Shown in pieces: positions 1 through 61,955 of a DNA stretch of 61,955 bases. Each line of letters begins with the position of its first letter. Within the stretch, counting starts at the first letter, position 1. Under the pieces are notes generated by a model. That model searched no databases. It was not told the DNA's origin and saw only the letters and a list, made by a program, of their open reading frames with translations. The position numbers were made by a program, and so were the translations under genes. This stretch comes from an uncultured Bacteroidia bacterium (GTDB taxonomy: Bacteria > Bacteroidota > Bacteroidia > Bacteroidales > Prolixibacteraceae), in assembly GCA_903923905.1 (NCBI GenBank), contig CAIXZH010000006.1, positions 1 to 61,955 of the forward strand. The letters are read 5' to 3'.

Positions 1-29
1 CTAAATAAAAAATACGATCATCTCAATTT

Positions 30-1970
30 ATGGATAAAAATACCATTACAGGCTTTGCCCTGATTATTGTAATTCTGATAACCTTTAGTTACTTTAATAA
101 GCCATCTCAACGGGAAATTGAGACGGCAAAGCGTCAAACAGATTCTATTGCACAGGTCGAAGCAGATAATGCCCGGCAGGCTGACAGTAAAGCAAGGGAT
201 GCTGCTGCAGCTCTTCAGGGAAAACTAATAGGCACTAAATCTGACAGTACAGAAAAAATAGCAGTAAATGATGAATTGAAAAGCCTGTACGGGGTATTTT
301 CAGATGCGGCTAAAGGTACCGAACGTTTTATCACACTGGAAAATAACCTGATGAAGATCAGGGTTTCAACAAAAGGTGGAAAGATCTACAGTGTTGAATT
401 AAAGGGATATAAAAGGTTTAATGGTGAACCTCTTGTCCTTTTTGACGGTGATAAAAACCGGTTTGGGCTCAATTTTTTTTCCCAGAATAAAAGTATTCAG
501 ACCGATCAGTTCTTTTTTGTTCCTTCAGTCACGGACAGTGTTATAACAGTTGCTGGCAGCCCTGTTTCAAAAGGGAAGGAGGGTCGCGAAAAGTTTAATA
601 CCGAAGGGAAAGAAGCTTCAAGATCGATTACAATGCAACTTAAAGCCGGAGACGGAGTATTGGTTGAGTATACCTATACCCTGAAATATAATTCCTTTAT
701 GGTTGGATTTGATATCCATACTGCCGGACTTAAAAAGGTCATGGGAGCCAAAACAGACTACATTAATTTTGCCTGGACGCAGGAGATGCCGCGCCAGGAG
801 AAAGTTTCGAAGTTTGGTGAAGATAATTATGCCACAACCTATTATAAGTTTTACCAGGATGAAGTGAATAAGATTGCCCCAACCAAATCGGAGTCTAAAG
901 CATTGTCCACCAAAGTTGAATGGGTAAGTTTTAAAACGCTTTTCTTCTCTTCTGCGCTGATAGCCGATAAGGCATTTCTCAATGGCCAGATCAACACCAA
1001 GAAAAGGGATAAAGATCCTTCCTTTGTTTCGGATATGAGTGCGGATTTAACGATACCATTGGATAATTCGGGCAGTGAAACATTTCCAGCCAGGTTCTTT
1101 TTTGGTCCAAATCAATACAATACGCTTAAACAGTACAAGGTTAGTCTCGAAGAAGAGCTGTCCCTGGGTTGGACAGTAATTGGATGGGTCAACAAGTACA
1201 TCATTATTCCTGCCTTCGACTTCCTAAGAAGATATATAGGGAATTTTGGTTTGATCATATTATTGTTGACCATTTACGTTAAGTTAATTGTAGCTCCATT
1301 TACCTATAAATCGTATATTTCTCAGGCTAAAATGAGGTTATTAAAGCCTGAAATAGAAGAGATTCAGAAAAAATTCGGAGAAGAGAAGAAGATGGAATCC
1401 CAACAGGCGGTAATGGCACTCTATAAAAAGGCAGGGGTAAACCCCATGGGAGGATGTTTACCAATGCTCTTCCAGATGCCAATTCTGGTCGCGATGTTCT
1501 ATTTCTTCCCGATCTCCATCGAACTAAGACAACAAAGTTTCCTTTGGGCGCACGACCTTTCTTCATTTGATTCTATTGCGACACTTCCGTTTGAAATCCC
1601 ATGGTATGGTAGTCATGTAAGTCTTTTCTGCTTGTTGATGACTGTTACCAACATCCTGTATGTGAAGTATAACAACGAAATGAGTTCTGCCGGGACTCAG
1701 CAGATGCCGGGAATGAAAACTATGATGTATATGATGCCAGTGATGTTCCTGTTTATCTTTAACAGTTATGCGTCGGGTTTGAGTTTATATTATTTCTTAT
1801 CGCTGGTATTTACTTTTGTTCAGATGTTTATCTTCAAAAAACTGGTGAATGAGGAACAAATCCATGCCCAGTTAAAAGCCAAACAAAAAATGCCGGTTAC
1901 CAAATCCAAATTTCAGTCAAAATTGGAGGAGATGTCCAAACAACGGAATGTTCCCCAAAAGAGGAAGTAA
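30..1970 (+). CDS. yidC: Membrane protein insertase YidC
   Basis: YidC/Oxa1 insertase that places proteins in the inner membrane, alone or with SecYEG. The 646-residue protein has an N-terminal membrane anchor (about residues 7-22), a large periplasmic domain (about 75-365), and a C-terminal 60-kDa inner-membrane-protein domain with several membrane spans (from about 400). That domain carries the family's GGCLPMLFQMPI stretch and a Met-rich segment before the last spans. The tail is Lys/Arg-rich, as expected of a cytoplasmic end near ribosomes. Length and architecture fit Bacteroidota YidC, which is longer than the E. coli protein (548 aa). Only 29 bases precede it, so the upstream neighbour cannot be seen. 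A strong hairpin terminator follows at once. Identification is secure. Confidence 0.97.
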   Translation: MDKNTITGFALIIVILITFSYFNKPSQREIETAKRQTDSIAQVEADNARQADSKARDAAAALQGKLIGTKSDSTEKIAVNDELKSLYGVFSDAAKGTERFITLENNLMKIRVSTKGGKIYSVELKGYKRFNGEPLVLFDGDKNRFGLNFFSQNKSIQTDQFFFVPSVTDSVITVAGSPVSKGKEGREKFNTEGKEASRSITMQLKAGDGVLVEYTYTLKYNSFMVGFDIHTAGLKKVMGAKTDYINFAWTQEMPRQEKVSKFGEDNYATTYYKFYQDEVNKIAPTKSESKALSTKVEWVSFKTLFFSSALIADKAFLNGQINTKKRDKDPSFVSDMSADLTIPLDNSGSETFPARFFFGPNQYNTLKQYKVSLEEELSLGWTVIGWVNKYIIIPAFDFLRRYIGNFGLIILLLTIYVKLIVAPFTYKSYISQAKMRLLKPEIEEIQKKFGEEKKMESQQAVMALYKKAGVNPMGGCLPMLFQMPILVAMFYFFPISIELRQQSFLWAHDLSSFDSIATLPFEIPWYGSHVSLFCLLMTVTNILYVKYNNEMSSAGTQQMPGMKTMMYMMPVMFLFIFNSYASGLSLYYFLSLVFTFVQMFIFKKLVNEEQIHAQLKAKQKMPVTKSKFQSKLEEMSKQRNVPQKRK

Positions 1971-1989
1971 CTAAATATTTTCAAGATAA

Positions 1990-2025
1990 AAAAAAGCTGT
2001 TCCGAATTTGGAACAGCTTTTTTTT
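1990..2025. terminator. Bidirectional Rho-independent terminator after yidC
   Basis: GCTGTTCC (1996-2003) pairs perfectly with GGAACAGC (2010-2017) around a six-base GAATTT loop. A-tracts and T-tracts flank it on both sides, lengthening the stem. It lies between the convergent yidC and DUF1848 genes, so it can serve both strands. Confidence 0.9.
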
Positions 2026-2182
2026 GTGGGCCATAAAATCACGATAGAGCCATCCAAAATTGTTGATGGCAATACCAAGAATGGTCAAATAATGTTCACC
2101 GATGGAAAATCCGGGAGTGGGGGATATTAAGAAGCTGAGAACCCGGAATCAGATTGAATATTAATATGTTGGAATATGGCAT

Positions 2183-3241
2183 TTAATGTCGGATACCTCT
2201 AATACTCTCCGATTCGGGATTAATTTCCTTAAGATTTTTCGTTACGGCCTGGGGCGAACTGTTGGCATAACAGTAAACACAGAGGTGTTCGCATGTATTG
2301 TAAGAGCCAATATCCTTACTAATAATGCAACAACAGTGCTTTCGTTGACCTTTGTCTTTAAGATATCTCCTTTTTACAGGGATTCCGGGTTCAAAAAGCT
2401 GATTTTTCTCTGATGGTATTCCGAAGAGCTCTATCAGGTTGGTATCTTTTGCAAAAAGCTTAACAATCAGATCGTCATCAATGCATTTATTGTGTGTGAT
2501 CTGATATCTTTCCAGATCAATCTCTTCCGCACAGGTCGCAATCTGAAAATCGGGATTAATCTTCCTCCATTCCAGGAGGTAATTCTGAACCCCTTCAGCA
2601 AATTCAATTTTTTGAGTCGGGTTAAATTCTACGAGATGTATTGTTGATTTGGTATAAACTTCGGTTTCGCGAATCATGTTTTTAGGGACATTCCGGTACC
2701 GGAGGATATCCCCGAAACTAAAAACAAGTTTATCTGTATGGTTAATAAGTTGGTTTCCAAGTTCTAATATTCTTATTAATAACTCTTCTACAGTTAGTTG
2801 ACTGCTCAGAATCAAGGGATCAAAGCGCCAGATCACCTTTTGTTTTCCGATTAACCCTGAAAGTTGTTTAAAGGTTTCAATCCGATCAGCCAATGGTGGA
2901 ACATAGGGTTCAAAACCTTCTTTTTCGTAATTATTCAGGGTGTATTGAAAATAATAATTGTATCCGCGTTCATCGAACCAGTGGAGAGATGGTATCATAG
3001 GTACAGGATTCTTGGTCCAAAAGATAAAAAGCCGGGCCTCCTGAAATGAAATATATTGAGGTCTGGTTGGATTAAAACGATTCACCCAACAGACATAACC
3101 TTTATTGATCCGGTTGATCAGCCATTTTGAATGAAAAGCCGGTATGTCGGTTGACCGGCTCACTGATATAATCAACGGGGCAATGGCCGGTTTCTGTTCG
3201 CCAGAGTCATTGATCAGCTGAATTTCTTTCCAGATTTTCAT
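2183..3241 (-). CDS. DUF1848 family protein with C-terminal cysteine cluster
   Basis: A 352-residue protein of the DUF1848 family, whose function is unknown to me. The family signature SRSTDIPAF lies near residue 28, followed by FIFWTKNP and a WRFDPLI motif in the middle. The C-terminus holds a dense cysteine cluster: Cys303-305, then Cys317, Cys321 and Cys324 in a TCEHLCVYCYA context. This CxxxCxxC pattern followed by YA resembles an iron-sulfur cluster ligand set of the radical SAM type, but it sits at the C-terminus instead of the N-terminus. A metal- or cluster-dependent enzyme is an inference. It is convergent with yidC, and a small cysteine-rich protein gene lies just upstream on the same strand. 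Confidence 0.85.
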   Translation of the reverse strand: MKIWKEIQLINDSGEQKPAIAPLIISVSRSTDIPAFHSKWLINRINKGYVCWVNRFNPTRPQYISFQEARLFIFWTKNPVPMIPSLHWFDERGYNYYFQYTLNNYEKEGFEPYVPPLADRIETFKQLSGLIGKQKVIWRFDPLILSSQLTVEELLIRILELGNQLINHTDKLVFSFGDILRYRNVPKNMIRETEVYTKSTIHLVEFNPTQKIEFAEGVQNYLLEWRKINPDFQIATCAEEIDLERYQITHNKCIDDDLIVKLFAKDTNLIELFGIPSEKNQLFEPGIPVKRRYLKDKGQRKHCCCIISKDIGSYNTCEHLCVYCYANSSPQAVTKNLKEINPESESIRGIRH

Positions 3242-3358
3242 TAAGATATTCTTCCGGACAATTTGTTGTACTAATTTAATTCTTTTTACTGGATTATAGA
3301 ATTGGCGGGGGAAAAAAAGATGGAACCAGAATTTGCAGAATTGGAGAATGAACAGAAT

Positions 3359-3538
3359 TTATTTGAACTTCAATATATTAATGCATTCATTGCATAAACA
3401 TTCATCGAAGTGATTTGCAATATATTCAAGAATCTCCTCAGGGACGGGTAGGTCAAAACAGGGGCAATGCGGTGTTCCGGTGCAGATGTGAAGCGTGCTG
3501 CAGCTTGCACAAGGGGTAGGATCGAATTTTGAATACAT
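3359..3538 (-). CDS. Small cysteine-rich CWC family protein
   Basis: A 59-residue ORF read from ATG at 3538 to TAA at 3359. It has nine cysteines: a CASC knuckle near the N-terminus, a central CTGTPHCPCFDLPVP segment and a C-terminal CLCNEC. This closely matches the pattern of the Cys_rich_CWC family (CPxCG...CWCFD.P.P...CxCxxCL), with Pro in place of Trp in the CWC triplet. The family is probably metal-binding and has no known function. The gene fills the gap between the DUF1848 protein and the reductase on the same strand. The spacing of cysteines and the in-frame family pattern are the reasons for calling so short an ORF. Confidence 0.72.
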   Translation of the reverse strand: MYSKFDPTPCASCSTLHICTGTPHCPCFDLPVPEEILEYIANHFDECLCNECINILKFK

Positions 3539-3565
3539 GTGTGATACTATTAAAATAAGCTGCTT

Positions 3566-4222
3566 CTAAAAAAATACCTCAGTCCGGATATTTTCGGGAG
3601 TAATTCCATGGTTTTCGAGTAATTCTGTCACCTCGTTGACCATGCCTGAGTTTCCACAGATATAGAATATTGAATCTTTTCTGATCCCCTTATTTCTGAG
3701 ATATTGGGTGACCCGGCCGTAAAAATTTTCTCCGTGTTCGCGCGAGGTACACAAATGATAACGCTCTTCATCGTAATCTTCAGAATCGTAAGCCTCATAA
3801 CCATGTCTGACTCCATGAATGACTTCGTAATCAAGACCAGGATTCGACAGAATTATGCTGTGAAATGGCGAAATTCCGGTACCGGTAGCAATAAAGGAAT
3901 AATGATTGATTTCTGGAGGGAGGGTGTCCCGAAGTACAAAAAATCCAAACGGACCTGTGATCTCCACCTTTGTCCCGATTTTCATATATTTCAGTTCCCT
4001 GGAAACTTCGCCATTATCAACCTCTTTAATTAACAAATCAATTGTTGGAGCCTCCTCAGGACTGTATATGGAATATTCGCGTGCCTTATATTCTCCAGGA
4101 ACATTCAAAACCAAATACTGACCAGCCTTAAACTCGAAATTAACTTTTTCAAGCTTCAAAATATATGTGGATTCAGTCAGGTTGCTGATACCCAGAATTT
4201 TGCTATATGTTATTTTTTTCAT
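3566..4222 (-). CDS. FAD/NAD(P)-binding oxidoreductase, ferredoxin/flavodoxin-NADP reductase type
   Basis: A 218-residue member of the ferredoxin-NADP reductase superfamily, which moves electrons between NAD(P)H and a small carrier through FAD. The N-terminal beta-barrel carries the FAD signature REYS (residues 48-51) and GQYLVLNVPG before it. A GTGISPF motif (114-120) marks the NAD(P)-binding half, and a late YICGN motif is also present. There is no fused 2Fe-2S domain, so it must reduce or oxidise a separate partner that is not in the window. The C-terminus ends in EVFF, near the usual aromatic end of this family. It is on the same strand as lipA but separated by 122 bp. The physiological partner is unknown. 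Confidence 0.88.
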   Translation of the reverse strand: MKKITYSKILGISNLTESTYILKLEKVNFEFKAGQYLVLNVPGEYKAREYSIYSPEEAPTIDLLIKEVDNGEVSRELKYMKIGTKVEITGPFGFFVLRDTLPPEINHYSFIATGTGISPFHSIILSNPGLDYEVIHGVRHGYEAYDSEDYDEERYHLCTSREHGENFYGRVTQYLRNKGIRKDSIFYICGNSGMVNEVTELLENHGITPENIRTEVFF

Positions 4223-4344
4223 GAATAATCTAATTGTAAATGGCCAAACCGTATTGTAAATCAGCGAACTAACAGCTCTGCCTAATCAAATTCCCATATA
4301 GTCCTTGCAATTATTTAACCATTGGTATTTTACTTTATAACAGA

Positions 4345-5199
4345 TTAGGCGTGAATATGTTTTTCCGCATGGTAGGATGACCGGACCAGCGGACTACTTT
4401 CTACCATACTGAATCCCTTTTGAATAGCGGCTTCACGGTATTTAATAAAGGTTTCTGGTTTTATGAACTCCACTATTTTAAGATGGTGAGAAGTTGGCTG
4501 AAGATATTGCCCAATGGTCAGGACTTTACAGCCCGCTTTAAGCAGGTCATCCATAGTTTCGAGTACTTCCTCCTCAGTTTCCCCAAGTCCCACCATAATA
4601 CCTGATTTAGGTACAATTCCAGAGGAGGCGATAATTTCAATCACCTTAAGGCTCCTGTCATATCGTGCCACATCTCTGACTTTAGGGGTTAATCTGCGGA
4701 CCGTTTCCATATTATGAGAAATTACTTCTGGTTTGGCATCAATAATAATCTGGATCAAACTGGCATTGGCATAAAAGTCAGGAATCAGGGTCTCCATCGT
4801 AATTCCGGGATTGAACTCCTTTACTTTTCTGATAGTCAATGCCCAGAAAGCGGCACCGCCATCATCAAGGTCGTCTCTTGTGACAGAGGTTAATACGCAA
4901 TGTTTAATTTTCAAGGTTTTAATCGTTTCTGCCAGCCGGACAGGTTCTTCCATATCCACATCATCCGGAATCATATTCCTGACATCGCAAAACCGGCAGT
5001 TCCGGGTACATTTTTCACCTAGAATCATAAAACTTGCCGTTGATGCCCCCCAGCATTCCGCTTTGTTGGGGCAGTTTCCGCTTACACAAATGGTATTCAA
5101 TTGCTGGTTATTGGCCAGATTTTTCAAAGCAACATAGTGCTTTCCGGATGGGAGAGGAGTTTTCATCCAGTCCGGAAGTCTTCGCGTAGTTGTGCTCAT
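4345..5199 (-). CDS. lipA: Lipoyl synthase
   Basis: Radical SAM enzyme that inserts two sulfur atoms into octanoyl groups on lipoyl domains. Both cluster sites are visible: the auxiliary 4Fe-4S ligands Cys38, Cys43 and Cys49 (CVSGNCPNKAEC), and the radical SAM CTRNCRFC motif at Cys64, Cys68 and Cys71. The conserved RSSYHAEKH near the C-terminus includes the serine that ligates the auxiliary cluster. At 284 residues it is of normal length. Its product is needed by 2-oxoacid dehydrogenase complexes such as the one whose E1 lies at the far end of the adjacent cluster. A 209-bp gap with no recognisable promoter separates it from the mevalonate kinase gene, so co-transcription is uncertain. Confidence 0.97.
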   Translation of the reverse strand: MSTTTRRLPDWMKTPLPSGKHYVALKNLANNQQLNTICVSGNCPNKAECWGASTASFMILGEKCTRNCRFCDVRNMIPDDVDMEEPVRLAETIKTLKIKHCVLTSVTRDDLDDGGAAFWALTIRKVKEFNPGITMETLIPDFYANASLIQIIIDAKPEVISHNMETVRRLTPKVRDVARYDRSLKVIEIIASSGIVPKSGIMVGLGETEEEVLETMDDLLKAGCKVLTIGQYLQPTSHHLKIVEFIKPETFIKYREAAIQKGFSMVESSPLVRSSYHAEKHIHA

Positions 5200-5408
5200 A
5201 TATTATTAATATTCAAGTATATCTAATAATTTAGTATTTTGCTTTTGGCTACTGACGTGTAGCTCTTATGCCTTTAAATAATATCTTCAATTCTTTTGCC
5301 TTTTCTGAAATGGTAATATTCAACCGAAAGAGACTTTAGAGCATCTAGTCGCAAACGGCCAGTTGCTAATTTAAAATTCATTTTACCCATACCAATTTTA
5401 TAGCCTAT

Positions 5409-6326
5409 TTATATTCTCTGTTCAACAACTGTATAATCAAGTTGGTTTAAATTAAAATAGTTCTCGGCCTTTGAACGATCCCGCGAAATTCCGAGAATAT
5501 ATCCGCCACCACCTGAACCACAAATCTTTAAATAGAAATAGCCACTCTCAATGCCATAGTTAAAATGTTCGATCATCTTCTCAGGAATCATGGGCCGGAA
5601 GTGAGCAAGCTGCAATTTTGAGTAGCTGGTCAATAAAATTTCAAAAGTAGTGAAATCGGATGCCAGAAGAGCATTTATTGTTTGATTTATCACCGGGATA
5701 TATTCAAGATCGATCAACTCTCTAAAACCAGATTCCTGATATTTTTCCATGAAATAATTTACCAGAGCTCCCGTATTTCCGGGAGAGTGAGAATTAATTA
5801 AAAATAGGGTATAGGTATTAAAAAAAGGGGATAGGTCTACAGTTGTATCCGGATCCTTCATATTTCGGAAAAGTACTGGCTTACGGATCCAGGAAATAAA
5901 CGGGTCAATTCCTGAACTAACTCCATGGAAACAAGACTCTATCGCTGCAAGGTTTGACTTAATAGTCGGGAGATCCTTCAGAGCACCATTTACTGCGTAC
6001 CTGTCATAAATTGCCGCTGAAAGGGCACCCGAACTCCCTAAACCAGATCCGGAAGGGATGCTGGAGTCAAAATACATTCCCAGGGCGAGGTCACTTTCAA
6101 ATTGTTGAATATCCAGAAATTCAAAATCCTCCGAATGGTCTTTAAAATAGTGGTTTAGTTTAGTCATCGCACTATTTGACTCGGATTCATGTTGAGAATA
6201 ATGTCTCTTTAATGAATCCGGGAATCGGAATCTCCCGGAAAATCGGAGGTAGGGAATGGCCAGAGCATTAGAATTCAGGAGGATGCCGTATTCTCCAAAC
6301 AGAATTATTTTGGCAGGATAATCCAT
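5409..6326 (-). CDS. mvaK1: Mevalonate kinase (GHMP kinase)
   Basis: Phosphorylates mevalonate with ATP, the first kinase step towards isopentenyl diphosphate. The 305-residue protein shows all three GHMP kinase motifs: an N-terminal PAKIILFGEYGIL (residues 4-16), the ATP-binding PSGSGLGSSGALSA (91-104), and the C-terminal CGSGGGGYILG. The SGID segment (138-141) supplies the expected catalytic aspartate. It is the last gene of the ten-gene minus-strand cluster, with 11 bp between it and mvaD. Other GHMP kinases look similar, but the neighbours (decarboxylase, HMG-CoA reductase, second kinase) make mevalonate the likely substrate. Confidence 0.88.
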   Translation of the reverse strand: MDYPAKIILFGEYGILLNSNALAIPYLRFSGRFRFPDSLKRHYSQHESESNSAMTKLNHYFKDHSEDFEFLDIQQFESDLALGMYFDSSIPSGSGLGSSGALSAAIYDRYAVNGALKDLPTIKSNLAAIESCFHGVSSGIDPFISWIRKPVLFRNMKDPDTTVDLSPFFNTYTLFLINSHSPGNTGALVNYFMEKYQESGFRELIDLEYIPVINQTINALLASDFTTFEILLTSYSKLQLAHFRPMIPEKMIEHFNYGIESGYFYLKICGSGGGGYILGISRDRSKAENYFNLNQLDYTVVEQRI

Positions 6327-6337
6327 TAATGTTCAGA

Positions 6338-7393
6338 TTAAGAGGTCATTTGTATGGGGCCGCTCCCTATCTTATCGTCAATCCACTGACCCCCTTCGCA
6401 ATACGGACTAAGGGTTTGCCTGACAAACGAAAGTACCTGCTCGCGTTGATCTTCATAATAAATCAGATGAACGTTTGGCCCTGCATCGATTGTGTAAAAC
6501 AGATCAAGTCCGGAAGTTTCCCGAAAAAGTTTGATTTCTTCAATAATATGCAATGTATCAGGCTTTAACAATAATCCTTCAGGTCCGGAAGTCATTAATA
6601 GGGCATGCAGGGAAAGGGCTTCATTTTCGGAAATCAGCGCGATTGTCTGGTAATCATTATTGCGAATAGCATTTGTAATTTCTGCCATATTAGCGTTCGC
6701 CTGATCTTTCCTCCCTTCACGATAGGGATGGGCCTTCATCAATGCATGACCTTTACTGCTTGAAACAGCCTTTTCTTTTGAACTGACAATCAATATGATA
6801 TCCATAACCCGATTAAGCCTGCTTTCACCAGGAAAAAGGAAGGGGGTAGCATAATCGTCCGATGATTGGTCGATGGAGGGAATAGTTCCCCAGGTAACAA
6901 TACCGCCATACAAGGATCGGGAAGCGCTACCCGAACCCAGCCTTGCAATTATTGACCCTCTCTGGTAAAAATCCTCATGTTTTAATTGATTACCAGTGAC
7001 TTTCTCTTCCATGCTCACCAGACAAAGGGCCAGAGCACTCATTGACGATGCCGAAGAGGCGATTCCGGTTGAATGTGGAAAGTTATTCTCACTTTTAAAA
7101 ACAAGTTCATAATCAGCCAGAAATGGCATTTCAGTTAACAATGAGTTGAGTAATTCTCTTGTCTTTTTCTCAAATTGAGACTGTTGGACTCCATGAAAAA
7201 AGTACCGGAGACTAATATTTTGATCTCCTGCCTTTTTTTTCTGAAAAGATAGGTAGGTCGTTGTGGTTGATTTATCGAGGGTTATGCTTAAAGAACCATT
7301 TTCGGGCAGCTGATTCGCCCTTTTCCCCCAATATTTAATCAGCGCAATATTCGAAGGGGCTCTCCATCCAATTGTTATCGTCTCTTCGCTCAT
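6338..7393 (-). CDS. mvaD: Diphosphomevalonate decarboxylase
   Basis: ATP-dependent decarboxylation of mevalonate 5-diphosphate to isopentenyl diphosphate. The N-terminal IALIKYWGKR (residues 16-25) followed by LPENGSLSITLD is the diagnostic signature of the family. The ATP loop STGIASSASSMSALA and the substrate-site stretch GSGSASRSLYGGIVTWG are also present. A late DAGPNVH motif holds the catalytic aspartate. The length, 351 residues, is normal. It lies between the two GHMP kinases (43 bp and 11 bp away), which fits co-transcription. True decarboxylase signatures argue against a phosphomevalonate decarboxylase of the archaeal or Chloroflexi alternative routes, though sequence alone does not fully exclude one. 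Confidence 0.93.
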   Translation of the reverse strand: MSEETITIGWRAPSNIALIKYWGKRANQLPENGSLSITLDKSTTTTYLSFQKKKAGDQNISLRYFFHGVQQSQFEKKTRELLNSLLTEMPFLADYELVFKSENNFPHSTGIASSASSMSALALCLVSMEEKVTGNQLKHEDFYQRGSIIARLGSGSASRSLYGGIVTWGTIPSIDQSSDDYATPFLFPGESRLNRVMDIILIVSSKEKAVSSSKGHALMKAHPYREGRKDQANANMAEITNAIRNNDYQTIALISENEALSLHALLMTSGPEGLLLKPDTLHIIEEIKLFRETSGLDLFYTIDAGPNVHLIYYEDQREQVLSFVRQTLSPYCEGGQWIDDKIGSGPIQMTS

Positions 7394-7436
7394 GGCTTTG
7401 TAGTATTGGTCAATTTGGATATCTTAATATTTGAAT

Positions 7437-8360
7437 TCATATAATCTCATCATATCTGAAAATAGTATTTAAATTTCTGGTTATAAAATAGTTACGTACA
7501 TATTCTTCAGAAGCCTCAGTAGCAACCAGAACAAAATCACCTCCCCATGCTCCCAAAGATTTAACAGATCCATTGAAATCACTAAAAAAGAGCGATTTAA
7601 CAGTCTTTATTTGAATGATTTTACTCACTATTTCCTCGTGTCTATCCATAAGAATCCTAAACGTCAGCAAGTCAGTTGCCTTTTCAAGGCCCAGAGTAAT
7701 TGCAGAGATTTCAGAAATATCCTTTGAACTGACTCCAGATAGATCAGCTTTACCAACGCTCTCCATGGAATTTTGTTTGCGGTTCAGGTAAATAAAATAT
7801 AGCTGACTGTTGAACCTCGGATGAAAGTTCGCCTCCCGGAAAGAGGGTTTATTGTCTTCTAATTTATAAATAATTGGCGATGATGACCTGGCAGAGGCAA
7901 TATCATAGCCTGAGCCATTGAAAATAAGATTGTTGAGTTCGAATGCATCACAATTCGCCCAGTAAGCAATATTTGAGATAAGCGAGCTGCTTGAACCAAT
8001 TCCCCAGGCCGGATCGAAATCCATTGTCGAATTTACCTGGTACTCGCAGGATGATCCTAAGAAACTAAAATTAAGCAGCTTTGCAGCTTTTAATATCTTT
8101 TGCAGTGTTTCAGCAAGGTTAAGCTCATTAGTTTCAATAATTTGAAGGTCGGGGAGGATCAAGGTAGTATGAAACCATAAATTATTATTAATTAGTGATT
8201 TCCATCTCACTGAGGGAGTCCCGGATTGCTCTGAGACTGATATTTCCTGTTTGAATTTCAGAGGAATGGCAAGTGCAAGTGCCCCTTTAAGTACCAGGTA
8301 TTCACCGGATATCATCAGTTTTGTTTGGGAACTGAAGGATTTCATCTCTCTGAAATTCAT
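7437..8360 (-). CDS. GYDIA-type GHMP kinase, probable phosphomevalonate kinase
   Basis: A 307-residue GHMP-fold kinase with an N-terminal LMISGEYLVLKGALALAIP segment, a GIGSSSSLISN ATP loop, and the GSGYDIASARSSSP motif that names the Bacteroidota 'GYDIA' group. The C-terminal glycine motif is SLGAWGGDF instead of the usual GxGGG. With mevalonate kinase and diphosphomevalonate decarboxylase already encoded next door, the open reaction in the pathway is phosphomevalonate to diphosphomevalonate, so phosphomevalonate kinase is the best assignment, by context. Its start overlaps the HMG-CoA reductase stop by four bases (8357-8360), indicating translational coupling. It is too divergent for a confident call from motifs alone. 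Confidence 0.75.
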   Translation of the reverse strand: MNFREMKSFSSQTKLMISGEYLVLKGALALAIPLKFKQEISVSEQSGTPSVRWKSLINNNLWFHTTLILPDLQIIETNELNLAETLQKILKAAKLLNFSFLGSSCEYQVNSTMDFDPAWGIGSSSSLISNIAYWANCDAFELNNLIFNGSGYDIASARSSSPIIYKLEDNKPSFREANFHPRFNSQLYFIYLNRKQNSMESVGKADLSGVSSKDISEISAITLGLEKATDLLTFRILMDRHEEIVSKIIQIKTVKSLFFSDFNGSVKSLGAWGGDFVLVATEASEEYVRNYFITRNLNTIFRYDEII

Positions 8361-9664
8361 GATGTTATCCTGATTTGCATGATGAAATCATAAACAACAG
8401 AATGGCTTACTGTACTGTTTTTAAAATATTCATTCGTCAGATTACGCTCCTGCTCAGTGGCATTTAGCTGATTCAGGATGTTTGACAAATGCATTTTCAT
8501 GTGGCCGCTCTGGATCCCGGTAGTTATCAGGGATGCAATAGCCGAGAAATTATTGGCTAGTCCTGAAGCGGCTGCAATCATCATGAGTTTACTGGCATCA
8601 GGAAATTTTAAAATAGCCATTACGCTTTTGACCAGGGGATGAATTTGGGTGATCCCTCCGACAGTTCCAAGAGCCAACGGAATTTCCAGTTCGTACCTGA
8701 AGGTCCTATCTGTTATTGTTACCTGAGTTAATCCTTTGTATTTTCCCTCTTTTGAAGCATAAGCATGCGCACATGCTGCTGTGGCTCTGGAATCATTTCC
8801 TGTTGCCAGAAGTACCGCATCAATGCCATTAAAAATTCCCTTGTTGTGAGTTACAGCTCTTGAAATGTCGAGATTGGCAATATCAACAGATTGTTTAAAT
8901 TTATTCGCAAATAGGTTGCATGACAGATCTTTATTCCATCCTGTAAGTTTTTCTACAGGACATTCAACCCAGCATCTTACCTTACACTCCGGCGTATAAT
9001 TGGAAAGGATAGACATAATAATTTCCACCGAGTTTTGATCTGAATTCAATTCATCCAGGTTCTGTAAAGTTGTGGCAATCTTTTCAAGACAGGTATTGAT
9101 AAAATTGGCACCCATCGCATCACCGGTTTTAAAAGAGACATCAATCTGGTAATAATCAGTAAGTTCATTCGTTTTATCGATTAGCTCCAACCCGGTTATT
9201 CCTCCCTCGCGTTGTCTCATCTTGTCCGTTAAGTCGTGGGTGGAGTTCAGTAGTTTGCCTTGAATCTGTGGAAATATTTGATGCATCCTGAAAGGATCTC
9301 CATTCCAGTTAAAGTGCACCTGACCCTTTTTAGTCATTGTATGAACTTCAGCTCGGAAACCACCTCTTTCGGCCCAATATTTTGCGGCTTTTGAGGCTGC
9401 AGCTACAACGGAACTCTCTTCTGTTACAAAAGGGATAATAAATTGTTCATCATTAATGATCATATTGGTTACCACGCCGATGGGAGTTGGAAAATTACCA
9501 ATATAATTTTCAATCATTTCGCTGAACACGCGTTGTTGATTCTCGTTGGGAGCACAGTAGTCATTAAAAGAAAGTATCTTGGAAACCTCTAATTCTGAAT
9601 GATCTGCAATATAAGCAAGCCGTTGGTTGCGGTCAAATTTTGAAAAACCGGAAATGATACCCAT
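8357..9664 (-). CDS. mvaA: Hydroxymethylglutaryl-CoA reductase, class II
   Basis: Converts between HMG-CoA and mevalonate with a nicotinamide cofactor. Class II signatures are present: the ENYIGNFPTPIGV stretch with the catalytic glutamate, the cofactor motif DAMGANFIN, a GTVGGITQIHP segment, and the catalytic histidine in SGHMKMHL near the C-terminus. At 435 residues it matches the Pseudomonas mevalonii type, which databases call 'degradative'. Here it sits among biosynthetic mevalonate genes, so the direction is most likely HMG-CoA to mevalonate. There is no N-terminal membrane domain. It overlaps the downstream kinase by four bases and follows idi2 after 87 bp. No HMG-CoA synthase gene is nearby. 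Confidence 0.95.
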   Translation of the reverse strand: MGIISGFSKFDRNQRLAYIADHSELEVSKILSFNDYCAPNENQQRVFSEMIENYIGNFPTPIGVVTNMIINDEQFIIPFVTEESSVVAAASKAAKYWAERGGFRAEVHTMTKKGQVHFNWNGDPFRMHQIFPQIQGKLLNSTHDLTDKMRQREGGITGLELIDKTNELTDYYQIDVSFKTGDAMGANFINTCLEKIATTLQNLDELNSDQNSVEIIMSILSNYTPECKVRCWVECPVEKLTGWNKDLSCNLFANKFKQSVDIANLDISRAVTHNKGIFNGIDAVLLATGNDSRATAACAHAYASKEGKYKGLTQVTITDRTFRYELEIPLALGTVGGITQIHPLVKSVMAILKFPDASKLMMIAAASGLANNFSAIASLITTGIQSGHMKMHLSNILNQLNATEQERNLTNEYFKNSTVSHSVVYDFIMQIRITS

Positions 9665-9751
9665 GTCTTTGAATGCAATAAATAAAATTTGATCTGTCAG
9701 TATATTAGATCTTTAAATCAATGATTTGTAGCGAACAGCATATTGGACTGA

Positions 9752-10813
9752 TTATTCAGCCCTATTCGGCTTCTTTAAGGTTAGGAAATTAAGTGCCATC
9801 CTATAGCCTTCGATTTGTGCAGCAACGAACTGCTGTAAGTCTGCATATTCTCCCTGGCTATACATTAAAAAAGCCGATCCCTGCGCATAAATTGCCGGCA
9901 GAACAGATTTTTGGGTTAGGTAATATCCGTCGAGATAGTTATGAATTCCTCCTGAAATAATCAGTTGGTTACAAGCGAAATCAGCACCATTCATCACCAT
10001 GTCATTCACAAGATTTACCATCTCTTCAGCAGTAACCCCTACATTTACAAATGGTTGGTGCAATTCATGTTTCAGAATAGGATTTCGTTGTATTTCAACT
10101 TTTGAAAAATTAGTTCCCCCAAATGCACCAAATTCAACGGCTGTAAGTGGTAACTGCAGCAAACGGCGAATGCTCTGTGGACCGAAACCTTGCCCAACCT
10201 CCTTTACAATCAATTTAAAATCAATTATTTCTAAAAGCTTCTCGATAGTTTCAAGGGGAGGATGGTAAATGATATTCCCTTCCGGCTGAACCCATTCCTG
10301 AAGTGGATTGACATGAATGATCAGTCCGTCAGCTTTTAACCGGTCGATCAGGCGCCTTAACTGATCGGTTTCCTTTTTTTCAATCATCTCCTCAATTTGC
10401 GCAATCCCCAAATTTGCAAAGAGTGGGTTTTCGTCACCAATGATCGAACGCACGTCAAAATCATCGAAATAAGTCTCTTCGCGGAGGAGCATTCGGCAGG
10501 AACCCAATCCCATACCCATTCCAAATTCTTTACAGGCCATCGCCAGGTTCCGGTTTATCTTCCCGGACAAGAGATGTCCCCCTGTCATGCTTGAAATCCA
10601 GATCGGAACCTTTAATTCTTTACCGGCAAATGGAATCCTGTCCAGCGATTTCAACGGAAATCCTGAAATCATCGGCTCATAGTAGAAACGGTTATCTACT
10701 TCATTCACTAATGTTTGCGATTTAAGTGCCAGATTGATATGATCGGATTTCCGCTGTGAATCGCCAGAAATCGTTTCATTTATCGGGCCTTCAGATTTGT
10801 CGGTTATTGCCAT
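9752..10813 (-). CDS. fni: Isopentenyl-diphosphate delta-isomerase, type 2 (FMN-dependent)
   Basis: Interconverts IPP and DMAPP using reduced FMN. The 353-residue protein has the type 2 features: ISSMTGGH near residue 95, GMGMGLGSCR (the usual GLGSQR loop), the substrate-site HVNPLQEWVQPEGN containing the conserved Gln-Glu pair, VKEVGQGFGP with the conserved lysine, and FGGTNFS in the FMN phosphate site. The type 1 Nudix-like enzyme is unrelated. It follows the acyl-CoA dehydrogenase gene after only 18 bp, which physically links the leucine-derived CoA genes to the mevalonate genes. Confidence 0.94.
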   Translation of the reverse strand: MAITDKSEGPINETISGDSQRKSDHINLALKSQTLVNEVDNRFYYEPMISGFPLKSLDRIPFAGKELKVPIWISSMTGGHLLSGKINRNLAMACKEFGMGMGLGSCRMLLREETYFDDFDVRSIIGDENPLFANLGIAQIEEMIEKKETDQLRRLIDRLKADGLIIHVNPLQEWVQPEGNIIYHPPLETIEKLLEIIDFKLIVKEVGQGFGPQSIRRLLQLPLTAVEFGAFGGTNFSKVEIQRNPILKHELHQPFVNVGVTAEEMVNLVNDMVMNGADFACNQLIISGGIHNYLDGYYLTQKSVLPAIYAQGSAFLMYSQGEYADLQQFVAAQIEGYRMALNFLTLKKPNRAE

Positions 10814-10831
10814 GGTTATTAGAAAATGAAA

Positions 10832-11974
10832 CTATAAAACGTAACGCGAAATGACCATTTTTAAGATCTCAGAGGTCCCTTCGCCGATTGAAAGTAGCCT
10901 TTGATCACGGTAAAAACGTTCAATATGGTTTTCACGAAGAAATCCAAATCCACCGTGAATCTGAAGCGATTCCCCTGCAACCTCCCGGGCAATATCTGAA
11001 CAATATAATTTTGACATTGCAGCCTGCTTTCCAAAAGGTAACCCGGCCTCTTTTAGCCGGCAGGCATGGTATAGCGTATTTCTGGCCAGCTCAATTTTCA
11101 TGGCCATTTCAGCAAGTTTAAATGATACAGACTGAAAATCAGCTAATGGTTTCCCAAACTGTTTACGTTTTTTTGCATAGTCTGCAGCCATCTCAAACGC
11201 TCCCTGTGCAAGACCTAATCCGATAGCGGCGATAGATAGTCTGCCACCATCGAGCGTCGAAAGCATAATCTTTAACCCTTCACCACGTTTCCCCAGGATA
11301 TTCGATTCCGGCACACGGCAATCACTGAAATTTAGTTTCCCGTTATCTACAGCGCGCCACATTAATTTCCCTTTTATCGGAGAAGTTACATAACCGGGAG
11401 TTGATCGGTCAAGTAAAATAGCAGAGAGCTCTTTTTTGCCATCTTTTAGGCCTGTAATAGCCTGAACTGTAATACCTGTCGCAATGGATGAACAGCTATT
11501 GGTAATAAACATTTTTGATCCGTTTATGATCCAATGGTCCTTTTCCAGATTAGCTTCAGTTTCAACACCCTTGGCATCTGATCCGGCATTCTCTTCTGTA
11601 AGCCCAAATGCCCATAATTTTTCACCGGTACATAAACCAGGCAGATATTTCACTCGTTGCTCTTCAGTTCCAAAGGTGAAAATCGGGTTAATACCCAGGG
11701 AGTTATGGGCGGCAATTGTAGCAGCAGGGGAGCTGTCTACCCGGGCAAGCTCTTCAACTGCAATAATATAGGAGATATAGTCCAGACCTTGACCTCCATA
11801 TTTTTTAGGCAGTGTAATTCCGAATAACCCGGATTTTCCCATTTTAAGGGCTAAATCAACAGGAAATTCCTCCTTCTCATCTTGCGCAATAGCTATCGGT
11901 TTAACGACACTTTCAGCAAACTCCCTGACTTTTTTCCGAAATTCTATATACCTCTCATCTAATAACTCATTCAT
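10832..11974 (-). CDS. Acyl-CoA dehydrogenase, probable isovaleryl-CoA dehydrogenase by context
   Basis: A 380-residue FAD-dependent acyl-CoA dehydrogenase. It has the three-domain family layout with WAFGLTEENAGSDA, a middle beta domain, RKQFGKPLADFQSV and the C-terminal RFYRDQRLLSIGEGTSEI. Context predicts that it oxidises isovaleryl-CoA to 3-methylcrotonyl-CoA (LiuA role). One point argues for caution: Glu365 in IGEGTSEI is at the catalytic position of short/medium-chain dehydrogenases, while classical isovaleryl-CoA dehydrogenases have Ala or Gly there and use a glutamate elsewhere. It may be a short or branched-chain type recruited to this step, or act on another substrate. It overlaps the carboxylase alpha gene by four bases (11971-11974). 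Confidence 0.85.
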   Translation of the reverse strand: MNELLDERYIEFRKKVREFAESVVKPIAIAQDEKEEFPVDLALKMGKSGLFGITLPKKYGGQGLDYISYIIAVEELARVDSSPAATIAAHNSLGINPIFTFGTEEQRVKYLPGLCTGEKLWAFGLTEENAGSDAKGVETEANLEKDHWIINGSKMFITNSCSSIATGITVQAITGLKDGKKELSAILLDRSTPGYVTSPIKGKLMWRAVDNGKLNFSDCRVPESNILGKRGEGLKIMLSTLDGGRLSIAAIGLGLAQGAFEMAADYAKKRKQFGKPLADFQSVSFKLAEMAMKIELARNTLYHACRLKEAGLPFGKQAAMSKLYCSDIAREVAGESLQIHGGFGFLRENHIERFYRDQRLLSIGEGTSEILKMVISRYVL

Positions 11975-13974
11975 TTACAATCCTCCAGAAATATTAGGGG
12001 CATTCGGTCAGTCACCTGAGCTCCTACATTAACAGCAATTTTTTTTACTTTGGCATCTTTGGGTGAAAGAATCCGATTTTCAGATTTCATCGATTCAATC
12101 ACCATTAAAAGGTCCCCTTTTTTTATGATTTGGTTTTCTATTATATTAATTTCCAAAATTTTACCATGAAGTGGTGACTGGATCTCCCCACTTTTAGAAT
12201 TCGGATTAAATGCCTGGTCAGCCAGAACTTCCGGGTAACTAGTTAACAATCCTGGAAATGAAATGTTGTACCGGATATTATTGAAAGTTATATTTAGATT
12301 GTTTTGACTCTCAAAAATAGCAGAAATTCTGCTTGTTTGGTTCTTGATTTCCAGATCGGTAATATTTCCGGATTGATTAATGATCTTAAATGCAGTTCGA
12401 ACTCCATTTAACACAAATGCTGGATTTGATTTGTCTTTCAGTTCAAGCGTTACAAAGTAAACCTCACTATCAACCGAGATCTTTATATCAGCAGACGTTG
12501 AACGCCAATATCCCTGAAAATCCCAGGGGCCATCAGAGTCTTTAAAATCTGCTTTTAGATACATCTTAGAGACAGCCAGGGCAATCAGCGGATATAATTT
12601 GTATGGATTGAGTTTATTTATATAGCTTTCAATTAAAGTTGTATGAGTATTACGGCAAAATTCTACTGACAAAATATTTTGCTGATAACTGTAATGGGAG
12701 AGAATGGTTTCGAGGTATTTGGTATTGGTTTCAGGACCCAGAATATTCAGGTTTTTAATATTTTTCGTCAGAACGCAGATCGCATTTTCCCTGTTTTTAC
12801 CTTTGGCTATTAGTTTTAATAATAATGGATCAAATTGATTAATAGTTGATTGGTTACCATTGAAATTAGACTCAATTCTTAGATTCGGTTCGTTGGGTAG
12901 GTCAACCGAAAGCAATGCCGAAGAGGATGGCATAAAGTTTTGAGTCGGGTCTTCGGCATAAATTCGAAGCTCAATGGCATGTCCTGTCAGCTTAACTTCT
13001 TCCTGTGAAACTGAGAGAGGAAAACCTGAAGCAACCTTTAATTGCTCACTGACAATATCAATGCCAGTGACCTCCTCTGTGACAGCATGTTCTACCTGGA
13101 TTCGCGGATTCATCTCAATAAAGTAGTAATTACCGGTTTCATCGATCAGAAATTCAACAGTTCCGGCACCGGTATAACTAACTGCTTTTCCAATTTTTAC
13201 GGCAGCGCCTAAGATCTCATTACGCAACTCAGGGGATAAAAAAATTGCAGGAGCCTCTTCAATGATTTTTTGATGATTTCGCTGAATAGAACATTCACGT
13301 TCGTATAAATGAATAATATTATTGAAGTTATCTCCTAATATTTGAACTTCAACATGACGTGCATTATGAATATATTGCTCTGCAAAAAGCTCTCCATTGC
13401 CAAAATAGTTCAACGCTATTCGGGACGATTTTTCAATTGTTTCAAATAACTCCTGGTAATTATAAACGATATCCATCCCTTTTCCACCACCGCCATACGA
13501 AGCCTTTATCAATAGGGGATAATTTAAATGGATTTCATCAGATACTTTGGAGAGAAGATTGATTTTCTGACTTAAAACTACCGGAATATTTAAGCTTTCA
13601 GCTAAAGACTTGGCGTCAGGTTTACTGCTCATTAGCCTTAATACTTCCGAAGTGGGACCGATAAACACGAGATGATTCTCTTCGCATGCTCTTGCAAACG
13701 CCGGGTTTTCAGAAAGAAAGCCATAACCGGGGTGTATTGCCTCCGAACCGGTTGCGATTGCAATTTGGACAATCCGCTCAATATTGAGGTAGGTGGAAGT
13801 CAGTTCCCCAATCCCAAGGGATATTGCTTCGTCGGCTAATTGAACAAATTCCGATTCTTTTTCCGATTCGGCATAGATAGCCACTGTTTGAATGGCTAAT
13901 TTTTTTGCCGAACGGATGATTCTTAATGCAATTTCACCTCTGTTCGCAATTAATATTTTAGTCAATAAACCCAT
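11971..13974 (-). CDS. Methylcrotonyl-CoA carboxylase alpha subunit (biotin carboxylase plus biotin carrier)
   Basis: The 667-residue protein joins biotin carboxylase (about residues 1-450) to a C-terminal biotin carrier domain. It begins with the family motif ILIANRGEIALRI. The ATP-grasp loop ASYGGGGKGM and the EMNPRIQVEHAVTEE active-site segment are present. The carrier motif is ESMKSE with biotinyl-Lys630; AMKM is more common, but ESMK occurs in acyl-CoA carboxylases. Together with the beta subunit it would carboxylate 3-methylcrotonyl-CoA to 3-methylglutaconyl-CoA. The middle linker (about 460-590) is divergent. Acetyl- or propionyl-CoA carboxylase is the alternative, disfavoured by the neighbouring hydratase and the beta subunit type. 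Confidence 0.87.
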   Translation of the reverse strand: MGLLTKILIANRGEIALRIIRSAKKLAIQTVAIYAESEKESEFVQLADEAISLGIGELTSTYLNIERIVQIAIATGSEAIHPGYGFLSENPAFARACEENHLVFIGPTSEVLRLMSSKPDAKSLAESLNIPVVLSQKINLLSKVSDEIHLNYPLLIKASYGGGGKGMDIVYNYQELFETIEKSSRIALNYFGNGELFAEQYIHNARHVEVQILGDNFNNIIHLYERECSIQRNHQKIIEEAPAIFLSPELRNEILGAAVKIGKAVSYTGAGTVEFLIDETGNYYFIEMNPRIQVEHAVTEEVTGIDIVSEQLKVASGFPLSVSQEEVKLTGHAIELRIYAEDPTQNFMPSSSALLSVDLPNEPNLRIESNFNGNQSTINQFDPLLLKLIAKGKNRENAICVLTKNIKNLNILGPETNTKYLETILSHYSYQQNILSVEFCRNTHTTLIESYINKLNPYKLYPLIALAVSKMYLKADFKDSDGPWDFQGYWRSTSADIKISVDSEVYFVTLELKDKSNPAFVLNGVRTAFKIINQSGNITDLEIKNQTSRISAIFESQNNLNITFNNIRYNISFPGLLTSYPEVLADQAFNPNSKSGEIQSPLHGKILEINIIENQIIKKGDLLMVIESMKSENRILSPKDAKVKKIAVNVGAQVTDRMPLIFLEDCK

Positions 13975-14020
13975 AAATTATTGATTAATAATATATTGTA
14001 TTTAATTCTTGTATTAAAAG

Positions 14021-14803
14021 CTACCATTTTGGTTTCCTTTTCTCTAAAAAAGCGGAAAAACCTTCCTGGGCTTCAGGTGATACCCTGATTCGGGCCAATA
14101 ATTCAGGGATTTGTTCTTTATTCCCGGCTAGTAATTTTTCCGTTAATTGATTAATCAGCTTTTTAGATTCCATGATAGCCAGTCGGCCATTAGAAACTAT
14201 CTGAGTAATGACACCTTCTAAATGTAATTCCATTTCAATTGAAGAGGCAAATGATTGATTGACCAACTGATAATTAAATGCTTCTTCCCCTGAGAAGTTC
14301 CTGGCAGTGAAGATAAGCTCCTTGAGATCTATGGCAGACACTTTCAAAAGCAGGTAAGGGGTAATAGATGATGCGGCCATTCCGATTCGGGTTTCACTTA
14401 AGGAAAACCTGGAATTTGCCTGACAATAAGCGAGATCACAAACTGCCACTAAACCGTTTCCGCCGCCATAGACATTACCATGAACAACCGCAATAACAAT
14501 TTTACTGCTATTAAAGATCATCTTGAACATCTCTGATAACTCCAGACTCTCTTTCAGATTTTCCGATGCACTCAATGTAAACGATTTTTTCATCCATAGC
14601 AGATCAGCGCCTGAGCAAAATGATTTTCCAGAACCCCGGATTACAACTATTCTTAATTCATTGTCTTCTTCAATTTGCATAAAGAACGAGGAAATCTCGC
14701 GTATCATGATATCATTTAAAGCATTATGCACATCGGGTCGGTTCAGCCAAAGTGTTGCTACATGTTCTTTTATCTCTGTTTTTATGGTTTGGTAGTTTTC
14801 CAT
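14021..14803 (-). CDS. Enoyl-CoA hydratase, probable methylglutaconyl-CoA hydratase
   Basis: A 260-residue crotonase-fold protein. The oxyanion-hole segment SFCSGADLLWMK contains the GADLxWM pattern typical of methylglutaconyl-CoA hydratases. HGNVYGGGNGLVAVCDLAY and the active-site region SLSETRIGMAASSITPYLL follow. The predicted reaction is hydration of 3-methylglutaconyl-CoA to HMG-CoA, the product used by the HMG-CoA reductase encoded further down the same cluster. It lies between the two carboxylase subunit genes (46 bp from alpha and 58 bp from beta), the arrangement of liu-type leucine catabolism clusters. No HMG-CoA lyase gene accompanies it. Confidence 0.87.
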   Translation of the reverse strand: MENYQTIKTEIKEHVATLWLNRPDVHNALNDIMIREISSFFMQIEEDNELRIVVIRGSGKSFCSGADLLWMKKSFTLSASENLKESLELSEMFKMIFNSSKIVIAVVHGNVYGGGNGLVAVCDLAYCQANSRFSLSETRIGMAASSITPYLLLKVSAIDLKELIFTARNFSGEEAFNYQLVNQSFASSIEMELHLEGVITQIVSNGRLAIMESKKLINQLTEKLLAGNKEQIPELLARIRVSPEAQEGFSAFLEKRKPKW

Positions 14804-14861
14804 TTAAATATTTTACTTAGGTTTTCGACAATCAAATCCAGGTTTCATCGGTTCTGAACCA

Positions 14862-16430
14862 TTACATTCTGTAGATTCCATTTTTGGGAGGATCAACCCG
14901 GTTGTTTGAGGCGATTGATAAGGATAATCCGACAATCGTCCTGGTATCAGCCGGATCAATAACTCCATCATCCCATAGCCTTGAAGTACTGTAATAGGCT
15001 GAACTCTCGTCCTCAAATCGCTGAATTAGATCTGTATTTTGAGCTGAACTATCTCCTTTAATCGAATTTAAGACCTGTTGAGCCTGTTGTCCGCCCATCA
15101 CTCCGATTCTGGCATTAGGCCAAATGAATAGGAAATTAGGATTATAGGCTCTGCCAGCCATGGCATAATTCCCTGCACCAAACGAACCGCCAATGATTAC
15201 CGTTATTTTTGGAACCACAGCTGTGGCTACCGCATGGATTAATTTGGCCCCATTACGTGCAATCCCTTCATGTTCATATTTTTTTCCAACAATGAAACCT
15301 GAGATATTTTGCAGAAAGAGCAGGGGAATTTTTCGGAAATTACATATTTCGATGAAATGAGCCCCTTTTAATGATGATTCAGAGGTAAGAAACCCATTAT
15401 TAGCAATAATGCCCACAGGAAGTCCCAAAATCCTGGCGTACCCTGTAATGAGAGTTATTCCGTATTCCCGTTTAAACTCTTCAAATTTACTCCCGTCTAC
15501 GATTCTGGCAATTATTTCGTAGATTTCCACTGGTTTTTTTAAATCGATGGGAGCCAAACCATATATCTCTCTTGGATCATATTTGGGTTCTTCAATCTGA
15601 TGCTTTTCATAATTCCGGGACTCGCTTTGAGGAATTGATTCAAATATATTACGACAAATTCGGATAGCATCTATCTCATTTTCTGCAAGATGATCAGCAA
15701 CACCTGAAATTCCCGTATGCACGAATGCTCCACCAAGCTCCTCTGCTGTAACTTCTTCGCCAGTTGCGGCCTTAACCAGGGGAGGACCTCCGATGAAGAT
15801 GGTCCCCTGATTTTTAACAATAATAGTTTCATCGCTCATTGCAGGAACATAGGCTCCTCCGGCAGTACATGACCCCATTACAATGGAAATTTGCGGGATA
15901 CCGGCTGCGGACATTTGCGACTGGTTATAAAAGATTCGGCCAAAACCATCAGAATCAGGGAATATACGGGCTTGTTCAGGTAAAAAAATACCTCCGGAAT
16001 CAACCAGGTAAACGCATGGAAGATGATTTTGCAAGGCAATCTCCTGGCCTCGGAGATGTTTTTTAACCGTTTCACGAATATACGTCCCACCCTTTACCGT
16101 TGCATCATTTGCAATGAACATTGACAATTTCCCCTGGATTTTCCCAATCCCGGTAATAATACCTGCGGAGGAGAACTGGTCCTCATATTGTCCAAAAGCA
16201 GCCAATGCTGAGAGTTCAAGGAAAGGGGTATTCTCATCAATCAGCAATTCAATCCTGCTCCTGGCGTCCAATTTTCCGCGAGAGCTATGCCTTATGACAG
16301 CTAAATCCTCTTCCCGCCTTATGACACTATTCATCCTGGAATGATAAATACCCATAATTTCGGCAAATAATTCAACTCTGGCCTTATACTGATCGTCTGA
16401 TTTATTGATATTTGATTGGATCTGTTTCAA
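14862..16430 (-). CDS. Methylcrotonyl-CoA carboxylase beta subunit (carboxyltransferase)
   Basis: A 522-residue carboxyltransferase whose central block [16 protein letters not shown], then [17 protein letters not shown] and [14 protein letters not shown], is characteristic of methylcrotonyl-CoA carboxylase beta subunits; acetyl- and propionyl-CoA types differ there. The C-terminal half has the second crotonase-like domain with [11 protein letters not shown] and [11 protein letters not shown], and the protein ends in the family-typical YRM. It is complete at both ends. It transfers the carboxyl group from biotin on the alpha subunit to 3-methylcrotonyl-CoA. It follows the fused E1 gene by 14 bp, tying the carboxylase directly to branched-chain 2-oxoacid oxidation. 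Confidence 0.93.
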
Positions 16431-16444
16431 CTATGAGATTTTAT

Positions 16445-18865
16445 TCAATCATAAAGTCTCGGATACTTATCCGGATTATTCGCGTGCATTATTTCATAAA
16501 CCGCTTCGATAATGGTTTCAGTATTAGGTTTGGAAAAGTACTCACCATCGGTTCCGTAAGCACCCCTATGCACTTTAGCAGAGAGTGTTTTAGGTGGGGC
16601 TTCAAGATATTGAAATGCTTTCTGCTCTTCAATTACTTTTTGCATCATATACGCTGTAGCTCCACCGGGAACATCTTCATCCACAAAGAGGATTTTTTTT
16701 GTTTTTTGAACTGACCGGCAAATAATCTGTTGAATATCAAAAGGGATAAGTGTTTGTATATCAATTAATTCAACTGATATATCTAATGCTTTTAATCTAT
16801 TGACAGCGCTGTGCGCAATGGTAACGTTCCAACCATAAGTGACAATAGTAATATCCTCACCCTCCTCCAAAATTTCAGGCATGCCGAGCGGAACGGCAAA
16901 TTCCCCGAGGTTATCCGGAAGCATTTCACGAATATAATATCCTTTCAGGGGTTCGATTACCAATGCAGGATTATGAGCTTTTAAAAGAGTGTTGTAAAAA
17001 CCGGCCGCCTGTGTCATATTGCGTGGAACACAAATATTAATACCACTCATGGAACCCAATAACATACTCATAGGTGAACCTGAATGCCACATTCCCTGCA
17101 ATTGATGACCTCTGGTGCGGATGATCAACGGTGCAATCTGTTGTCCACTCGTACGGTAATAGAGTGTAGAAAGGTCATCTGAAATTGTAGGTAATGCATA
17201 AAGCAGATAATCAAGATATTGAATTTCAGCAATGGGACGAAAGCCTCTCAGCGCCAAGCCGATTCCCTGGCCAATGATCGTTGTTTCCCTTATACCGGTA
17301 TCGAATACCCGGTGACCGCCATACTTTTCCTGCATCCCTTTCATACCCTGGTTGACATCTCCTAATCTTCCGGTGTCTTCACCAAAGGTCAGCAACAAAG
17401 GATATTTAGCAAAAAGCACGTCGAAATTCTGATTAAGTACTTCATGAGCAGGTACGGATAATGGCTCAGAAGCATATACAGGCTTTATTTCATAGCTTGA
17501 ATTATAATGATCTAAATCATTAAATATATGAGTGTTATAATTTTCATAACCATTCTTTTCAAGCCTGGAAACCCAATTTGAAAGATTGCGTTTATTTTTT
17601 TGAAGCGAAGCATTTCCATGCATCGATCTGAGCTGGGTTTTCGCTAATGCCAACAATTTTTTTCGGGTAGGAAAGGGGGCAACCAGAACTTGTTCCAGTT
17701 CCTGGCTTATTTTATCATGAAGCGGATTGTTATCGATTCCAATTGAATCGATCAGATCCTGAAGTTGTTGCTTTTCTTCATCAAAATCCTGAATAAATGA
17801 TTGCCAGGCAAGTTCCCTGGCTAGTCTGGCACGCTCAACTGCCTTGTTTTCAAGTGAAACCAGGGTGTCAAGATCGGTCATTTTTTCCTGAAGAATCCAT
17901 TCACGAAACTTCAAAATTGGATCATGCTCCTTTTCCCATGCAATTCGTTCATCACTTTTATACCGTTCGTGTGATCCGGATGTGGAATGTCCCAGCGGTT
18001 GTGTCAGATCAGTAATATGGAAAATAACCGGTATATGTTGTTCACGACAAATCTTTATCCCTTTTTCAAATGTCCTGATTAAAACAGGATAATCGTACCC
18101 CTGACAAACAAATATTTTGCATCCCGGATCTTTTTCGTCAGCTTCAAACCCTTTGAGCGCCTTGGAAATACTGGCTTTGGCTGTCTGAAGTTCGACAGGA
18201 ACGCTTATCCCAAAACCATCATCCCAGATTGCCAGGGCAAGAGGAACCTGAAGCACGCAGGCAGCATTGATGGTCTCAAAAAACATCCCTTCCGATGTAC
18301 TGGATTCACCGATCGTGCCAAATGCCACTTCGTTGCCGGTAATTCTATTTTCCAGAAATTGCTGTAAATCAGGATTTTCTCTCACTAGCTTTGAGGCTTG
18401 GGCCAATCCTAAAAGACGGGGCATCTGTCCAGCTGTCGATGAAACATCCGAGGAAGAGTTTTTTTGTTCAAGCAGGTTATCGAGTCCTATCCCTTTACCA
18501 TATGTCCTGGTCGCATGATGGTTATTGAAATTTCGCCCACCGGTTGACGGGTTATTTTCAAGGTCAGTATCTCCGTATATTTGTGCGAAAAATTCTTCAG
18601 GACTCAGCAAATGTGCTGCCATCATGAAGGTTTGATCCCTGTAATACCCTGATCTCCAGTCTCCCTTTAAGAAATATTTAGCGTAAGCAACTTGTGCAAT
18701 TTCTTTTCCGTCACCAAAAATCCCAAAATGGGCACGCCCTGCATGAACCTCTTTTCTCCCTAGAATACTCAACTGCCTGCTAAGGAATGCTGTGTAATAA
18801 TCGTCAATAACGTTCTCTTTGGTAATAGGAAACGATGAATTTAGCTTGTCTTCTTCCAGATGCAT
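16445..18865 (-). CDS. 2-oxoacid dehydrogenase E1, fused alpha and beta subunits (branched-chain type likely)
   Basis: The 806-residue protein fuses the thiamine-diphosphate E1 alpha chain (about residues 1-410) to E1 beta (about 455-806). The alpha half has GESSTSEGMFFETINAA and the IWDDGFGISVP cofactor loop. The beta half has LLTFGEDTGRLGDVNQG, ETTIIGQGIGLALRG and IIRTRGHQLQG. Such fusions are common in Bacteroidota. Placement 14 bp before methylcrotonyl-CoA carboxylase beta suggests that it oxidises 2-oxoisocaproate from leucine to isovaleryl-CoA, though valine and isoleucine ketoacids are probably also used. The E2 and E3 partners are not in the window. lipA, needed to lipoylate E2, lies at the other end of the same strand group. 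Confidence 0.88.
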   Translation of the reverse strand: MHLEEDKLNSSFPITKENVIDDYYTAFLSRQLSILGRKEVHAGRAHFGIFGDGKEIAQVAYAKYFLKGDWRSGYYRDQTFMMAAHLLSPEEFFAQIYGDTDLENNPSTGGRNFNNHHATRTYGKGIGLDNLLEQKNSSSDVSSTAGQMPRLLGLAQASKLVRENPDLQQFLENRITGNEVAFGTIGESSTSEGMFFETINAACVLQVPLALAIWDDGFGISVPVELQTAKASISKALKGFEADEKDPGCKIFVCQGYDYPVLIRTFEKGIKICREQHIPVIFHITDLTQPLGHSTSGSHERYKSDERIAWEKEHDPILKFREWILQEKMTDLDTLVSLENKAVERARLARELAWQSFIQDFDEEKQQLQDLIDSIGIDNNPLHDKISQELEQVLVAPFPTRKKLLALAKTQLRSMHGNASLQKNKRNLSNWVSRLEKNGYENYNTHIFNDLDHYNSSYEIKPVYASEPLSVPAHEVLNQNFDVLFAKYPLLLTFGEDTGRLGDVNQGMKGMQEKYGGHRVFDTGIRETTIIGQGIGLALRGFRPIAEIQYLDYLLYALPTISDDLSTLYYRTSGQQIAPLIIRTRGHQLQGMWHSGSPMSMLLGSMSGINICVPRNMTQAAGFYNTLLKAHNPALVIEPLKGYYIREMLPDNLGEFAVPLGMPEILEEGEDITIVTYGWNVTIAHSAVNRLKALDISVELIDIQTLIPFDIQQIICRSVQKTKKILFVDEDVPGGATAYMMQKVIEEQKAFQYLEAPPKTLSAKVHRGAYGTDGEYFSKPNTETIIEAVYEIMHANNPDKYPRLYD

Positions 18866-18990
18866 ATTAAATTTTAAAAATTAAATATCGATCCAATATT
18901 ATTCCGTTTTAATAACGGATACTTGCCCTTTAAGTTTAAAAACCGACTCATTAAATCAACTCAAATTGCATCATAGCCTAAAAAAACTGA

Positions 18991-19494
18991 TTATTCTTTG
19001 CCAATCCCGTTCTCAAAACTATTCTGAAGGGTAACCATCTTGATTGCGGTAACAGCTGCCTCGTCGCCTTTATTACCCAGCCTGCCTCCGGCACGATCAA
19101 GTGCTTGTTGTTGATTATCAGTGGTTAAAAGTCCAAATATCACCGGAAGATTATATTTGATATTCAAATCAGTAGCCCCTTTTGCAACACCCTGACAGAT
19201 AAAATCGAAATGCCTGGTTTCACCCTGAATGACACATCCTAAAAGAATAATTGCATCAACATTGGTGTATTCGGCAAAAAACTGTCCGCCAAGTGTTAAC
19301 TCAAAACTCCCCGGAACATGGTTGACTAGAATATTATTTGCTTCTACACCATGTTTTTTAAGTGTTTCTATTGCACCGCAAGCCAGTGCTCCTGTAATTT
19401 CGTAATTCCATTCTGAAACTACTATTCCGAATTTCATCTCTTTTCCATCCGGTACAGAATTCAAATCGTATGCTGAAAGATTTATTGTTGCCAT
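18991..19494 (-). CDS. ribH: 6,7-dimethyl-8-ribityllumazine synthase
   Basis: Penultimate riboflavin enzyme; condenses the ribityl-amino-uracil intermediate with dihydroxybutanone phosphate. The 167-residue protein carries the family marks: [13 protein letters not shown] near the N-terminus, the [12 protein letters not shown] segment, [17 protein letters not shown] with the catalytic histidine, and [14 protein letters not shown]. Length is normal for a subunit of the 60-mer or pentamer. It lies 125 bp upstream of the E1 gene on the same strand; no clear promoter or terminator separates them, so read-through into the cluster is possible. Riboflavin supply is relevant to the FAD and FMN enzymes in the cluster, but that link is speculative. 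Confidence 0.96.
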
Positions 19495-19509
19495 ATTTTA
19501 AATTTTTGA

Positions 19510-19563
19510 CAAATCTAATAAGAAAAACGTGACATTTTGAAGAAGGTTCCAACCGCAAATCTA
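19510..19563 (-). promoter_or_regulatory. Two candidate -7 promoter elements upstream of ribH
   Basis: On the minus strand TAGATTTG occurs twice, at 19517-19510 and 19563-19556. Both match the Bacteroidota consensus TAnnTTTG exactly. The distal copy would give a leader of about 55 bases and the proximal one about 10. No convincing -33 element is seen at the right distance, so this is a candidate only. Confidence 0.4.
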
Positions 19564-19615
19564 TGAAGTCGGGCAACTTTCGAGACTCACTCCAAACTGA
19601 AGTTTAATACCCCTT

Positions 19616-19822
19616 TTAGAATTCTTCGCGGGTAATTATCTCCTTAACCCTTCCAACCTCTCCAGTTGTCAACCTTACCTTGATTCCATGCGGATGAAAT
19701 TGGCTGTTGGTCAATATATTCTGAACAATCCCTTCTGTCAGCTTCCCTGTTCTCTGATCTTCCTTCAGTACAATTGCAACCTCAATCCCCGGTTGTATGT
19801 TTTTTCTGTTTCTGCCATCCAT
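19616..19822 (-). CDS. YwbE family protein
   Basis: A 68-residue protein matching the YwbE family: it starts with DGRNRKNIQPG, continues with a VAIVLKEDQRTGKLTEG core and ends with HPHGIKVRLTTGEVGRVKEI. The family is small, widespread and of unknown function; the fold is predicted to be a small beta-barrel. It lies upstream of ribH by 121 bp on the same strand and is divergent from the PAP2 gene. A candidate -7 element TATTTTTG (19882-19875, minus strand) lies about 55 bases upstream of its start. Confidence 0.88.
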   Translation of the reverse strand: MDGRNRKNIQPGIEVAIVLKEDQRTGKLTEGIVQNILTNSQFHPHGIKVRLTTGEVGRVKEIITREEF

Positions 19823-19926
19823 AAAATAAATTGTTATACCTCTTTTACTAAAAAGTCCTTAATCCTTTAAAACACAAAAATATATTAAAATAAATGGATT
19901 ACTTTGCCGGAATCTTAAATTAAGTC

Positions 19927-20709
19927 ATGACTCTACGACAGCATTTTCTATTTGCTATACTCTGCTTAATTCCGCAATTAGTTTTCTCACAGGAGTTTGC
20001 ACTGAATAGATCACCTGACACTTTAGGAGTTCGGTCAGTTGAAATTAAAAATATACAAAATCAGATTATTCAACCTCAATGGATTAGGGGAGCAGTAGCC
20101 CCTGCAGCACTGATCATCGCAGGAACAATCACGTTATTGCCTGAATCCGATTCTTTTTCCAGCAAGTATTCTATTCATGATGATGTAATAAGAATGTTTC
20201 CAAACGATAAGTCACACATAGATAATTATTTACAATTTATTCCGATTGTCGCAGTATTTGGATTAAAAGCCGCTGGTGTGAAAAGCAGAAGCGATTTGAT
20301 TAACCAGGTTGTCATTTCGGCAAAGGCAGAACTGTTGATGAATGTCCTTGTGGATGGAATGAAATTCTGTTTGCCAACCCGTCGCCCGTCAGGGGGAATG
20401 AACTCGATGCCTTCAGGTCATACTGCCCAGGCATTTGTATCGGCAACAATTCTTGACATTGAATATCGCGAAACTTCACCATGGATCAGTGTTGCAGGCT
20501 ATGCTGCTGCTACAACTACAGGAATGTACCGAATGATAAATAATGTGCATTGGATTTCGGATGTTCTGGTTGGAGCTGGAATCGGTATTTTCTCGACAAA
20601 GGTCGTTTATTATACGCATCGTTACTGTTGGGGCAAAAAGGGAAACAAAATGTTTCTTCCGGCTTTATACAGAAATGGTGGCGGAGCTACTTTTGCAATA
20701 ATTCTCTGA
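19927..20709 (+). CDS. PAP2-family phosphatase, secreted or membrane-associated
   Basis: A 260-residue protein with an N-terminal signal sequence ending in VFSQ and a C-terminal type 2 phosphatidic acid phosphatase domain. The three catalytic motifs are visible: KFCLPTRRPSGG (motif 1 lysine, Arg-Pro), MPSGHT (motif 2 histidine), and YRMINNVHWISDVLVG (motif 3 histidine and aspartate). There is one possible internal membrane span near residues 50-65. Substrates of the family include lipid phosphates and isoprenyl diphosphates, such as undecaprenyl diphosphate. A role in lipid-carrier recycling would fit the neighbouring isoprenoid genes but is only a guess. It stands alone, divergent from ywbE and convergent with the next gene. 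Confidence 0.85.
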   Translation: MTLRQHFLFAILCLIPQLVFSQEFALNRSPDTLGVRSVEIKNIQNQIIQPQWIRGAVAPAALIIAGTITLLPESDSFSSKYSIHDDVIRMFPNDKSHIDNYLQFIPIVAVFGLKAAGVKSRSDLINQVVISAKAELLMNVLVDGMKFCLPTRRPSGGMNSMPSGHTAQAFVSATILDIEYRETSPWISVAGYAAATTTGMYRMINNVHWISDVLVGAGIGIFSTKVVYYTHRYCWGKKGNKMFLPALYRNGGGATFAIIL

Positions 20710-20729
20710 AGGTCATCGAAAGATTGCCT

Positions 20730-21791
20730 CTATTTAAAACAAAAGGAACCCGGAATTATTCCTACCTTAAAACTGTCAATTTTAACTCCCAGCGAAGAAT
20801 ACCGATAAATAATTCCATCCTGCTGATAATCAATTGCATCACTGAGATACAGCTCTGAATTTAGAGGATCCACAGCGAGGCTGTAATAGAGATGCGTTCC
20901 TGCAATCAGGAAAGGATGATCTCCTAAAGAAGTTTGATTTACCCCAAGTTTCCATATTCCTGCATTGATAAATAATATTGAATCGCCCGTTCCATTGATT
21001 GCCAATCGGGAAGGATTGGCATCTGATGTCAGTGAAAAGTTCTCATCAATGGTACGTGTTGAAGGATCAATCCGCTGAAGCATTGGGATTCTTCCTCCTG
21101 ACCCGCTCTTTACCCATCCTCCATCGCAGAGAACCCAAATCTTATTGAATTTATCCTGCACCAGGCCACCTGGTTGTTTCCCTGTTTTGATGGAATCGAC
21201 CACCTGATCAGTTTTGGTATTTATCACTAAGACTGTATTATCGTAAGACCAGCAACTCACAAACAGAAAATCATTCCATTGAACCATCTGCTCCGTAGAT
21301 GCATGTCCCGGAGTAAGAATTGTTCCGGTAATTTGGTAGGTCGTTGGATTTACAATAGATATTTTTCCGGCATAAAGGTCTGTAATATAAGATTTTTCAG
21401 CGCTTATGAAATGCATATATCTTGGAGAGGTCAACCCGGTAATTTTTCCGACATATTTTCCGGAGGTGGTATCGATCACATAAATTTTTCCTGAATTGTT
21501 GATGACGATATATCCAAATCCATTTTGGATTACCATAGATTGAGCAACATCACCAAGGGGTAAACCATTGATCGAAGAGAAGATGTCGTTTTGGACTATC
21601 CTGGTCGCGGGATCATAATCAGATAGGGACGCATTACCATACATGAAATTCCCCTCGTTAATGATAAATACTCCTTGTGAAGGGATATTAACCTTTAAAG
21701 AACTATTGATCACCCCATTTTTTTTCATACACCCGTAAAACAATGGGAGTGTTAATACGAAAAACATGATATTTAATTGGCGGATAGTCAT
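20730..21791 (-). CDS. BtuG-like beta-propeller surface lipoprotein (cobalamin binding)
   Basis: A 353-residue lipoprotein with a signal peptide and lipobox at LFYGC. The body consists of YVTN/YncE-like propeller repeats, for example YVIDTTSGKYVGKITGL, SIVNPTTYQITGTI and LVINTKTDQVVDSIKTG. It is the last gene of an operon behind a cobalamin riboswitch and follows the TonB receptor with a one-base gap (21791/21793). In Bacteroides the surface beta-propeller lipoprotein BtuG sits beside BtuB, binds B12 very tightly and hands it to the receptor. Family resemblance plus identical context make the same role likely here. Other propeller lipoproteins have other ligands, so the riboswitch is the main evidence for B12. 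Confidence 0.8.
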   Translation of the reverse strand: MTIRQLNIMFFVLTLPLFYGCMKKNGVINSSLKVNIPSQGVFIINEGNFMYGNASLSDYDPATRIVQNDIFSSINGLPLGDVAQSMVIQNGFGYIVINNSGKIYVIDTTSGKYVGKITGLTSPRYMHFISAEKSYITDLYAGKISIVNPTTYQITGTILTPGHASTEQMVQWNDFLFVSCWSYDNTVLVINTKTDQVVDSIKTGKQPGGLVQDKFNKIWVLCDGGWVKSGSGGRIPMLQRIDPSTRTIDENFSLTSDANPSRLAINGTGDSILFINAGIWKLGVNQTSLGDHPFLIAGTHLYYSLAVDPLNSELYLSDAIDYQQDGIIYRYSSLGVKIDSFKVGIIPGSFCFK

Positions 21792-21792
21792 T

Positions 21793-23838
21793 TCAGAAAT
21801 TGTAACGGATAAGTAATGAAAAATTTCGTTGGGGCATAGGATATTGTAAAACTGTTTGATACTCTTCGCTAAACAGATTGAGAATTTTTAGTTCCAGATC
21901 GAATTTGCTTTTATTCAGCAGGATTTCTTTACCTAAATAAATGTTGTTCATAAAATAGGGTGAAAGGACATTTAATGTCGAAGTTTTATCATTACTGGTG
22001 GTAGCGAAACGTTCACTGTAATAGGTCCAGCTCCAGGTAAAATGAAAATCGGCAAAAGAGAGATTCCAAAGAATATTGGCCGAATGCCTGGGAATATAAG
22101 GGAGTTGCTTCCCGATTGATTCGTCAGCCCAGTTTCGCGGATCATCACGATTTATTGACCTTGAATAGGTATAATTCCCATTCAAATGATAACTGACACG
22201 ATGTAGTTTTCCATTGACACCTATATTCAATTCAATTCCGCCTGTGTTTACCCTCTTCATATTGTAAGGTTCCCAATAGCCTTGCGGAGCAGGAAGCCAT
22301 ATTATCCAGTTATTTATGCCCGAACAATAACCATTAAGATCGGCGTGAAAATTCACTTTTCCAATCTTGCCAGAATACCCGTTTCCCAGATCAGCCATAA
22401 GTCCCTCTTCGGCCTTCAGGAGCGGATTACCACCTGGTATATAATAAAGATCGTTAAGCGTTGGTTGATGATAATTCCGTGCCAGGTTACCTTTCAGAAA
22501 ATATCCTTTATCGGCAAATGGATGATATTCGATCCCGGCGGATGGGATAATTGGAGTAGCCCGGCCGTTAATCAGGTCTTCTCTTACCAACAGGTTGGCC
22601 GACAATTGATTGTTGAAGGATTTGCTAAGCTGAACAGAAGCTGAATGTTCCTTGCGCTGTCTGTCATATTCCTGAGATATGCCATTTTGCGGCGAATTAT
22701 TTGAATAAACACTGTTTGTCGTGATATTCGCATTGGTGATTAACGAAAGATTATCCGAGAATTGATAATTATAACCAGCTTTAATAAAATATGTTGCAGA
22801 CCTGGAATGGGAGTTTGTAACTATCTGGTCTGCAGCCCCTGAAACGATTGTCTTAAGCTGGTAGGTTGTGAGCTCTATGTTTGATCCGAGTGTAACATTT
22901 AAGGTTCCTTTGGTGACATAAAACTTCCATTCTAAAACCGGACGATGGGCTTTATCGGATTGCCTGTTTATATTTGCATTAACAGCCGTTTCATTCGTGA
23001 GCAGTCTTGGCAGGCTCCGATCATTACTTTGATACCAGTACCGTAGTGTAAGAAAACTCCTTTCAGATGGGTGGAAATAAAATTCCTGGAGAAAACCATA
23101 ATTTTTGTACTGCGAATTTTCGTTTCGCTGAGTAGGGTAGAGGTAGGCTCCCGTTTGGGGATCAATATTGGCAATAAGCTTATTTACAAAAGGAAAATCA
23201 TTATCCGAATAGTTATAAAAAGCTCTGCTTTGTGACTGGAATATCCTGTTTCCACCATTAACCTGGAAAAATTCATCCTGTGTGCCGTAACTTCCAATGC
23301 CTGTGACCAGACGACCTGAAAATTTATTCTGCCAATTAGCCGAATTTTCAAGTTTGATGGTGCCCCCAAGGGCTCCACTACTTTCGGATAATGAACCTGA
23401 ACCATGCAATAGACTGACATTATCGGTGAAATATACAGGTATCGTTGAAAAATCAACCATTCCCAGCATCGGGGAATTTAGGTTTATGCCATTCCATATC
23501 ACCTGGGTATGGGAAGGAGCAGTTCCACGAAAGGAAGCTGTTGCCATCGCTCCGCGGCCATAATCCTTTATAAAGATGGTTGTGTTTTGTGCGATTAACT
23601 CAGAAAGACTGGAAATCAGAGCTTTAATCATTGAAATAGAATCGATTTTTGATATCGTTTTTCCTGCGTCTTCCTTGACGATTTTATTTGTAAACACTTC
23701 GATGGTTTTAATTCTAAGTGTATCAGTAATGTGTTGTGATTTTGCAACTTCAGTGTTCATCAAAACGACAATCAATACCTTAAAGAATAGTTGATGGTTC
23801 AATTTTCGCAAGTAGAATATAGGAGGATTATTTGACAT
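21793..23838 (-). CDS. btuB: TonB-dependent receptor, BtuB-like (vitamin B12)
   Basis: A 681-residue outer-membrane receptor. After a signal sequence a plug domain (about residues 40-165) contains FIKDYGRGAMATASFRG and APSHTQVIWNGINLNSPM, which is typical of BtuB-like receptors. The remaining residues form the 22-strand barrel, ending in LLIRYNF with the terminal aromatic. There is no CarboxypepD-like N-terminal extension, which separates it from SusC-type proteins. It is the middle gene of the riboswitch-controlled operon, 17 bp after the PKD lipoprotein and one base before the BtuG-like gene. Substrate assignment to cobalamin or another corrinoid rests on the riboswitch and the BtuG-like partner. 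Confidence 0.88.
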   Translation of the reverse strand: MSNNPPIFYLRKLNHQLFFKVLIVVLMNTEVAKSQHITDTLRIKTIEVFTNKIVKEDAGKTISKIDSISMIKALISSLSELIAQNTTIFIKDYGRGAMATASFRGTAPSHTQVIWNGINLNSPMLGMVDFSTIPVYFTDNVSLLHGSGSLSESSGALGGTIKLENSANWQNKFSGRLVTGIGSYGTQDEFFQVNGGNRIFQSQSRAFYNYSDNDFPFVNKLIANIDPQTGAYLYPTQRNENSQYKNYGFLQEFYFHPSERSFLTLRYWYQSNDRSLPRLLTNETAVNANINRQSDKAHRPVLEWKFYVTKGTLNVTLGSNIELTTYQLKTIVSGAADQIVTNSHSRSATYFIKAGYNYQFSDNLSLITNANITTNSVYSNNSPQNGISQEYDRQRKEHSASVQLSKSFNNQLSANLLVREDLINGRATPIIPSAGIEYHPFADKGYFLKGNLARNYHQPTLNDLYYIPGGNPLLKAEEGLMADLGNGYSGKIGKVNFHADLNGYCSGINNWIIWLPAPQGYWEPYNMKRVNTGGIELNIGVNGKLHRVSYHLNGNYTYSRSINRDDPRNWADESIGKQLPYIPRHSANILWNLSFADFHFTWSWTYYSERFATTSNDKTSTLNVLSPYFMNNIYLGKEILLNKSKFDLELKILNLFSEEYQTVLQYPMPQRNFSLLIRYNF

Positions 23839-23855
23839 TAATAATTATCAGTCAA

Positions 23856-25010
23856 TTAATTGGGAGTATATTCTATCAATGACAAATCAACTGCACCGCT
23901 AATCTCAGGTGAGATTTCATTCAACCACCCGGCAATCTGGAAAACGCCGCTCTGAACCTTGATAAATGTGATTCCTGGAAGTTTAACCGGGTTACCTGCC
24001 TGATCCACTGCATTTGAGATATCAAATAGATTGGCTTTCAGCGAATTATTGTAATCCAGATTAAAATAACATTCGGCATAACCGTATGAAAACATGCCGG
24101 ATCGTACTTCCCAATTTTGGGTACCAGCCAGAGTAGAAGTATTTATATAGGCATTGGGTAATCTTTCCCCGGTGAACACTACCTCAGTCAGGTCACCGTA
24201 TCCACTCCACCACCAGGTACCAATACCATAACCCGGAATAAGTTCCCCATTATTTCCCTGATTATCTTTCCAGGTAACATTCCCGTCACCGTCAGAAGAA
24301 GGCTTTAAATATGTAACCTGATAATTATGAATTGTTTCAGAATTGTTATATTCACTTCCTTTGATCTCAGCCCAATCACCGTCATTGGGGATTCCGTCTT
24401 TATTCGCATCATACATTACATAAACCACTCCCGGTTCTGACCCTGCTCCGGGTTGAGTATATATGCCGAAATCAGCCCCATCGACGTTCTTAACAGTATG
24501 ATCAAAACCAGCAATGAGGTAGCCCCCCCAACCTCCAAGCGAGGTGTAGCTCTTCGTTCCTGTCCAGGGTTGCCCAATAAAATCATTACCTTTCCAGTCA
24601 GTGGGAATTATTGCTGCAATCTGGCCTGGACCATACTGATAATCAAATACTTTAGTAATATAGGGCGAATTATTTGAAAAAGTGGAAACTAAAATCGATA
24701 TATCGTCACTTCCAATCTCATTTGTCACTTTAAGTTGAATAGTATAATTGCCTATTTTTATGGGCGTAAAGGTGAATATTTTTGCTGAAGAAACAACTAT
24801 ACCATTTACAGACCAGGAGTATGTTGAACCAATGTTATTGACAACCGTAGGATTTAAAGGAAGTGAATCTCCGATTGCCACCTTAAACCCACTGTAAGGA
24901 ATAACAAAGGAGATTAAAGGTGTAGCGACCTTATTCCCCTTGTTACATGACAAAAACAAAGTAAGACCCGCAAAAAAAGTAAAAATAACACAGGATCTAA
25001 TTTTTAACAT
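23856..25010 (-). CDS. PKD-domain surface lipoprotein, first gene of B12 uptake operon
   Basis: A lipoprotein of 384 residues counted from the ATG at 25010; an in-frame ATG at 25037 would add nine residues before the signal peptide and looks less likely. The lipobox is LFLSC. A PKD/Ig-like domain follows (about residues 40-115, with YSWSVNG and NYTIQLKVTNEIGSDD). A larger beta-rich domain then contains GGWGGYLIAGFDH, a DANKDGIPNDGDW calcium-loop-like stretch and LKGSEY-like text (IKGSEYNNSETIHNYQVTY). Similar proteins occur near corrinoid receptors in Bacteroidota. Being first after the riboswitch, it is a candidate additional B12-binding or surface component, perhaps analogous to BtuH. No function is proven by motif. 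Confidence 0.72.
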   Translation of the reverse strand: MLKIRSCVIFTFFAGLTLFLSCNKGNKVATPLISFVIPYSGFKVAIGDSLPLNPTVVNNIGSTYSWSVNGIVVSSAKIFTFTPIKIGNYTIQLKVTNEIGSDDISILVSTFSNNSPYITKVFDYQYGPGQIAAIIPTDWKGNDFIGQPWTGTKSYTSLGGWGGYLIAGFDHTVKNVDGADFGIYTQPGAGSEPGVVYVMYDANKDGIPNDGDWAEIKGSEYNNSETIHNYQVTYLKPSSDGDGNVTWKDNQGNNGELIPGYGIGTWWWSGYGDLTEVVFTGERLPNAYINTSTLAGTQNWEVRSGMFSYGYAECYFNLDYNNSLKANLFDISNAVDQAGNPVKLPGITFIKVQSGVFQIAGWLNEISPEISGAVDLSLIEYTPN

Positions 25011-25119
25011 ACTTAAAATCAAATTAATGTCAGACAATAATTGATTCTAAGCTAATGGGAAGTCTTGCAGAATGGTAAACCGGCCACCTGAACGCTTTTA
25101 TCCCGAAAGCTTAAACCGT

Positions 25120-25300
25120 GAATGGCTGGTCTTCTGACTTATCCCGATCTCCGGTTACCTTCCCATCCTTTTTTGGCAAGGATAGTGGCTATTAACCAGA
25201 AACATACTATTCCGCAAAGGCGGAATCGGGTTTTACAGCAGCGGGTACTGTCCCGGATTTACACCGGATTCCCAAATTAAGCCCATCAGGGCACCAATTC
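25120..25300 (-). ncRNA. Cobalamin (adenosylcobalamin-type) riboswitch
   Basis: On the minus strand the 5' part reads GGTGCC, a spacer, then GAATCCGGTGTAAATCCGGG and CAGTACCCGCTGCTGT. A paired GATTCCGC/GCGGAAT arm and GCCACT follow, then GGGAAGGTAACCGG. The 3' part is the B12 box GTCAGAAGACCAGCC (25138-25124). These are the conserved blocks of the cobalamin aptamer in order. An AAGCTTTCGGGATAAAAGC hairpin downstream could be part of the expression platform; it has no U-tract, which suggests control of translation over termination. It controls the PKD lipoprotein / btuB / btuG-like operon. Confidence 0.95.
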
Positions 25301-25304
25301 AATA

Positions 25305-25312
25305 CAAAAGTA
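25305..25312 (-). promoter_or_regulatory. Promoter -7 element for the cobalamin-regulated operon
   Basis: TACTTTTG on the minus strand matches the Bacteroidota TAnnTTTG consensus exactly. It places the predicted transcription start near 25298, right at the 5' edge of the riboswitch aptamer, which independently supports both calls. The -33 region is T-rich without a clean TTTG. Confidence 0.65.
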
Positions 25313-25406
25313 AACATTTACTTTTATAAAAAAAATGATAATTTTATTCGACAGGTCTTTCACTCAATTGAAAATTTAATATATTGATAACCAATTAAAT
25401 AAATAT

Positions 25407-26858
25407 ATGAATAATTTGAATGGTCTAAAGCCGGCTTCAATATGGAGCCATTTTGAAGCAATTTGTCAGATTCCCCGCCCGTCAAAGCGTGAAGATAAAA
25501 TTATCGCATTTCTAGCCGAATTTGCCAGTTTAAACCAGCTTCCATTTAAAAAGGATTCAGCAGGTAATGTTCTAATTTCCAAACCTGCCTCAAAAGGGAT
25601 TGAAAACAGACGAACCTTAGTTTTACAATCCCATTTGGATATGGTTTGTGAAAAGAACGAAGGGACGATTCACAATTTTGATACGGATCCTATCAAACCA
25701 TATATTGAAGGAGAGTGGGTTACGGCTGAAGGTACTACTCTTGGCGCCGATTGCGGTATAGGTATTGCTGCTCAATTGGCTATTTTAACCGATGTTAATC
25801 TGAAACATGGTCCGATCGAATGTTTATTTACAGTCGATGAAGAAACTGGCTTAACTGGAGCCAAAGCTCTTGAATCTGGCTTTTTTAGTGGGAAAGGGCT
25901 GATTAATCTGGATTCTGAGGATGAAGGTGAATTATTTATCGGATGTGCTGGTGGAATTGATACAGTTATTTCACTTAATTATGAGGCAGTTGATACTCCA
26001 TCAGGTTTTTTTTCACTCCGAATTTCTGTATCAGGTCTCTTAGGAGGGCATTCGGGTGATGACATTAATAAAAACAGGGGAAATGCAATCAAGATCCTAA
26101 ACCGTTTCTTATGGCAAACCATGCAGAATTATGAAATTTACATTGCAGATTATCAGGGCGGTAACCTTCGTAATGCTATTGCCCGCGAGGCATTTGCAGT
26201 TATCTTAGTGCCGGTTTCAAGAAAAGAAAAGGTAACCATCGATTTTAATATTTTCAGGTCTGTTATAGAATCAGAAATTATCTATGATGAACCAACCATT
26301 ACGTTATTTCTTGAATCTTGTGATTTGCCCGTGAAAATTATTGACCGGAATAGCCAGACCAAATTAGTTAACGCATTATATGCTTGTCCTCATGGGGTAT
26401 TGACCATGAGCACCAGGATGCCTGGACTGGTCGAAACTTCAACCAATCTGGCTTCTGTGAAGACAAAATCCGAAAACCTGATCGAAATTACAACAAGTCA
26501 GCGTAGCGATCTGGAAAGTGGAAAATGGGATGCTGCAAATATGGTAGAATCTGTATTTCAATTAATTGAGGCGGATATTCAACATGGCGAAGGGTACCCA
26601 GGATGGACTCCTAACCCCTCTTCGGAATTACTGAGAATTACCAAATCGTCTTACATTAAACTTTTTAAGGTTGAACCTATTGTCAGATCAATTCATGCAG
26701 GATTGGAATGCGGACTCTTTCTTGAAAAATTTCCTGAAATTGATATGATTTCATTCGGCCCGACTATGCGCGGAGTGCATTCGCCTGATGAAAAGATCAA
26801 TATTGAAACTGTGGATAAATTCTGGAATCTTTTGGTCGATGTGCTTGCTGATTATTGA
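25407..26858 (+). CDS. pepD: Aminoacyl-histidine dipeptidase (cytosol nonspecific dipeptidase, M20)
   Basis: A 483-residue cytosolic zinc dipeptidase of the M20C group that cleaves Xaa-His and many other dipeptides. Metal-site motifs are all present: LVLQSHLDMVCEK (His and Asp ligands), TLGADCGIGIA, FTVDEETGLTGA with the catalytic glutamate, LLGGHSGDDI, and HAGLECGLF towards the end. Length matches E. coli PepD (485 aa). It is transcribed divergently from the B12 operon; the 97 bp between the riboswitch promoter and its start contain no exact TAnnTTTG on the plus strand. Confidence 0.95.
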   Translation: MNNLNGLKPASIWSHFEAICQIPRPSKREDKIIAFLAEFASLNQLPFKKDSAGNVLISKPASKGIENRRTLVLQSHLDMVCEKNEGTIHNFDTDPIKPYIEGEWVTAEGTTLGADCGIGIAAQLAILTDVNLKHGPIECLFTVDEETGLTGAKALESGFFSGKGLINLDSEDEGELFIGCAGGIDTVISLNYEAVDTPSGFFSLRISVSGLLGGHSGDDINKNRGNAIKILNRFLWQTMQNYEIYIADYQGGNLRNAIAREAFAVILVPVSRKEKVTIDFNIFRSVIESEIIYDEPTITLFLESCDLPVKIIDRNSQTKLVNALYACPHGVLTMSTRMPGLVETSTNLASVKTKSENLIEITTSQRSDLESGKWDAANMVESVFQLIEADIQHGEGYPGWTPNPSSELLRITKSSYIKLFKVEPIVRSIHAGLECGLFLEKFPEIDMISFGPTMRGVHSPDEKINIETVDKFWNLLVDVLADY

Positions 26859-26986
26859 TTTTTTAATCTTTGATTTCTCAATCTTATGATGTATATTTAT
26901 GGTGAAGTTCTGGCTTAATCAGCGTTTGCATTAGTTTTTCAATGTTTAGGGTATCTGCAAAAATTTAACCTTAAAAAATCTGACAA

Positions 26987-28105
26987 ATGGCAAATAAATT
27001 AATTACGGTAGCTACATTAGAGCATATCAATCAGGCTAGTATGATCCAGGAATGGCTCGATACAGCAGGTATTGAGAGTTATCTGCTGGATCATGGAATA
27101 AGTCTTGAGGCTGCCACACAATTAGAAGGGCAGATTGAGCTACAGGTCTGCGATACGGATGCTTCGAAGGCTTTGGAGGTGATTGGGAATATAACTGAGA
27201 AACCAATTAATAAACTTCAGGCTTCAGATAATCAAATAATTAAAAAGATTCTTATTCCAATCGATTTCTCGACAAATTCATTCAATGCAGCCTGTTATGC
27301 TATTGATGTGGCCAGGCAAAAAGGGGCGGAGGTCACACTGCTTCACGTCTACTTTAATCCGGTGACTGATCCGGTTGCCAGTGATCATTTTTATGCATTT
27401 CCAACCTCCATTGCTGAGACTTTGAATGAAATCATTGATAATGCTAAGGAATTGATGCAGGAATTCAGGAGCAAGCTGGATAATTATTGCAAGGAGCATG
27501 AAATTCCAGGTATTCCTGTAAAAACTGAATTAATTGGAGGAATTGCAGAAGAGACTGTTCTCGATTTTGCTGCGGTTGGAAAATATAACCTTCTAATTGT
27601 GGGCGTTCATGGAAAAGGTACAGGTGAAAACTGGCTTGGAAGTTTTATGATTGATATTATTAATAAATCCCATATTCCTGTTTTGGCTATCCCGGAAAAT
27701 GCGGTTTATAAGAAATCGATGTTTAAGCGGATCATGTACCTGACCAACTTTGATAAATCGGATGGAAAAGCAATCCGTGAGCTGATCCGAATTGCAAGAC
27801 CTCTCGAGACCCATATTAGCATTGTCCATATCGATGATACCAATGATAACCCATTTATTAACTACGACTTATCCCATTTTAAAGAAAAATATATCGGAGA
27901 GATTGATCAGGTAACCATGGATTTTAATCTGATTGTTAACAATAATCTGAAGCTTGGAGTTGAAAAATTTATAGCAGAACATAAAATTGATATCATTTCA
28001 GTCCTTTCTCACAAGCGGAATCTCATTACCTCATTATTCAGACCAAGTTTGACAAAAGAACTATTATTCCGACTTGAAATACCTATGCTAATTTTTCATG
28101 CATAA
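26987..28105 (+). CDS. Universal stress protein: DUF2007 domain fused to two USP domains
   Basis: A 372-residue protein with three parts. Residues 1-68 form a DUF2007-like 'putative signal transducing' domain (LITVATLEHINQASMIQEWL...SYLLD). Residues 80-235 are a complete UspA domain starting at KKILIPIDFS, with an ATP-site glycine pattern GVHGKGTGENWLGSF. Residues 240-372 are a second UspA domain starting at FKRIMYLTNFD, in which the glycine-rich ATP motif is degenerate. Tandem USP proteins with one binding-competent and one degenerate half are common. The N-terminal DUF2007 addition is less usual and may act as a sensor. It is separated from pepD by 128 bp. Confidence 0.87.
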   Translation: MANKLITVATLEHINQASMIQEWLDTAGIESYLLDHGISLEAATQLEGQIELQVCDTDASKALEVIGNITEKPINKLQASDNQIIKKILIPIDFSTNSFNAACYAIDVARQKGAEVTLLHVYFNPVTDPVASDHFYAFPTSIAETLNEIIDNAKELMQEFRSKLDNYCKEHEIPGIPVKTELIGGIAEETVLDFAAVGKYNLLIVGVHGKGTGENWLGSFMIDIINKSHIPVLAIPENAVYKKSMFKRIMYLTNFDKSDGKAIRELIRIARPLETHISIVHIDDTNDNPFINYDLSHFKEKYIGEIDQVTMDFNLIVNNNLKLGVEKFIAEHKIDIISVLSHKRNLITSLFRPSLTKELLFRLEIPMLIFHA

Positions 28106-28171
28106 AAATTAGTTTATTTGTAATTGTATTTACTGCGTAGAATTATTTTTATGGAATATTCCCGAATAAAA

Positions 28172-29236
28172 ATGAAATATTCCTTTAACAGAATTGCAAA
28201 TCAATATGTTAAATGGTTATTATTCATATATTTAGGCTTTGTGCTTTTTTCCTGTTCATCGATTAAAAATATCGAAATTCAAGTGGCAGCCTTACCTGAA
28301 TATCCGATTGCAGATGATGTTCAGAGTCTGGTATTGCTGAATAGAAGTGTGAATATGCAATTTTCAAATATTCCGACAGATTCTCTTGAGAAAATTCTGA
28401 TCAACAGAAGGATGTCTTTGGAGGCTGTTTTTCGGGACAGTACTGCTGCTGATACTGTTATTCGTGTTGCAGCTCAGGCGCTTTTTAACTCGGGAAGATT
28501 TGATGTGGTCATTCCAAAAGAACCAAGCATAATTCGATATGATCATGATGATATCGCCAGTGCATTGGATTCCAGTACTATAAATAATATTTGTAAGGAA
28601 TATAATGTTGATGCAGTTTTAATTCTTGAAAGTTTTGCTGAAAAATTGGCTACAAAATATTATTTTAAACCTGAATATGGTTCATATGAAAATGTTTACA
28701 GCGCAACCTCAGATGTTGGTTATGATGCCCAGTGGAGATTTTATCGTTCAGGTAATCATCAGAGTCCATATCGTTTTCAGGTAAGAGATTCCATTTTTTG
28801 GCAAAACTCAAGCCATTCTATTCCTGAATTGTACGAGCAAATGCCACGCACAAAGGAAGCTTTAATCGGCGGTGGAATTGCATCAGGAGTAAAGATGGCA
28901 GAATTTATTAGTCCTGGTTGGTTGAATCAATCACGCCATTATTTTGTTACCGGGAAAAAAGAAATTGACAGTGCAATACCTTACCTGCAAGAGAACAAAT
29001 GGGAAGAAGCTGCTTTAATCTGGAGTAAATTTGCTATGATCAAATCCAAACGGATCAGAAGTGAAGTTGAATTTAATATTGCACTGGCTGCAGAGATGGC
29101 CGGAAATTTAGAGCTTGCAATCGAATGGGGTCTTAAATCATTTAAAACCAATTATTCGCAGGCAGCAGAGGTTTATCTCAGGAATCTGTATTCCATTCGA
29201 AGTTCAAAACAACATGAAAGTAAACTGAGGTACTAA
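28172..29236 (+). CDS. DUF6340 family lipoprotein with C-terminal TPR-like region
   Basis: A lipoprotein of 354 residues from the chosen ATG at 28172; the frame is open from an ATG at 28124, but the extra 16 residues precede the hydrophobic signal (WLLFIYLGFVLFSC) and look unneeded. After the lipobox cysteine comes a domain with VQSLVLLNRSVNMQF and a helical LFNSGRFDVVIP segment, the DUF6340 pattern. The last 90 residues (AIPYLQENKWEEAALIWSKFA...NIALAAEMAGNLELAIEWG) resemble a TPR. Its function is unknown; a periplasmic or outer-membrane assembly role is possible. A paralogue follows 83 bp downstream, and the two probably form an operon. Confidence 0.78.
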   Translation: MKYSFNRIANQYVKWLLFIYLGFVLFSCSSIKNIEIQVAALPEYPIADDVQSLVLLNRSVNMQFSNIPTDSLEKILINRRMSLEAVFRDSTAADTVIRVAAQALFNSGRFDVVIPKEPSIIRYDHDDIASALDSSTINNICKEYNVDAVLILESFAEKLATKYYFKPEYGSYENVYSATSDVGYDAQWRFYRSGNHQSPYRFQVRDSIFWQNSSHSIPELYEQMPRTKEALIGGGIASGVKMAEFISPGWLNQSRHYFVTGKKEIDSAIPYLQENKWEEAALIWSKFAMIKSKRIRSEVEFNIALAAEMAGNLELAIEWGLKSFKTNYSQAAEVYLRNLYSIRSSKQHESKLRY

Positions 29237-29319
29237 AGACCGAAATCTGGCATTGTTTTTGACAGTAAGTTGTGAAATAAATTGCCATTTTTTAACGGTT
29301 AATCCAAAATAATATAATC

Positions 29320-30363
29320 ATGAGCAGTATAAAGAGACACCTGGGAATTTTATTTGCAGGTTTGATATTATCGTCCTGCATGACAACACAAAGTGTTCCA
29401 ATAGAGCAGATGGAACCAGGCAAGGTGCTGTTGCCTTCAACAATCAGAAAAGTAGCTTTAATTTCGCGTAACTTTAAATTTTCGGTCGATACTTTAGCAG
29501 GATATTTGAACCTTGATTTTCATCTTAAAAAAGGGATGAAAAAGGATAATCTATTGATAGATAGTATAGCAGTGACTAAAAGTATGGAGAATCTACGTAA
29601 AGAATTACTGGAATCAGGGAGGTTTAACGAGGTTTTTGTGTATCCTTATTCCGCTATTAAACCGCACATCGGGGAAAAGGATCTACCCTTGACATCATCA
29701 TTTATCCAGTCGGTTTGTGCTGAAAGTGAAACAAATGCCGTGATCTCTTTGGAGATGCTGAGTTTCTTTTACAGTCGGCGAAGTGGTTCAGCTGGTAGCG
29801 AAATTAATCCAGAAGCAAATGTAAAAGTTACTGCAATTTGGTCAGTTTATTCGCCTCAGAATAATGGCCCGATTGATCGCTATACCTGTTCAGAGGTAGT
29901 CCGGTGGAACGAAAACTTAAATAATGGTAATCCAAAGTTGATTCTTCCGGGACGTATTGAGGCCATCGCAAATGCATGCGGGGTAGCTGCAAAGAATTAC
30001 AGTAAAAGAATCGTTCCTAATTGGACTGAATCATCTCGCCTCTTAATCACACTGGATCATCAGGAGTTTGAAAAGGCGATGGCTTTAGCCATGAAAGATA
30101 GATGGAAAGAGGCTGCTCGGATTTGGGAAAAATATACAAAAAGTTCGCATACCAGGGTTGCCGGAGTTGCCGCTCTTAATTACGCCGTTGCAATGGAAAT
30201 GTTAGGTGATACCTCCAAAGCAGCCTTCTGGTCAGAGCAATCTTTAAAGTTGCTCAAAAACGGTGAAAAAGGGAAGATAGCCAAAGAGTATGCTGCAATT
30301 CTTTACCAAAGAAAGCTGAAAACAGAGAGTCTGAATTTACTTCTAAATGTAAATCATCCTTGA
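29320..30363 (+). CDS. DUF6340 family lipoprotein, paralogue of upstream gene
   Basis: A 347-residue lipoprotein (signal ending LILSSC) with the same architecture as the gene before it: an IRKVALISRNFKFSVDTLAGY segment, LLESGRFNEVFVYP, and a C-terminal TPR-like region (AMALAMKDRWKEAARIWEKY...ALNYAVAMEMLGDTSKAAFW). The matched W(K/E)EAA(R/L)IW stretches show common descent by tandem duplication. Sequence identity is low overall, so the copies have diverged in role. The family has no assigned function. It is followed after 49 bp by an M48 protease gene on the same strand. Confidence 0.78.
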   Translation: MSSIKRHLGILFAGLILSSCMTTQSVPIEQMEPGKVLLPSTIRKVALISRNFKFSVDTLAGYLNLDFHLKKGMKKDNLLIDSIAVTKSMENLRKELLESGRFNEVFVYPYSAIKPHIGEKDLPLTSSFIQSVCAESETNAVISLEMLSFFYSRRSGSAGSEINPEANVKVTAIWSVYSPQNNGPIDRYTCSEVVRWNENLNNGNPKLILPGRIEAIANACGVAAKNYSKRIVPNWTESSRLLITLDHQEFEKAMALAMKDRWKEAARIWEKYTKSSHTRVAGVAALNYAVAMEMLGDTSKAAFWSEQSLKLLKNGEKGKIAKEYAAILYQRKLKTESLNLLLNVNHP

Positions 30364-30412
30364 TTTTAAGTTTAATTAAAACTTTTATTTGTATTTATAT
30401 TCAATTATTTAA

Positions 30413-31648
30413 ATGGTTTCATTTCTTTTTTACACGATCCTTTTTATTCTTGTTGTCAATTTTATTTTTGAACGTTGGCTCGATTATCTGAATACTACCA
30501 AATGGTCTTTAAAACTTCCTGTTGAACTTGAGGGAATCTACAGCGAGGAGAAATTCCGAATGTCGATGGAATATGAGAAGACTAAACATCGCTTTGGAAT
30601 GGTCAGCGAATCATTATCATTTGTTATTATTTTGATTGTGTTCGCATTGGGCGGATTCGGTTGGCTTGACAGCTTGGTCAGATCACATGTCAATAATCCA
30701 ATACTTGTGACCTTGTTTTACTTTGCAATTTTGGGACTTCTAACCGAAGTGTTTTCATTGCCATTTAAATGGTACAATACTTTTAAAATTGAGGAGAAAT
30801 TTGGATTTAATAAATCATCCCTGAGCCTTTTTTTCATTGATCAATTCAAGGGACTTGCAATTGGCACTGTCATTGGAGGGTCTTTACTTTACCTTATTGT
30901 CTGGATCTATCTCATTGCCGGCCATTTATTCTGGATTTATGCGCTCCTGGTAATTGGGTCTTTTTCAATATTTATGTTACTTTTTTATTCCTCAGTTATC
31001 GTACCACTATTCAATAAGCAAAATCCGCTGCCTGAAGGCGAACTGAAAGAGGCGATTACACAATTCAGTCGGAAAGCCGGATTTCAGCTGGATAAAATTT
31101 TTGTGATCGACGGATCAAAACGGTCCTCCAAAGCTAATGCCTATTTTACCGGATTGGGTAGTAAAAAACGGATTGTATTGTACGATACACTGATCAATGA
31201 TTTGGATATTAATGAGATAGTTGCTGTTTTAGCGCATGAGATCGGACATTATAAGAAGCATCACGTGTTTCTGGGCCTTTTTACTTCGCTTCTGACCACG
31301 ACAATTATGCTTTATGTGTTTTCTCTGGTCAGTGATAATCCTGTCTTTGCTAAGGTTTTAGGATCAGATGTGCCTGGATTTCACTTAGCTATGATTTCGT
31401 TTGGGATTCTTTATTCGCCGCTTTCCCTGATTTTTGGAATGGGAATGAATTTATTATCGAGATTGAACGAATATCAGGCTGATCGTTTTGCTGGTGAGGA
31501 GTTCGGAGGAAAATTTCTTATTTCGGCATTGAAAAAATTGTCAGTTAGTAATTTGACTAATTTGGCACCCCATCCGCTTTATGTATTTTTTCACTATTCA
31601 CATCCTACATTATTGCAAAGACTAAAAAATCTTACTGAAATCTCCTGA
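30413..31648 (+). CDS. M48 family zinc metalloprotease, CAAX-protease (Ste24) type
   Basis: A 411-residue integral membrane protease. The N-terminal half is the M48 N-terminal domain with several membrane spans (for example FLFYTILFILVVNFIF and IGTVIGGSLLYLIVWIYLIAG). The zinc site is VLAHEIGHYKKHH (HExxH), with the third ligand in the NEYQADRFA segment. This matches Ste24/CAAX prenyl protease 1 of eukaryotes and its bacterial homologues, which act in membrane protein quality control, since bacteria rarely have prenylated CAAX proteins. It follows the two DUF6340 genes at short distance and may be co-transcribed with them. Confidence 0.92.
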   Translation: MVSFLFYTILFILVVNFIFERWLDYLNTTKWSLKLPVELEGIYSEEKFRMSMEYEKTKHRFGMVSESLSFVIILIVFALGGFGWLDSLVRSHVNNPILVTLFYFAILGLLTEVFSLPFKWYNTFKIEEKFGFNKSSLSLFFIDQFKGLAIGTVIGGSLLYLIVWIYLIAGHLFWIYALLVIGSFSIFMLLFYSSVIVPLFNKQNPLPEGELKEAITQFSRKAGFQLDKIFVIDGSKRSSKANAYFTGLGSKKRIVLYDTLINDLDINEIVAVLAHEIGHYKKHHVFLGLFTSLLTTTIMLYVFSLVSDNPVFAKVLGSDVPGFHLAMISFGILYSPLSLIFGMGMNLLSRLNEYQADRFAGEEFGGKFLISALKKLSVSNLTNLAPHPLYVFFHYSHPTLLQRLKNLTEIS

Positions 31649-31772
31649 TGCTGGCTATCACTTTTAAAGTAGGGTATATATTTATTGAAGATCATGAATT
31701 TTAAGAGGAATTATAAGTCCTGCGAAATGAGCGGGGTTGTCAATCACCTGGTTAGAACGGAACAAGAGTCGA

Positions 31773-31801
31773 TTGTTAATCAAGAAAGATTTGTATTTTT
31801 G
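31773..31801 (+). promoter_or_regulatory. Promoter for fabG
   Basis: A TTG at 31773-31775 and TATTTTTG at 31794-31801 lie 18 bases apart, matching the Bacteroidota -33/-7 arrangement (TTTG and TAnnTTTG). The start would be near 31808, giving a leader of about 100 bases before fabG. The rest of the 260-bp gap upstream shows no gene. Confidence 0.5.
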
Positions 31802-31908
31802 CGGACTAATAAAAATATGAAAGAATGTAATAGCCAGGAATGATAAAAATTTAGAATTAGAAATCAAATTTTAATGGCTATTCCATACGATAATTTAATA
31901 CAAACTAT

Positions 31909-32661
31909 ATGACAATGAGACTTTTAGAAGGAAAAACGGCAATTATTACCGGTGCTTCCCGCGGTATTGGGAAAGCAATTGCAATAAAATTTGCAGAAGA
32001 AGGGTGTAATATTGCTTTTACTGATTTGTTTTATGACGATATCGCCAAGGCAACCGAAGCAGAGCTTCTGGCGATGGGAGTTAAAGCTAAGGCTTATTCA
32101 TCGGATGCATCCAAATTTGAAGAAACGCAGGTTATTGTAAATCAGATAACTGCAGATTTTGGATCTGTTGATATTCTGATTAACAATGCCGGAATAACAA
32201 AAGATACACTTCTCATGCGCATGACTGAGGAACAGTGGGATGCTGTCATTACTGTAAATCTCAAATCTGTATTTAACTTCACTAAGGCAGTTCAGGCAGG
32301 AATGCTTAAACAAAGAAGCGGATCAATCGTAAATATGAGCTCTGTGGTTGGTGTGAGTGGAAATGGCGGACAATCAAACTATTCAGCCTCTAAGGCAGGA
32401 ATAATCGGATTTACCAAATCCATTGCCAAGGAACTTGGATCAAGGGGAATTCGTTCGAATGCCATTGCTCCTGGTTTCATCATTACGGAAATGACTGCAA
32501 AAATTCCAGAAGAAGCTCGAAAACAATGGGAGGCAAATATCCCTATGAAACGGGGTGGATTACCTGAAGAGGTGGCTAAGGTAGCTTTATTTCTGGCTTC
32601 GGATCTTGCATCTTATGTATCAGGACAGGTTATCAATGTTTGCGGCGCAATGAATACCTGA
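31909..32661 (+). CDS. fabG: 3-oxoacyl-[acyl-carrier-protein] reductase
   Basis: NADPH-dependent reductase of the fatty-acid elongation cycle, of the short-chain dehydrogenase type. The 250 residues contain the cofactor motif TGASRGIG, the structural NNAG, the catalytic serine in VNMSSVVG, and the YSASKAG Tyr/Lys pair. The segment KRGGLPEEVAKVALFLASDLASYVSGQVINVCG near the end is typical of FabG. A second in-frame ATG two codons on could also be the start. It has its own promoter and terminator and so is probably monocistronic. SDR enzymes are easily mis-assigned, but the overall match to FabG is strong. Confidence 0.92.
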   Translation: MTMRLLEGKTAIITGASRGIGKAIAIKFAEEGCNIAFTDLFYDDIAKATEAELLAMGVKAKAYSSDASKFEETQVIVNQITADFGSVDILINNAGITKDTLLMRMTEEQWDAVITVNLKSVFNFTKAVQAGMLKQRSGSIVNMSSVVGVSGNGGQSNYSASKAGIIGFTKSIAKELGSRGIRSNAIAPGFIITEMTAKIPEEARKQWEANIPMKRGGLPEEVAKVALFLASDLASYVSGQVINVCGAMNT

Positions 32662-32698
32662 TTTTTTTAGCTTACAGGTCCCTATTAACTATAAAATT

Positions 32699-32738
32699 TA
32701 AAGAGGTTGTCTCGACTTTTGAGACAACCTCTTTTTTT
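32699..32738 (+). terminator. Rho-independent terminator after fabG
   Basis: A 13-bp perfect stem (32701-32713 with 32721-32733, core GAGGTTGTCTC/GAGACAACCTC) around a seven-base loop runs straight into a T-tract. It is 40 bp after the fabG stop. Confidence 0.93.
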
Positions 32739-32924
32739 ATCACTATTTACATCGAATGAGTTTCTTTTTTTTCTTTTTATGTTGTATCTTAGGAGTAGTT
32801 AATTCAAATTCTAAAGTTGTATGCGGCTTTTAAATTTTTTTAGATGTTAAATTAATCAGTCAAATTAATCCAATATTCATATTCTCAATATTTTATAACC
32901 AATCTTATCCCTGACTGATTAAAT

Positions 32925-33188
32925 GTGAACCTCATGATCCATCCTTCTGAAAAAGGCATAAATACTTTTAAAAATCTCTCCTATCGTGTGAGTATCTACT
33001 TTTTAATCCTGGCAATCATTATCTCAGGATTTATAATTTTTATTGGTTACCATTATATCCGGGACCTGATGTTTGAAAGTAATCGTTATCGACTCCAGTT
33101 TGAAGTGCGCGAAATACTTGATGATGTCGAAAATTCAATGGATGATGCATCAAGATTTACAAGACATCTGGCAATGGATTTTAACTAG
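32925..33188 (+). pseudogene. N-terminal part of an interrupted SpoIIE-type phosphatase gene
   Basis: Eighty-seven codons ending in an in-frame TAG (33186-33188). The product has a short cytoplasmic start, a membrane span (about residues 22-45, IYFLILAIIISGFIIFIGYHYI) and the beginning of an extracytoplasmic sensor region. The following ORF is in the same reading frame, with only GAG GAA between the TAG and its first ATG. Together they read as one normal two-span sensor phosphatase of 676 codons. The piece therefore looks like the 5' end of a single gene broken by a nonsense change, or by a base-call error. It could also make a short membrane peptide if translated alone. Confidence 0.65.
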
Positions 33189-33194
33189 GAGGAA

Positions 33195-34952
33195 ATGCAG
33201 ATTGACCCCCATAAATTGATGAAGATGATATTTGATGGTCAGCCCTATACATCTTCATTTACCATGGTGATTTCTGAGGCTAATAACCATTTGATCCCAA
33301 GATCAACTTATACGCTGTTCCGGTCTGGAGAGGTTATCCTTTCTGACAGCTCGGGCTATGTCAGTAAAAATAATATGGCCAATGCTTGGATAATCCGAAT
33401 GCTTGATCAGTCTAAACCTGAATGGAGCCCACCTTATTATGATCTGGAAATCTGTGCCCGGGTAGTAAATTATGCTTATCCATTTGATTATATTCATAAT
33501 GGTTTAACTGTTCATGCAACATTTTTTTGTTTGGTAAATATTGACCGGCACCTCAGAAACCTGAATAAACAAAGGATGATAAAATCTGGTTTAGCAATCC
33601 TTTTAAATGAAAAAAACCAGATTGTTTATCATCCGGATAGTTTGGAAACCGGCAAAAATATCAGTTCAGTCATTGGTTACTTTGAAAAAAGTAAGTTGGA
33701 TGTTATCAGGTTACTGGCAGACCGCCCTACAGGATTTCAGCTTATTTATTCTGACACAAGAACAGTAGTTATCTATTGGCCTATAAGGTCTTCAAACTGG
33801 TACATGATCCTGGCGGTTCCCGAAATATTTTTTATTTCTGAACTTAAACGGCTAAGCCTGTTCATTATCCCGATTTTTCTTTTTATCGGAAGTATTGTAG
33901 CAATTATAACAATCTATAATTCGATTAAATTGATCTCCCCGATTTCCTATTTAGCTGACGATTCCCGAAAAATTGTGGAAGAGGCTGAATTTGAACCTGA
34001 AATTATTTCCAATGATCCTAAATTCCTTTCTGATAGTCCAGCTATTTGGCGACTTGCCAATATCCACCCGATATCATCAATGACTGATATTCAGGCAATT
34101 TCAGAAAATATGGATAAAATAAAAGATCGGTTGGCAAATTACCGCGAGAGTACCATTCAAAATTCATTAGACAGGAAAGAGCTTGAGAAAGAACTAAAAC
34201 TTGCCCGAGATATTGAAATGGGAATGGTTCCAACAAATTTTCCCCTTGCACCAAATCATAAAGATTTTGATTGTTACGGGAAATTAATCCCGGCAAAAAT
34301 TGTTGGCGGAGATTTATTCGATTTGTTTTTATTAGATGATAATCAACTATTTATTTCAATTACTGATACTTTGGGAAAGGGGATTCCGGCTGCGATGTAT
34401 TCAGTAATGACCAGAACTTTTATCAGAAGTATTGCCAACCCAATTACCAGACTTGGAAAAATAATGGAATCTCTGAATGATGCCCTCAGTCAGGTACATG
34501 ATTCGGATATGTTTGCCACCGTATTCCTGAGTAAGCTTAATTTGAAAACAGGTGAAATGATCTATTGCAACGCCGGTCATCCACATCCTATAATACTGAG
34601 AAACAATAAAAAGCATGAGATCCTGTCCCAATCGCATGGCATTCCAGTAGGTGTGAAACGAAAAATTTCTTTTACTGAAAGCCGGCTTATTTTAGCTTCA
34701 GGTGAATCGTTAATTGCTTATACTGATGGAATTACAGAGCAAAATAATGAGCATGGAGAATTTTTTGGTCTTGACAGACTCATTTCCATTGTTAATCCAA
34801 TCCGGGAAAAGGCACCTCAAATAATTGTTAATAAAACACTTGATGCATTAGGGCATTTTCAGGGTAAAACCGAGGTTCATGACGATATAACCTTAGTCGC
34901 AATTAAGTTTTTGGGATCAGATAAATTTGAACCCTATGGAGAAAGTCACTGA
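33195..34952 (+). CDS. SpoIIE/PP2C-family serine phosphatase (main part of interrupted gene)
   Basis: A 585-codon ORF continuing the frame of the preceding fragment. Residues 1-210 look like the rest of a Cache-type periplasmic sensor (EKNQIVYHPDSLETGKNIS, WPIRSSNWYMILAVPE). A membrane span follows (about 220-240), then a HAMP-like linker and a coiled coil (ELEKELKLARDIEMGMVP). The C-terminal PP2C/SpoIIE catalytic domain has metal-site aspartates in GGDLFDLF, DTLGKGIPAAMYS and TEVHDDITLVAIKF. Such proteins dephosphorylate anti-sigma-factor antagonists. Started at this ATG it would lack the first membrane span and export signal, so the sensor would be misplaced. AGGAGG overlaps the upstream TAG, but only two bases before the ATG. 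Its 3' end overlaps the convergent next gene by 36 bp. Confidence 0.8.
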   Translation: MQIDPHKLMKMIFDGQPYTSSFTMVISEANNHLIPRSTYTLFRSGEVILSDSSGYVSKNNMANAWIIRMLDQSKPEWSPPYYDLEICARVVNYAYPFDYIHNGLTVHATFFCLVNIDRHLRNLNKQRMIKSGLAILLNEKNQIVYHPDSLETGKNISSVIGYFEKSKLDVIRLLADRPTGFQLIYSDTRTVVIYWPIRSSNWYMILAVPEIFFISELKRLSLFIIPIFLFIGSIVAIITIYNSIKLISPISYLADDSRKIVEEAEFEPEIISNDPKFLSDSPAIWRLANIHPISSMTDIQAISENMDKIKDRLANYRESTIQNSLDRKELEKELKLARDIEMGMVPTNFPLAPNHKDFDCYGKLIPAKIVGGDLFDLFLLDDNQLFISITDTLGKGIPAAMYSVMTRTFIRSIANPITRLGKIMESLNDALSQVHDSDMFATVFLSKLNLKTGEMIYCNAGHPHPIILRNNKKHEILSQSHGIPVGVKRKISFTESRLILASGESLIAYTDGITEQNNEHGEFFGLDRLISIVNPIREKAPQIIVNKTLDALGHFQGKTEVHDDITLVAIKFLGSDKFEPYGESH

Positions 34953-35540
34953 GTTAACTTTATTGACGAACCCTACATTATTTAGGGTTCCGTCTGATGT
35001 GTTTGATAGACCCCATTGATAGCGAACATCAAATGTGAACTTAAGGATATCAACCCCGGCTCCAAGTTGCCAATTCCAAATGTTGTTCTTGAAATTTTTA
35101 GGATCAAAATTTGGAAGATTCATTTTAATATTACTACTAGTTAATACATATGACATAGAAGGACCTGTAAATGCCCGCAAGGAGGCAACTTTCAGGTTGA
35201 TCAGTTTAAAACCTAATAATACAGGCACCTGTATGGCTTTTATATTTAAATCCTGAGTGACCAAGGCATTACTTGACTGACCCTTTTGCTGACAATATAA
35301 GAGCTCAGGCTGGAGATACAAACGCTTTCCACCAAGACGTGCAAAAACTCCAAAATCAAATCCTGATTTTCCAGGAGACGTGAAGTTCGTGTAGTTGATA
35401 TTATTTATTGTAGCATTACTGGTATTAATCTGATTTGAATTAATACCGGCCATTAATCCCAGGTCAAAAGTGAATGGCAACTGAGCAAATGTTGACAAAA
35501 CCATTGTCATAAGGGTGATCGTTAAAATCGATTTTTTCAT
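34917..35540 (-). CDS. Outer membrane beta-barrel protein (PorT/OMP_b-brl_2 type)
   Basis: A 207-residue secreted protein with a signal peptide ending in LSTFAQ. The mature part is made of alternating strands: FDLGLMAGINSNQIN, GFDFGVFARLGGKRLYLQPELLYC, VPVLLGFKLINLKVASLRAFTGPSM and a last strand ending in SIGFKFI with the terminal aromatic-rich pattern of outer-membrane barrels. The 'LYLQPELLY' and 'vPvLlgfkl' text is typical of the eight-stranded outer membrane beta-barrel family common in Bacteroidota. Ligand and role are unknown. It stands alone and converges on the SpoIIE gene, with which it shares 36 bp at the 3' ends. Confidence 0.85.
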   Translation of the reverse strand: MKKSILTITLMTMVLSTFAQLPFTFDLGLMAGINSNQINTSNATINNINYTNFTSPGKSGFDFGVFARLGGKRLYLQPELLYCQQKGQSSNALVTQDLNIKAIQVPVLLGFKLINLKVASLRAFTGPSMSYVLTSSNIKMNLPNFDPKNFKNNIWNWQLGAGVDILKFTFDVRYQWGLSNTSDGTLNNVGFVNKVNSVTFSIGFKFI

Positions 35541-35663
35541 AATTCATTTATTTTATTTAAAATACTAATTATCAATACTTTGGAATCGATTTATTAAGAA
35601 TCGAGAAATAAGTGCCTACCATTAGTTATAACAATCGAACTAGGAAGAAGTTTGTATTGTATC

Positions 35664-36401
35664 TTAGGAAATTCCACGTTCCTTACAAATAACCTGATAG
35701 GCTTCATTGAGCTTTTGAAATTTCTCATTGGCCGCCTTTTGGACATCTTCACCCAAATAACTTACCTTATCCGGATGATATTTAAGAGCCATCTTTCGGT
35801 ATGATTTTTTAATTTCTTCATTGGTCGATTGTTTTTGAATTTCAAGGATATCATATGCCCAATCAGTTTTAGGGACAAACATCGCTTCAATAGAACTATA
35901 ATCTGCATCAGAGATGCCGAGCGTAAGAGAAATATGCTGAATCAGATTAAGCTCATCAGGATGCACCAATCCATCAGCATTTGCAATACCAAACAGAAAA
36001 TGAACTAGTTGCAGCCGTGATGAATGATCAACATATTTACGGATTTGCATACACACATCGGTGACTGGAATATTTTGTTTTGTCAGGTCTTTTAGGATTA
36101 CAAGTGCCTGTTTGGCTCCTTCAATTCCAAAACTTCGGATAAGAAATTCTTTGACATAGTCGAGTTCAGAACGGAGTATTTTACCATCCGCCTTTAAAAC
36201 AGCAGAGACAAGCACTAACAAACTAAACATGTAGTCACCCTGTGTAATTTGAACTTTCCTGACAGTTTCTGCATCAGGTTTATGAATAATGTTTTCTGCT
36301 TCGTCGAAAACAGATCCCAGAAAAAAGCCAGCTAATGCCCCTAATGGACCTCCTAGTGTAAATCCTAATCCGCCGCCTATCCATTTACCAATTTTTGCCA
36401 T
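35664..36401 (-). CDS. TerB-like and DnaJ domain protein (DjlA-type co-chaperone)
   Basis: A 245-residue protein. The N-terminus is a glycine-rich hydrophobic segment (GGGLGFTLGGPLGALAGFFLG), probably a membrane insertion or anchor. Residues 50-165 form a TerB-like all-helical domain with acidic metal-site-like patches (VLKADGKILRSELD and IANADGLVHPDELN). Residues 180-245 are a J domain with the HPD motif in LKYHPDK, which stimulates DnaK ATPase. The order matches E. coli DjlA (membrane anchor, TerB, J). It overlaps coaE by 17 bp, so the two are probably translated together. Confidence 0.88.
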   Translation of the reverse strand: MAKIGKWIGGGLGFTLGGPLGALAGFFLGSVFDEAENIIHKPDAETVRKVQITQGDYMFSLLVLVSAVLKADGKILRSELDYVKEFLIRSFGIEGAKQALVILKDLTKQNIPVTDVCMQIRKYVDHSSRLQLVHFLFGIANADGLVHPDELNLIQHISLTLGISDADYSSIEAMFVPKTDWAYDILEIQKQSTNEEIKKSYRKMALKYHPDKVSYLGEDVQKAANEKFQKLNEAYQVICKERGIS

Positions 36402-36984
36402 CTTCTCTGATTAATTTATCCAATTTTAAAATTTGCGGAATTATTAAGCTTTGGTTGTTATTTTCAATAAAGAAATCAGCCTTGTTGAGCTTTTCAATAT
36501 CCGGCATTTGATTTTTAATCCGTTCCTTTATAGTTTCTTCAGTAATCTGATCCCTTTTGATGACGCGCTCAATCCGCAACCTCTCGTCAGCAATGACCAG
36601 GATATTCCGGTCAAAATCTGATGCAAAACCGCTTTCAAACAATATGGCAGCTTCATAAAGCACGTAAGGTAACTTTTGATAATTTACACACCATTTCTGA
36701 AAACATTTTCTGACCCCAGGATGTATAATTCCATTTATTGCCTCTAAAAACTTTTGATCATTGAAAATAATCCCGGCCATTTTTTTGCGGTCAAGTATTC
36801 CTTCAGGTGTATAAACGTCTTCTCCGAAAAGTTCTTTAATCCGGTATTTAATATTTAAATCATTGTTCTGAAGGTTTTTAGCTTCAATATCTGCATGAAA
36901 AACAGGGACTCCCAATAATCTGAAAACTTCGCAAACAGTTGATTTCCCACTTCCAATCCCCCCGGTTATTCCAATTTTCTTCAT
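36385..36984 (-). CDS. coaE: Dephospho-CoA kinase
   Basis: Phosphorylates the 3'-hydroxyl of dephospho-CoA, the last step of CoA synthesis. The 199-residue protein opens with the P-loop GITGGIGSGKSTV, followed by FRLLGVPVFHAD with the conserved aspartate, then HPGVR, and LYEAAILFESG, all family motifs. Length is normal (about 200). It lies five bp downstream of ybbR and overlaps the DjlA-like gene. CoA supply is relevant to everything in the leucine/mevalonate cluster, but the two are 18 kb apart and there is no sign of shared control. Confidence 0.95.
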   Translation of the reverse strand: MKKIGITGGIGSGKSTVCEVFRLLGVPVFHADIEAKNLQNNDLNIKYRIKELFGEDVYTPEGILDRKKMAGIIFNDQKFLEAINGIIHPGVRKCFQKWCVNYQKLPYVLYEAAILFESGFASDFDRNILVIADERLRIERVIKRDQITEETIKERIKNQMPDIEKLNKADFFIENNNQSLIIPQILKLDKLIREDGKNW

Positions 36985-36989
36985 TTATT

Positions 36990-38009
36990 CTACTTTTTCC
37001 GTTCAATAATGTAATCCACTTCTTTGGGGAAATAATCCAACGAGAGGATATTTTCAGGCCGTTTCCCGAGGGTAATAGGTAATTTTGAAAGTACTCCGGA
37101 ATGATGCGAATAATCGATAATTGCCTTAAAACTACTGTTATTCAATTTGTTATATTGACTGATTCCGACCTTACACAAGACTTTCACTTTTGACGGGAAG
37201 GTCTTAATAAGCATATTCTCAGGCTGATTAATAATTAGAACAGGGATCTCGAATTTTGCTTCAGTATATTGTTCTACAGCAATTTGTACAGAGATCTTAC
37301 TTACTTCAGATTTCAATTCCGGCGGAAATAATATATAAGCCTCCCGCACAATTGTCTGGGACAAATTTCTCAGGTCAATAGGTGCGGTATTAATTTTAGT
37401 AAGGGTATCCAGAATTTCCTCCGGACCCCTGACTATAATTGATTCAGGTCTGGCCGCAGGTGGTTTTTGCAGGATATATTCCCTGGCAAAAGTAGCATTA
37501 ACAACCGGATGAACTTTAACCAGTTTTCCGATTACCCGGCTAACTTTGAATGTAATGGAATCGGGTCTTATACTGATAATTCCAATTTCGCTATTGATTT
37601 GCTTGGCTAATTCTCCTTTATATGCATTGGTCGAAATTGAATATTTCGATAAAAAAAGATTTTCCAAATAGTTGTTTGTCAACTCATTCACATCGAGAAG
37701 TATGGGTGAGAATGCCAGGCTTAGTTTATATTGAAGTAAGGTATATCCGAACGCGTCGACAGTCAGATCTAATTTATCAGGCAATTTTCCGGTAAGATCT
37801 TTATTTTTGGGTAAATTTACATACCTCACCGGTATGATGATATGATCGGTATAATGTTTTTCGAGAGCATTAAGAAACCATAGGAAAGAGGCTAAGGCAA
37901 TGCAAGCCATAAAGACAAATGCTTTTCCATTTCGAATTGCGTTAATCTCAGTCTTAATATAGGTAAAAATGCGTCGAAGCATAAAGGAGGGTTTATTTGT
38001 TGTAAGCAA
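36990..38009 (-). CDS. YbbR-like domain protein
   Basis: A 339-residue protein with one N-terminal membrane span (about residues 28-46, FVFMACIALASFLWFLNAL) and an extracytoplasmic body. The body is made of YbbR-type repeats; examples are IIIPVRYVNLPKNKDLTG with its LPDKLDLTVDAFGYTLL, and the VRGPEEILDTLTKINTAPIDL stretch. In Bacillus the YbbR protein CdaR regulates the diadenylate cyclase CdaA; in Bacteroidota the gene is regularly placed before coaE, as here, and no cyclase is present in this window. A c-di-AMP link is therefore only a possibility. A 235-bp gap with no visible gene separates it from yajC. Confidence 0.85.
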   Translation of the reverse strand: MLTTNKPSFMLRRIFTYIKTEINAIRNGKAFVFMACIALASFLWFLNALEKHYTDHIIIPVRYVNLPKNKDLTGKLPDKLDLTVDAFGYTLLQYKLSLAFSPILLDVNELTNNYLENLFLSKYSISTNAYKGELAKQINSEIGIISIRPDSITFKVSRVIGKLVKVHPVVNATFAREYILQKPPAARPESIIVRGPEEILDTLTKINTAPIDLRNLSQTIVREAYILFPPELKSEVSKISVQIAVEQYTEAKFEIPVLIINQPENMLIKTFPSKVKVLCKVGISQYNKLNNSSFKAIIDYSHHSGVLSKLPITLGKRPENILSLDYFPKEVDYIIERKK

Positions 38010-38244
38010 AAAGGCCGGTTTCCCAGCCCTTCAGAAATAGATACAATAGGTCTATAATTTACTACTGGTTGCAGGCTACTGGCAACTAGTTTGTTAACCC
38101 TTTACCCTGATGAATAACTTAACCTGGTTCTGATTTTTTTACGTACCTTAGTTTGAGTGCTGTACAATGCCCAGAGCAGCAGTTGATGCATCAAAACAAA
38201 CTCTTCACTATTTATTTTGCCTAAATAAAATACTATGGCGCCAA

Positions 38245-38568
38245 TTATTTTTGAACCGGTGCATCTGACATATCCTTCAGAACTACGCTTTTGTCAACTT
38301 TTAGTTTTACTCCTAGAGCAACTTCAAGAATAATAATATTATCCTTAATTTCATCGATTTTACCATAAATTCCACCTGTTGTAACAATTTTATCCCCTTT
38401 CTGAAGTGCGGAACGGAATTTTGTCATCTCTTTCTGACGTTTCATTTGTGGACGGATCATGAAGAAGTAAAACACGATGATCATCAAACCCATCATTAGT
38501 AGCATATTCATCGAAGAGGCTCCTGTTGAAGGTGCAACATCTGCAGCAATAATTAAAATAGAACTCAT
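38245..38568 (-). CDS. yajC: Preprotein translocase subunit YajC
   Basis: A 107-residue accessory subunit of the SecDF-YajC complex. It has a single membrane span (about residues 25-42, MLLMMGLMIIVFYFFMI) followed by RPQMKRQKEM and the YajC core GDKIVTTGGIYGKIDEIKDNIIILEV, which is diagnostic. Its start overlaps the stop of the DUF1573 gene by four bases (38565-38568), so the two are translationally coupled. Confidence 0.95.
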   Translation of the reverse strand: MSSILIIAADVAPSTGASSMNMLLMMGLMIIVFYFFMIRPQMKRQKEMTKFRSALQKGDKIVTTGGIYGKIDEIKDNIIILEVALGVKLKVDKSVVLKDMSDAPVQK

Positions 38569-39032
38569 TTTTGTGTATTTAAATTGTTTTCAAACTGTTT
38601 ATTTTCAATATAGGCACCAATTTGCAACTCTTTTTTTTCTCCTTCAGAGGTTTCTATGGTTACTTCCCTGATTAAATTTCCCCATTCACCGGTAGTATTT
38701 AATACTAATTCAACTGCCGAAGATTGTCCGGGTAGAATCTCATTTGAACTAAAATGAGGTTCAATGCATCCGCACGATTTCTCCGCTTTAATGATCTTAA
38801 CCGGAGATCCGCCAACGTTACGGAAGATAAATGAATACGAGATAATCTCCCCGTCTTTCAGGGTACCAAAATTATGAATTTTCTGGTCAAAAACAATCTT
38901 CCCCGGACACTTTTTTTCAGTCAACCTATGAGTAGCCAAACCCTTACTTTCTGAGGTCCAATGACAACTGCATACCAGTATGATTAATAAATAATTAATA
39001 AGTATAAGTACGGATTTAATTCTGATATTCAA
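38565..39032 (-). CDS. DUF1573 lipoprotein
   Basis: A 155-residue lipoprotein (signal with lipobox LVCSC) carrying one DUF1573 domain. The core KIHNFGTLKDGEIISYSFIFRNVGGSPVKI, then KSCGCIEPHFSS with the paired cysteines, is the family pattern, an Ig-like fold related to the MSP/ASPM type. The function is unknown. In many Bacteroidota it sits between nusB and yajC exactly as here. An Ig-like periplasmic protein beside a Sec accessory subunit may assist export, but that is inference from gene order only. Confidence 0.9.
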   Translation of the reverse strand: MNIRIKSVLILINYLLIILVCSCHWTSESKGLATHRLTEKKCPGKIVFDQKIHNFGTLKDGEIISYSFIFRNVGGSPVKIIKAEKSCGCIEPHFSSNEILPGQSSAVELVLNTTGEWGNLIREVTIETSEGEKKELQIGAYIENKQFENNLNTQK

Positions 39033-39142
39033 TTGAATAGAACTTAATTTAGTATTGAGTATGTTTTTTTGATGATTTATCTTAAATCCCCAAATTCAAT
39101 TTCTTTTATAAAAACGATCTTTAGGATTTTGGAGTATAGGTT

Positions 39143-40090
39143 TTATGCTTCCAATAAACCACGTCCTGCTTTTACTATTTTACCTTCTTCCCTGAAATCT
39201 TTTGTAATCCGGTCCAGGACTCCATTAATAAATGTACTGCTCTTGTTTGTACTGTAATATTTGGCAAGCTCAATATATTCGTTTAATGTCACCTTGACAG
39301 GAATTGAAGGAAACTCAATCAGCTCAGTTAGTGCTAGTTGCATAATTAAAATATCCATAATGGCGACCCTGTCAACATCCCAGTTTTTCGTGTAGTTTTC
39401 AATAATTTTTCTGTTCTCCACATTGTTGATGATTGCCTTTCTGAATAATTTTGTTGTAAACTGCTGATCTTCTTCATCTTTGTAAAGCGACATCAGATAC
39501 GCATTTTGGTCGTCCGCGCCTTTAAATTTCTTAATAGTTTTGATCACCATCGAAATTGTAAAGTCAAGGTCATCATTCCAGTAAATGCTTTGTTCTTCGA
39601 GTTCATTTAGCATTAAGTCACTATTAACTAATATATTGCCAAAGAAATTCTCACAAAACTGACGATCATTCTGAAAATCATCGACTGGCGAGCTTATATA
39701 CTCTTTATAGAGTTCTGACTCTGTCATTGTGGCATAAATGCCTCGGATAAGATCGGGATAATGTGACCAGTTGAGCTTATTGCTTTTTAAATAATCATTT
39801 AGACTCTTATCTGATCTTAACCTGTTAATCAGTCTATTGTTAATAAACCGAAGATTTGGATTAAGATCATCCGCCGTAGGAAGGTTTTTCATTTTCCTTG
39901 ATTCAATCCGGTCGCTGGCAAAATCACTTATTTCACCAAGAATGGCAAACAGTAAATGATACAAATCGTAGGTTTTTCTGATACTGAAATGAAGTTCAGA
40001 TTCAGATTGAGTTATTGTTTTTTCGGGGGATGAAACGTGAGCATATAATATTTGCAGCACTTTGGTGCGGATTATCCTTCGACTTATCAT
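39143..40090 (-). CDS. nusB: Transcription antitermination factor NusB (long Bacteroidota form)
   Basis: NusB binds boxA RNA with S10 and takes part in rRNA antitermination. The 315-residue product is about twice the length of E. coli NusB (139 aa). The true NusB fold lies in the C-terminal half, with NVENRKIIENYTKNWDVDRVAIMDILIMQLALTEL and PVKVTLNEYIELAKYYSTNKSSTFINGVLD. The N-terminal half begins with the NusB-like RRIIRTKVLQILYAH and contains a long helical insertion. This long form is usual in Bacteroidota. It heads the run that continues with the DUF1573 gene, yajC, ybbR and coaE. Confidence 0.93.
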   Translation of the reverse strand: MISRRIIRTKVLQILYAHVSSPEKTITQSESELHFSIRKTYDLYHLLFAILGEISDFASDRIESRKMKNLPTADDLNPNLRFINNRLINRLRSDKSLNDYLKSNKLNWSHYPDLIRGIYATMTESELYKEYISSPVDDFQNDRQFCENFFGNILVNSDLMLNELEEQSIYWNDDLDFTISMVIKTIKKFKGADDQNAYLMSLYKDEEDQQFTTKLFRKAIINNVENRKIIENYTKNWDVDRVAIMDILIMQLALTELIEFPSIPVKVTLNEYIELAKYYSTNKSSTFINGVLDRITKDFREEGKIVKAGRGLLEA

Positions 40091-40129
40091 AATTTAAACA
40101 GAACTGGTTTCAATTAAAAAATTCGTTGG

Positions 40130-40160
40130 CAAAAGTACAATAAAAATCTGAGTTGCTCAA
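40130..40160 (-). promoter_or_regulatory. Promoter for nusB
   Basis: On the minus strand TTG at 40160-40158 and TACTTTTG at 40137-40130 are 20 bases apart, fitting the Bacteroidota -33/-7 pattern. The start would be near 40123, about 33 bases before the nusB ATG. The element overlaps the end of the rhomboid gene. Confidence 0.5.
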
Positions 40161-40861
40161 TTGTAATCTCCTGAGTGATTAGCCTCCGATTCCTGGACGT
40201 CATCTTCATCAGAATCGTCAGGCTCCTCTACCTCCTCCTGTATCATTTGATTGAAAGGAGCATGCTTATGGTAAAGTAGGGCCAATCCTAGTCCGGATAT
40301 GCCTCCCCATAAATGTGATTCCCATGAAATTTCAGGTTTAATTGGAAAAATCCCCCAGAATAGTCCGCCATAAATGAGTGCAACAATCATGGATATTGTT
40401 AATAATCTGATATTAAAACTTATTATTCCGCTCATAAATAAAAAGGCTGCCAGCCCATAAATAATACCGCTTGCACCAATATGTAATGCTTCCCGTCCTA
40501 CTAACCACACGAAAAGGCCAGATAAAAGGTATATTAATATAAAAATAGAATAAGAGTATTTTCTGTAAAAGAAAAAAAGGGAAAAGGTTAAAATGAATAG
40601 TGGAAAAGTATTTGCAGCCAAGTGTTCGAAGTTTGCATGGATGAGCGGTGAGCAAAAGATGCCTCTCAATCCTTTGACAGTCAGTGGAAAAATACCCCAT
40701 GATGAGAAATCAAACCTAAACTCAATCTCGAAAATTTTTACCAGCCACAATATGATTACAAAAGAACCGGCTACAAAGAGGGCATGTTTTACAATACGCT
40801 TTTCTAAAAAGAATTGTTCATCTGAATAACTCCCAGGATAGTATCGGGAAAGTAGTGGCAT
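40157..40861 (-). CDS. Rhomboid family intramembrane serine protease
   Basis: A 234-residue membrane protein with about six spans. The catalytic pair is visible: Ser131 in HIGASGIIYG and His183 in ESHLWGG. The oxyanion helper motif HANFEHLAANT (His75, Asn77, His80) is also intact, so the enzyme is predicted to be active. An acidic hydrophilic tail (EEVEEPDDSDEDD, from about residue 209) follows the last span. The substrate is unknown. It precedes nusB on the same strand, but nusB has its own promoter. Confidence 0.92.
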   Translation of the reverse strand: MPLLSRYYPGSYSDEQFFLEKRIVKHALFVAGSFVIILWLVKIFEIEFRFDFSSWGIFPLTVKGLRGIFCSPLIHANFEHLAANTFPLFILTFSLFFFYRKYSYSIFILIYLLSGLFVWLVGREALHIGASGIIYGLAAFLFMSGIISFNIRLLTISMIVALIYGGLFWGIFPIKPEISWESHLWGGISGLGLALLYHKHAPFNQMIQEEVEEPDDSDEDDVQESEANHSGDYN

Positions 40862-40921
40862 CTGTAAGAATTAACTTGGAACAAAAGTTTATATATATAA
40901 AGTAATAATTTTATTTTTAGG

Positions 40922-41953
40922 CTATTCGGTCATCAACTCCCGAAGTAATTTGGTAAAATTCAGAATGTCTTCTTCTGTGGTATCAAAAGCAGTCATCCAT
41001 CTTACCTCGCCACGGGATTCGTTCCAGGTATAAAAGAAATATTCTCTCTGTAATTTGGGGATTATTGTCTTAGGAATAAGGGCAAATACACCGTTGGCCT
41101 CTACCAGTTGAGTTATTTCTACCCCTTTAATTTTTCTGATTTCTGTTTCAAGAAGTTTTGCCATCTTGTTGGAGTGCATTGCATTGGTTTTCCATATCTC
41201 ATCGCGTAGGTATGGAACAAACTGAGCTCCAACAAATCGCATCTTTGAGTAGAGTTGCGCCGCCTGCTTCCGGAAATATTTGCTATATATTGAAAGGGCA
41301 GGATTGAAAAAAAGAACTGCCTCGCCAATCATCATGCCGTTTTTAGTTCCCCCAAAAGAAAGAATATCTACCCCTGCATCAATAGTAAACGTTTTGAATG
41401 GCAGATCCAGCGAGATCGCTGCATTCGAAATCCGGGCTCCATCCATGTGCAAGAATATTCCATGATTATGAGCAAGTTCAGCCAACTCCCGTATTTCTTC
41501 AACGGAGTAAACTGTACCTAATTCAGTAACCTGTGTGATACTGATTAGCCCTGGCTGCGAATGATGCTCAAATCCAAATCCATGAAGGTGTTTTTCAATT
41601 TGTTCAGGTGTTAATTTCCCATTTTGAGTCACAATGGGGATTAATTTACTTCCTGTGAATTTCTCAGGTGCTCCACATTCATCTGTTTGAATATGTGCTG
41701 TTTCTGCACATAATACAGAATTGAATGATCGCATAGAAGATTGAATTCCAAGGATATTAGCACCTGTGCCGGTAAGCACCATCAGCACTTCAATTTCATC
41801 GCCAAACTCTTTTTTAAATAAAGCTATTGCCTCTTTTGTCCATGGATCATCGCCATATCCAATGGAATGTCCAGCATTTGCAGCTGCAATTGCTTTTAAA
41901 ATTTGAGGATGAATTCCTGAATTGTTGTCACTGGCAAAACCTCTTGGTTGCAT
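40922..41953 (-). CDS. ltaE: Low-specificity threonine aldolase
   Basis: PLP-dependent enzyme splitting L-threonine or allo-threonine into glycine and acetaldehyde. The 343 residues follow the family: FASDNNSGIHPQIL at the N-terminus, LTGTGANILG, CAETAHIQTDECGAPEKFTG, HMDGARISNAA with the PLP-contacting aspartate, and the Schiff-base lysine in LSFGGTKNGM. The wording is closer to bacterial beta-eliminating-lyase-like threonine aldolases than to glycine hydroxymethyltransferase. It is divergent from the photolyase gene with a 132-bp gap in which I see no exact consensus promoter for this strand. Confidence 0.9.
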   Translation of the reverse strand: MQPRGFASDNNSGIHPQILKAIAAANAGHSIGYGDDPWTKEAIALFKKEFGDEIEVLMVLTGTGANILGIQSSMRSFNSVLCAETAHIQTDECGAPEKFTGSKLIPIVTQNGKLTPEQIEKHLHGFGFEHHSQPGLISITQVTELGTVYSVEEIRELAELAHNHGIFLHMDGARISNAAISLDLPFKTFTIDAGVDILSFGGTKNGMMIGEAVLFFNPALSIYSKYFRKQAAQLYSKMRFVGAQFVPYLRDEIWKTNAMHSNKMAKLLETEIRKIKGVEITQLVEANGVFALIPKTIIPKLQREYFFYTWNESRGEVRWMTAFDTTEEDILNFTKLLRELMTE

Positions 41954-42085
41954 AATTGTTAATATTATATAGTTTCGGACTTCTGAATATTTTTATTGTA
42001 AAAATATGTTTTGTTTTTGGCTTTTTATTATATTTCAGACCCGTAATTGGATTTAGGTAACGTTTGATAATTAATTCATTTCTGA

Positions 42086-43411
42086 ATGACAAAAAAAGAT
42101 AAACCAGTCGTAAATATTTTCTGGATGCGTCGTGATTTAAGATTGGAGGATAATACTGCGCTCTATCATGTACTGAAAACGCGTGAGAATGTTTTGCCGG
42201 TTTATATATATAATCCGGATATTCTGGAGCGCCTGGAAGTACGACCTGATTTTAGAGTGAATTTTATTTATAAAGCACTGGCAGGGATAAAGGAATCGCT
42301 CGAGAAGCTTGGATCTAGTCTATATATCGCTCATGGCAGACCCCAGGATGTTTTCAAAAAAATGGCCGAAGAGTTTCACATTTGTAGTGTTTATACGAAT
42401 CGTGACTATGAACCTTATTCCGTTTATCGGGATCTGCATGTCGAAAGGTTTCTGAAAATCAACAAGATAGAATTTCATTCCTACAAAGATCATGTCCTTT
42501 TTGAAAAAGATGAATTAGTGAAAGAGGACGGAAAACCTTATACTGTTTTCACCCCCTACAAAAATAAGTTTCTGGAAAAATTCAATAAGGAAATGGTTCG
42601 GCCTCTGAATACTGCTCAATATTTTCATAATTTTATCAGGATTAAGCCTCTGCCGATAATTAGCATAGAAATGCTTGGATTTGAACCGCTTAATATAGTT
42701 TTTCCATCCAAGGCTTTACCACAAACATTATTGGAAGAATATGCTGCCAACCGTGATTTTCCTGCCCGTAATGGTACCTCCAAACTTAGCGTGCATCTGA
42801 GGTTTGGGACAATAAGCATACGCAAGGTTACTGCATTAGCTGTTTTACACTCAGATACCTTCTTATCTGAACTGATATGGCGCAACTTTTACAGTCAGAT
42901 ATTATGGTATTTTCCACATGTGGTGACACGGGCTTTTAAACCCATTTATGATAACATTAGATGGGAAAATAATCTAGATCATTTTAATGCCTGGTGCAAG
43001 GGAAAGACTGGTTATCCGATGGTTGATGCGGGAATGCGGGAATTGAATCAGACCGGATTTATGCATAACCGTTTGAGAATGTTAACTGCCAGCTTTCTCT
43101 GCAAGCATCTGCTAATAGACTGGCGTTGGGGAGAAACCTATTTTGCCGGTAAATTGGATGATTATGATTTGGCATCAAATAATGGAGGTTGGCAATGGGC
43201 AGCTGGATCTGGATGTGATGCGGCACCTTACTTCAGAATTTTTAATCCAGAACTGCAAGCTAAGAAGTTTGATCCTGATAATGAATACATTAAAAAATGG
43301 GTTCCGGAATTTGATACTCCGGAATATTGCAAACCCATTATCGATCACCGTTTTGCCCGAGAAAGGGCACTTAAGAGATATGGAGAAGGGATGGGATTTG
43401 AGACTGAATAA
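42086..43411 (+). CDS. phrB: Deoxyribodipyrimidine photolyase (cryptochrome/photolyase family, class I)
   Basis: Light-driven repair of cyclobutane pyrimidine dimers using FADH- and an antenna chromophore. The 441-residue protein starts with IFWMRRDLRLEDNTAL, the photolyase alpha/beta antenna domain. The FAD-binding helical domain has TSKLSVHLRFGTISIRKV, ELIWRNFYSQILWYFP, GYPMVDAGMRELNQTGFMHNRLRM and DYDLASNNGGWQWAAGSGCDAAPYFRIFNP, all diagnostic. Length is slightly below E. coli PhrB (472 aa) but no domain is lost. It converges with the DnaQ-GIY-YIG gene, giving a small DNA-repair neighbourhood. Confidence 0.95.
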   Translation: MTKKDKPVVNIFWMRRDLRLEDNTALYHVLKTRENVLPVYIYNPDILERLEVRPDFRVNFIYKALAGIKESLEKLGSSLYIAHGRPQDVFKKMAEEFHICSVYTNRDYEPYSVYRDLHVERFLKINKIEFHSYKDHVLFEKDELVKEDGKPYTVFTPYKNKFLEKFNKEMVRPLNTAQYFHNFIRIKPLPIISIEMLGFEPLNIVFPSKALPQTLLEEYAANRDFPARNGTSKLSVHLRFGTISIRKVTALAVLHSDTFLSELIWRNFYSQILWYFPHVVTRAFKPIYDNIRWENNLDHFNAWCKGKTGYPMVDAGMRELNQTGFMHNRLRMLTASFLCKHLLIDWRWGETYFAGKLDDYDLASNNGGWQWAAGSGCDAAPYFRIFNPELQAKKFDPDNEYIKKWVPEFDTPEYCKPIIDHRFARERALKRYGEGMGFETE

Positions 43412-43421
43412 AAAAAGAGAT

Positions 43422-44768
43422 CTAAAATTCGATAATTTTTAGATGTTTGTTCCTGTTGATATACCCTTTGATTATGATTCGTGTGTCCCGATTGTCATGA
43501 TACTTTTGAATGCAATCGTGAAAAGGCTCTAAATCCAGGAATGTGTAATCATTTGATATATAACCAAATCCTACAAAACATCCGTTCGAAATTTTGATTA
43601 CTGCATCTTCGTCCATTGTCCGACCCTGATCAATCACAAAAAAATTTTGTGAGCGGAATTTAAGAGGATGAATTGATTTATTTACGCGAAAATTATAATT
43701 TTCGGCACATTCTAGGCCTCTGCATGCACCTTGACATTCATGAAGTTGAGTACTAAAGCACGCACCTGTATTATTGTCGAGATGGCATAATTTTTTGCAA
43801 AGGGCGTACCTTTGGGCCAGTGTATGAAGGTAATCCAGGCCTTCCTGTTGAAAATGAAAGGTAGTTAAGGGAATTTCGTCTCGTTCTATTTTGTTGATTT
43901 TTAAATGAAGATATCCTGAACTATCTTCGAAAGAGAATAGTCCAAAGTTAAATGCAGACCTTCTTTGACTTCTGTTATACAGAGGTTTGTGCTTTTTTAT
44001 TTCAGAAGATTCCAGCAATAATGCTACCAGTTCACTACCGGTTTCTTCCCACGAGATATCTGAGATCCGGCTCCGCATCTCAATTGCCTTTTTCGTTTGT
44101 GAATTACCGAAATGAGTTATTATACGCTGATGAATATCTTTGCTTTTGCCAATATAAATAATGGTGTTGTGAGCATCGTAAAAGTAATATATGCCTGTCT
44201 TGGCAGGAATCGCAGCCATTCTTTCTTTTGATAGGGGATAGGTCTGTTCAACGAAAAGAGATGATTCGAGAAGGTTGTTTTGTTGGATTAATATTTCGAA
44301 AAGTTTTGCAGTAGCCAATGCATCTCCTATCGCCCTATGCCGGTCATTTATTTGGATTTTCAGATCGGCGCAAATATTACCAAGGGAATAGGAGCGATGG
44401 TCGGGCAGAAGCTTACGCCCAAGCTTAACCGTACAAATTGTTTTTCGTTTAAAATCATACCCTAATCTACTAAACTCTTCTTTTACAAACGAATAATCAA
44501 ACATTGCATTGTGTGCGACAAATATCTTTCCAGCAGTTAATTCTATAATTTTTTTTGCAATCTCATAAAACTTTGGAGCATCGGCTACCATTTCGTTGGT
44601 TATACCGGTCAATCTCGTAATATTATACGGGATGTTACACTCAGGATTGATTAATGTACTATAAGTTTCAGAAACAGCTGTTCCATCGTGAAGAATTATA
44701 GCAATCTCTGTCAGCTTTCCATATTTAGCTGCTGTTCCTGTCGTTTCAACATCAATGATAGCATACAT
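43422..44768 (-). CDS. DnaQ-like 3'-5' exonuclease fused to GIY-YIG (UvrC/Cho-like) nuclease
   Basis: A two-nuclease fusion of 448 residues from ATG at 44768. The frame is open to an ATG at 44804, but that would overlap the upstream gene and puts 12 unneeded residues before the exonuclease. Residues 1-165 are a DEDDh exonuclease: AIIDVETTG (Exo I), HNAMFDYSFV (Exo II) and DRHRAIGDA (Exo III). Residues 180-275 are a GIY-YIG domain starting IPAKTGIYYFYDAHNTIIYIGKS. A cysteine-containing, UvrC-like region follows (CKKLCHLDNNTGACFS, then ECQGACRGLEC). Similar fusions (epsilon-like plus Cho) are known in other bacteria. A role in excision repair is inferred, supported by the neighbouring photolyase. 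Confidence 0.87.
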   Translation of the reverse strand: MYAIIDVETTGTAAKYGKLTEIAIILHDGTAVSETYSTLINPECNIPYNITRLTGITNEMVADAPKFYEIAKKIIELTAGKIFVAHNAMFDYSFVKEEFSRLGYDFKRKTICTVKLGRKLLPDHRSYSLGNICADLKIQINDRHRAIGDALATAKLFEILIQQNNLLESSLFVEQTYPLSKERMAAIPAKTGIYYFYDAHNTIIYIGKSKDIHQRIITHFGNSQTKKAIEMRSRISDISWEETGSELVALLLESSEIKKHKPLYNRSQRRSAFNFGLFSFEDSSGYLHLKINKIERDEIPLTTFHFQQEGLDYLHTLAQRYALCKKLCHLDNNTGACFSTQLHECQGACRGLECAENYNFRVNKSIHPLKFRSQNFFVIDQGRTMDEDAVIKISNGCFVGFGYISNDYTFLDLEPFHDCIQKYHDNRDTRIIIKGYINRNKHLKIIEF

Positions 44769-44787
44769 GATCAAATAGCGGCATGCC

Positions 44788-45564
44788 TTAGATTCTATTT
44801 TCAATGTAAATTCGGAGCATCCGATAAATTTCTATTACACTATCATTTTTGGGTAGCGAATCATACAGATATCGGATATATTGTTTCTGATTCAGAATCT
44901 GAAAGCTTTTCTTGAAATGGAGATCAAAAACCCAAGACATTTGGAAAATAATGAAATCATGGAAAGTTACAAGATCACTTTTATTAGGAATACCACCTTC
45001 AATAATTATTTTGCAAAATGAAGTTGTAACCACCCCTTTATCTGACAATTGCAATTCATTTACGATATTTGGTTTACCTGCTTTTCTGGTAATATATTCA
45101 GAAGTTGCGCGCCAAACATCAAGTTTATCGGCGTCACGTAATAACTTAACATAGAAAAGGAGTGTTTCATTTTCTTTTTGAGGCAGATCCGGCTTATTGT
45201 GATTTCTAATAACCTGAATAATAATATTTTGAATAGATATCTCAAGTTGATTAAAGGGCTCATTCACTTTAAGGTATTCAATACTTGCCTCAGCATGGTC
45301 TGTTATTTTACATTCAGAATTCTCCGGAAGTAAAATCCACAATCTTCCAATATCATGGAATCTGGCAGCCATCTCTGCGATAATCTTTTCATTCTCACTC
45401 AACTCAAGTGAATCCGCCAAAATCAGGATATTATCAACCACTTTTTCGATGTGTTCAATCGTTTTTTCGAGGGTTTGATTCTCATTGTAAGATTCTTGTT
45501 TAAAGAAAGTTATAAACGTTTTGAACGTATCGCGGAGTAAATTAGTTAATTCTTGGGGTATCAT
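44788..45564 (-). CDS. HD-domain metal-dependent phosphohydrolase family protein
   Basis: A 258-residue cytosolic protein with an HD domain. Helical metal-ligand motifs are HIEKVV near residue 37, MAARFHDIGRLW with the His-Asp pair, then ITDHAEAS, VIRNHNKPD and LLRDADKLDVW. The full set H...HD...H...H...D is intact, so it is likely an active phosphohydrolase or nucleotidase. The substrate cannot be read from sequence. The C-terminal quarter (HDFIIFQMSWVFDLHFKKSF) is a helical extension. It lies just upstream of the nuclease fusion (19 bp with the chosen start there) and is probably in the same transcript. Confidence 0.85.
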   Translation of the reverse strand: MIPQELTNLLRDTFKTFITFFKQESYNENQTLEKTIEHIEKVVDNILILADSLELSENEKIIAEMAARFHDIGRLWILLPENSECKITDHAEASIEYLKVNEPFNQLEISIQNIIIQVIRNHNKPDLPQKENETLLFYVKLLRDADKLDVWRATSEYITRKAGKPNIVNELQLSDKGVVTTSFCKIIIEGGIPNKSDLVTFHDFIIFQMSWVFDLHFKKSFQILNQKQYIRYLYDSLPKNDSVIEIYRMLRIYIENRI

Positions 45565-45587
45565 ATCTCTAAACCTTAGGTTTAATA

Positions 45588-45614
45588 CAAAGCTAATATT
45601 TTAGACTGAAACAA
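45588..45614 (-). promoter_or_regulatory. Promoter for HD-domain / nuclease operon
   Basis: Minus-strand TTG at 45614-45612 and TAGCTTTG at 45595-45588, 16 bases apart, fit the Bacteroidota consensus. The predicted start is about 20 bases before the HD-gene ATG. Confidence 0.45.
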
Positions 45615-45723
45615 TGTATAAGTTGAAAAAAATTGGATAGTGAATCGCAAAACTTAACATTAAAGATTTAATAGCGATTGACTATAAAACAATGTTTATC
45701 ATGAGCAATTCAAAGAATATTGC

Positions 45724-45731
45724 TATTTTTG
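45724..45731 (+). promoter_or_regulatory. Promoter -7 element for tRNA-Arg
   Basis: TATTTTTG matches TAnnTTTG exactly and ends 17 bases before the mature tRNA, leaving a short 5' leader for RNase P. The -33 region is not well conserved. Confidence 0.55.
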
Positions 45732-45748
45732 TACCCACTTTCAGATAT

Positions 45749-45820
45749 GGCCCCATAGTTAAATGGATAGAATGGAGGATTCCGGTTCCTTTGATCCGCG
45801 TTCGAATCGCGGTGGGGTCA
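45749..45820 (+). tRNA. tRNA-Arg, anticodon CCG
   Basis: A 72-nucleotide cloverleaf. The acceptor stem GGCCCCA pairs with TGGGGTC, the T arm CCGCG/CGCGG encloses TTCGAAT, and the anticodon stem GAGGA/TCCTT encloses loop TTCCGGT. The anticodon is CCG at 45782-45784, with T33 before it, so it reads CGG arginine codons. The discriminator base is A, and no CCA is encoded. A promoter element lies just upstream. Confidence 0.95.
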
Positions 45821-46376
45821 CTTATAAACCTGTATATCACTGATATTCAGGTTTTTTAATTTTATTCGACTAAGCCAGAAATATTAATTCAATAGCAAAC
45901 TAGTCTGTGAAATTCAATATGATCTTGTATTTTGAATATTGAAGAATAGTTAGTGCCAGAATATATTTTCTCTTTTTTCCTGATACATTTTTTTAAGCAA
46001 AACCATATGTTTATTTTAGATCCTTCGTGTGCCTTACCGGAAATATTATAGTCATTATATATGCTGATATATAGTATTATATAAGATTGAATTAAATTTT
46101 AACGTTTTCGTACACGGAGACGATTAGCTCGGTTGCTTTTGAGATGTGCCTGATGAATATGACATCGGAAACACCTGAGACTGATTGGTCTATTCTGGCA
46201 GATTTGTTGTTTTTTCTAAACAAAATTAAGAAACTTTGACAATCAAGAAGAGAGAAGCAGGTTCTTGGAGCAATATCTAAAAGCACCCAAAGGTTTATGG
46301 ACAAATAAGGAAATCATTTAGAGAATGAGAGTTCAGTTTCCATTTATTTCAAATTTTGTTTGACCAACAAGATAAC
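45821..46376. other. Gene-poor AT-rich stretch after tRNA-Arg, with a possible decayed ORF
   Basis: About 550 bases with no gene I can recognise. On the plus strand, 46096-46239 reads as an uninterrupted, protein-like tail (ETISSVAFEM, then ETPETDWSILADLLFFL, stop TGA at 46237). It has no start codon before the middle and no match known to me. It may be the remnant of a lost gene. A minus-strand ORF over the same bases (46092-46304) is probably its shadow. No inverted repeats or attachment-site duplication of the tRNA end were seen. Confidence 0.4.
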
Positions 46377-49300
46377 CTAATTATGATGATTTCTAAACAT
46401 GATCCTTAGCATTGAAGGATAAACAATCAGCAACAATGGTAATGCAACGATAAACCCTCCAATTACTGCAATGGCTAATGGCTGATGCAATTGAGCTCCT
46501 GTACCTATTCCGAGTGCAATTGGAGACAGAGCGATAATGGCACCTAAAGCAGTCATTAGTTTAGGGCGAAGGCGTGTGGAAATGGCATAAACAACAGCCC
46601 CATGAGCCGTATCTACTTTCAGGGTTTGTTCAAACTGCAGAAAAGTAAAAATGGCGTTTTCTCCGATTATTCCTATTATCATGATTATTCCGGTATAACT
46701 TCCTACATTCAGTGGCGTATTTGTCAGATATAAGGCAATCATGCTCCCTGAAGTCCCTAATACAGCAATTAAAATGATTAAAAAAGCAACATGAAACTCT
46801 TTAAAGAGAAAAAGCATCGTGGCAAAGACCAGTAAAACAGCAGTTATTAGGATCATCATCAGCTCACTGAACGATTTCTGCTGCTCCTCATAGGCTCCCC
46901 CATAGGTTATATGATAGCCCTGAGGAAGATTTACCTGAGACTGGATTTTCTGTTGCAAATCTTTCATTACACTTCCCAAGTCCCGGTTATTGAGTCGTGC
47001 AGTAACAGGAATCATAGACTGCAAATTTTCCCGGTCGATTTCTGCACTTCCCGGATCAATTGAAATATGAGATAATTGTGCAAGAGGATGAAGTTTCCCT
47101 TCAGGGATGAAGATCGATCCCTGTTTAATTTTCTCAAAAGACGTGTTTATTGCGTCTGGATAGAGCATTCTAACGGCCGTAAGTTGCTCTTTTTCATAAA
47201 TATTTCCAACAATTACCCCTTCAAGTTGTGTTTGTAACTGATTTTGGAAATCTGCAGGGGTAACACCTAAAAGTGCAAGCTTCTTATTATCGGGCTCAAA
47301 ATTAATCGAAGGTCCGGCAATTGTAATTCCGTTAAAAACGTCAGCTGTTCCTTCGACATTGGAGGTGATTTTAGCAACCTGCCTGGCAAGACCCTGTAAA
47401 ATATTGACATTATCTCCGTAGATTTTAATCTCTATCGGTTGAGTTGAACTCATTAGATCACCTAACATATCACTTATCACTTGCCCAAAATCGATTTTAA
47501 GCGCAGGTTGAGAGGATTCGACTTTTTTGCGAATTTCATCAATCACTTCATCTGTTGTTCGGTTCCTATCTTTCTTAAGTTGAATCAGATAATCACCATA
47601 GTTGGGTTCAGTAATAAAAAAGCCCATTTGAGCACCGGTTCTCCTCGAATAGGTCTCAATTTCAGGGATCGAAGGAAAAATCTTTTCAACCTCACCCAGC
47701 ATACGATCTGTTTCCTGCAACGATGTTCCGGGAGGTGAGGTGTAATCGAGGACAATGCTTCCCTCATCCATATCAGGCAAGAACCCCGTCTTTAGTCTGG
47801 TGGAGATAAATAATACAGCGCTGACCAGTAATATCATAAATGCAAAACTAATTACAGGTCTTAAAATAAAGTAGGAGATCCATTTTTCACTTTTTTTATG
47901 GGCTTCGGGATGTGGTTTGAAAACTCTGTTTGTTTTGCCTGACAAAAACAGATAGATAACTGGCAACCCAATCCATGTCACTAAAAAAGAGCAAATTAAA
48001 GTGATCATCATTGTATTGGTGAGAATCTTGAAATATGCTCCTGCAACACCACTTAAAATGACAAAAGGGAGAAAGATAACGATTGTGCTTATTGAAGATC
48101 CAATCATCGCAGGTAAAAGAAAGTTAACTGAACCACTAAGCAACTCTTTGGTTGGTTTTTCGGGAAATTCTTCATGCGTCCTGTGGATTTGCTCCACAAC
48201 CACGATTGCATCGTCAATAATTAATCCAATACTAGCCGCAATAGCCCCCAGCGTCATGATATTGAAATTATAGCCAATCACATAAAGTACAATCAGCGTC
48301 AACGAAAGCGTAATGGGTATGGTGATCAGAATAACAGTGCTCGATTTAAATGAACGGAGAAAAAGAATAGATACCAGAATAGCCAGCAACAAACCAATCC
48401 AAAGGCTGTCATTAACACTTTTAATTGAATCATTAACAAATTCAGCCTGAATATAATAAGGGGTTATATTAATGCCTTTAGGCAAAATATGTTCATTCAG
48501 TTCCTTTACTTTCTGAGATACACCATCGGTAACCTCTATCAGATTGGCGTTAGGCTGTTTAACAACAGCCATTAAAATTGCACTTTTCCCGTTGGCATTT
48601 ATTCTGATATATTGAGTCTGTTCTGCAATTTTAATAGTGCCAACATCTTTTAGTTGCAAAACCCTTTTCCCGTCATTACTTATGACCAGATTTTCAAGTT
48701 CCTCCAGATTTTGGACATTTGCATCTGTAACTGTGAGATATAGCCGCTTATAATCAGTCAGATAGCCATTGCTGCTGATGAAATTTGTCTGACCCAGTGC
48801 AGTGGCTATCTTAGCCGGGGTAACCCCTAAAGCAGCCATCTTTTGAGGTTGTAATTCAATATGATATTCCTTTGTCTTACCGCCAATTACCCCGACTACT
48901 GCTACTCCTTTTGCCTGAGAGAGGAACGGCTTTATGGTATAGTTCGCGATTTGATTCAACTCTATGTTGCTGTGCCCTTTCCCATTTATGACATATCCGA
49001 TTACAGGAAGAATAGATGGATTCATTTTCTCCACACTGAGGTTTGTACCAACCGGAAGGTCATTTTTAATTTGATTGATAGAAGATTCAATCTGCTCCTT
49101 GCTTAAATCAATATCTGCGTTCCACTCCATAAAGGCCGATATTTCGCAATTTCCACGACTGGTAATACTGCGCACAACTTTAAGATTAGGAACCCGTTTA
49201 ATGGCGTTTTCAAGCGGTTTTGTAACAGTCACCATCATCTTTCCAATAGGTTGTAATCCATTGTCAGCAATTATTTTAATCTTTGGAAAAGTCACCTCAG

Positions 49301-49406
49301 GGAAGAGTGAGGATTGCATATTAGAGTAACTGTAAATACCTGCTGCAAGAATTATGAACAGTACCACTAAAACAGGATTTTTATGGGAAACGAAAAAATC
49401 TCTCAT
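46377..49406 (-). CDS. RND efflux transporter permease
   Basis: A 1009-residue proton-driven inner-membrane pump of the AcrB/CzcA superfamily. The N-terminus (RDFFVSHKNPVLVVLFIILAAGIYSYSNMQSSLFPEVTFPKIKI) is typical of Bacteroidota RND pumps. TM4 carries the proton-relay aspartates in SIGLIIDDAIVVVEQIHR. Two large periplasmic loops and twelve membrane spans are apparent, and the second half repeats the first (MIIGIIGENAIF). It is the last gene of the operon, four bp after the adaptor gene. Drug or lipophile export (HAE type) seems likelier than heavy metals, because the usual CzcA metal motifs are not evident, but the substrate is unproven. Confidence 0.93.
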   Translation of the reverse strand: MRDFFVSHKNPVLVVLFIILAAGIYSYSNMQSSLFPEVTFPKIKIIADNGLQPIGKMMVTVTKPLENAIKRVPNLKVVRSITSRGNCEISAFMEWNADIDLSKEQIESSINQIKNDLPVGTNLSVEKMNPSILPVIGYVINGKGHSNIELNQIANYTIKPFLSQAKGVAVVGVIGGKTKEYHIELQPQKMAALGVTPAKIATALGQTNFISSNGYLTDYKRLYLTVTDANVQNLEELENLVISNDGKRVLQLKDVGTIKIAEQTQYIRINANGKSAILMAVVKQPNANLIEVTDGVSQKVKELNEHILPKGINITPYYIQAEFVNDSIKSVNDSLWIGLLLAILVSILFLRSFKSSTVILITIPITLSLTLIVLYVIGYNFNIMTLGAIAASIGLIIDDAIVVVEQIHRTHEEFPEKPTKELLSGSVNFLLPAMIGSSISTIVIFLPFVILSGVAGAYFKILTNTMMITLICSFLVTWIGLPVIYLFLSGKTNRVFKPHPEAHKKSEKWISYFILRPVISFAFMILLVSAVLFISTRLKTGFLPDMDEGSIVLDYTSPPGTSLQETDRMLGEVEKIFPSIPEIETYSRRTGAQMGFFITEPNYGDYLIQLKKDRNRTTDEVIDEIRKKVESSQPALKIDFGQVISDMLGDLMSSTQPIEIKIYGDNVNILQGLARQVAKITSNVEGTADVFNGITIAGPSINFEPDNKKLALLGVTPADFQNQLQTQLEGVIVGNIYEKEQLTAVRMLYPDAINTSFEKIKQGSIFIPEGKLHPLAQLSHISIDPGSAEIDRENLQSMIPVTARLNNRDLGSVMKDLQQKIQSQVNLPQGYHITYGGAYEEQQKSFSELMMILITAVLLVFATMLFLFKEFHVAFLIILIAVLGTSGSMIALYLTNTPLNVGSYTGIIMIIGIIGENAIFTFLQFEQTLKVDTAHGAVVYAISTRLRPKLMTALGAIIALSPIALGIGTGAQLHQPLAIAVIGGFIVALPLLLIVYPSMLRIMFRNHHN

Positions 49407-49410
49407 CGGC

Positions 49411-50331
49411 TCAATGTTGAATAATAGTTACAAAAGCGGTATCCGCTAAACCGTAATTTCCCTTATTGACTATCCGGTCATTGGGCAAAAAAGTGGGAGA
49501 GAGTATTTCAACTTTGTTCCCGGCTGTAATTCCTGGTTTTATAATTGTTTTAACGGCCATTGAATCATTGATCAGTTTCATTACCCAAAATTTTTCCATG
49601 GTTTCATCCGATAATATACACACTTTGTCAATCACCTGGGTATTTGCTTTAGAGCACTTATTGATTTGAATCTGCACTGAAAGATTTTCAGGGAGAGTGG
49701 TTGAGAGCGAAGGTATAACAATAAAACTTTGTGTTTGTGATACAGGGTCCACGGTGGATAGTTTGCCGGAAATAGTTCCATCCAGGAAAGTGGAATCGGG
49801 TAAAATTATTTTGCACTTTTTCCCAATTACAACGTATTTATTTTGTTCAAATGGCACATTAAGCATAAAAACAAAACTGCTTTGAACCGCAAGAACGCAA
49901 AGTTGCTCTCCATCACTTACATAATCATTGGTCTGTTTGTTGGCTTCAATGACAACTCCCGATGCGGGTGAACCAATTGTAAGGTTCCCTTTAAAGGCAA
50001 GTGTTGAATCTTTAGGAGCAAATTTACTCAACGCATCCCCCTCTTTTGTTTTTACAGCATACAATGGCTTTCCAACTTTCACAATATCGCCCTGATTAAC
50101 AAACGAATGATCAACGTATCCGGTGATCATCGATTTTACGATGTTTTTACGTTGATAGATCGATACTGCATTGAAACTGATTACTTCGCTGATGGGGGCG
50201 TTTTCAATGGCTATTGTAGTTACGGGAGTGGAAACATGAACGGCTTCTTCAGTTTTTGTAGACGCGTTGTCACCACAGCTTACCAGATATATAAGTATAA
50301 TAATTGCCAAAATAGTTCGGATAGGGTTCAT
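49411..50331 (-). CDS. RND efflux periplasmic adaptor (HlyD/membrane fusion type)
   Basis: A 306-residue lipoprotein (lipobox YLVSC) linking pump and outer-membrane channel. It has the lipoyl-like halves of adaptor proteins: VDHSFVNQGDIVKVGKPLYAVKTKEG early and GVVIEANKQTNDYVSDGEQLCVLAV later. Beta-barrel segments follow (ILPDSTFLDGTISGKLSTVDPVSQT). The coiled-coil hairpin is very short, giving a protein shorter than E. coli AcrA (397 aa). It overlaps the TolC-like gene by four bases (50328-50331) and precedes the permease by four bp, so all three are one operon. Confidence 0.9.
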   Translation of the reverse strand: MNPIRTILAIIILIYLVSCGDNASTKTEEAVHVSTPVTTIAIENAPISEVISFNAVSIYQRKNIVKSMITGYVDHSFVNQGDIVKVGKPLYAVKTKEGDALSKFAPKDSTLAFKGNLTIGSPASGVVIEANKQTNDYVSDGEQLCVLAVQSSFVFMLNVPFEQNKYVVIGKKCKIILPDSTFLDGTISGKLSTVDPVSQTQSFIVIPSLSTTLPENLSVQIQINKCSKANTQVIDKVCILSDETMEKFWVMKLINDSMAVKTIIKPGITAGNKVEILSPTFLPNDRIVNKGNYGLADTAFVTIIQH

Positions 50332-51560
50332 TTGAGGTAATTCAATTGGTTAATAATCTGGAGCCTGTTCACCTCTGTAACCAGACAGGTGATTTTTGTT
50401 GCGGTATAACTATTAAATACGGTGATAAAATCAAGAAACCGGACTAATCCCTTCTCCAGTTCAATACGGTATAATTCAATAAGTCGCTCCTGCTCGGTTA
50501 ATTGATTGCTGATCTCTCCAAGAAGATGTTCCGTCATATTCAGCTGGTTTTTCAATTGATCAAACTGAATTTTATATTGCGATGAATAATAGCGTTTATA
50601 ATTGATCCGTGTATTCTCAGCCAGATCTATTTTTTCATATTGCAATTTACGCTGTTTCCCGTCGTAAATCGGAACAGAGAAGTTTACCCCTACGCTCGCT
50701 CCAAAATTATGTGGCACATTTTCGGGTGCTATCCCGTTGAATCCGCCATCGGCAAAGATATTGATTTTGGGACGGTAATTAAGGTCAATGAGCTGCCTGC
50801 TATTCCGGTTTTTAAGGCTATCGATCCGAAACTGGGCAAAGACCGGCGAATTCTCTGCACCGTAATTATTCTGAACACTCAGATCAGGTTTTACTAATTT
50901 TATTTCCTGCTTTTCAGAGATACCACAGAGCAGGTTAAGAAGTGCAAGATCATTTTCAAGCTGAATTAATGATTGCGAGATTGCAATGGACTGGGACCTG
51001 ATTAAAATTTGCAGATTCATGTAATCTGTTACCAGATAAACCCCCTTATCAACCAGGGCTTTTACCGTTTTTTGTTCCTTGTTCAGCAACTCAAGAACTG
51101 ACTGATTAAATTGATTCTGAGTAAAATCATTATACACGGTCAGGTATTGGGAAGTAATGCTTTTTTTCAGGTCCAGAATCGTTATTTTCGTATTGAGTTT
51201 AAGTGTCTGATTCAGTAAATCAATGGTTTGAAGTTGACCGCTGATCCGTTTTCTAGTAAACAATGGCTGGATTACACTTACAAGTGACGAATAGGTCCCT
51301 CCATTAGTAATCGCTTCATCGTAGCCCCATCCGGTTCCTGAAGGGTAATGTATTGCTTGTGTGAGTTGGTTGACCTGTGGTTTAAAGGTTGCCAACAATA
51401 AAAGGCTGTCCAATTTGCCGGCAAGTTTTTGATTGTTAAAATCATAAAGTAACGGACTGTTTTTTAAGCCACAGCTGACATAATCGTCAACAGATTGGGC
51501 AAGAACATTCGCGAAAATACAGGTTATGAAGATGATAGTAATTAGGATGTTTTTTACCAT
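50328..51560 (-). CDS. TolC-family outer membrane efflux protein
   Basis: A 410-residue outer-membrane channel component with a signal peptide ending in NVLAQ. The body consists of long amphipathic helices (LLNQTLKLNTKITILDLKKSI; VLELLNKEQKTVKALVDKGVYLVTDYMNLQI) and strands such as YRPKINIFADGGFNG and GASVGVNFSVPIYDGKQRK. The sequence shows the internal repeat of TolC proteins. It is the first gene of the tripartite RND operon (TolC, adaptor, permease). No exact TAnnTTTG element was seen in the 200 bp upstream. Confidence 0.9.
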   Translation of the reverse strand: MVKNILITIIFITCIFANVLAQSVDDYVSCGLKNSPLLYDFNNQKLAGKLDSLLLLATFKPQVNQLTQAIHYPSGTGWGYDEAITNGGTYSSLVSVIQPLFTRKRISGQLQTIDLLNQTLKLNTKITILDLKKSITSQYLTVYNDFTQNQFNQSVLELLNKEQKTVKALVDKGVYLVTDYMNLQILIRSQSIAISQSLIQLENDLALLNLLCGISEKQEIKLVKPDLSVQNNYGAENSPVFAQFRIDSLKNRNSRQLIDLNYRPKINIFADGGFNGIAPENVPHNFGASVGVNFSVPIYDGKQRKLQYEKIDLAENTRINYKRYYSSQYKIQFDQLKNQLNMTEHLLGEISNQLTEQERLIELYRIELEKGLVRFLDFITVFNSYTATKITCLVTEVNRLQIINQLNYLK

Positions 51561-51656
51561 TGCTTATTGGCCTGAGTATTTGAAAAATATAAATATTACG
51601 GTAAAGTTAGAAATATATCGATATTGTTAAAAATCAGTTTTGATTTTTGTAACTGA

Positions 51657-51712
51657 AAAAAAAAAAAGATAAATCCAAAGTCAATTCATGCTGGTGAATT
51701 AACTTTGGATTT
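51657..51712 (-). terminator. Rho-independent terminator after the acid-phosphatase-like gene
   Basis: A near-perfect 18-bp inverted repeat (51671-51688 with 51695-51712, one mismatch, six-base loop). On the minus strand it is followed by a tract of about 12 T residues (51668-51657). It lies between the phosphoesterase gene and the RND operon and would insulate one from the other. Confidence 0.88.
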
Positions 51713-51765
51713 TGATTTATTATTCCTGCATTTCAATAAATTCATTTAATAATTGTCCAGAATAC

Positions 51766-52737
51766 TCAATTGGAAACCCTGCTATAGTGGTATATTAAAT
51801 TTCCGGTCACTCCTACAAAATTCACACTAACACTGTCGCCTTTAAACGATACGACAGAGAAGGCGGGTTCTGAATGACTAAATACTGTTAATTCATTGGA
51901 GCTGTTTGGCCGGGTTTCACCACCTGTACCGGTCACAATGTAGTCTAGTTTGCCTTCTTTTTCATGAAGGTGCTGTAAATCATGATCGTGCCCGCAGAAG
52001 TACAACTGAGCATGGTATTGTTCAAGAAGAGGTTTTACCTTTTCAATCATTTCTTTGGTATTTCCGTGAGTCTTACTGGACGAATAGATTGGGTGGTGTC
52101 CAAAAACCAATATCCATTTTTCCTTTGAATTGTAAAGTACATCTTTCAGCCATTTGATCTGTTTGGCTGTATCCTGAGCAGCCACATCTGGGTATTCTTC
52201 AGGTTTTTTCTGGTATTGCTCAACCAGTGGAGGGGTATCAAGGAAAATAAAACGGGCAGAGTCCGTTTTGTTCACCTTCTTTACAAATGTATAATAATGA
52301 TCGGTCATCCGCCAGCGACGACTAATCTTAGAGTAGTCAATCTCTGCTTGTGTGCTCCCCTTGTAATCGTGGTTACCTAATACAGGAAACCACTCCACCT
52401 GTAACGAAAGCGCCTTGTAGATATTCTCGTAACTCAACATCCAGAGCGGATCGCGGGTTGAAGCGACACCGCTAACCTGAAAATTGTCTCCACAACTTAC
52501 GACAAATTTCGCTTTGATGCTATCCGCTGTTTTTCCCATTTGATCGGCAACCTCCTGTTGATGGCCATATCCATTCCATCCCCAATCGCTGACAATGATA
52601 AAGTTAAATGATTTTCCAAATGTTTTGGATGTAATTACTGTTTTTTGATTCTGACCATTTGCATTTTCCGGGGCTGCAAATGAGATCAGAAAAATTGCAG
52701 AAACCAGTAAAAATGAGATTAAGATATTGTTTCTCAT
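51766..52737 (-). CDS. Secreted metallophosphoesterase, purple acid phosphatase (ACP5)-like
   Basis: A 323-residue exported calcineurin-fold phosphatase with a signal peptide ending near FAAPENANGQ. Metal-site motifs in order: FIIVSDWGWNG (Asp), VVSCGDNF (Asp/Asn), FPVLGNHDY (GNHD), LVFGHHPIYSS and FCGHDHDLQHL. This spacing matches mammalian tartrate-resistant acid phosphatase (ACP5) and its bacterial relatives, which hydrolyse phosphomonoesters. It lies 141 bp after the YncE-like gene on the same strand, with a probable terminator between, so it may be transcribed separately or partly by read-through. Together with the TonB receptor genes upstream it could form a phosphate-scavenging locus. 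Confidence 0.88.
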   Translation of the reverse strand: MRNNILISFLLVSAIFLISFAAPENANGQNQKTVITSKTFGKSFNFIIVSDWGWNGYGHQQEVADQMGKTADSIKAKFVVSCGDNFQVSGVASTRDPLWMLSYENIYKALSLQVEWFPVLGNHDYKGSTQAEIDYSKISRRWRMTDHYYTFVKKVNKTDSARFIFLDTPPLVEQYQKKPEEYPDVAAQDTAKQIKWLKDVLYNSKEKWILVFGHHPIYSSSKTHGNTKEMIEKVKPLLEQYHAQLYFCGHDHDLQHLHEKEGKLDYIVTGTGGETRPNSSNELTVFSHSEPAFSVVSFKGDSVSVNFVGVTGNLIYHYSRVSN

Positions 52738-52790
52738 GCCTTGCTTTTTTTATTGAATGATTTATATTTATTTTCAAAAAAATACTAAAA

Positions 52791-52834
52791 CAACACCCAT
52801 GGCTGACTTTTTATCTTCAAAACCATGAGTGTTG
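52791..52834 (-). terminator. Probable terminator after the YncE-like gene
   Basis: CAACACCCATGG (52791-52802) pairs with CCATGAGTGTTG (52823-52834) with one mismatch across a 20-base loop. The minus strand then runs into a T-rich stretch. It is 45 bp past the YncE-like stop. The loop is long, so partial read-through is plausible. Confidence 0.55.
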
Positions 52835-52878
52835 ATAAACTGTTTCTCCGCAATACTTAGGCAAACAGCATTTATAGG

Positions 52879-53895
52879 TTATTGCTGTGGCATAATATCA
52901 AGAACAATAAAAGAACCGGGAATTAATTTAGGCTTTTCTGTGCCCGGAGCGATTTCAAACTCTGCCGTTGGAAGGTAAATATGGTGTGTCTTTTTGTTAA
53001 CTGTAACTGTTTTGGCCCCTTTTGGGGTAACAATATTTTCCAAAACTGAGAACGTATCTTTGTCAACTTCTTTCACAACAGTTACTGTACCTTCGCCATT
53101 TGAACTGTAGGCACATTTTAGTGTCGGATCGAATGCAACCCCATCGGCCTTTGCTCCAATTGGTAAAGATGTGATTACTTTACCATTTTCAGCATCCACA
53201 ATAATCATCAATTTATTTTTGCATACGCTGAACAAACGGTGATTTTCACTATCCAATGCGAGTCCTGTAGGTTCTTCGCCTGGTGCAACGGGCCAAACGC
53301 TTTCTACCTTATTGGTTGCCGTATTAATAACCGCAATACTGCTGTTATCTTCCAGATTAACAAAGATTTTCCCTTTACCATCTGCCTGTGAAAATTCCGG
53401 ATTTCCGGTAAACGGAATGGTTGCAACAATTGCGTTAGTCTGAGCATTAATTACTGTGGCGTTATTTGATTTACCATTAAAAGCAAAAACATTTTTACTG
53501 AACGGATCAAAAAGAATACCATCAGGACCTTTTCCTGTCACCTTGATTTTAGTGAGAATCTTCAGTGACTTAGTATCAAATACAGTAACTGACGAATCCT
53601 TTCCTCCGGTGATAAAGCCTTTATTTAGTGATTTGGCAATTGCGATACCATGAATACTGTTAAGGCCTGATATTTTCCCGATTACTTCACCCTTTGCTTC
53701 ATCAACTACCTGTACCATATTCCCATGTGAAACATACAACAAGCCTGAGGCATCATCAGAGTAAAGATAATCCCATTTTTCATCCCCTTCAAGGTGGATT
53801 TTGTTGATAATCTTAGACCCTTCTTTAGTCGCATTTTTTGAGTAAACGAAACCTACCAGGAGAAAAGTCACTATAATAATTGAAATTTTTTTCAT
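52879..53895 (-). CDS. Secreted YncE/YVTN-type beta-propeller protein
   Basis: A 338-residue exported protein with a signal peptide (MKKISIIIVTFLLVGFVYS). The rest is a seven-bladed propeller with clear repeats: LYVSHGNMVQVVDEAKGEVIGKI, VTVFDTKSLKILTKIKVTG, ATVINAQTNAIVATIPFTG, IAVINTATNKVESVW, and MIIVDAENGKVITSLPIGAKADGVAFD. It has no lipobox, unlike the BtuG-like propeller at 20.7 kb. It is the third gene after a TonB receptor and a beta-helix lipoprotein (18 bp upstream). A ligand-binding surface or periplasmic role for that receptor is plausible; the ligand is unknown. Confidence 0.87.
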   Translation of the reverse strand: MKKISIIIVTFLLVGFVYSKNATKEGSKIINKIHLEGDEKWDYLYSDDASGLLYVSHGNMVQVVDEAKGEVIGKISGLNSIHGIAIAKSLNKGFITGGKDSSVTVFDTKSLKILTKIKVTGKGPDGILFDPFSKNVFAFNGKSNNATVINAQTNAIVATIPFTGNPEFSQADGKGKIFVNLEDNSSIAVINTATNKVESVWPVAPGEEPTGLALDSENHRLFSVCKNKLMIIVDAENGKVITSLPIGAKADGVAFDPTLKCAYSSNGEGTVTVVKEVDKDTFSVLENIVTPKGAKTVTVNKKTHHIYLPTAEFEIAPGTEKPKLIPGSFIVLDIMPQQ

Positions 53896-53913
53896 TTTTA
53901 ATTTGGAATTAGG

Positions 53914-55218
53914 TTACTGAACTGGCTGACTTGTAGGCAAATGCTTATTGCCGGAACCATCTGTCGGATATGCGCCCATATCTTTATTTACAATGTCAGC
54001 AGTTCCTTGTTTACCATCAGGTGAAGTAATGAAATAGGTAAACTGAGCAGTCGCAAGACCTTTCCCTATGGCAGGGGAACCAGATTTGAGACTTGGCACA
54101 TTCCCATCTGTAATGGTCATATCAGGGAGGGTTGTTGTTGGAGGAGCCCAGGAGGTAAACACTGAATTACATAAATCAGTTGTGGCGCCTGTAATATCGG
54201 TTGATTGTTTTTTACTGAATGCACCTGCAGGGTAGATCCAGGGAGCGGAGGCGCTGTTAATCGCAAAAATAAGGTTATACCCATAAGAACAATTTAAAGT
54301 ATCCGCTTTCTTTGTAATGTTAATTCCTGTATTGTTACCAATCGCTAAATTATTAAAGATATTAGCGCGGGTCCATTTATCAATCAAAATCGAATTAGTC
54401 GCTTCACCTACTTTACGCCAGCCACCATCAACGATAGTGTTGTTGAAAATATTCATATTAGTTTGTGGTATCAATATAGATCCTGTTTCCAGTTTTATCC
54501 CGTTATTGGCAGCGCTCCAGATATAGTTATAAGCGATATCCCCCTTAACCCCTTTTTTGATGTTCATTGTTTCACCATCTGGTCCTCCCAAATGCTGCAA
54601 TACATTTCTTTTAATGCTTGCTGTGATATTTCCTGCCAGATGGATTCCGTCATCAACACCTCCAAAAAACCATGAATCTTCAACAACAATATGGGCATTG
54701 CCATTATAGGTCTGACTACCCTCTACGTCAAAGGTTGCCTGGGGACTTCCCCCGGAATCAGGTCCACCCGTGAAATTGATATGAGTATACTTCACATAAA
54801 CATAAACTGCGGTAGAATCAAATAGAAATCCGCCCCATTGACCGGTATTATTTGCCACATCAGAAAACTTAGTCGGATTATTGGAGGTAAAGGTAATTTG
54901 TTTAGCCTCCGTTCCCAGACACAATAACGTACCCGAAATCTGGAACTGGTAATTTCCCTTGGCGATGATGGTCGCACCTTGCTGAATGGCCAGTGTATCT
55001 CCAGGTTTGACAGCAACATTGCCTGTCATGTAATAAGTCGAGTCCTGTTTCAAGGTCCCTTTTAATATGCCCGTCAAATTCTGACTTTTAACATAATTTG
55101 CCGGCGGCTTGGGATAGTTCGCCGTTGCATCAATTAAATCACTTACGTTTTTTTTGCAGGCTGATACTCCAAGTATCAAAAGTGCTGCAACAATAAATAA
55201 CATCTTCGTGTTTTTCAT
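53914..55218 (-). CDS. Parallel beta-helix lipoprotein
   Basis: A 434-residue lipoprotein (lipobox LGVSAC). After a linker the sequence becomes a right-handed beta-helix: GNVAVKPGDTLAIQQGATIIAKG, then FDVEGSQTYNGNAHIVVEDSWFFGG, NITASIKRNVLQHLGG and MNIFNNTIVDGG form coil-by-coil repeats rich in Asn ladders. The final part (AIGKGLATAQFTYFITSPDGKQGTADIVNKDMGAYP) is the usual 'DMGAYP' closing motif of such proteins. Related proteins are often annotated as cell-surface or right-handed parallel beta-helix proteins with polysaccharide or unknown ligands. It lies 32 bp after the TonB receptor gene and is probably its surface-exposed partner. Confidence 0.82.
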   Translation of the reverse strand: MKNTKMLFIVAALLILGVSACKKNVSDLIDATANYPKPPANYVKSQNLTGILKGTLKQDSTYYMTGNVAVKPGDTLAIQQGATIIAKGNYQFQISGTLLCLGTEAKQITFTSNNPTKFSDVANNTGQWGGFLFDSTAVYVYVKYTHINFTGGPDSGGSPQATFDVEGSQTYNGNAHIVVEDSWFFGGVDDGIHLAGNITASIKRNVLQHLGGPDGETMNIKKGVKGDIAYNYIWSAANNGIKLETGSILIPQTNMNIFNNTIVDGGWRKVGEATNSILIDKWTRANIFNNLAIGNNTGINITKKADTLNCSYGYNLIFAINSASAPWIYPAGAFSKKQSTDITGATTDLCNSVFTSWAPPTTTLPDMTITDGNVPSLKSGSPAIGKGLATAQFTYFITSPDGKQGTADIVNKDMGAYPTDGSGNKHLPTSQPVQ

Positions 55219-55250
55219 TAGATTTTTGAATTAAAGGATTAAATAATTAA

Positions 55251-57926
55251 TTATAAATTGAACTTTATTCCTGCTAAAAAACTCATGCTTGTTGAAATGT
55301 CCCGATCTTTAAAACCGCCTTTTGACTGAAACTGGACTTTTGAATTTAGAAGATTATTGATTTTTGCATAAAACAAAAATCTGTTATAGATCTTTTTCTC
55401 TATGGTTGCCCCCAGATCATGAAATGACAGCTGATAAACATCCTGACCATAGTAAGAGCTAATTTGTTTCAGGTTTTTCCCCTGCATGGTATATACCAAT
55501 TGGCATTTGAAACCCGTTTTCACATTCCTGTAAATTATCGCGGCATTAATTATGTTGGGAGATTGACCAGCCAACGGAATTGTTTCCGTTAATTTGGTAA
55601 CTGTATTCAGGTCGGGGTACCAAATCTTACCAGGATACTTCATCTCTGATTTGGTGAATGTATAGTTTCCGCTTAGCCCAATATTCCCATAATATTTCAG
55701 GCCAACTAATTCAAAGCCATAATTTGTACTCGGATTAGTTAAATTCATTGGAGTAGTCACATTATTACTCGAAAGCAAATCGACAATTGGGTTATCTATT
55801 TTCTTGTAGAAGATGCCACCGGTAAATACTTCCTCACGGTTAGGATAGATTTCATACCTTGCATCAAAACAGGTACCGATTGAGTGGTTTAAGTGAGGGT
55901 TACCATTTGAACCGCCATAAACACTTTGTGCGTAATAATCAACAAGTTCAGTGTAATTAGGGCGACTAATCCCCTGATAAACTGACATTCGCACGTTTTG
56001 TTTATCCGTGAGCTGATAATTCAGATGCAGGCTGGGAAGGATATCATAATAAGAAAAACGATTCCTGGTAAACGGAACCAAAACGTTTTGCGTCTCACTG
56101 TGATAGTTGGTCTGGTAAGTAAATTCGACCCTGACTCCGGTGAGTACCTGAAGCTTTCCAAAATTTGTCTTTCCCTGTCCGTAGGCAGCCTGAATATCTT
56201 CTGTAGCTTTGTAGTTTCCAGGATTATTGACTGGATTTCCGTTCTGTTGTTGTGCATTGCGATTTTGAGTTACAACAACTGTATTCATATCTGGATTAGG
56301 GGGATTATCTAATGGAGCATCAAAGGTGTATTCATTGGCATAGTTATTCCGGAATTTTTTTCTCCCCAAGCCACCCGCTTTAAATTCAAAAAAGTGATTA
56401 AATATTAACGGTTTGTATTTTACATTCAAATAAACTGTCTTATCTTCATCGGTGTTATGTTGCCATTCCCTGGTTACGCATCCATTATAGTTCAAATAAA
56501 CAGGTTCCACCACAGGATGAATAATCTGTACAAAGTTCTCAGTTACAAGATCGGGTGATTGTGAAGAAGCGATTGAGTAAATCATTGACCAATCAATATC
56601 GAGGTTGTGGAGTACCTCATGATGTCCTAAGAGGTTAAAGCTGTTCAAAGTCGAGATATCAATGTTTGTTACATCGGAAGTGCCAACACGACCCCAATTA
56701 ATATCAGAAGTAGTATCCGCCTGATGTCTTACCCGGTCTTCGGTCAAACGAAAGAGCGAATTATGGAGGCTGATCCGGTTCTTACTGTTGATCTGGTAAT
56801 CAATTTTCACATTTGAGCCCATTCGCAAGGCTTGCGTATAATATTTTGTATCGCTTTTTACTGTGAGTAAATAGCTGTTATCAGTTCCGTACTGGTAGTT
56901 ATAATAATTTTCAATTATTCCCTGCTCGTTATTGGTTGCTGTTCCAGACACCAGCACTCCTAATTTATTTTTAAAATAGCGGTGCCCAAAGGAAAAACTC
57001 CCGTTCAGGTCGGGTTTTGCCTGCTTTTGGGTGATAATCATATTTCCACGCGTAAAATCAGAGAGCTTCGCCAGATAATCATTCCCAAATCTTTCGGCCG
57101 GATCCTTCCTATTAACTACACTATGATCGAATGACGAGATCTTATTATTGAAGAAGAACTGGTTATAACCTAACCCCAGATCGATGGAAAAGAGGGTAGT
57201 GTCGGGAGCATCTTTCATTTCAACATTCACTGAACCTCCCAAACCACTGGCTTCCTGGTCCGGGGTCAACGCTTTGGTCACTTCAACCCTTCCGACCAGG
57301 TTGGATGGGATAATATCCAAGGGTACCGTGCGGGTTGCACCACTGGTACTTGGAGCAGCCGATCCGTTGATCAGGATACTGTTGTACCTTGGCGGCATTC
57401 CCCGGATTATCACTTCGGTATTATTCCCCGCATAATTTTTAACCATCGAAACACCTGAAACGCGTTGCATTACGTTTGCAACATTCAGATCGGGCAACAA
57501 TTCAATGGTTTTTGCACTAATTACATTAATAACCTGGCTTGCTTCCTTTTCAGAAAGACGGGCACTGACATCTGTACTTCTATCATTTTGTTTCGTGATA
57601 ATCACTTCGCTTAATTCGGTGGTTTTTGGGGTAAGATTGAAATTCACCGTCACCTTTTCGTCACTATGAACAGATATTTTTTTTTCAACAGTCTTATAGC
57701 TTACAAAACTGCAGGATATTGTATAGCTACCCTTAGGGATGTTAATCATAACATAGGAACCATTGGCAAAGGAGACAACACCCCGCTTCAACTCTTTAAT
57801 GAAAATGGTTGAGCCTGGCAGTTCTTTCCCGTTTATACCATCTTTTGCAATTCCCCGGATAGTAGCACCATTCAGCGCGGTAAAAGTGGTCACTAACAAA
57901 AGCAAGAAACAAAGATTTTTATACAT
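55251..57926 (-). CDS. TonB-dependent receptor with carboxypeptidase-D regulatory-like N-domain
   Basis: An outer-membrane transporter of 891 residues from ATG at 57926; the frame is open to 57980, but that would put 18 residues before an otherwise normal signal peptide (MYKNLCFLLLLVTTFTALNGA). A CarboxypepD_reg-like beta-sandwich (about residues 22-105) precedes the plug (about 115-230), which contains VMQRVSGVSMVKNYAGNNTEVIIRGMPPRYNSILINGS and the ALTPDQEASGLGGSVNVEMKD region. The barrel ends in SFLAGIKFNL. The plug wording resembles receptors grouped with FecA/CirA-like proteins. No SusD partner is present; a beta-helix lipoprotein and a propeller follow. It is divergent from a two-component system that may control it. 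Confidence 0.88.
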   Translation of the reverse strand: MYKNLCFLLLLVTTFTALNGATIRGIAKDGINGKELPGSTIFIKELKRGVVSFANGSYVMINIPKGSYTISCSFVSYKTVEKKISVHSDEKVTVNFNLTPKTTELSEVIITKQNDRSTDVSARLSEKEASQVINVISAKTIELLPDLNVANVMQRVSGVSMVKNYAGNNTEVIIRGMPPRYNSILINGSAAPSTSGATRTVPLDIIPSNLVGRVEVTKALTPDQEASGLGGSVNVEMKDAPDTTLFSIDLGLGYNQFFFNNKISSFDHSVVNRKDPAERFGNDYLAKLSDFTRGNMIITQKQAKPDLNGSFSFGHRYFKNKLGVLVSGTATNNEQGIIENYYNYQYGTDNSYLLTVKSDTKYYTQALRMGSNVKIDYQINSKNRISLHNSLFRLTEDRVRHQADTTSDINWGRVGTSDVTNIDISTLNSFNLLGHHEVLHNLDIDWSMIYSIASSQSPDLVTENFVQIIHPVVEPVYLNYNGCVTREWQHNTDEDKTVYLNVKYKPLIFNHFFEFKAGGLGRKKFRNNYANEYTFDAPLDNPPNPDMNTVVVTQNRNAQQQNGNPVNNPGNYKATEDIQAAYGQGKTNFGKLQVLTGVRVEFTYQTNYHSETQNVLVPFTRNRFSYYDILPSLHLNYQLTDKQNVRMSVYQGISRPNYTELVDYYAQSVYGGSNGNPHLNHSIGTCFDARYEIYPNREEVFTGGIFYKKIDNPIVDLLSSNNVTTPMNLTNPSTNYGFELVGLKYYGNIGLSGNYTFTKSEMKYPGKIWYPDLNTVTKLTETIPLAGQSPNIINAAIIYRNVKTGFKCQLVYTMQGKNLKQISSYYGQDVYQLSFHDLGATIEKKIYNRFLFYAKINNLLNSKVQFQSKGGFKDRDISTSMSFLAGIKFNL

Positions 57927-58199
57927 AATTGAAGCATTTAATTTTACTGCAAGGTTATGGTGATTCCAAAGGACAGACAATAGTGATTATCATTGAAAAC
58001 GGATAGCTGATATCACCATTCCGGGTTAAGGATTTGTAACACATTGTCAGGCTGTTATGAAGTGGATAAAACTTAAAATATAGGTGATGGAAACTTAATG
58101 TTCCGGATTTGGATTCACATTGTATTGATCTTACGTTTACATTTTATTAACACTGTAATTAAATGGATTAGAATACTTTTAACGCATAAATATTGTACC

Positions 58200-58856
58200 T
58201 TGGAAAAGCCGTTTAAACGCATAATAATAGCCGATGACCATGCCGTTGTGCGCACAGGTATGCAGCTCATCCTCGATGAAACTACGGATATGAAGATCTG
58301 TGATGACGCTTCAAACGGGTATGAGTTGATTGACAAACTCAGGCTAAATACTTATGATTTGGTTATCCTCGATATTTTCATGCCAGGGAAGGATGCTATG
58401 GATGTTTTGAAAGAGATCCAATCTAATTGGGAGCATATGCCAGTTGTAATTTTTTCCATGAATCCCGATGAAATTTATTCTGTCCGCATGATTAAAAACG
58501 GAGCTTCTGCCTATATCAATAAGGAAACAAATCCACAACAGATAATCGAAATATTGCGAGCAGTACTCTCGGGTAAAAAGTACTTTACCCAACAACAAAG
58601 CGCTATGCTTGCTGAATTGGTGATTGAGCCTGAAAAGAAGTGGTCTGTTACTTCATTGCACGAAACTCTTTCTGACCGGGAATTTCAGATTTTTTTCATG
58701 ATGGCTTCCGGATTGAAAAAATCGCAAATAGCCCAAAAGCTTGCTTTAAGTAAACACACTATAGGTAACCACCGGGGTAACATCATGCATAAAATGAATT
58801 TTACTACAAATTCTGAATTAACAAGATATGCAATTCAGCACGGAATCATTAAATAA
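58200..58856 (+). CDS. NarL/LuxR-type response regulator
   Basis: A transcription factor of 218 residues from a TTG start at 58200. An upstream ATG at 58098 is in frame, but the 34 residues it adds are hydrophobic and unlike any receiver start, so TTG is preferred. The receiver domain (FKRIIIADDHAVVRTG) has the phosphorylated aspartate in LVILDIFMPG and the lysine in YINKETN. The HTH domain follows (SDREFQIFFMMASGLKKSQIAQKLALSKHTIGNHRGNIMHKM). The stop TAA abuts the kinase ATG with no gap, indicating coupled translation. Location next to the divergent TonB-receptor operon suggests that operon as a target; this is inference. Confidence 0.9.
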   Translation: MEKPFKRIIIADDHAVVRTGMQLILDETTDMKICDDASNGYELIDKLRLNTYDLVILDIFMPGKDAMDVLKEIQSNWEHMPVVIFSMNPDEIYSVRMIKNGASAYINKETNPQQIIEILRAVLSGKKYFTQQQSAMLAELVIEPEKKWSVTSLHETLSDREFQIFFMMASGLKKSQIAQKLALSKHTIGNHRGNIMHKMNFTTNSELTRYAIQHGIIK

Positions 58857-61139
58857 ATGGGTAAATATCTATCGCTGAAATTAACTATATGGGGTCTTCT
58901 TCTGGTAACCTTGTGTTTTTCCTGTCAAAAAATGACCAACCAATCCAGGCAATCTCATACTGCTCAGCAAATAGACAGTTTGATTCAAAGGACCTTCATT
59001 CCAGGAACCGTATCCCTGGATTCTTCATTTGAGGAAGCCAATAAAGCGCTGACGCTTTCACGGATTGCCAGTAACGACACTCTGATTATAAAATCCTGGC
59101 TGGCCCTTGGATCATTTCTTCGCCTGGAGGGAAAAAACGATGATGCTTTTACCTTGTTTCAAAATGCCTTACAACTATCCGGACAAATCCACTATGAACG
59201 GGGGGAATGCCAGTCACTTATTGAATCAGGGAATATTTTTTATATCAGGGGATTATTTGAAAAATCAGGAGAGCTGTTCAGAGAGGCGCTCTCACTTGCC
59301 CAACGGAATCATTTCGATGATTTGGAAGCTACATCCCTGAATTTTATTGGGAAATATCTCCATACAATTGGACGGTTTGATGAATCTGTGGTTTTTTATA
59401 AACAAGCCTTTGAAATTTTTAAACATAGAGGAGATCTTTTGCAGTCGGCGACTGTACTCTTAAGTATAGGAAAGACCTATTCCAATGACGGTAATTTATA
59501 TATGGCCCTCAAATGTTATCTGGAGGCATATCAGGCATGCGAAGAAACCAAAGATTACATCAACCTCGCTGATGTCTGTAATCATTTGGGTTCTATCTAC
59601 CTTACGCTTAACAAGCCAAACAAGTCAATGGAATTTCATCGTCAGGCGCTCCAATATCGTTTGAAACTCAATACTCCCGAAGGATTAGCTAACTCATACA
59701 ACAACATTGGAAAGGTTTTTCTGACATTAAACAACCCGGACAGCGCCCGGATTTATTTTTCCAGGGCGCTTTACAACTGTGAGCATATTTCATATACCAA
59801 GGGGAAGGTAAAAGCGTTGACTAACCTGGGAAAGGTTTGCAACCTGCAGTTGAAGCACCTCGAAGCAAAACTTTATCTGCTTAAATCACTGGATATTGCG
59901 CGTAAATCTGGTTACGATGCCGGGATTGCAGAAGCCTCTCTGGAGCTGGGCAATACTTTACTTGGATTAAACCAGCCTGATTCAGCACAACATCTTTTCG
60001 AACTTTGTCTGTACAAAGCCAAATTAGCCAATCTGACTGAGGTATTTCATGACAGCTACTGGGGTTTATACCGTTGTTATCTCATTGAAGGCCATCATGC
60101 AAAAGCATTACAGTACTATGTTCTTTTTTCGGAAGCCGATAAAAAACAGATCAGGGCCGAAAATAGTCAGGAACTGGCGGAATTACGCCTCACATTTGAG
60201 TCGGAAAAGAGAGAAAAAGACAACGAATTACTCCGTCAGGATAATGAATTTAAAAAAAATACGATTCTCCGCAAGGATGCCTTTATTTTAATGGTTGTTA
60301 TTGCACTTTCAATTTCAGCAATATTTGCAATATTGTTTTACACCCTGTTTGAAACAAGAAAAAAAGCGCATCGCAAATTGGCAAAGCTTAACGATAAGGT
60401 CGTTATACAAAACTTTGAACTTGAGAAATTAAATAAAGAACTTGAAAATGCAAACCGCGAGAAGGATAAAATATTTTCAATTATCACCCACGAATTGCGC
60501 AATCCGCTATTTTGGTTTCAGAATTTAACCCAAATGTTGTCTTTAAAATATAATAAGATGCCATCGGAAATGGTCCAGAAAACCTTGGACGCGCTGGACG
60601 AATCGGCAAAAAATGCTTTTCAGCTGATGGATAACTTGCTCCACTGGTCCAGATCACGACTGAACCGAATTACTCCGGTGATCGCCGACCATTCATTGGA
60701 AAAGCTCATCCATGAATCTTCACGAATGTTCGAAACCATCCTTAAACAAAAAAATATACCACTTACCATCAATCTTCCGGAAGGAGTTTTAATAAAGGCT
60801 GATGGTGATTTATTCATGAGTGTTATCCGTAACCTTGTTTCAAATGCCATTAAATTCACCCCTGAATATGGAACTATCGAAATTTCAGCGGTTTGTAAAA
60901 ACCTTAATTACATTATTTCTGTCCAGGATTCAGGAATTGGAATCGAAGAAAAGCAAAAACTAACCATTTTTAAATCTGATATGGAATCTTCCTCCATTGG
61001 ATTAATGAACGAAAAAGGCTCAGGTTTTGGGTTGAAGCTATGTAAGGAATTTGTCGAAATGAATGGAGGAAGTATTTGGATTACAGATAATAGCGTTAAA
61101 GGTTCATGTTTCTCTTTCACCGTACCTTCAACAAATTAA
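58857..61139 (+). CDS. TPR-containing sensor histidine kinase
   Basis: A 760-residue kinase. An N-terminal signal with a possible lipobox (LVTLCFSC) is followed by a periplasmic TPR array (about residues 70-440), with several repeats such as ATVLLSIGKTYSNDGNLYMALKCYLEAYQ. One membrane span (about 475-498) leads to a coiled coil (NDKVVIQNFELEKLNKELENA) and the HisKA domain with phospho-His545 in IITHELRNP. The ATPase has NLVSNAIKF (N box), DSGIGIEEK (G1) and GSGFGLKLCKEF (G2). TPR kinases of this build are typical of Bacteroidota. Pairing of a HisKA kinase with a NarL-type regulator is unusual compared with Proteobacteria, where NarL-types pair with HisKA_3. Confidence 0.9.
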   Translation: MGKYLSLKLTIWGLLLVTLCFSCQKMTNQSRQSHTAQQIDSLIQRTFIPGTVSLDSSFEEANKALTLSRIASNDTLIIKSWLALGSFLRLEGKNDDAFTLFQNALQLSGQIHYERGECQSLIESGNIFYIRGLFEKSGELFREALSLAQRNHFDDLEATSLNFIGKYLHTIGRFDESVVFYKQAFEIFKHRGDLLQSATVLLSIGKTYSNDGNLYMALKCYLEAYQACEETKDYINLADVCNHLGSIYLTLNKPNKSMEFHRQALQYRLKLNTPEGLANSYNNIGKVFLTLNNPDSARIYFSRALYNCEHISYTKGKVKALTNLGKVCNLQLKHLEAKLYLLKSLDIARKSGYDAGIAEASLELGNTLLGLNQPDSAQHLFELCLYKAKLANLTEVFHDSYWGLYRCYLIEGHHAKALQYYVLFSEADKKQIRAENSQELAELRLTFESEKREKDNELLRQDNEFKKNTILRKDAFILMVVIALSISAIFAILFYTLFETRKKAHRKLAKLNDKVVIQNFELEKLNKELENANREKDKIFSIITHELRNPLFWFQNLTQMLSLKYNKMPSEMVQKTLDALDESAKNAFQLMDNLLHWSRSRLNRITPVIADHSLEKLIHESSRMFETILKQKNIPLTINLPEGVLIKADGDLFMSVIRNLVSNAIKFTPEYGTIEISAVCKNLNYIISVQDSGIGIEEKQKLTIFKSDMESSSIGLMNEKGSGFGLKLCKEFVEMNGGSIWITDNSVKGSCFSFTVPSTN

Positions 61140-61141
61140 CT

Positions 61142-61186
61142 CTCCGGATCAATTACTTTCAAAAGCCTAATAATTCTATTCCGGAG
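61142..61186 (+). terminator. Possible terminator after the histidine kinase
   Basis: CTCCGGA (61142-61148) and TCCGGAG (61180-61186) form a seven-bp stem with a long 31-base loop, followed by TTGTTTT. It is weak as a Rho-independent terminator and is listed because it lies directly after the kinase stop. Confidence 0.3.
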
Positions 61187-61236
61187 TTGTTTTAAAAATT
61201 GTAAACTTGTAGCAAACTAACCAAACAAATCATTAT

Positions 61237-61854
61237 ATGAAGAAAATACTACTATTCGTTTACTTTTCCGGATTTGTAATATTCGGTATTGCGCAGGTCA
61301 ATGATTCTACCTCTGTTAGAATCAGAAATGTGGTGAAGTTTCTTCCGATTAATCTCCAGTTTAATTCAGTTGCATTTGAATTTGAGCGGATGATTAACAT
61401 CAAAAATTCGGTATCCCTCGAGATTGGGTTACCTTCTCAGAAGTCAATAGTGGGGAAATATGGAATTAATGCAAATTCTGATTTAAAAACTGCTGGATTC
61501 GGAACCACTACCTTAAGGGCAGCCTATCGCCATTATACCGGAAAACAAAAGCTTCCCAAAGGCTTTTATTTAGAACCTTACATCAAATACCAGCAAATTA
61601 AAGGGAATGCAAGTATTGAAGGGGTAAATGATGTGGAGATACCTTATGCCGGAACCTCTGATTTCAAGTTTAATACCTTAAATATGGGTTGTCAATTGGG
61701 TATACAGTTCCTTATTGCTAAAAGGGTGAGTATAGATCTCTTTTTTCTCGGATTGGAAGGTGGTTTTTTAACTGGAAATATTAAGACAACGCCATCGCTT
61801 TCAACTCAATATGATCCAATTATTTTAAGTGTTTTAACACTAGTGTCCGGTTAA
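61237..61854 (+). CDS. Outer membrane protein (DUF3575-like barrel), probably truncated by an insertion sequence
   Basis: The ORF gives 205 residues with a signal peptide ending in IFGIAQ. The mature part reads as an outer-membrane barrel: VVKFLPINLQFNSVAFEFERMI, STVSLEIG-like strands, LRAAYRHYTG, GFYLEPYIKYQQIKG, and MGCQLGIQFLIAKRVSIDLFFLGLEGG. This resembles the DUF3575 group. The C-terminus stops in SVLTLVSG without a final aromatic strand. The last codons coincide with the sequence CTAGTGTCCGGTTAAG, which looks like the terminal repeat of an insertion sequence. The original protein was probably some 30 or more residues longer. Function is unknown. Confidence 0.7.
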   Translation: MKKILLFVYFSGFVIFGIAQVNDSTSVRIRNVVKFLPINLQFNSVAFEFERMINIKNSVSLEIGLPSQKSIVGKYGINANSDLKTAGFGTTTLRAAYRHYTGKQKLPKGFYLEPYIKYQQIKGNASIEGVNDVEIPYAGTSDFKFNTLNMGCQLGIQFLIAKRVSIDLFFLGLEGGFLTGNIKTTPSLSTQYDPIILSVLTLVSG

Positions 61855-61955
61855 GATTTTTTTAATTGTTGTAATATATTAATATATAGTTATTTGCAAG
61901 GTTTTTGCGATTTTACGACTTGAATTTATATTTTCGCTTATTACCTATTTTGAGC
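61837..61955. mobile_element. Possible insertion-sequence end at the window edge
   Basis: The palindrome ACACTAGTGT (61837-61846) leads into GTGTCCGGTTAAG, a string I associate from memory with the ends of IS4-like elements. It abruptly ends the outer-membrane protein ORF. The remaining 100 bases are AT-rich and non-coding, as expected of an IS leader before its transposase. The rest of the element would lie outside the window, so the call is tentative. Confidence 0.42.

Follow-up and report, generated by a model that had tools for sequence, protein, structure and literature searches.

The window, i.e., the whole stretch of 61,955 nucleotides analysed here from an uncultured bacterium of the family Prolixibacteraceae, contains ten open reading frames of the minus strand that form one contiguous block at positions 5409-18865 (Table 1). 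The compact arrangement described in the first-pass annotation, with ten same-strand genes, two overlaps of 4 bp (8357-8360 and 11971-11974) and a widest intergenic gap of 87 bp (9665-9751), agrees with the coordinates of the reading frames, and its assignments of all ten genes were borne out at the family level by profile and domain searches and by solved relatives, several of the operon proteins scoring below the curated NCBIfam cut-offs of their families. The Rfam scan gave no match in the operon, the cobalamin riboswitch and the tRNA being located elsewhere. No terminator-like site was found on the minus strand in any of the operon gaps, and the counts in the promoter and terminator scans were close to those of the shuffled sequence.

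Table 1. Genes of the ten-gene block and the neighbouring lipoyl synthase gene, in window coordinates
Product	Position	Strand	Basis of assignment
Fused 2-oxoacid dehydrogenase E1 alpha-beta (proposed: 2-oxoisocaproate to isovaleryl-CoA)	16445..18865	-	E1_dh, Transket_pyr, Transketolase_C domains
Methylcrotonyl-CoA carboxylase (MCC) beta, MCCB (carboxyltransferase)	14862..16430	-	Comparison with solved and named carboxylase chains
Methylglutaconyl-CoA hydratase, LiuC/AtuE type (product HMG-CoA)	14021..14803	-	NF005675, NF004227 matches
Methylcrotonyl-CoA carboxylase alpha, MCCA (biotin carboxylase + BCCP)	11971..13974	-	Biotin_carb_N/C, CPSase_L_D2, Biotin_lipoyl
Acyl-CoA dehydrogenase, proposed isovaleryl-CoA dehydrogenase	10832..11974	-	Acyl-CoA_dh domains
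Type 2 isopentenyl-diphosphate isomerase (IDI2)	9752..10813	-	TIGR02151
HMG-CoA reductase (HMGR), class II-like	8357..9664	-	PF00368, TIGR00532
GYDIA-family GHMP kinase, proposed phosphomevalonate kinase	7437..8360	-	Family match
Diphosphomevalonate decarboxylase (MVD)	6338..7393	-	TIGR01240 172.6 bits, above cut-off
Mevalonate kinase (MVK)	5409..6326	-	TIGR00549 74.9 bits, below cut-off; GHMP N and C domains
Lipoyl synthase LipA, outside the ten-gene block	4345..5199	-	TIGR00510 340 bits

By sequence family, the upstream half is a liu set, with MCC alpha and beta, methylglutaconyl-CoA hydratase and acyl-CoA dehydrogenase in one cluster. MCCB matched AccD1, which we take to be an MCC (the database record names an acetyl-/propionyl-CoA carboxylase), with 648 bits, the MCC beta of P. 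aeruginosa with 606 and GCC beta with 425 bits, while the chains named propionyl-CoA carboxylase beta gave at most 260 bits, except 9tps of the same name (620 bits); three further carboxyltransferases of the source genome share 34-35% identity with it. The best solved relative of MCCA is an MCC alpha (430 bits). The hydratase scored 210 bits with NF005675 and 206 bits with NF004227 (gamma-carboxygeranoyl-CoA hydratase), both below cut-off. For the acyl-CoA dehydrogenase, short-chain enzymes were the best relatives at 372 bits vs 216-245 bits for the chains named isovaleryl-CoA dehydrogenase, and by the GEGTSE motif and the operon slot it matches the dehydrogenase of a lyase-linked cluster (L169). 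The E1 component had been annotated as branched-chain in type, of which the E1 alpha-beta family stands but not the substrate type, since the best solved relatives are PDH at 146 bits vs BCKDH at 134 bits, and E1 cannot be typed as branched-chain or pyruvate enzyme by such relatives. E1 adjoins the operon in 10 of the 11 same-genus loci with the upstream region covered, and none was found beside it in the fetched stretches of other genera. LipA follows the operon in 12 of the 13 loci of the same genus (L120 stops short of it) and in L128, L129, L142 and L151, four further loci of the family, and possibly serves the E2 partner of E1. The source genome also holds its own ilv/leu cluster, which could be a source of 2-oxoisocaproate.

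In the downstream half, the canonical mevalonate enzymes HMGR, MVK and MVD are present, the scores of MVK with TIGR00549 and of HMGR with TIGR00532 falling short of the curated cut-offs. HMGR gave 284 bits with PF00368, 250 bits with TIGR00532 (cut-off 260) and 421 bits with the solved structure 7n7s, and its catalytic motifs are intact on inspection by eye. IDI2 scored 190 bits with TIGR02151, below cut-off, and 115 bits with its best solved relative, 1vcf. The GYDIA kinase is proposed to act as phosphomevalonate kinase, this enzyme being at the top of one fold list by a tie and mevalonate kinase at the top of the other. In ten loci (two checked) MVK is followed by a UbiA-family prenyltransferase, which points to IPP being used.

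The order around HMGR, MCCB-ECH-MCCA-ACAD-(IDI2)-HMGR-GYDIA-MVD-MVK, is found again, complete or partial, in 45 of the 54 HMGR-bearing relatives, so that the survey of related genomes suggested by the first-pass annotation did recover the same junction of the two halves; all nine genes are present in 34 of them, and the order is contradicted in none of the 54 loci (L001-L007 and L030 overlap with this set and were counted once, from L115-L168). The arrangement is conserved throughout the family and extends to further families of the order, at HMGR identities of 42-54%. Such recurrence in an unbroken order indicates more than chance.

The enzyme that makes HMG-CoA from acetyl-CoA and the one that cleaves it were then the critical negatives, and the elsewhere-in-genome searches proposed for both came back empty. 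In the source genome (97.8% complete, 119 contigs, 4.5% estimated contamination) HMG-CoA synthase was detected neither with PF01154 nor with the Bacteroidota profile A2, which gave scores of 677-692 bits for three control genomes, their synthases being included in the 15 rows of the profile. With A2, a synthase was found in 0 of 55 HMGR-bearing genomes (the source genome and 54 relatives), with only 20-21 bit matches in two. HMG-CoA lyase is absent from the operon and was not found elsewhere in the source genome, nor in any of the 43 genomes of its family, itself included (query: one Flavobacteriaceae lyase); in a single-protein search, on which the result across the 54 relatives rests, it was found in 0 of 46 junction genomes (45 relatives and the source) vs 3 of the 9 genomes in which no junction was seen. 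Thus, neither synthase nor lyase was detected in any genome with the junction. The lyases of the phylum reach only 105-203 bits with NF004283 (cut-off 246), and the lyase calls therefore rest on the score gap. The HMGL matches at 40-53 bits in the junction carriers were rejected as lyases, their long reading frames indicating LeuA-type or other paralogues; in the source genome two of three lyase-profile matches of 42-43 bits fall in LeuA and a citramalate-synthase-like gene, the third being on contig C2.

A comparison with lyase-bearing clusters places the junction in context. In five other genomes HMG-CoA lyase stands behind the same liu front (L169, L171, L185, L189, L190); their HMGR is located on a different contig or, in the case of G008, at a great distance on the same contig. 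Thus, the position behind the dehydrogenase is held by lyase in these five clusters vs the mevalonate genes in the operon described here; judged by gene order, the lyase slot of the liu operon is here occupied by a mevalonate module. The MCCB tree places the lyase-linked rows together with three of the junction rows (SH-aLRT 99), and it therefore does not show a simple replacement of lyase by mevalonate genes.

The proposed route would begin with leucine, or with 2-oxoisocaproate from leucine biosynthesis, converted to isovaleryl-CoA by E1 with E2/E3 presumably encoded elsewhere. Isovaleryl-CoA would be oxidised to 3-methylcrotonyl-CoA by the acyl-CoA dehydrogenase, carboxylated to 3-methylglutaconyl-CoA by the biotin-dependent MCC and hydrated to HMG-CoA, which HMGR would reduce to mevalonate; the two kinases, decarboxylase and isomerase would then yield IPP and DMAPP. 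All enzymes from methylcrotonyl-CoA to HMG-CoA, and HMGR, are present in the operon by sequence family, and the reductase appears to be the way out of HMG-CoA because neither lyase nor synthase was found. What E1 and the dehydrogenase act on, the flux direction and expression are our inferences. The idea of the first-pass annotation, that the leucine skeleton is drained into IPP and DMAPP via HMG-CoA, is thus supported by the undetected synthase and lyase, the recurring junction and the lyase-slot comparison, and we assign the leucine-to-isoprenoid operon a probability of roughly 0.8. The source genome retains the MEP genes DXR and IspG, so that mevalonate as its sole isoprenoid source was rejected and leucine is not its only likely route; the operon would provide IPP by an additional route. 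Of the 11 junction carriers searched, 10 have DXR and 10 have IspG, and the operon route need not be essential.

An overlapping explanation, with the same flux direction and a different purpose, is that the operon serves mainly leucine disposal, HMG-CoA being passed to mevalonate as a redox and carbon sink without lyase and IPP being a by-product. The reduction of HMG-CoA to mevalonate uses two reduced nicotinamides, which would suit such a sink, as would the ordinary liu set of the front half and the retention of DXR and IspG. However, disposal would have no need of an isomerase or of the ATP-consuming conversion of mevalonate to IPP, and the prenyltransferase behind MVK likewise speaks against it, so we regard this purpose as unlikely.

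Another explanation is that an unrecognised synthase makes HMG-CoA from acetyl-CoA, with the liu half only loosely tied to HMGR. Among HMGR-bearing Bacteroidia, 64 of 80 genomes have no synthase above the PF01154 cut-off, and 50 of the 56 synthase-negative ones also searched for IspG lack it; in these the mevalonate pathway seems the sole route, and some source of HMG-CoA is needed. Synthase was also undetected in four genomes (G437, G460, G467, G469) with HMGR and no junction in the fetched stretch. With so many synthase-negative HMGR genomes an unrecognised enzyme keeps some weight. In the class survey the contrast between synthase and MCC is not telling, because an MCC-like carboxyltransferase (at least 42% identity to that of the window) is nearly universal (78 of 80). 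However, such a synthase would leave unexplained both the joint order in the relatives and the failure to find lyase in any junction genome, and we consider it improbable.

In the reverse direction, HMG-CoA or mevalonate would be turned into isovaleryl-CoA as a precursor of iso-branched fatty acids, much as in the aib route of myxobacteria, which would fit the production of such acids by Bacteroidales. Such a route has, however, no detectable synthase as the HMG-CoA source (myxobacteria own one), ATP-driven MCC stands in place of AibA/AibB in the operon, and the kinases commit mevalonate forward. The first-pass argument from biotin-dependent MCC is upheld, since MCC alpha and beta were confirmed by sequence family, and with the undetected synthase it practically rules this direction out. 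An accident of genome rearrangement, to which four relatives with 8-9 kb upstream of HMGR and no MCC there (L136, L149, L153, L165) might point, is dismissed as negligible given the conservation within and beyond the family.

The joining of the leucine skeleton to the mevalonate pathway at HMG-CoA is described for Leishmania mexicana and Halobacterium salinarum (PMC8791446), to which the present route, predicted from genes, is alike; it differs in being one bacterial operon in a genome with MEP genes alongside and no detectable synthase or lyase. In myxobacteria, according to the sections consulted, labelled leucine or dimethylacrylate was traced into terpenoids such as geosmin and sorangiadenosines (PMC8949605, PMC7321100), a likeness to the route predicted here; they differ in that aib, a reverse route starting at HMG-CoA, also operates in them (PMC9548883), and those sections on isoprenoid labelling give no dedicated operon. 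Such incorporation, mentioned in the first-pass annotation for trypanosomatids, is therefore also known outside them; the annotation's statement that no bacterial operon was known holds, as the literature search found no dedicated leucine-to-isoprenoid operon described. The liu catabolic operon shares MCCB, hydratase, MCCA and acyl-CoA dehydrogenase in the same order (as in L185, L189 and L190), differing by HMG-CoA lyase in place of IDI2-HMGR-GYDIA-MVD-MVK. The mevalonate loci of Flavobacteriia and Saprospiria are alike in the class II-like HMGR and, in some, an adjoining GYDIA kinase or type 2 isomerase; in the loci examined HMGR lies apart from MCC, and the search for DXR in their genomes found none. 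From the canonical acetyl-CoA-derived pathway the source genome differs by the undetected synthase.

Thus, leucine-to-isoprenoid flux is already known, and the novelty is a dedicated operon without synthase and lyase. More tentatively, at somewhat less than even odds and in view of the class-survey counts for synthase, MCC-like carboxyltransferase and IspG, much of the phylum's mevalonate pathway may lack HMG-CoA synthase and be fed by leucine catabolism, this operon being a specialised state in which no lyase remains and leucine is committed to isoprenoids. A leucine shunt has not yet been built in E. coli, to the knowledge of the authors of a 2021 review (PMC8791446); the operon provides a natural gene set for it, and the reading is open to a simple labelling test. 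The operon would represent a bacterial mevalonate pathway that draws on an amino acid and has no HMG-CoA synthase, a biosynthetic module in the operon position held elsewhere by a catabolic end enzyme, and a possible explanation for HMGR clusters with no recognisable first step.

ORF mapping placed the ten genes of the putative leucine-to-mevalonate operon where the first-pass annotation had put them. All ten are read from the minus strand, two neighbouring pairs overlap by 4 bp, the widest gap is 87 bp, and the operon is real and conserved. The protein names proposed there were returned by NCBIfam and Pfam, although several matches lie under the NCBIfam curated cut-offs. The carboxyltransferase scored 648 bits against AccD1, which we take to be a methylcrotonyl-CoA carboxylase (MCC), 606 against the MCC beta of P. 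aeruginosa and 425 against geranyl-CoA carboxylase, while propionyl-CoA carboxylase beta chains gave at most 260 bits, but 9tps, so named, gave 620. An MCC alpha chain is the top solved relative of the biotin carboxylase (430 bits); that of the HMG-CoA reductase (HMGR) is 7n7s (421 bits), and the HMGR catalytic motifs are apparently intact. The branched-chain type assigned to E1 could not be upheld, as branched-chain and pyruvate substrates are not separable from the E1 sequence. The acyl-CoA dehydrogenase is by sequence comparison of the short-chain type, and shares the motif GEGTSE with the dehydrogenase of a lyase-linked cluster from another genome (L169), which argues that the short-chain-type enzyme of the window may act on isovaleryl-CoA. 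The next gene downstream of the operon, on the same strand, is LipA.

Features of the window and of two lyase-linked loci, with coordinates
Feature	Sequence	Position	Strand	Remarks
Putative leucine-to-mevalonate operon	window	5409-18865	minus	ten genes
E1	window	16445-18865	minus	fused 2-oxoacid dehydrogenase E1 alpha-beta
Genes downstream of the riboswitch	window	20730-25037		PKD-like-domain gene, BtuB-like TonB receptor, beta-propeller gene
Cobalamin riboswitch	window	25107-25313	minus	82.6 bits
Two neighbouring DUF6340 genes	window	28124-31648		next to a gene for a peptidase of family M48 (CAAX prenyl protease-like)
oadA/pyruvate carboxylase B-like protein	L169	11256-13409		718-720 aa in both loci; family-f62 genome; family checked
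oadA/pyruvate carboxylase B-like protein	L171	4552-6711		family-f62 genome

HMG-CoA synthase and lyase genes, noted at first as missing from the cluster, were not detected in the whole genome either (119 contigs totalling 5.41 Mb; completeness 97.8%, contamination 4.5%). No synthase was found by PF01154, nor by a profile built from 15 Bacteroidota synthases, which gave 677-692 bits in three control genomes whose own synthases it includes; no lyase was found with one Flavobacteriaceae lyase as query. The lyase profile NF004283 had three matches of 42-43 bits, two of them being a 2-isopropylmalate synthase and a citramalate-synthase-like gene of the ilv/leu biosynthesis cluster. Both DXR and IspG of the MEP pathway are present.

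HMGR was found in 55 of the 119 genomes searched, this one included (the scan of genome contigs gave 36 loci), and its surroundings were fetched for the other 54. The survey of relatives for the junction bore out its conservation: HMGR is preceded on the same strand by genes for MCC or acyl-CoA dehydrogenase in 45/54, the complete nine-gene set MCCB-ECH-MCCA-ACAD-IDI2-HMGR-GYDIA-MVD-MVK is found in 34, and the gene order is broken in none. By kinship, the junction is present in 13/13 loci of the same genus, 28/29 of the same family and 4/12 of other families of the order; two further junction loci (L028, L031) stand outside this count, and the relative set includes single-contig genomes (L130, 5.14 Mb; L132, 3.96 Mb). 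Five of the nine junction-less loci (L134, L140, L141, L146, L167) meet a contig end at most 2.3 kb upstream, and in the other four (L136, L149, L153, L165) MCC is absent from the 8-9 kb upstream of HMGR. E1 adjoins the operon in 10 of the 11 same-genus loci whose upstream region is covered, and in none of the stretches fetched from other genera. In L135 the operon is split between the acyl-CoA dehydrogenase and HMGR by a stretch of about 2.8 kb, which contains several small ORFs; a few of these resemble, by eye, toxin-antitoxin or PIN-type genes. A UbiA-family, MenA-like prenyltransferase (Pfam on L128 and L168; NCBIfam on L128, under cut-off) follows mevalonate kinase after 54-266 bp in ten loci (L006, L023, L035, L122, L123, L127, L128, L129, L163, L168; L006 and L122 are one genome).

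In the 46 junction genomes, the window's own among them, no synthase match rose above the noise level (G400 and G432 gave 20-21 bits), and no lyase was found with one protein as query. A synthase was likewise not found in any of the nine HMGR-bearing relatives in which no junction was seen, and three of them (G437, G474, G475) had a lyase. Among the 11 junction carriers tested for the MEP pathway (G000-G007, G028, G030, G031), DXR was found in all except G003 and IspG in all except G006.

In five liu clusters of other genomes, HMG-CoA lyase (HMGL) stands behind the dehydrogenase, at the position occupied in the window by IDI2-HMGR-GYDIA-MVD-MVK. Their order is MCCB-ECH-MCCA-ACAD-HMGL in L185, L189 and L190; in L169 and L171 additional ORFs are interspersed and the MCCA position is taken by an oadA-like biotin protein, which might point to a carboxylase that acts by transcarboxylation. 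The L169 cluster continues with two 3-oxoacid CoA-transferase subunits, and the L171 lyase gene is truncated where its contig ends. The lyases were recognised by mutual similarity and by NF004283 under its cut-off (185 bits in L169; about 105-110 in G008 and G009). HMGR in these genomes is on a separate contig, or in G008 distant on the same one. In a quick MCCB tree of 45 rows, 44 of them distinct, all five rows of the lyase-linked clusters fall on one side of a branch (SH-aLRT 95), so that one change suffices. Since the tree is unrooted and long-branched, and its midpoint drawing clusters these rows with junction rows of other families, three in number (SH-aLRT 99), either the lyase or the mevalonate state may have come first.

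Among 326 genomes of the class requested at a completeness of at least 95%, 98 carried HMGR (the window's included). A synthase exceeded the PF01154 cut-off in 16 of the 80 HMGR-bearing Bacteroidia searched (17 at E 0.001), leaving 64 without, and an MCC-like carboxyltransferase of at least 42% identity was found in 78/80, three partial. Of 60 class genomes chosen for the IspG search 56 were synthase-negative, with IspG present in six and not found in 50; lyase was found in 21 of 22 synthase-negative genomes searched. Within the phylum, either leucine widely feeds the mevalonate pathway or many members have a synthase of a kind that escapes recognition. In Elizabethkingia and related Flavobacteriaceae, the known mevalonate enzymes are reported to be complete except for phosphomevalonate kinase (PMC4026382), so that a synthase is implied for these species. 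In seven genomes (G342, G212, G215, G335, G320, G046, G121) the open frame that contains HMGR is 769-853 aa long, and HMGR may there be fused to a further domain.

In Halobacterium and Leishmania, a shunt that carries leucine to HMG-CoA and on to isoprenoids has been described (PMC8791446), and labelled precursors of the leucine route were traced into myxobacterial terpenoids (PMC7321100, PMC8949605). In the main text of a review from 2026 on isoprenoid routes in bacteria (PMC13001223) the word leucine is absent; the mevalonate route alone is given there for a subset of the phylum, and dual-pathway species make up 2.42%. Genes of both pathways are reported in a Lentimicrobiaceae-related Bacteroidales candidate genus (PMC11129491). 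The literature searched, with subscription papers mostly beyond reach, yielded no description of a bacterial operon of the leucine-to-isoprenoid kind. The most likely reading of the operon is a route dedicated to turning leucine into isoprenoids, with a probability of roughly four in five; leucine disposal would involve the same flux and overlaps with that reading. The putative route of the window differs from the known leucine shunt, and would be new relative to it, in having no detectable synthase or lyase, in being borne on an operon, and in standing beside the genes of the MEP pathway.
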